The notes beneath the pieces are model-generated. The model saw only the letters and a list, made by a program, of their open reading frames with translations. It did not search any database and was not told the origin of the DNA. Source: Baffinella frigidus (Eukaryota > Cryptophyceae > Cryptomonadales > Baffinellaceae). Taken from it: a DNA stretch of 23,233 bases. The stretch lies in assembly GCA_026770585.1 (NCBI GenBank), contig MU647124.1:1-23233 (forward strand), given 5' to 3'. A program made the position numbers and the translations under genes. The first letter of the stretch is position 1; the number at the start of each line of letters is the position of its first letter. Shown in pieces: positions 1-23,233 of this stretch.

Positions 1-540
1 AAACTTGGTCGATCTTCCAGGATTTTCAAGACCTGGGGACCATGCATGATATGTTGAGATCATCTAGGGGGTAAATCCAGGTGAGAAACTCAGAAATCGT
101 GTCGAAAATGACTTCCGAGGACGTCCTGGTTGTTGTCCTTTGGGGGTATTTGCTCTTTTGAGCCAGAGCTGAAACTTAATCATAATTCCTGAAATTATGA
201 CTCTACAGGTGACAGGTGGGCTCCATTAAAAGTTGTTCTGGGCCTGGATTCAGCCTACAAATATCGCTTTACGGGTACGTGCATGTGTTCAGGCCCGTGG
301 GGGTCTGAAAACTTCCAAAGTTACAGAAGATCTCTTGTATTGACACTGCAAAGAGATCTGAGTGAGTTAAGGGTGAAACTTGGTCGATCTTCCAGGATTT
401 TCAAGATTTGGGGACCATGCATGATATGTTGAGGTCATCTAGGGGGTAAAACCAGGTGAGAAACTCAGAAATCGTGTCGAAAATGACTTCCGAGGACGGC
501 CAGGACGTTATCCTGCAGGGGTCTTTGCTGTATGGGTTCA
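1..540. repeat. Direct repeat with ~375-bp period
   Basis: The stretch from base 1 to about 122 recurs almost unchanged at 376-497, starting with AAACTTGGTCGATCTTCCAG in both. Similarity fades gradually over the next 40 bases. The first copy may be cut by the window edge, so this could be the end of a longer tandem array. The open frames here (456-701 plus strand, 401-640 minus strand) are short, run across the repeat and resemble no protein I know. Confidence 0.85.
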
Positions 541-1328
541 AAAAGACGATTCTATGCCCAGAGACAATCAGGCTACCCCCCTCCTTGATGTCAAGCTCAG
601 CACCCTCTTTTGGACATGAATCGTGTAGATATGGTTCCATTGAACGTGAATCAAGAATAATATTGGGGGGTCAAATGCCCGAAACTGGCTCAAGGGGCTG
701 AAATTTCATACGCCGGGTGTTTTCTCTGAGGGGGCGACCATAGGTGTTTTACTGCTGAATGCAAGACTCTTGGCCACAAAAGCCTGTTTCTCAAGTTCAA
801 TTGAGTCACAATCCTCACGAGAATTAACCCTGCGACATGGGTCCAGCGTGTTTTGATGCTTTATTGGCAGTATCCCACGAGAAGAAGGTACACTGTCTCA
901 GATTTATCGAGTTTGGATTTCACTACTGTCCTTGGCCTGAGGCTCATCCGTGAGAAATTAGCGTACTTGAGTTGGTACACGAGGTCCAAAGTAGAACACC
1001 AAGTGACAAGGCTGGTTCGAGGTCTCAGTCATGTACAGCGGTCTAATTTGGAGCTCATCCCTCGACGGTGAACCGTGAACCGTGAACCTTCCGCCCGTAT
1101 CCCTCCACCGTCAACCGTCAACCGTCAACCCTGATCAACCTTGATCAACCCTGAACCCTGAACCGTGAACCGTGAACAATCAACAATGCACTGTATTGTT
1201 GCAAGCGTTGAGAACGGAATCATGGACGCTGTGACTTTATTCAAGCCGGATTGCGCTTCAGAGTCCACACATCTCATAGACGTCGGCAGCGCGCGCCCGG
1301 ACCTATGTCCTCGTTGCGGATCGTCTAC
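541..1328. other. Intergenic stretch with no recognised gene
   Basis: No coding exon is convincing here. At 1066-1180 there is a short patch of heptamer-like units (AACCGTG, CCGTCAA, CCCTGAA), a diverged relative of the telomere-type repeats that dominate the rest of the window. Confidence 0.6.
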
Positions 1329-1450
1329 ATGGGGTACCTCGCGCATAAGAAAACGCCCCCCCCCCCCAGAACCACCATGGGGCCCCAGGCATAGGCCTAC
1401 TGTAGGGTCCTGGGGGGGGGGGAGGCTCTTATGAGCGAGGTACCCCTGTA
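1329..1450. mobile_element. MITE family A, copy 1
   Basis: The ends are near-perfect inverted repeats built on GGGGTACCTCGCNCATAAGA and its complement, ending TACCCCTG followed by TA. The interior is also largely self-complementary, around a CCTAGGNCC...GGNCCTAGG core, and includes a C-run and a G-run. There is no coding capacity. Short length, palindromic structure and TA flanks in the sister copies fit a non-autonomous DNA transposon of the Tc1/mariner (Stowaway) kind. That superfamily assignment is inference. Confidence 0.8.
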
Positions 1451-2725
1451 ATGATCAGGTGGACGGACCGTGATGCCTGCGCATCCCGGAGAAACCAATC
1501 TGCATGTGGCAGAACGCGCACACGGTGGTGAACATACCCTGAGTGAGTCCGGGACCCGCCTTGGTTTTCTTCCTACATGAGGTCTGGTCCTGTTTCCAGG
1601 GTTTAGGGTTCAGGGTTTAGGGTTTAGGGTTTAGGGTTTATGGTTGAGGTTATGGGGTTCAGGGTTCAGGGTTGAGGGTTCAGGGTTGAGGGTTCAGGGT
1701 GTAGGGGATTAGGCATTAGATATTACGGCCTAGAGTTTAGGGTTTAGGGCGTAGGGTTTAGGGTTCAGGGTTCAGGGTTCGGGGTGCAGGGTTCAGAGTT
1801 CAAGGTTCGGGGTTCAGGGTTTAGGGATTGTGGTGTGTGGTTGATGGGGTTAGGGTTTGAGGATGTAGGGTTCCAGTTTTGGGGTGTCAGTGGTTAGGGT
1901 TTATGGTTGAGGCGTTGGGGTTCAGGGTTCAGGATTTGGGGTGGAGAGTACAGGGTTTAGGGTTTAGGGTGCAGGGTTTAGGCATTAGAAAGTAGGGATT
2001 AAGGTTAAGGGTCCAGGGTTCAGGGTCCAGGGTTCAGGGTTCATGGTTGAGGGTTTAGGGTTCAGGGTTTAGGGTTTGATTAGGGTGTAGGCATACGAGA
2101 TTAGGGATTAGGGATCAGGGATTAGGGATCAGGGTTTAGGGTTCAGTGATCAGGGATTAGGGTTCAGGGTGCAGGGTTCAGAGTTCAAGGTCGAGGGTTT
2201 AGGATTTGGGGTTTAGGGTGTGGGATTTAGGATTTAGGGTTGAGGGTTTAGGGTGTAGGGTTTAGGGTTTGGGGTGTGGGGTTTATGGACCAGAGATTAG
2301 GTCCGGGGTTCAGGTTTTGGGGTTGTGGGTTGTGGGTCGTTGGTTGAGGTTACAGGTTGCGGGCTGTAGGGTGTCGTGGTTGGGGTTCATTATTCAGTGT
2401 TCAGTATCCAAGGATTAAGTGTCCAGGGTTTAGGGTTTAGGGTTTAGGGTTTGGGGTTTGAAGACTGAGGGTTCAGGGGTTTAGGGTTTAGGGTTTAGGG
2501 TTTAGGGTTTAGGTTTTAGGTTTCAGGTTGTAGGGTTTAGGGTTTAGGGTTTAGGGTTTGGGGTTTAGGGTTTAGGGTTTAGGGTGTGGGGATTATGGAT
2601 CAGGGATTAGGGTTGAGGGTTCGGGGGTTGTGGGTTGTTGGTTTAGATTTCAGGTTGCAGGCGGTAGGATATCGGGGTTGGGGTTCAGTATTCAGAATTC
2701 AGTGCCCAGGAATGAGAGTCTAGGG

Positions 2726-2781
2726 TTTCGGGTTTCGGGTTTCGGGTTTCGGGTTTCGGGTTTCGGGTTTCGGGTTTCGGG
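2726..2781 (+). repeat. Homogeneous (TTTCGGG)8 block
   Basis: Eight uninterrupted copies of TTTCGGG, one substitution away from the surrounding TTTAGGG. The same variant reappears as (CCCGAAA)10 inside an intron at 10529-10598. Confidence 0.95.
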
Positions 2782-2843
2782 TTTAGGGTTTAGGGTTTAA
2801 GGTTTAGGGTATGGGGTTTATGGACCAGGGATTAGGTTCAGGG

Positions 2844-2940
2844 TTTTGGGTTTTGGGTTTTGGGTTTTGGGTTTTGGGTTGTGTGTTTTGGGTTGTGTGT
2901 TTTGGGTTGTGTGTTTTGGGTTTTGGGTTGTGGGTTGTGG
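2844..2940 (+). repeat. TTTTGGG block with TTGTGTG dimers
   Basis: Five TTTTGGG copies are followed by alternating TTGTGTG and TTTTGGG units, a 14-bp higher-order dimer, and then TTGTGGG units. The seven-base register is kept throughout. Confidence 0.9.
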
Positions 2941-3300
2941 GTTTAGGTTTCAGGTTGCGGGCTGTAAGGTGTCGGGGTTGGGGTTCATTATTCAGTGTTC
3001 AGTATCCAAGGATTAGGAGTCTAGGGAGTAGGGTTTAGAGTTTGGGGTTTAGTTGTGAGGATTGAGGGTTTAAGGTTTAGGGGTTTAGGGTCTAGGGTTT
3101 AGGGTTTAGGGTTTAAGGTTTAGGGTTTTGGGTTTAAGGTTTAGGGTTTTGGGTTTAGAGTTCAGGATTTAGGGTTTAGGGTTGTGGATTGTGGGTTGTG
3201 GGTTTAGGTTTCAGGTTACAGACGGTAGGATGTCGGGGTTGGGGTTCATTATTCAGTGTCCAGTGTCCAGGAACGAGAGTCTAGGGTGTATGGTGGACGC

Positions 3301-3685
3301 TTCAGGGTTTAGGCTGAGGCAGGGGGGACCAGGATTTTGGGGTTAGGCCTGGGCTCCAACCTGGTTGCGGGAGGACGGTTCGGCGTGAAGGTGTGGGGTT
3401 CAGGGTTTGGGGTGCAGGGTTCAGGATTTGAACCTGCGAGTTGACAAGGGGTGGGACCTCGTCAGACTCGAAGGGCTCGTCTGAACAAGTCAGCGACTTG
3501 TCGGCCTTATCGACTCCATCTCCGAGCGACATGCCGACCGCACTGCCAACAAGTGCCCCACCAGAGGCAGTCAGCAAAAGGTATGGGCAGATCCAGGTAC
3601 AGTCCGGTACCACCGTACAGGAAATGACAAGCCCCGAAAACAAATCCCGGAGCTATTGGCGATCTCCCGAAGGGTTCAGAGTTTA
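3301..3685. other. Non-repetitive island inside the heptamer field
   Basis: About 385 bases of mixed-composition sequence interrupt the heptamer repeats. The plus frame at 3441-3686 is rich in Ser, Thr and Pro and has no recognisable domain. The minus frame at 3302-3643 runs partly into repeat sequence. It could be a captured gene fragment or simply unique DNA that escaped repeat expansion. I see no splice structure that would make it an exon with confidence. Confidence 0.4.
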
Positions 3686-4210
3686 GGATTTAACGCTTGG
3701 GGGTTGGGGGTTGGGGGGCAGGGTTTATGGGTCTGCCGACAAACCACAAACCACAGGGTTTGGGGTCGAGGGTGTAGGTTCTGGTCCTGGGAGTGCAGTT
3801 GGGGTTTAGAGTTGGGTTGATGGTTTATGGTTTATGGTTTATGGTTTATGGTTTATGGTTCATGGTTTATGGTTTATGGTTTATGGTTTATGGTTTATGG
3901 TTTATGGTTTATGGATTGGGTTTTAGGTTGTAGGATTTCGGGTTGGGGTTCAGGGATTAGGGTTCAGGGTTCAGGCTTGAGGGTTCAGGGATTAGTGGTT
4001 TAGGGTTTAGGGTTTAGGATTAAGGGTTTAGAGTTCAGGGTTTAGGGTTCAGGGAGTAGTGGTTTAGGGTTCAGGCTTCAGGGTGTAGGATTTAGAGGTT
4101 TAGGGTTTAGGGTTTAGGGTTTAGGGTTTAGGGTTTAGGGTTTAGGGTTTAACGTTTAGGGTTTAGGGTTTAGGGTGTAGGGTTGTTGGAGTGGAGGGTT
4201 CAGGATTTAC
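3686..4210 (+). repeat. Second G-rich heptamer stretch with a (TTTATGG)13 block
   Basis: Degenerate GGGTTTA/GGGTTCA units resume after the unique island. At 3824-3914 there are 13 TTTATGG units in exact seven-base register (one reads TTCATGG). Perfect TTTAGGG copies follow near 4099-4150. Confidence 0.92.
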
Positions 4211-4440
4211 GGGCAAATGTTGCCGCAGGCATCCGACCCTATACCCGTACTGAAAACCCTGTTCCTAGGCATCAAAAACACCCCCTGGACTTCGGACCCT
4301 TTTCCTAGGTATCACAACCCATGCCCAGCATCAAACCCTAGTGCTAGAAAACAAGACCTGTTCCTAGGCATCAACCCCCAATCCTGGACAACGAACCCTA
4401 CACCCAGACTTCAACCCCTATTCCTGTTTTGCAGACCCTA
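4211..4440. repeat. Degenerate TTCCTAGGCATCA-containing repeat
   Basis: TTCCTAGGCATCA or a one-base variant occurs near 4261, 4304 and 4361, separated by C-rich sequence with AACCCT words. Base composition switches here from G-rich to C-rich on the plus strand, so this is the boundary of the left heptamer field. No gene is visible. Confidence 0.55.
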
Positions 4441-5130
4441 TGCTTAAATAGCTCTGGTGGGCGTGCTGACCAGGTAAGAACTGCGCGCAGCACCCGAAAC
4501 CGTGGGATTCACGAACTGATCCTGTCAGAATCCCCGACCCCCCCCCCCCCCAAAAGCGAAGATCCGGCACCTGGGAGCGCACCCATTCTCGCATGGATCC
4601 CTGCTCCCAGCTCCCCCCCCGAGCTTAGCACAGACAAAACAGCTCTGCATGCATGCCAGCCTCCCAGCAAGCTCAGCGAAGACAGTCTGATGATTATGAC
4701 GACCTGGTGGGTCGCACATGCATTACCCGCAGCCACGGGATGCCCACTCAACACCACCCGCGCGTGGGGGCCGTGGGGGGACCACGGCGGGCTGCGATCG
4801 CACAGTTCTGAAAGTGCAGCACCTCCCCGAGCTCAGCAGAGACCAGGACAGCTCTGGTGAGCATGCCGACGAGGACAGCTCTGTTGAGCATGCTGACCTA
4901 GTGGGCACCACCATCAGCACCCCGCACCGACGAGATCCCCACCCCCCAGTGGGGTACCAACCGCCTGTCGCCTCGAGCGAGTTTCCAACGCAAATTCCGT
5001 CTAGGGACTCGCGGGGGCAGCGCAGCACTACTCAGAGGGCAGGGAGCCACACCTAGGAGCACACCGGACTGACTTTGTGCAGAAGCCACTCCGATGGGGC
5101 GCCTGCCGCCGCAACACCGCCCCGCTGAAT
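4441..5130. other. C-rich stretch with no firm gene; two 27-bp tandem units
   Basis: Several overlapping frames are open on both strands (for example 4429-4860, 4718-5056), as expected of GC-rich DNA, and none resembles a known protein. At 4841-4894 two 27-bp units are tandem (GACCAGGACAGCTCTGGTGA and its near copy). In the 4718 frame they read DQDSSGEHA/DEDSSVEHA. A multiple-of-three unit in an acidic frame hints at coding, but that alone is not enough to call a gene. Confidence 0.35.
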
Positions 5131-5155
5131 CCTCGTATTTGCTGACCTCATCGGA

Positions 5156-5308
5156 CTGATGCATCAGCCTTCCACCTGACCTCCGCCCTGATGCATCAGT
5201 CGAAAATAGCTGATGCATCAGTCTTCGAACAGGTTATCCAACTGATGCATCAGTTATCTGGTACTGATGCATCACCGTGATGAAGCCTAAATAGAACTGA
5301 TTCATCAG
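5156..5308. promoter_or_regulatory. Cluster of six CTGATGCATCAG palindromes
   Basis: The 12-bp palindrome CTGATGCATCAG occurs exactly at 5156, 5188, 5210 and 5242. It has one change at 5264 (last base C) and one at 5297 (CTGATTCATCAG). Start-to-start distances are 32, 22, 32, 22 and 33, close to three and two turns of B-DNA, so all sites face nearly the same side of the helix. The best sites extend to AACTGATGCATCAGTT. The spacers are not obviously conserved. A binding array for a dimeric protein is the simplest reading, either an enhancer 1.5 kb upstream of the TIR gene or transposase-type subterminal sites. The function is inference; the motif and spacing are seen directly. Confidence 0.7.
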
Positions 5309-6812
5309 TTAATTAACTCCTATTATTGGGAACTTACTCTAGATTCTACGAAATGCAATCCAGGGCTGGACGCTTCCTTGAAGTTGACAGAAATGGCTCA
5401 AATTCCGCCGCAGAAAATGGCGTTCGCCGGTGAGTTTGGCACCCTGGCGGCGCTGGTGCAGGGGCAATGGAGCACGCACGGTGAACAAAACGTCAAGTAT
5501 CAATCCCGTGGACTCATCACCCCACAGCTGGGGTGCGCATCTGTGCAGAATCATGCCAGGTTCCCTTGATTTGGGTCGGGTCCCAGCTTCTGGAGGCCCT
5601 TGGCCGCGCCCCAGCTGCCACTGGTGCGTGTGTTTGCAGCGGATCGACTGTGCAGTCCATTTGGGTGGTGTAATGGTCGGCCGGGGCACTTTTAAACAAC
5701 TCCTGGCTGCCTGACACGCGTGCACGCCTTTGCTACGCGGTCGCTCCCGCACAAGCCTCGGGAGACGAGTACAAACTCACTCCAGGGTACGCCCACAACT
5801 TGTTCTGTGCACCCTGAGCCCTACGCAGCACTCATAGGGTGGAAGGTAGCGTGTGTCTGGTTACACCAGCGGCTCCTCAGTCACCGGTATTGGCGTCCAG
5901 GGGCGCTGACGCACAAACAGGATCAAACGCGGACCAGGTCCTTGGCCTGGCTCTGCAGCTGCTGTGGTCGCGCGGGTGTGTCGGAGAAGTCTCTCACCCG
6001 ACCAGGACGTACTATGGTGGATCCTGACCGCTTTGGGTGAACATCCGACGGCTGGCAACGGAGCTATGAATATTTGGAGCATGCTGATGACCACCATGCA
6101 CCGTGCAAAGAGCAGTTGCAAGGGGTTTCAACCCCGTTTCTGTGCACGAATGGCCAAACAACCTCTTTGAGGATCATTGCACATACAAGGCCGAAGTGTC
6201 TAACTTGGCCAGGCGCCGGCGTGGTTGTCCCAGGGCGCGGGCTTGGTGTCGAGACCAAATTCGAGTGCAACCACAAACACGGCCACGCAGCCGCGCATAT
6301 CAACTCTTGGCAGCCAGAAATTGCTTCCACGCGAGCGCTCACGTGTAGCCTTCGCAGCGCTCCGCCTCCTGGACCTGTCGCTCGGCGGACACTCCGTCAG
6401 CGCGCCGCCCAAGAACCCCCAAAAGCTGCCCCCAGAATAGACCACCCCACCTCGTATCCAGCCGTGGCTGTGCGCGTCGCGGTGCCGAAAAAACTTGTCC
6501 ACCGTATGCAGGGGGCTTGCCCCGTTGGATTCCGCCCCTCAGATCCACCGCAGGCCCCCGGTGGGCCTCTACCGGGTCCTGCCTCCGCCCAACTACAGAA
6601 TCTAGTTGGCCCAGGGGCTGTCAACTTTTGATTGCTCCTCGTCAACTCTTGGGTGGAATACCCCTTGGTCTAAAACGGGTCGCAGTATTAAAAAGCGGCA
6701 TTTCCTTTGAATCAGAGCGGAGGCCGACCGCCGACCGAGGTCTCTCAGCACCAAAGCACCATCTCGCGAGACCTCGAGCTCTCCGCTCACACCTCACCGG
6801 CGCTCCCCCCAG
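5309..6812. other. Upstream region of the TIR gene, no confident gene
   Basis: GC-rich, largely non-repetitive DNA. A 58-codon frame from ATG 5393 to 5569 and a 185-codon frame at 6074-6631 are open, but they have no recognisable domain and lie in a region where most frames stay open. A splice-acceptor-like pyrimidine tract ending CCCCCCAG at about 6812 sits directly before ATG 6815, so an untranslated or short first exon may lie in this stretch. An AT-rich word TATTAAAAAG near 6686 could be a TATA-like element, but this is weak. Confidence 0.45.
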
Positions 6813-6814
6813 CG

Positions 6815-7696
6815 ATGCCCGTGGTGGAGCTCCCCATTTTCGCCACCATGCGAGGCGCAGTGCTGGAGCTCGATGATGTCCCGATCAACCGAACCAGCGT
6901 CTCGCAAGAAATTATTTTTCTACCAGCAGCGTCCCAGCTGCCGCAGGGCAGCTTCAGTTTGCGCGGGGAGCTGATGCACGCATTTATCTCCTACCGCGTA
7001 TCCACCGAAGGGTCCGAGGGAAACGGGCTGAGCGTGATCATCGCAGAGAAGATCCGGACGCTCTCCATGGACAGCAGGCAGGAACTGCAGATCCCGCGGC
7101 ATGGGTGGGGGGTCTGGCCCCGGATCGCCAAGCAGCCGGTTCCTTTCCGGAAGGAGGAGGCCAAGGTTTTTTTGGACCGAGAATGCCTTCAGGACGGGCA
7201 GAGCTGGCTTGCGGGCTTCGTGAAAGCGCTGGTGGCCTCGATGGTAGTCGTGCCACTACTGAGCTGGACGGACGATGATAAGGGATCGGTGGGCGAGCTG
7301 AGCCGGATCGGGGATCGAGGTTTCGATCGGGTCGACAACTTGCTGCTGGAGCTTATCCTTGCGACGGCTCTGCGGGAGGAGCCAGCATCAGCAGTCCAGG
7401 CGGTGCTGCCGCTGATGATTGGCCCAGCGCGGACCGCGGCGGAGGGGGGGGGCTTCGGATCGTTCCCTTTCCACAAGCTGGCGGTGCTGTCGGACGAGCC
7501 GAGCAGGGCGACCAACGCGCAGGCAGGGGCGATCCTGCGGCAGCTGGGGCTGAGCGAGGACAAGGTGCAGGCTGTGCTGGGGCGCTCAGTGAAGCAGGTG
7601 GTGGGCCTGGTGCTTCGGAACCAGGGGGTGCAGGCTTCGCAGTGGGGAGGCGTGGAGGGTGTGGTTGCGGAGTGCGGGACGAGGGTGCTCAAGACG
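6815..7696 (+). CDS. Exon 1 of the large gene: TIR domain
   Basis: Box 1 reads HAFISYR (residues 55-61). KVFLDRECLQDGQSW (117-131) matches the 'vFlD...L..G..w' strand and loop of TIR domains, followed by hydrophobic VVVPLLSW (144-151). DNLLLELILATAL (174-186) places Glu179 where TIR NADases carry their catalytic Glu, and VLPLMIGP (197-204) gives the last strand. After the TIR domain comes an Ala/Leu-rich helical segment containing RNQGVQASQWGG. The exon ends AAGACG|GTGAGT. ATG 6815 follows an acceptor-like CCCCCCAG; ATG 6848 lies in frame with a near-ideal start context. The frame stays open through the 93-base intron into exon 2. The inserted loop between box 1 and KVFLD (62-116) is longer than in compact TIR domains. 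Confidence 0.8.
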
Positions 7697-10600
7697 GTGA
7701 GTCTTGCACCCCCCACACGCCCAGACCTCAGTGCTGCGCCCAGAACCTCCTGCCCATCTCCGCCCCTCACCCACCGATCCCTGACGCAGGTTCTGCAGGA
7801 GATGCGGCGGCTGCGGTCGGACCCGAAGTATTTCGAGCAGGGGAGGCCGATGGGGTCGGAGGTGCTGGAGTGGCTGCAGGTCTAGTGCCATTCCCTGGCG
7901 GACCCATGCAGCTGCGGTTGTCGAGCTGAAGGATGCGGCAGCACCACACAGGCCTTTTTGTATCTTGTTTTTGACATCACATTAGCTTGCAGGAAAGCAG
8001 ATCTAGCGCAGCCTAGATTGCATAGGATCGGCAAGAGCGTGTGTGGGGGGGTTGTTGATCGCGTTGGGTGACGGGAACGGATGGGCAGGTGGAGAACCTG
8101 CGGTCGTACGCGCCACTCTTCATCCATCACGACCTCGACTCCCTCGCCTATGTGAGACCCGTGCCATGCTGTCGGTGATGTCAGTCTGTGCTCTTTGCTG
8201 GCCCTGCCTACCCCAGGTTTTCCGTATAAGTACTAGGGGGCGTCGGTTTCCACCACCCCTCGGTTGCTACGCACCGGGGCGTATCAGGGTTTGGCCAAAC
8301 GATCAAAACAATTCACTTCGGAGCGCGGGGGGGCTGCGTCTGACGCCTGATGAGACCTGCAGAGAATCCCACGACTATTCAGGAATCAGAGCGTTTTCTG
8401 GTACTAACCCTGCCCGGTTTAGTTACCATCCCTGGAGGTAGACCCATGCAACCGAAGACGCGTATGTGTGCACAGCCGGAGGCCTCAATCATGGCAGCAG
8501 CAGTCCGCGATGTTCTCAATCGCGAGTCATGGTCAGGTGGCGCGGCTGGAGCCTGAGGGGATCCACCAGATCATCGACGAGCATCAAGAGGTTTCGCCGC
8601 CCCCCCTGGTAGAATCTTGACAGTTTCGAGGGGGCGTTGAAGCCATTTTGTATATTCACGGTCTGGCATACCTTCGTGTGGTGCCTGACCGCGCTGGCAT
8701 GTGCCGCAGCTCTACCCACGGAGCGGAAAGAAGGGCGTGCTGGGCGGAGAGCTCCAGAAGCTCGAGACGGTACGTGAACCCTGAACCCGAAAACCGAAAA
8801 CCGAAACTCTAAGACGAAACCCGAAACCCAACACATGTGACAGGGTCAGGTCCATCTCTTACTAGGGGTGGACACCATGATTTCAGGATCAACCCAATTC
8901 GGGCATTCCAGACTCCAGAGTACCCTGCAGTATTGCATACCGAAGCACCTACGGACTTTCGTGATTAGAATTGTTACCGGAAGTAGGGCGACTACCCGTA
9001 TCGCCATTGACCCGACAGGCCCCACACTCCTCGCATCCGGATACGATCCTCATTCGCTCTAGCCCCCCAACAACCCCTCAAACTGTGAACCGGGGCGCAG
9101 GCGCACCGCAAGCTCCTGCCCACGACGCCCCCGCGCTGCCTCGGGCTGGTCGGCGTGAGACCGGATGAGCGCACACTGCCGCTTTCGGAGCGCTTAGATA
9201 ACTACACGGATACGCAGGCGAGTGCCTTGGCAATTATGACGTCGGGCAACGGACTGGAGCTGTTGTATTCGAAGGCGGTGCCGCGATGGGCCTGGGTGGG
9301 GCTATGGACTGCGGGTGCTCTGGCTCAGTTGCTCTGGCCGCGCAGCCCTGGCATGGAGGTCACGTTTCAGAGGGACTTCGGTCGGGGCTACGTTTTTTCC
9401 CTGTTTTTCGTTACTGGACTGCTCCCGCTGGTGTGCCGGACAGGGCGGATGTTCGTGCATTTTTTGCAGTGGTGGATTCCTGTCTTCCTCTTCGGGCTGT
9501 GGTTCGTATTGCTGTGCTACGAAGGGATCGCGACGGGACATTGGGCCACCGCGGGATTATGGGCGCCCATCCTAGTGCCGATAGTCATGCTGCTCAGGTT
9601 TCGAAAAAGGCATTTCCTCCCTGGATTTTTCTTCTCTCTCTCTCTGGGCTTGGTTCTTAGCCCGGCAGTAACGTGCGTCCACTACGCCACAATTGACGGT
9701 GCCGATTTCGGGTCCTACAACGAGTGTGCCGAAACGACGTACCGAGCATGGATGGTGCTTCTGTTAGTTGCTTTTGCCTGCTGCCTCTTCCTGGTCGGCC
9801 GCAAGTTCGCGAACGACGCATGGGCGTTTCGCGCCGCAAGAGCGTCCAGAGAGCTTCACAGGCAAGCTCCACAACTCTTGACACTCAGTTGCCCAGCCCA
9901 GCTCCGACGTTGGTCTCTCTTGCCCCAAACTGCTTTTCTCAACTGCGTTCAAATGTGCAGGGCTCTGTGGCGGGACGAGCTGAGCAAGGTCGCGGCGAAT
10001 CCTCAGGTGCCTTGCAGATAACCTCTCAATGTGCCAACACACGTCACTCAACCTTGCCCCCCATCCGGGATTCTTGCATCCCACACAGAGACTCGGGGCT
10101 TTAGCGCTGCACGCCCATCTCGGAACCCTGAGCCAGGTGATGGACGGCCTGCGGCGCCTCCCGCATGGGATCCTGCACGAGCTGCAGGAGCAGAGGAGGC
10201 AGGCGGTGCGGTCGCTCGGAGTGGTAGGCCCCGGTCCCCGGATCCTTGAATTATCGCTCTTTCTCCGGAGAGGGCAACTGCACCCTCAGTCCAAGCGATG
10301 TCTGAGACCCTGTGCGTGTTCGACTGTCTTGATAGGGCTACTGATTCAACGGAAGCAACCGTAGGGCCTCAGCCGCAGCCTCAGCCGCAGCCGCAGCCTC
10401 TGCCTCAGCCGCAGCCTCTGCCTCAGCCGCAGCCTCTGCGCGTCAGGTTGGAAGGGCCTACACACTAAACCCCGAACCCGAAACCCCAAACCCCAATAAA
10501 CTCTCAACTCTCAACACTTAACATTAAACCCGAAACCCGAAACCCGAAACCCGAAACCCGAAACCCGAAACCCGAAACCCGAAACCCGAAACCCGAAACC

Positions 10601-12965
10601 CTACACGTGAGGTTGGGAAAGGGGCCTAAGCCCTAAACCCTAAACCCTAAACCCTGAACCCTAAACCCCAAACCCTAAACCCTGCCTACACCCTAAGCCC
10701 TGAACCCCAAACCCTAAAACCTAAATCCTCAACCCTACACGTCAGGTTGGGAGGGTGATGGGCTTCCTGAATCAGCGCGTGGGGCGCTGGTCGCTGGGGG
10801 GATACAGGAGCAAGGCACGTCAGGTGAATGCCAAATAGTTCAGGGTTCGTATTTCGGTGTTGTTCTCAACATGCCTCTTGAAGATGGAGCGCCGCATGTG
10901 CGGAGAGCCTTTTGGGGGTGAAGCGCGGTTCTGGAACCTGAGCGCCTTGACGGTAGGGAGAAGCTGAGCGGTAGCGCAGGTGAATGGCACGGAGCCCTGG
11001 TGTCGTTTTTCGTTGTTGTTCTCAACATCCCTCTTGAAGACGGAGCGCATGGAGAGCCTTTTGGGGGTGAAGCGCGGTTTTGGAACCTGAGCGCCTTGTT
11101 GCAGAGAAAGGCGCTTCATTGGACAGGCGCTTTCTCTGTAGAAAGGCGCTGGGGTTCCAGACACGCGCTTGCTTTCCTGAAAGGCGCCCGGAAAGACGTT
11201 TGGGTTTCAGAAAGGCGCCCGGGGCGTGAAAAGGCGAAGCTCGTGGAGGTAGCCATGCGCTCTGGCGCGGTGTTTTGATCTCACGAAGCTTGTTGGCCAA
11301 GCGTGTGGAAACTCCAACAAAACTCTCGAATTAAATCCCATCCATTGAGAAGCCGTGCGCGGGTCATTCATTCTTCTTTTCTTTTCGGGCACAGGTGCAT
11401 GGAGACATCGACCTGCTGTTCGACGAGGCGACCATGGTGACTAAGCCTCCCGTGCACCCACAAAACTGGCTCACTCTGGCTTCACCACCTTTCAAACCTG
11501 TTTCTCCATCAGCGTGTCACCCACACATCCGGTGCCCTCAAGTCTGAACACTCACCCGTGTGCCCCCATCACCATTTCAGGTCAACGAGCCGTTCCTGGA
11601 TCTGATTGCCTCGCTGGTGGCCGGCGCTGGCGGCGTGGACGGTAAGCAGCCTCTTCCAAATTCTCTTGATCACGCTATGGTGACCCCGACCCCTCATCCG
11701 GCATCAACCAATCATGGTCCTGGCAGCAGACCACGCACACAGTCACTCACTCACTCACTCACTCACTCACTCACTCACTCACTCACTCACGCACTCACTC
11801 ACTGACGATCCTGCTCGAACCAGAATCTTCTGCGAAGCCAGGCCTGGCGCTGAAGCGGGGGCCGATCAAGAAGCCAGGCCGCGCCCTGCAGAAGCTCGTG
11901 CGATTGTATGCGCCCTGAACCCTGCCCCCGGCACATGTTTTCTGAGATGCTCGACGGCAGGGCCTGACGTCTGCACCACTCTGTGAGGGCAGGTACGGGC
12001 GGGACGTGGCAAGGCTGACGGACCTGGTGCGGTGCACTGTGCTTGCGGAGGACCTGAGCCAGGTAACATCGCACGAATCAACACACACCCGGCCCTGAGA
12101 ACATTCAGGAGTCCAATCGATGTTCGCACACAGCTGGCACCCTTTAGCAGCTCCTTGATTGGAGCCGCGAGACGGCCAGCAGCTCAATTGCCTGCACGCT
12201 TGGCGTGAGAGCCTACACCGCCCGACAGGTGGAGGCGCTCATTACGACGCTGGATGCGCGGTCGGTGGTGGGGCTGGCGGCAGTGGCGGCGAGGGGAGAT
12301 GAGGGAGAAGAGGTGGTTCTAGTGCTGGACAATTCAGATGACGAGCGGATATTCCGAATCACGGCGATCAAGAACAGGTTCAACGAGAGCTACGACGACA
12401 ACAAGAGCGGAGGGTACCGCGACCTGTCTCTGAGCGTCGAGGTGGTGCTCCCTGCTCTGCGTTTGATTTCGACAGGATTTCCAAGTGCCTGCTACCCTGC
12501 ACCCTTGCCTCAAACCCAGAGTGTGAGGGCTGTTGCTGTGGCCGGTGGCAGGTGGGGTGGGTGATGCAGGAGGGACTGGTGTCGTTTGAGAGGGTGCGGG
12601 ACTGGGAGGCGAATGAGTGCCAGCGGCACATCTGCGAGATCCAAGGTGCGCCCGGCTCAATGTCCGAACCGTGCACTGCTAGGATCACAGGCTGCGCTGG
12701 CAGGCAGGGTTGCATGCTGGTGGTGTCGGGAGCAAGCGTGAAGTGGATCTGACGTGACTCTTTGCGGCTGCAGTGCACCTGCGGAGCCAGCATCACCAGA
12801 TCGTCAACGAGGGGCTGCACAAAAGGTTTCATGCCCTCTTCACCTCTGGAAGCGTTTTTGCAGAGTGATAGCTACTCGAGTTGTTGCTCCGCCCACAGCT
12901 TGCGGTCTCATGCTGGGCCCCGTCCGGACAGATACGTGGAGCTCCGCAACAAGTACAACCACTAG
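6815..12965 (+). CDS. Multi-exon TIR - six-TM - RelA/SpoT-like protein
   Basis: Exons read as 6815-7696, 7790-7879, 8537-8590 (or 8608), 8710-8769, 9101-9861, 9961-10006, 10089-10223, 10746-10823, 11395-11436, 11581-11641, 11824-11905, 11993-12062, 12229-12441, 12552-12645, 12774-12825 and 12932-12965 (TAG). All junction phases match, including four split codons at the 3' end (Glu, Leu, Val, Arg), which strongly supports the 3' half. The ~917-residue product has a TIR domain (~54-200), a helical linker, six membrane segments (~425-597), a second linker and a RelA/SpoT-like domain (~740-917). By family knowledge, TIR domains signal or cleave NAD and RelA/SpoT domains transfer pyrophosphate to guanosine nucleotides. 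Whether either is active here is inference. Weak points: the start (ATG 6848 has the stronger context, GCCACCATG), the poor donor GTCTAG of intron 2, a GC donor at 9862, and the 522-base repeat-filled intron 10224-10745, which could instead separate two genes. Confidence 0.65.
7790..8769 (+). CDS. Exons 2-4: helical linker after the TIR domain
   Basis: Exon 2 (7790-7879) encodes VLQEMRRLRSDPKYFEQG and ends EVLEWLQ. Exon 3 begins at 8537 after TGGTCAG and reads VARLEPEGIHQIIDEHQE, ending at 8590 or, with the better donor GTAGAA, at 8608. Exon 4 (8710-8769) reads LYPRSGKKGVLGGELQKLET and has a consensus donor GTACGT. All junctions are phase 0. Exon 2 abuts GTCTAG, a poor donor whose TAG is in frame, so retention of intron 2 would end the protein one residue later as a soluble TIR-only form. 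The exon 3 boundaries are the least certain part of the model. No named domain is recognised. Confidence 0.6.
9101..9861 (+). CDS. Exon 5: six-transmembrane segment
   Basis: The exon opens after GGGGCGCAG with AHRKLLPTTPPRCLGLVGV and a hydrophilic stretch. Six hydrophobic segments follow: WAWVGLWTAGALAQLLW (~425), GYVFSLFFVTGLLPLVC (~458), a Trp/Phe-rich one (~480-504), WATAGLWAPILVPIVMLL (~510), FLPGFFFSLSLGLVLS (~534) and WMVLLLVAFACCLFLVG (~579). No transporter or channel signature is evident. With an even number of spans and no signal peptide, the TIR and RelA/SpoT-like ends would face the same side, presumably the cytosol. The exon ends CACAG|GCAAGC, a GC-type donor in phase 2. The joined codon is Arg, giving SRELHR|ALWRDELSK. 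The 99-base intron is stop-free and a multiple of three, so reading through it is also possible. Confidence 0.7.
9961..10823 (+). CDS. Exons 6-8: linker between membrane and C-terminal domains
   Basis: Exon 6 (9961-10006) reads ALWRDELSKVAANPQ after the split Arg. Exon 7 (10089-10223) contains LGTLSQVMDGLRRLPHGI and HELQEQRRQAVRSLGV, strongly helical. Exon 8 (10746-10823) reads VGRVMGFLNQRVGRWSLGG and ends SKARQ|GTGAAT. All are phase 0 at their free ends. Exons 7 and 8 are separated by 522 bases holding a CCTCAGCCGCAG minisatellite and CCCTAAA/CCCGAAA tracts. This is the one place where the model might wrongly join two neighbouring genes. Confidence 0.6.
10367..10438 (+). repeat. Hexamer-based minisatellite in intron 7
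   Basis: Twelve consecutive hexamers of three kinds (CCTCAG, CCGCAG, CCTCTG), the last nine organised as an 18-bp unit. In one frame it would read as Pro-Gln/Pro-Leu repeats, but it lies between a good donor (10224) and a good acceptor (10745). Confidence 0.9.
10465..10738 (-). repeat. Intronic CCCTAAA/CCCGAAA heptamer tract
   Basis: C-rich telomere-type heptamers fill most of intron 7, including ten exact CCCGAAA units at 10529-10598. The word CGTCAGGTTGG (or CGTGAGGTTGG), which forms the true acceptor of exon 8 at 10740-10750, also occurs at 10441 and 10606, each time directly before a heptamer run. Confidence 0.93.
10824..11098 (+). repeat. Intronic tandem duplication in intron 8
   Basis: 10824-10949 is repeated at 10980-11098 (offset 156, then 149 after a small deletion). 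Shared words include GTGAATG, GTTGTTCTCAACAT and GAGCCTTTTGGGGGTGAAGC. The first copy begins exactly at the splice donor of exon 8. The second begins after GCGCAG, so an acceptor-like and a donor-like word abut there. Confidence 0.85.
11099..11260 (+). repeat. AAAGGCGC-rich intronic patch
   Basis: GAAAGGCGC or AGGCGC words recur about seven times, several next to CCCGG. The patch lies in intron 8 between the tandem duplication and exon 9. No coding sense is visible. Confidence 0.6.
11395..11641 (+). CDS. Exons 9-10: segment leading into the RelA/SpoT-like domain
   Basis: Exon 9 (11395-11436) follows a pyrimidine tract ending GGGCACAG and reads VHGDIDLLFDEATM. Exon 10 (11581-11641) follows ACCATTTCAG, reads VNEPFLDLIASLVAGAGGVD, and leaves one base of a split Glu codon before GTAAGC. 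Their phases fit the neighbouring exons. The introns are 144 and 182 bases. Confidence 0.7.
11743..11803 (+). repeat. (TCAC)n microsatellite in intron 10
   Basis: About fifteen TCAC/CACT tetranucleotide units with one GCAC interruption, 20 bases before the acceptor of exon 11. Confidence 0.95.
11824..12965 (+). CDS. Exons 11-16: RelA/SpoT-like domain
   Basis: After splicing, the exons give a continuous domain. Basic GPIKKPGRALQKLVR (~749-763) leads into LYGRDVARLTDLVRC (764-778), which corresponds to the synthetase 'D(l)xGxR' strand. RITAIKNRFNESYDDNKSGG leads into GYRDLSLSVE (849-858), the 'K...GYxSLHxxv' motif with Lys846 four residues before Tyr850. CEIQVHLRSQHHQIVNEGLH (886-905) with KRY matches 'EIQiRT..MH..AE.G.AAHW.Y'. 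By family knowledge the Asp binds metal, the Tyr stacks on guanine and the Glu is catalytic; all three are present. The usual His after GYxSL is Ser here, and the hydrolase (HD) domain of long RelA/SpoT proteins is absent. Three of the five introns split a codon, and the rejoined codons (Leu, Val, Arg) restore the motifs. That is hard to explain unless the model is right. Confidence 0.75.
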
Positions 12966-12997
12966 GCCGGCCTGCCTGTCTGTGGTCGTGGGGGATA

Positions 12998-13110
12998 CAG
13001 GGGTTCATCGCTCGTCAGGAGGCGCACCCCCTAGGCCCCTACAGTAGGCTTATACACCTATGGCCCTACCTTGGTCCTAGGGGGAGGGGGGCGCGACTTC
13101 TGTGCTGGGC
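12998..13110. mobile_element. MITE family A, diverged partial copy
   Basis: It begins TA|CAGGGGTTCATCGCTCGTCA and carries the CCCTAGG...GGTCCTAGGGGG core, but the right terminal repeat is not recognisable. It starts 32 bases after the stop codon of the large gene, so it probably lies in its 3' untranslated region. Confidence 0.6.
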
Positions 13111-13292
13111 GGTTGTGTGAGGACTAGCGTGGGAAAGGCCCACCTAGGAAGCTCTTGGAGCTATTGGATGGAGGGATTAGGGTATTGGGGGATTGAAGAT
13201 TAACTGGTTGAGGTCGATGTCGAGCTTGGGGTTTGGGGTTCGGGTTTCGCGGTTCGGGTTCGCGGTTTCGGGGATTGGGGTTTACAGGGGTG

Positions 13293-13399
13293 CAGGGGTA
13301 CCTCGCTCATAAGAAACCGAATCCGCCTAGGACCCTACAGCAGGCTATCCCTAGGGTCCTAGGGGGTGGGCGGTTTCTTATGAGCGAGGTGCCCCTGTA
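13293..13399. mobile_element. MITE family A, full copy
   Basis: The left end CAGGGGTACCTCGCTCATAA and the right end TTATGAGCGAGGTGCCCCTG are near-perfect inverted repeats around the CCTAGGACC...GGTCCTAGG core. TA follows the right end. Confidence 0.88.
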
Positions 13400-13467
13400 C
13401 CTCGCTCATACGAAAGTGCCCCCCATCCCTAGGACCACCATAGAGCTCTAGACATAGGCCTACTGTA
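13395..13467. mobile_element. MITE family A, left half only
   Basis: Starts immediately at the end of the previous element (TGTACCTCGCTCATACGAAA) and continues through the core to TAGGCCTACTGTA, then stops. The right half is missing. The two elements share the junction bases, which suggests a tandem or nested insertion followed by deletion. Confidence 0.75.
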
Positions 13468-13537
13468 CCTGGGTTCCGTGTTGGTAATGCATGTAGTATG
13501 GTGGGGGTGCGTACATGGCGGCCAAGTTGGTATTGAT

Positions 13538-13620
13538 ACATGTCAAGGTCTCTCTATCTCTGGCTCTCTCTCTCTCTGTCTCTCTCTCGAGAAATACAGA
13601 TCGGTCTCTCTCTCCCGACT
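13538..13620. repeat. CT-rich arm of an inverted repeat (partner 14348-14403)
   Basis: TGTCAAGGTCTCT, then a CT run, then CTCGAGAAATACAGATC and CTCTCCCGACT. The reverse complement of 14348-14403 contains the same words in the same order. In both places the CT side abuts an inverted-repeat element. Confidence 0.75.
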
Positions 13621-13630
13621 GGGGCAGGCG

Positions 13631-13734
13631 TATCCCATAAGTGGCCAGTGGGTTCATACGCTCTACCGTAGGGCCCTAGGACCTGCCCAGGACCTCAGGG
13701 GGTCTATTTGGACCCCCTTACCACTTAAGGGATA
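13631..13734. mobile_element. MITE family B, copy 1
   Basis: Ends TATCCCATAAGTGG and CCACTTAAGGGATA are inverted repeats that include or abut TA. The interior carries CTACCGTAGGGCCCTAGGACC. It is about 104 bp, the same size as the copy at 19997-20100, and has no coding capacity. The right end touches the next family A element. Confidence 0.8.
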
Positions 13735-13851
13735 GGGGCACCTCGCTCATAACAAAGCGCACCCCCCCTAAGATCACCAGAGGGCCCTAGGCATAGCCCT
13801 ATTGCAGGGTCCCAGGAGGATGTGCTTTCTTGTGAGCGAGGCACCCTTTTG
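13735..13851. mobile_element. MITE family A, full copy (diverged ends)
   Basis: GGGGCACCTCGCTCATAACA at the left and CTTGTGAGCGAGGCACCC at the right, around an AGGGCCCTAGGCATAGCCCTA core. The shared GGCACC change in both arms suggests compensating change or an inherited subfamily variant. Confidence 0.8.
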
Positions 13852-13880
13852 CGTTAAGTCAACCCTCTGGTACTAAATTA

Positions 13881-13920
13881 AAGGGAAAACACCGACCAAT
13901 GTCGGAGCACCCGTGTTCTT
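13881..13920. repeat. Dispersed GACC-ATGTCGG-CCCGTGTTCTT repeat
   Basis: ACCGACCAATGTCGG and ACCCGTGTTCTT here match GACCGACCGATGTCGG and ACCCGTGTTCTT at 22411-22435. The right-hand copy lies inside the large family A relative, so this may be a scrap of a similar element. Confidence 0.6.
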
Positions 13921-13989
13921 ATCCCAGATCCCCCTGTAGGGTCCTACAATAGGCCTAACCTCCCAAGGGACTCTGAAAAACCTAAAGTA

Positions 13990-14110
13990 CAGCGGTTCCT
14001 TGCTCATCAGAAAGCGCCCCACCCCTAGGACCACCGTAGGGCCCATGGCCTAGGCCTACCTCAGGGGCCTCTAGGGTGGGGCGCTTTCTCATGTGCGAGG
14101 TACCCCTGTA
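13990..14110. mobile_element. MITE family A, full copy with TA flanks
   Basis: TA|CAGCGGTTCCTTGCTCATCA at the left and TCATGTGCGAGGTACCCCTG|TA at the right, with a core of CCCTAGGACCACCGTAGGGC and GGCCTAGGCC. TA is present on both sides, as expected of a TA target-site duplication. Confidence 0.85.
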
Positions 14111-14182
14111 GGCCAACACCCACAGCCCTACGGTGGTCCTTGGGGGCAGGAGGGACTCCATATGAGCGAGGTATCCGTCTAC
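14111..14182. mobile_element. MITE family A, right half only
   Basis: CCTACGGTGGTCCTTGGGGG followed by TATGAGCGAGGTATCCGTCT matches the right half of family A. It directly abuts the previous copy, and the left half is missing. Confidence 0.7.
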
Positions 14183-14196
14183 AGAAGGGGACGACG

Positions 14197-14340
14197 GCCT
14201 AGCTCTGTATCAGGCTATTTGGGCTCACCAATTTGGTGAGCCCGGGCTGTTCTCCGCCCCAAAGTTGACGGATTGGTACCCGCAAACCCAGCATGTCAAC
14301 TTGCGAATAGTCGGTGAACCCGAGTGAGGCAGAGCTAGAC
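14197..14340. repeat. Hairpin region with a perfect 11-bp stem
   Basis: 14221-14243 is GGGCTCACCAA-T-TTGGTGAGCCC, a perfect inverted repeat with a one-base centre. An outer imperfect pair, GCCTAGCTCTG (14197) and CAGAGCTAGAC (14330), brackets it. There is no coding sense. It could be a further short inverted-repeat element. Confidence 0.65.
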
Positions 14341-14403
14341 GGCTGTTGGAGACAGTCGGGAGAGAGAGAGATCTGTATTTCTCGAGACAGAGACCTTGAC
14401 AAG

Positions 14404-14428
14404 GGCATCTCGCTCATAAGAAAGCTGA
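14404..14428. mobile_element. MITE family A, isolated left end
   Basis: GGGCATCTCGCTCATAAGAAAGC matches the family A left terminal repeat. Nothing after it matches the element interior. Confidence 0.7.
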
Positions 14429-14559
14429 AGCGTCGTTTCGTTTGATCAAGATTGGTCAAAGCGGGGTACGAACTTCGTACGGATGTTTCCTGTACGAACT
14501 AAGTGAATGTGGGCAGAAGCAGCATGGACCACCACGCCGCACCGAACGCTGTGTGGTTT

Positions 14560-14655
14560 GGGGTTTAGGATCTAAAGTTTAGGGTATTGGGTGCAGGGTG
14601 CAGGGTGCAGGGCTTAGGGTTCAGAGTTCAGAGTTTAGAGTTCAGGTTTTGAGAG
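14560..14655 (+). repeat. Short G-rich heptamer tract
   Basis: GGGTTTAGG, GGGTGCAGGGTGCAGGG and TTCAGAGTTCAGAGTTTAGA words continue the degenerate telomere-type repeat family. Confidence 0.8.
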
Positions 14656-14712
14656 TATCTAGGATCTAAGGGCATGAGGACGAAAGATTGTGAGACCGCC
14701 AAGGTAGATTTA

Positions 14713-15089
14713 CCTAGAGCCGGTTTTTTGAGCGGCCTGATCCAAATATTATTTACAAACGGTCATCTCAAGCCTGATTTTTTTGAATTTTTGTTTCAGG
14801 TTCCAGATGGGGGGGAGGGGGGGGGGGGGTCAGTTGAGGTGCGGGGAGTGGGAGGGGCGCCATGCGGGGCGCCGTGGGCTGAAAAAAAATGGGCAAAAGT
14901 TTTTTGAAAAAATTGTAAAGCAAAAAGACTCAAAATTGTAAGGGCCCCTTACAATTTTAAGTCTTTTTCAAAATCATTTCCGGCCAGTTAGAATTTGGGG
15001 CTCATGGGACATCCCCAGGATCTCCGGCCAGTTAGAATTTTTGAGATGACCTTCGATCAGATCAGCCCGCTAAAAAAAACGGCTCTAGG
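14713..15089. mobile_element. Long-inverted-repeat element, ~377 bp
   Basis: The left arm reads CCTAGAGCCGGTTTTTTGAG (14713) with GGTCATCTCAA further in (14761). The reverse complement of 15041-15089 reads CCTAGAGCCGTTTTTTTTAG with GGTCATCTCAA further in, so both arms carry the same words in the same order. The interior includes a 23-bp arm hairpin (14922-14968) and two copies of TCCGGCCAGTTAGAATTT. A clear target-site duplication is not visible. It looks like a non-autonomous element unrelated to families A and B. Confidence 0.65.
14922..14968. repeat. Near-perfect 23-bp hairpin
   Basis: The arms 14922-14944 and 14946-14968 pair at 22 of 23 positions around a single C. The A/T-rich outer stem ends in an A run on one side and a T run on the other. 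It sits inside the long-inverted-repeat element. Confidence 0.85.
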
Positions 15090-15129
15090 CCTCCGAAGTA
15101 AATTCACTCAAGAGAGTTGACTGAAAACT

Positions 15130-15370
15130 CTAGTCCAGAGGTTTCAGAGTTCAGGGGTTGGGGGTTAGAGTTTTTGGTTCAGGGTTTTGGTTTCAGGGGT
15201 CTGGGTTCAAGGTTTAGGGGGCAGGGTTTAGGGTTTAGGTTCCAGGGTTCAGGGTTCAGGGTTCAGGGTTGTGGGCTCAGGGTACAGGGTTCACGGTTTA
15301 TGGCTTGTGGTTCGGGTTTTAGGGTGCAGGGTGCAGGGTGCAGGGTGCAGGGTTCGGGTTCTAGGGTTTA
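15130..15370 (+). repeat. G-rich heptamer tract
   Basis: GGGTTCAGGGTTCAGGG, GGGTGCAGGGTGCAGGG and TTTAGGG units. The 216-codon frame starting at 15117 is mostly a translation of this tract and is not accepted as a gene. Confidence 0.88.
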
Positions 15371-15989
15371 CTTTGAAAAAATGCACGCTGGTTCAAAAAA
15401 GGCGTGTGTTAGCCGGGTGTTCTTTCCTCGGTGGTCAATCCCCAATCCTGAATTTGACCAGTGCCCCTGCCTCTGCCCGCCACACCACCGCGCGTGCTGC
15501 ATGGTACGAGTAGGATCCTGTAGTCTCGTACGAGGCTCGATACGAGCTCCTACGAGCTTCGTACCCGGCGTGGGCTCCTCAGGCACGCCAAGCACCGAAG
15601 ACGAGATTCGGCGGCACGTCGAAGCGTCAAGATTGGTCAAACCCACCGGTGGAAACCAGGTCACAAGCCTCAACGTACGTACGTACATGCAACCCCTCCG
15701 GAAGCATGATCTTCAGATAGGTCACGAGGTTTCTTGGTTTTCGGACGAGATGACAAAAACATTCTAAAATCACGTGACCAGGTTGTTTTTGTGGTTTTCC
15801 GTTAGGATCCAGGGGTCCACCGGCCCTCCCACACGAGACTCTTCCCAACGGCAAGATATAGGGACGACCACGGAGCCCCAGGTCGCTGACAGCCGAAGGG
15901 TTGGTCTGTCTTGCGTGCTGCGATTGAAGGACAGGCCGGATCCGGCTCCGGAGGAGAGAGAATATTCGATCTCTCCTCCGGAGCAGTTG
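15371..15989. other. Unassigned stretch with a 14-bp stem hairpin
   Basis: No gene is recognised. Features seen: clustered CTCGTACGAG-like words at 15525-15570; AAGATTGGTCAAA shared with 14448-14460; and a perfect hairpin at 15949-15986 with stem CTCCGGAGGAGAGA, loop GAATATTCGA and the complementary stem. The hairpin ends just before the 50-bp direct repeat at 15990. Confidence 0.45.
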
Positions 15990-16040
15990 TGAGCCTCGGT
16001 CGGACAGGTGATGAGCCTCGATGGTTGACTAATGAAGGTA
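15990..16040 (+). repeat. 50-bp direct repeat, left copy
   Basis: It matches 17918-17967 at 47 of 50 positions and ends GACTAATGAAGGTA. The bases following the left copy make a consensus splice donor, AAG|GTAAGT. A further match (GTGTGTCGGGCCTTGGCC versus GTGTGTCGGGTCTTGACC) follows about 100 bases after the left copy and directly after the right copy. Confidence 0.85.
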
Positions 16041-16761
16041 AGTTCTCTCTCATCCGTAGATTACACCCAACTCCTCAAGAGTGAGGTGGGTTGTGGCCTT
16101 CGACGTGAGTGTAAATAAAAGCACCAAAGCACCAAATCTCGCTTGTGTGTCGGGCCTTGGCCGGCGCGGCCTCGCCCCTCCTAAGCGGGGTCTCATCTGG
16201 TAGCGAAGGTCGTTCCGGGGCTCTGTTCCCCGGAACGATCAACGGATGGCAGAAAAAGCGGCGGGCGGAGCGCTCGCGAAGCGGCACACTGGGGTTGACG
16301 AAAAAGACGGGGCCGAAGTTCCTGGCGATGGGGCTCTGTCCTAAGCGGGGTCTCAGCAGCCCATCCGTCAGTGTCAAGCCTCCAGCCAAGAGGACATGCT
16401 GCACAGCTAAAGCGGTGTGGGGTTGCAGTGAGCTAGAGCGAGCATATATAGCCCTCTGGTAGGCTCGCCTGTCAGCCCGCCCGGCAAAGGGGGGGGGCGG
16501 GTAGCTCCCTGATAGCGATGCTCGAGCGCAGAGACCATCCCCGCCCCAGCATCATGCATGCCCAGAGGCCCCACAGAGCGAACAGCGAATCTTCACCTGA
16601 TTCTGCAACTGATCTGCCGAGAAAGCACCTTTTGTTCTCAGATCACAGAGAGACCCTGCCCGTCGTCCTAACGACCTGCCCCGGACCACGACAACCGAAA
16701 TCGCTGACGACAACGCCGACCCACCCCTCCAGATTCGGCCATCTTGTACGCTGCGCTCGCG
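16041..16761. other. Upstream region of the small gene
   Basis: It contains AGCACCAAAGCACCA...TCTCGC (16120-16142), shared with 6747-6767 upstream of the TIR gene. A hairpin with stem CGTTCCGGGG lies at 16211-16237. CCTAAGCGGGGTCTCA is present twice (16180, 16340), bracketing a 32-codon frame (ATG 16246 to TAA 16344, MAEKAAGG...) that cannot be judged real. CATATATAG at 16443 is TATA-like but 310 bases from ATG 16762. Confidence 0.45.
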
Positions 16762-17917
16762 ATGGAGGAAGGTCTCTTCGGGTGGATCAGCGAGCTCTGG
16801 TTGTTCGTCTCCTGCGCGCCAGCCCCCCCCAACAAAACGGTGCAATCGGTGAATGTCGTCACACGGTTTCCTATGGCAGCGCCTGTCGCTCGAGAAAGTG
16901 GGCCTCCGAAGGATGCCGAGCCTCCAGTGGCTACCAAGGATCGCCGCGGGCCGGCCCCGGACAAGAACGCGGATCAGGCGAAACAGGGGCTGCGCAAGGC
17001 CCGAGAAAAGCTGGAGTTGTTGCAAAAAAAGCACAAGAATTCCAACACCAAAGCGAATGCTCTGGGAGAGCAATTGACACAGGTGCGCGGCTGGATAAAC
17101 CTGGACTCGGAGGCTGTAGGGGGGAGAGGGCTACATCCAGGGTGCTGGTCTGGCGTTGGTTGTGATCATGGAGACGTTGTCGATTAGAGCTAGGATCCTA
17201 CTGGACACTTACCCAGTGCTGGAAGCTTGCCCAGCGCTGGACGCTTACCTAGTGGGATTGGGTAGCGTCCAGCACTGATCCAGTCCCGATGAGAGCGCGG
17301 TGCGCCGTGGTGGTCCATCACGATAATACTGACGGGAGCCCCCCCCGCAGGTTGCTATGACAAATTCGTCTACTGAGGCCAAACAGTACACCGCTGGAAA
17401 GTACGCCCCCTACCCTGCTCCCCGCACCTTCAGCTCAATTTTTGCCACGTCAACGCGCCTGTCAGCTCTGAATCCCCGCCACCGCGTTGCTCGCTGACTG
17501 GCCTGATCGAAAGTGGCACCGACTGGCTGAAAGTATTGAAGAAACGCCCCTCCAGGCACGCGATGATCTAAGGTCCTGCCTAGGTAGCGACAGCCCTTTA
17601 GGTCCTTGAGGTTCTTTTGACTCCCACCATAGGCGGACACCAGAACTTGTTCTGCAGAAAAGCCATGCTTCAAAACACGTTGTTTTAACCTGAGTGGCAC
17701 GCGTCTCTGCAGGATACGCGAAGAGCTGCGCAGGCTCCGCTCGGTCGTGCAGCCCGACCTGGAAGGGGACATTGCCAAGGCGCTGGGGGCAGTCGAGACC
17801 CTCGAGACCACCGTGACCACGCACGGAAAGGCCAGGGCCTTTTTGTTCAAGAGCGATTCCTTCTCTAACTCCCGGTCTTTTTTGAACCGCCGTGAGGCTG
17901 CCGCGCTGAGGGTGTGA
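16762..17917 (+). CDS. Small three-exon gene, charged helical protein of unknown function
   Basis: Exon 1 (16762-17082) ends CACAG|GTGCGC in phase 0. Exon 2 (17351-17400) follows CCCCCCGCAG and ends GGAAA|GTACGC in phase 2. Exon 3 (17713-17917) follows TCTCTGCAG and completes a Lys codon before IREELRRLRSVV, with TGA at 17915. The ~191-residue product has a hydrophobic N-terminus (GLFGWISELWLFVSC), a Pro-rich stretch, a charged helix likely to coil (GLRKAREKLELLQKKHKN), then VAMTNSSTEAKQYTAGK and a second helical region containing QPDLEGDIAKALGAVETLE. ATG 16873 (MAAPVARE) is an alternative start if the hydrophobic lead is not coding. Exon 1 may also be entered from an upstream exon at GGCAG 16878. 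I recognise no family. The 268- and 312-base introns both carry repeats. A minus-strand frame over exon 3 (17410-17850) is mostly shadow, although its intron part resembles the dispersed repeat at 21897. Confidence 0.6.
17201..17254 (+). repeat. 18-bp unit, three tandem copies, in an intron
   Basis: CTGGACACTTACCCAGTG, CTGGAAGCTTGCCCAGCG and CTGGACGCTTACCTAGTG are consecutive. An inverted partial copy (GGGTAGCGTCCAGCACTGA) follows at 17259, so the patch can fold back. It lies in intron 1 of the small gene. Confidence 0.85.
17594..17640 (-). repeat. Dispersed repeat in intron 2 of the small gene
   Basis: CCTTTAGGTCCTTGAGGTTC followed by ATAGGCGGACAC matches CCTTTAGGTCCTTCAGGTTT and ATAGGCGGACAT at 21897-21942. 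Read on the minus strand, both give an SAYGGSQKNLKDLKG-like peptide (exact at 17594, altered at 21897), so the repeat may derive from a coding sequence. Confidence 0.65.
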
Positions 17918-17967
17918 GAGCCTTGGTCGGACAGGTGACGAGCCTCGGTGGTTGACTAATGAAGGTA
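17918..17967 (+). repeat. 50-bp direct repeat, right copy
   Basis: It starts with the base directly after the stop codon of the small gene and matches 15990-16040 at 47 of 50 positions. Confidence 0.85.
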
Positions 17968-18236
17968 TCTTTGGTGTTGCGTGTGTGTCGGGTCTTGACC
18001 TCTGCTGTATGGACCGTGAGGCGTCGCCCAGGGGCTCTTCTCTGATGGCAGCAGATGCCCTCTCCTAGACCATGGTCGATGATTCGGTACCTTTCCTCAC
18101 GTGGTTGGGTAATTCCAGTTGGCTAGTCCCTGGTCACTTCTGGCCTCTCCCCACTGCTGTGAGGATCGAATCCTGGAAGATGGAGTCCTAGACGGGCCCT
18201 TTCGGGCTCCGTCCTCACTACTGCCGAGTAGCGGTA
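17968..18236. other. Downstream flank of the small gene
   Basis: No gene is seen. TAGACGGGCCC...CGGGCTCCGT...ACTACTGCCG.GTAGCG occurs here (about 18191-18235) and again directly after the next element (18356-18401), so an imperfect ~45-bp duplication brackets the family A copy. Confidence 0.55.
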
Positions 18237-18357
18237 CAGGGGTACCTCGCTCATGAGAAACCGCACCCCTCTAGGACCCTACGCTAGGGCCATGCCTAGG
18301 GCCCTATGGAAGTCCCAAGGGGGGGGGGCAGTTTCTTATGAGCAAGGTACCCCTGTA
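18237..18357. mobile_element. MITE family A, full copy with TA flanks
   Basis: TA|CAGGGGTACCTCGCTCATGA at the left and TTATGAGCAAGGTACCCCTG|TA at the right, with a core of CTAGGACCCTACGCTAGGGC. TA is present on both sides. Confidence 0.9.
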
Positions 18358-18401
18358 GACGGGCCCGCCTCGGGCTCCGTGATGACTACTGCCGCGTAGC
18401 G

Positions 18402-18570
18402 CCATCTTCTCCTCATGAATCTAGAAAAGGCTTCTCTCGTCAGGGAGGGGTAGAGGGACGCCTCTGTCTCTCAGCAGACGCACGTGCAACCAAGGGCTGT
18501 CTAAGTTAGCTAGGTTGTGAGTCGCGACTCACAGGTTCTGAGCCTCGCCTCAGAGAATCGCTCCACATTA
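18402..18570. other. Spacer with a perfect 18-bp palindrome
   Basis: TGTGAGTCGCGACTCACA at 18516-18533 is a perfect palindrome. A short TCTGAG/CTCAGA stem follows at 18537-18555. No gene is visible. Confidence 0.7.
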
Positions 18571-18701
18571 CAGGGGTACCTCGCTCACGAGAAACCGCGC
18601 CCCCATAGGACCCTACAGTAGGCATATGCCTAGCTAGGGCTCCATGGTGATCCTAGGGGGATGTCACAGGGCGGGCGTTTGTTTTGAGCGAGGTACCCCT
18701 G
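18571..18701. mobile_element. MITE family A, full copy
   Basis: TA|CAGGGGTACCTCGCTCACGA at the left and TTTTGAGCGAGGTACCCCTG at the right. The core reads TAGGACCCTACAGTAGGC and GATCCTAGGGGG. TA is lost on the right. Confidence 0.87.
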
Positions 18702-18824
18702 GAAGTCTCGTCCTGGGTCTCGTCCTATTTCCACCGTTACACGGTCGTACCCCTTAAAGTCCCTGACTCTCTCTGAGGGATGTCAGTACAACGTTCTATC
18801 GCATCGCTCTCCTCCCTCGAATCC

Positions 18825-21780
18825 CAAGCCTAAACCTTAAACCCTAAACTCTGAACCCTGAACCCTGAACTCCAAAACCTAAACCCCAAACCCGCAACTC
18901 TGAACCCTGAACCATCAACCCAAAACCTGAAACCGTAAACCCTAAATCCTGCACATTACCCCCTACCCCCTAAACCTTAAACACTGAACACTGAACTCTA
19001 AACACTAAAACCTAAACCCTGAACCCCTTATCGTACCTCCTAACCCTTCAAACCTCAACCCCAAATCCTAATACCTAAACCATAAAACTGAATCCTAAAC
19101 TCTAAACCCTAAAACCAGAACCATAAACCCTAAAACCATGACACTCAACCATCAACCCTGCACCCTCAACCCTGATCCCTAAACCTTAAACCCTAAACTC
19201 TGAACCCTAAATCTTAAACCTTGAACCCTACACCATGAACCCTACACCATCAACCCTGAACAATGAATCCTGAACTTTGAAGCATTTACCATAATCCCTA
19301 AACCCCTTACCTTTCAACCCCAACCACTCAGCCCTGTGCTCAAAACCTTAAACCCTAAAACCTGAACCCTAAAACCTAAACCCTGAACCCTAAACCCTCA
19401 ACCCTCAACCCTAAACCTTGAACACTAAACCCTAAACTTTAAACCCTAAACCCTGAACCCCAAACCCTAAACCCCAAATCCTGAACCATAAAACCTGAAC
19501 CCTAAACCCTAAACCCCAAACCCTAAGACCCAAACCCTAAATCCTAAACCCTGAACCCTGAGCCCTAAACTCTAAACTCAGAACCCTAAATCCTAAACCA
19601 TCAATCCTATGACCTGAACCTTACACTCTGAACCCTGAACCCAGAACCATGAACCCAGAACCATACACCATAAACTCCTGGGCCCAAACACCAAATGCTC
19701 AATCCGAAAACCAAAATCTTCAACCCCCAACCCTACACCCTGAACTCTACACCCTGAACACCCCTGAACCCTGAACCCCAAACCCTCAATCCCAAACCCT
19801 TTAGACATCCAACCCCCAAACTCATGCCTGCAACTCTCAACCCTAAAAAAAGAACCCTAGACCCTGAACCCCAAACCCTTAACCATAAACCCTGAACCGT
19901 AAACTCTTAACTTTAAATCCTGAACCCTAACCCCTAGACCCAAACACCAAACCCTCAATCCTCAACCCTCAACCCTCAACCCGAAACCCCGATGCCTATC
20001 CCTTAAGTGGCGGGTAGGCTCATGCGCCCTACGGTAGGGCCCTAGAACCTTTCTAGGGCGAGTTAGGGCGAATATTCATAAGTCCGCCACTTAAGGGATA
20101 CCCTATACCCTTGACCCTAACTCTAACCCCCAAACCCTGAACCCCCCACCCTGGAGCCTAAAACCTGAAACCCCAACCCTAAACACTAAACACTGAATCC
20201 TAAACCGCAAACCCTAAACTCTGAAACCTAGACCCTAAATCCTAAAGTAAAAAATGAAAATTGCACCCCAATCCCCAAACCCCAACCACTCAAATCATCT
20301 CGAATTTTCAACCTTAAACTGTGAACTCCCGCCCTCAACCCTCAACCTTCCACCATAAATCCTGAACCCTAAACACTTACCACTAAACCTTCAACCACAA
20401 ACCCTAAACTTTAAACCTGAAACCCAAACCCTTGACCCCAAACCATAAACCGAAACCCTTGACCCCACACCATAAAGAAACCCCGAACCCTAAATCCTAA
20501 ACCCCAAACCCAAAACCCCAAACCCTAAACCCTAAACCCTAAACCCTAAACCCTAAACCCTGAACCCACAAACCCTAAACTCTACACCCTGACATCTAAA
20601 CCTTCAACCATAAACCCTAAACCCTGAACCCTTTAGGTACCTACACAACCAAAACCCTGAACCCTGAATAAACCCTGGAAATGAAACATAAACCCTGGAG
20701 CATGAACCACGAAACCTTCAACCCTCAATCCTAAACTCTATACCCTGAACCCAAAACCCAAAACCCTAAACCCTAAACACCAAACCCCAAACTCTAAACC
20801 CTAAACCTAAACCTTCAATCCCGCACACTAAACCCTACACCCTGTAGACATCATCAACTCCCTAAACCCTGAAACCTGAATCATATATCCTAAATCCTAA
20901 ACCCTAGACCTTGAACACTCGACCCTGACTCGTAAACCCTAAACCCTAAACCCCAAACCCTCAACTCCAAACTTTAAACCCTAAACCCTAAACCCTAAAC
21001 CCTAAACTCTAAACCCTAAACCCTAAACCCTGAACCCGAAACCCAAATGCCTGGAGTATGAACCACGAAACTTCAACTCTCAATCCCAAACTCTATACCC
21101 TGAACTCAAAACCCAAAACCCTAAACCCTAAACCCCAAACCTCAAATTCTAAACCCAAAACCTAAACTTTCAACCCCGCACTCTAAACTCCACATCCTGT
21201 AGACATCATCAACTCCCTAAACCCTAAAACCTGGATCATATATCCTAAACACTCAACCCTCAACCCTGAACCCTAAACCCTAAACCCTGAACCCTCAACT
21301 CCAAACTTTAAACCCTAAACCCTCAACTCCAAACTTTAAACCCTAAACCCTAAACCCTAAACCTTCAACCCTAAACCCTCAACCTGAAACCCTAAACCCT
21401 AAACCTTTAACCTCAAACCTTAAACCCTCAAAACTAAACCCTAAAGCCCGAACCCTCTAAAAAAACCTGCACCCTTTACCCTACACCCTACGCCATAAAT
21501 GTTACACTCTAAACCCAAACCCCAAAACCCTGAACCCTAAACCTCAAACACCAAACACCAAACACCAATCCTAAACTCAGCTCTGCACTTTAAAACCTGA
21601 ACCCTAAACACCAAACCCTAAACCCGGTTCCCTGAATCCTGCTCCCTGCTCCCTAAACCATCAACCATCAACCATCAACCATCAACCCTTAACCTTTAAT
21701 TCTAAACCCTCAACCCTAAACTCCAATCCCCTAAACCCTAATGTCTACATCCTAATCCTACAACCCTCAATTACCAAAAC
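18825..21780 (-). repeat. Degenerate telomere-type (CCCTAAA)n field, C-rich strand
   Basis: Nearly 3 kb of AACCCTA, AACCCTG, AACCCCA and related heptamers, with exact CCCTAAA runs near 20520-20560 and 20970-21010. The C-rich strand is on the plus strand, opposite to the left field. Segment 20695-20895 is repeated at 21051-21250 (both start CTGGAG.ATGAACCACGAAA and include TGTAGACATCATCAACTCCC). A family B element interrupts the field at 19997. The frame at 19593-19808 is a translation of the repeat. No gene is present. Confidence 0.95.
19997..20100. mobile_element. MITE family B, copy 2
   Basis: Ends TATCCCTTAAGTGGCGG and CCGCCACTTAAGGGATA are near-perfect inverted repeats. The interior CCTACGGTAGGGCCCTAGAACC matches family B copy 1. 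It is inserted into the heptamer field. Confidence 0.85.
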
Positions 21781-21784
21781 CATA

Positions 21785-22130
21785 TATCTTGCACACTGCC
21801 AGAGATGTTGAGATATGATCCTGCTGAGGAGAGGCGTGTCTTTCATGGGCAAGTTCATACAATCAGGTACCGGCAGGCGATATCGTGCCGTGGTAGGTCC
21901 TTTAGGTCCTTCAGGTTTTTCGAGCTCCCAATAGGCGGACATCGAGCACCCAAAATAGGTGGACATCTTTCGGACATCTTTCGAGCTCCCAACATAGGCG
22001 GTCATCATTCGAGCTTTCAACAAAGGCGGACATCTTTCGAGGATACGATTTGCGCGAGAGCAAATCGCCTCCTCTCGACTCTGAACAAATCTACTACGGA
22101 GGCCTGGGTGAATCTACAATGACGTCCTCA
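21785..22130. repeat. Dispersed repeat with AGGCGGACATC units
   Basis: After the shared segment (21897-21942), units of about 30 bases recur with AGGCGGACATC or variants near 21934, 21957, 21996 and 22025, separated by TTCGAGC and CCAACA-like words. Open frames exist on both strands (21805-22122 plus; 21745-22023 minus, which gives MSAYWELEKPEGPKGP), but the internal repetition and the resemblance to the intronic copy argue for a dispersed repeat or gene remnant. Confidence 0.5.
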
Positions 22131-22284
22131 TAACCTTGCGTCATGAGATGCCCTTGGAGCCTGGATGGCCACATCTACAGTGCAAGAAGCAGTGTCCAAG
22201 ATGAGGTGCCTGGCGAGGGGATTGTAATTCGAGTAAATTGAGGACCCGCAACGGTCCTAGGGTGGCCATATGCTCCGAGATCTA
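22131..22284. other. Short unassigned spacer
   Basis: Mixed-composition sequence with no recognisable gene, motif or repeat. Confidence 0.5.
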
Positions 22285-22942
22285 CAGGGGTACCTCGCTC
22301 ATAACAAGCGGGGATTCTGAAAACGCTTGGTACCCAATTCTTAAATTTAAGAAAAATCTCCAAAACGCTCGGTACCCGATTCTTAAATTTGTTTTCTTAA
22401 TTTAAGAACACGGCGACCGACCGATGTCGGGGGACCCGTGTTCTTGTACTGTAGCACAGATACCCCCCTGTAACACACAGAATCCGGGCGGTCGCTGTTT
22501 TCTTGATTCATTAAAAAACACGACACTCCAGTCGAGCCTACGTTTCCGGTCGGTCCTACATTTCTTAAGCACGGAGGGAGAATGCAGTTGGTGCTTTTTT
22601 CTTAAATTAAGAAAACGAACGGATCAACTCTGGTGCGTGTTTCTTAAATTGCGTGAAATTTTGAAAGTTGAACAACTCGGGAACCCGATTTTCTCGGGAA
22701 ATGTGGGCATGTTTTTCGGCCCGAAAATTCGCCAGCGCCATTCTCCAAGGGGGTAACCGATCTGGGGCCGATTTTTTTTTCGATTTAAGAAAAATCTCGA
22801 AAAAAACGCTCGGTACCCGATTCCTACATTTAAGGGAAATCTCAAAAACGCTCGGTACCCGATTCTTAAATTTAAGAAATAAAACCCCTCACAAACGCTT
22901 AGTCCTTGTCAGAACCAGTTCTTATGAGCGAGGTACCCCTGT
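22285..22942. mobile_element. Larger element with family A ends (~658 bp)
   Basis: TA|CAGGGGTACCTCGCTCATAA at the left and TTATGAGCGAGGTACCCCTG|TA at the right bracket an interior unlike the short family A copies. The interior has four copies of CGGTACCCGATTC-like sequence, each followed by TTAAATTTAAGAAA or a variant (near 22328, 22368, 22812 and 22852), TTCTTAAATTAAGAA stems, and the GACCGATGTCGG...CCCGTGTTCTT motif. No transposase is seen; the frames at 22424-22756 and 22668-23096 run across repeats. It may be a longer non-autonomous relative, or two solo ends that happen to face each other. Confidence 0.6.
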
Positions 22943-22952
22943 AGTCCTACCC

Positions 22953-22990
22953 AGGGGTACCTCGCTCATAAGAAAGCGTCTCCCCCTACA
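22953..22990. mobile_element. MITE family A, isolated left end
   Basis: CAGGGGTACCTCGCTCATAA followed by GAAAGCGTCTCCCCCTA, 10 bases after the previous element. The remainder is missing. Confidence 0.75.
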
Positions 22991-23045
22991 GGCCTTACTC
23001 GAAGTTAAGGTCACACAATACAAGGTCACACACTGGATCATCCGA

Positions 23046-23144
23046 TGCGGACGTTATTTATTTAACGTCCGCACACTGACTGCTTTTCGTGTGTGACGTT
23101 AATTTAACGTCCGCACACTGACTGCTTTTCGTGTGTGACGTTAA
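23046..23144. repeat. Hairpin followed by a 42-bp tandem repeat (two copies)
   Basis: GCGGACGTTA and TAACGTCCGC pair around TTTATT at 23046-23071. From 23064 a 42-bp unit containing AACGTCCGCACACTGACTGC is present twice (second copy from 23106). Each unit is itself an imperfect inverted repeat (AACGTCCGCACAC versus GTGTGTGACGTT). No gene is seen to the end of the window. Confidence 0.85.
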
Positions 23145-23233
23145 AACAGCGAATTTTTTTTGGCTTTTGGGGTGCTTACCCCCCCGGAGAATGGAGCTGG
23201 CGAATTTTCAGGTCGATTTTTTTTTCCACATTT

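Follow-up and report, generated by a model that had tools for sequence, protein, structure and literature searches.

Described RelA/SpoT-like and TIR-containing proteins

SAS1 (RelQ) and SAS2 (RelP) are soluble, single-domain bacterial enzymes that use GDP or GTP. Tas1, a type VI effector, is a (p)ppApp synthetase with a RelA fold, and the CapRel/toxSAS proteins are tRNA pyrophosphokinases of phage defence. Plant and plastid RSH proteins (RSH1-4) combine an HD hydrolase and a synthetase domain with TGS/ACT or EF-hand domains, while SARM1 is an NADase of ARM-SAM-SAM-TIR architecture.

Eukaryotic proteins with a synthetase domain have been reported in plants, Dictyostelium, a few fungi and two diatoms by a survey that, in part, also covers the domain make-up of RSH1-4 (PMC3153485, PLoS One 2011). 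Among them are the divRel proteins, small alarmone synthetases that occur in Dictyostelium, certain fungi and two diatoms; sections of that survey present them as a synthetase domain only. According to the same sections, RelA-type enzymes of eukaryotes are known mainly from plastids and from a few scattered cases (PMC3153485). In bacteria, TIR and RelA domains both figure as effector modules of conflict systems in passages of one review (PMC7159879), and RelA/SpoT-like domains have been found in polymorphic toxins, as part of another account relates (PMC3482391). Our search of the open-access literature found no description of a TIR domain paired with an alarmone synthetase, which is not proof of absence in print; on TIR domains in cryptophytes it returned two papers, which by title and abstract seem to concern other matters.

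The window, i.e. the whole stretch of 23,233 nucleotides that was analysed, carries a gene whose predicted product joins a TIR-like domain, a SAM-like domain, a set of membrane spans and a RelA/SpoT-like domain. The domains are already known, whereas we did not find their combination described. With SAS1 and SAS2 the C-terminal domain shares the predicted fold and the order of the ATP/metal motif, the G-loop tyrosine and the EIQ strand (by eye, against E. coli RelA), but it ends a TIR-SAM-membrane protein and the acceptor-loop Asn is missing. Tas1 differs in being a secreted bacterial effector with neither a TIR nor a membrane part, and the use of adenosine nucleotides is a feature of Tas1. 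CapRel/toxSAS proteins, of which CapRel appeared by title (tRNA pyrophosphokinase) among the PDB rows returned by Foldseek, differ in being bacterial, in their toxin-antitoxin arrangement and in the absence of a TIR domain and membrane spans. SARM1 is alike in holding TIR and SAM in one protein, and in a candidate catalytic Glu that the motif would place in the third TIR helix; however, its domain order is another one, and the algal protein has one SAM domain instead of two, no ARM repeats that we could find, and the spans and the RelA-like domain in addition. HD hydrolase, TGS/ACT and EF-hand domains were not detected by Pfam in the 922-aa model, in a scan that did not pick up TIR, SAM or RelA_SpoT either; given the order TIR-SAM-spans, there is no evident place for these extra domains of RSH1-4. 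The divRel proteins are alike in being eukaryotic, in having a synthetase domain and in not belonging to the plant RSH group, but differ in having been described as the synthetase domain alone, and the terms TIR, transmembrane and cryptophyt are absent from the main text of PMC3153485.

Gene model and related proteins

The assembly that holds the window amounts to 382 Mb in 1364 contigs. The gene lies on the + strand at 6815-12965, where 17 exons running from the ATG at 6815 to the TAG at 12965 encode 922 aa in a chain that is open, in phase and devoid of internal stops. Exon boundaries were placed by eye in such a way that the frame stays open; the first chain had 15 exons and 945 aa, and the alignment with relatives changed it in three places, adding the exon at 10746-10823, introducing a GC-AG intron and moving an acceptor downstream to 10137. 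Apart from that intron (9862-9960), all splice sites are GT-AG, including two weak donors, GTCTAG after exon 2 and GTTTCG after exon 4. The features, all on the + strand, are as follows, with the evidence in brackets.

6815..7696, +, exon 1: N-terminus and the whole TIR-like domain (model, tblastn of P0001-P0004, profile comparison with bacterial TIRs)
7790..7879, +, exon 2: start of the SAM-like domain (model, tblastn, Pfam)
8089..8151, +, exon 3: SAM-like domain (model, tblastn, Pfam)
8537..8590, +, exon 4: SAM-like domain (model, tblastn)
8710..8769, +, exon 5: end of the SAM-like domain (model, tblastn)
9101..9861, +, exon 6: linker with a conserved SGNGLEL motif, then six membrane spans at about 9290-9799 (model, tblastn, alignment)
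9862..9960, +, GC-AG intron: in frame and stop-free (comparison with relatives by eye)
9961..10006, +, exon 7 (model, tblastn)
10137..10223, +, exon 8: helical linker, predicted cytosolic (model, tblastn)
10746..10823, +, exon 9: encodes VGRVMGFLNQRVGRWSLGGYRSKARQ, located via relatives (model, alignment, tblastn)
11395..11436, +, exon 10: linker (model, tblastn)
11581..11641, +, exon 11 (model, tblastn)
11824..11905, +, exon 12: start of the RelA/SpoT-like domain, with K757 and K765 (model, tblastn, fold from relative P0005)
11993..12062, +, exon 13: LTDLVRCTV, with Asp779 metal-binding by analogy (model, tblastn)
12229..12441, +, exon 14: KSGGYRD acceptor loop, with K851 and Y855 (model, tblastn)
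12552..12645, +, exon 15: HICEIQ, with E892 and Q894 (model, tblastn)
12774..12825, +, exon 16: His-rich helix (model, tblastn)
12932..12965, +, exon 17 and stop codon (model, tblastn)

The translation of the GC-AG intron is missing from all seven relatives that run through this point (P0001, P0002, P0007, P0009, P0012, P0013 and P0016).

In total, 18 related proteins were gathered by protein searches. A chance chain of open reading frames was ruled out: when the relatives were compared with the window by tblastn, each of the 17 exons was matched by at least one of them at E<=0.01, and P0001 showed 58% identity across 905 aligned positions. P0001 (JGI, 965 aa) has the complete domain order and shows 53% identity over 97% of the first, 15-exon model. 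We infer that it is transcript-derived, because its 965 codons are uninterrupted and the longest contig measures 3481 nt, against the 6.15 kb over which the coding part is spread in the window. P0002 (eukprot, MMETSP0988; Baffinella frigidus, Cryptophyceae) runs from the TIR through the SAM domain and the spans into the RelA-like domain, ending after the initial part of the latter. The earlier note on this DNA had described TIR, membrane spans and a RelA/SpoT-like domain in one protein, and the same order recurs in P0001 and, up to its end, in P0002.

The other sequences are shorter pieces of the same family. P0007, P0009, P0012, P0013 and P0016 have the RelA-like domain joined to all or the last of the spans, while P0003 and P0004 represent the N-terminal half, the former diverging from the family midway through the spans and the latter devoid of part of the TIR. 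P0015 (ena) is related to the C-terminal part only distantly, with 36% identity. Pieces of the family occur in the B. frigidus gene models P0004, P0006, P0009, P0011, P0014, P0016 and P0017, located on contigs of seven different sizes and in four cases marked as partial. All relatives with a species name come from B. frigidus and are 49-85% identical where they align, which is the basis for speaking of a cryptophyte-type alga. These sequences suggest that the fusion protein belongs to what looks like an expanded gene family.

The RelA/SpoT-like C-terminal domain

The RelA/SpoT synthetase motifs that had been pointed out in the C-terminal domain (D..R, KSGGYRD, EIQ and a His-rich helix ending in KRY) are all present at the positions claimed, with D779 in LTDLVR, K851 and Y855 in KSGGYRD, E892 and Q894 in EIQ, and a helix ending in HKRY. 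A nucleotidyltransferase fold, also expected on that occasion, was recovered in a predicted structure made on relative P0005, at middling confidence (pLDDT 63): the first 19 rows of the Foldseek comparison with the PDB were all members of the RelA/SpoT superfamily, with a best E of 3.1e-5, and the best structural matches were the ppGpp synthetases SAS1 and SAS2. As modelled, the C-terminal domain therefore matches the nucleotidyltransferase fold of this superfamily.

At the sequence level the relationship is distant. The Pfam check against PF04607 gave no match for the window model, and two of eight core sequences matched, with a best E of 0.02, a value that should fall well under the 27-bit cut-off. 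An exon-by-exon profile search of the genome of the window with PF04607 yielded nothing at E<=0.001, nor any candidate at a first look, while the family was found in 11 of 14 control genomes; this search also returned no ordinary RSH gene, and it says little about the window gene. The RelA-like profile gave nothing in hhalign against a single E. coli RelA segment. Used as a yardstick, that segment itself recovers SAS1 and SAS2 from the PDB sequences at E<=10, but not Tas1 or CapRel.

Residues were mapped by an alignment with E. coli RelA made by eye, in which GPIKKPGRALQKL lies on GRPKHIYSIWRKM without gaps, and LTDLVRCTV, KSGGYRD, CEIQVHL and LHKRY correspond to LFDVRAVRI, KPNGYQS, VEIQIRT and AHWKY, respectively. 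In RelSeq, the matching lysines, Asp, Tyr, Glu and Gln bind ATP, the metal and the acceptor base. All eight cores, the distant P0015 included, keep unchanged the Asp, Glu, Gln, two Lys and Tyr that match these ATP, metal and stacking residues, and all eight have Pro in place of the first Arg of R-x-K. In the acceptor loop, K-x-N-G-Y, the 13 sequences that contain it have Tyr in 12 cases, Lys in eight and Asn in none; the remaining five carry M, T, S, Q or I in place of the Lys, and P0014, which is outside the set of eight cores, has Cys in place of the Tyr. The lysine of KSGGYRD, listed as a motif residue in the earlier note, is thus present in the window (K851) but kept in eight of 13 family members only.

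Judging from these residues, the RelA-like domain probably transfers pyrophosphate to some acceptor. Ordinary ppGpp synthesis is in doubt, because two acceptor-loop positions (Lys and Asn) are not kept, and the simplest reading would be a pyrophosphokinase with a non-guanosine acceptor, since the donor and metal site is preserved and the loop for a guanosine acceptor is not. Two other readings of this domain have to be weighed. One is an ordinary cytosolic (p)ppGpp synthetase, by which the protein would link membrane or TIR sensing to an alarmone; it would suit the fold, the best structural matches and the presence of K851 and Y855 in the window copy, but the loop composition and the Arg-to-Pro change (with the mapping made by eye) speak against it, and we consider it unlikely. 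The other is a pseudoenzyme whose role would be to bind a nucleotide and to control the TIR domain, as might be suggested by the drift of the acceptor-loop positions, by the Cys of P0014 and by the distance from the Pfam family; a precedent is found in passages of PMC7159879, in which several cNMP cyclase domains fused to the vWA component of bacterial conflict systems are reported as inactive and perhaps mere binders. The conservation of the ATP, metal and stacking residues in all eight cores speaks against the pseudoenzyme, which we consider improbable.

One relative combines a part of this domain with a different partner. P0014 (B. frigidus T484DRAFT_1915314, 226 aa) has an N-terminal match to the ADP-ribosyltransferase family ART (PF01129; E 8.3e-4, 19.2 bits against a cut-off of 22.3), and its C-terminal part corresponds to the G-loop and EIQ region of the RelA-like domain, with 84.8% identity over 79 aa. 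It may represent a second fusion of the RelA-like domain with an NAD-using domain, or an error in the gene model.

The TIR-like N-terminal domain

The TIR-like domain spans residues ~47-205 (6953-7429) and is wholly comprised in exon 1. Its candidate catalytic residue, Glu179 (codon 7349-7351), sits inside a conserved DxVDxxLLE stretch and is identical in the four sequences that cover it (the window and P0001-P0003), P0004 skipping this stretch. It is assigned to helix C from the motif, as the stretch aligned by profile does not extend to the Glu-bearing helix.

No Pfam TIR match was obtained for the intact domain, either in the window model or in the relatives. Between helix A and strand B there is an insert of ~31 residues; once this was removed, TIR_2 became the sole Pfam match in two of four sequences, with E 0.044 and 0.25 (14.7 and 12.3 bits against a cut-off of 28), so that the Pfam check proposed for the domain produced no model above cut-off. 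Profile searches of the PDB with the intact or the insert-free domain found no TIR. As a reference we used a profile of eight bacterial TIR-hit proteins from plasmid records (eight of the 50 rows listed), of which L006 is annotated as DUF1883 domain-containing and L009 is a piece without the first strand. In hhalign against this profile, the intact alignment reached E 0.0047 (score 23.6 versus 22.9 for the best of 200 shuffles, probability 7.5%) and the insert-free one E 1.6e-4 (score 31.1 versus 21.3, probability 50%), with none of the 200 shuffles scoring as well in either case. Among the controls, reversed profiles gave E 0.54 and 0.46, and reversed profiles and the RelA-like core together all gave 0.28 or worse. 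Dropping one of the eight references at a time, for three of them in turn, left E at 8.8e-5 to 1.4e-3 for the insert-free and 0.0023 to 0.037 for the intact alignment. When 27 sliding windows of 128 columns were taken over four relatives, those starting at P0001 residues 77, 107 and 139 (TIR) gave E 0.0035-0.0049 and the rest at least 0.059. The stretch matched with the bacterial TIRs includes FISYR, VFLD..CL.DG.SW and ASMVVVPLLS. AlphaFold gave no reliable fold for the domain (pLDDT 35, from five sequences), relatives being too few.

By its sequence profile, then, the N-terminal domain appears to be TIR-like, above controls. The earlier proposal of a TIR domain with an intact Glu stands as regards E179, but the TIR identity is weaker than was implied, being at profile level only. 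The TIR might also be a mere scaffold that self-associates with other TIR proteins, leaving the signalling to the RelA-like domain. Assembly is the mode of many TIR domains, and the profile-level call, whose aligned part stops short of the Glu helix, would be compatible with such a role; the retention of the candidate Glu in four of four sequences, within a conserved motif, points the other way, and we regard a pure scaffold as quite unlikely.

SAM-like domain and membrane part

A SAM-like domain, overlooked in the earlier note, follows the TIR at about residues 312-383. In Pfam, P0001 matches SAM_1 (E 7.2e-4, 20.3 bits against a cut-off of 23), and P0001-P0004 all match SAM_2 at 1.3 to 5.7 bits below cut-off. 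The SAM piece of the window matches SAM_2 (E 0.0069, 17 bits against a cut-off of 20.5), while the whole 922-aa model gives no SAM match.

Hydropathy analysis identified five clear spans between residues 476 and 616 and a weak first one at about 447-468 (mean 0.54), span ends being placed by hand; the six hydrophobic spans reported previously are thus a fair count, five of them being clear and the first one weak. Two further segments, 132-150 of the TIR and 795-813 of the RelA-like domain, also scored as hydrophobic and were taken for buried parts of these domains. The ratio of basic to acidic residues is 1:2 in the loop after span 1, 0:1 after span 3 and 0:4 after span 5, against 1:0, 3:0 and 6:2 after spans 2, 4 and 6. 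By the positive-inside rule, these charges suggest that the N- and C-terminal ends are both cytosolic. The last non-cytosolic loop contains Cys575 and Cys592, and a disulfide is likely there because such a pair is conserved in relatives (P0001, P0002, P0004, P0007, P0009 and P0012, by eye).

Proposed mechanism

The explanation that we put forward, tentatively and as nearly though not quite probable, is a membrane-anchored stress or immune receptor that combines an NAD-cleaving TIR domain with a pyrophosphokinase acting on a non-guanosine acceptor, both in the cytosol. In a cryptophyte-type alga, such a polytopic receptor would respond to an infection or stress cue acting on its membrane part, or through clustering driven by the SAM domain. 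The TIR domains would be brought together and NAD+ cleavage switched on through Glu179, while the RelA-like domain, with the ATP- and metal-holding residues of RelA, would move pyrophosphate from ATP to an acceptor other than GDP or GTP, for which an adenine nucleotide (Tas1) and tRNA (CapRel/toxSAS) are precedents. The output would be two-armed, consisting of NAD loss or an NAD-derived signal and of a growth-stopping nucleotide modification. An immune or stress role is plausible because bacterial conflict systems and toxins use TIR and RelA modules as effectors.

The two activities might also work in series, the TIR making an ADP-ribose-type product from NAD+ and the RelA-like domain pyrophosphorylating this product, or another adenosine acceptor, into an undescribed second messenger. 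This would fit the pairing of the RelA-like domain with an ADP-ribosyltransferase-like domain in P0014, which would make the link with NAD a standing one, but we hold it to be a long shot.

A family of membrane proteins with TIR and RelA-like domains in one algal lineage would be a case in which eukaryotes took nucleotide weapons of the bacterial kind and recombined them to build their own receptor. The protein also makes testable the question whether a cytosolic eukaryotic RelA-like enzyme modifies non-guanosine targets, coupled to NAD+ cleavage.

Searches in viruses, plasmids and prokaryotes

Pattern searches, whose reach is limited to close relatives, returned 10 and 42 matches for the RelA-like core in viruses or prokaryotes, and 76 for the TIR in viral contigs, none of which was confirmed. 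Against plasmids, tblastn with the RelA-like core of P0001 and with its TIR piece after removal of the insert, likewise limited to close relatives, gave nothing better than E 5. PADLOC, again with a reach of close relatives only, had no match for P0001 or P0002, and PHROGs, searched with P0001 alone, gave two matches only (E 0.26 and 0.31).

The 10224-10745 junction and the surroundings of the gene

A mistaken joining of two neighbouring genes, for which the large, repeat-bearing intron 10224-10745 between the membrane part and the RelA-like part might be taken to speak, is very improbable indeed and was rejected because relatives cross this junction, P0001 and P0002 unbroken and P0007 and P0012 by linking the spans to the RelA-like domain. 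The single gene proposed earlier consequently holds, as both P0001 and P0002 read through the point equivalent to 10224.

Rfam gave no match at gathering score anywhere in the window. When ten long flanking open reading frames (1-6800 and 13000-23233) were compared with Pfam, none reached the cut-off, the best match being YfdX at E 0.035.

A 7-base unit that resembles the plant telomere repeat (CCCTAAA / CCCGAAA and relatives) forms degenerate arrays at 1598-3208, 3802-4184, 10526-10737, 15139-15368 and 18829-21741, the third of them inside the intron 10224-10745 of the gene, and a (CACT)n array occupies 11732-11803 in the intron 11642-11823. Just downstream of the gene, at 13000-14450, there are several short MITE-like fold-backs with arms of about 30-49 bases and a shared core like ACCTCGCTCATAAGAAAG. 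Relative P0018 has the appearance of intron read-through, which by eye is repeat-rich in a way comparable to the (CACT)n intron.
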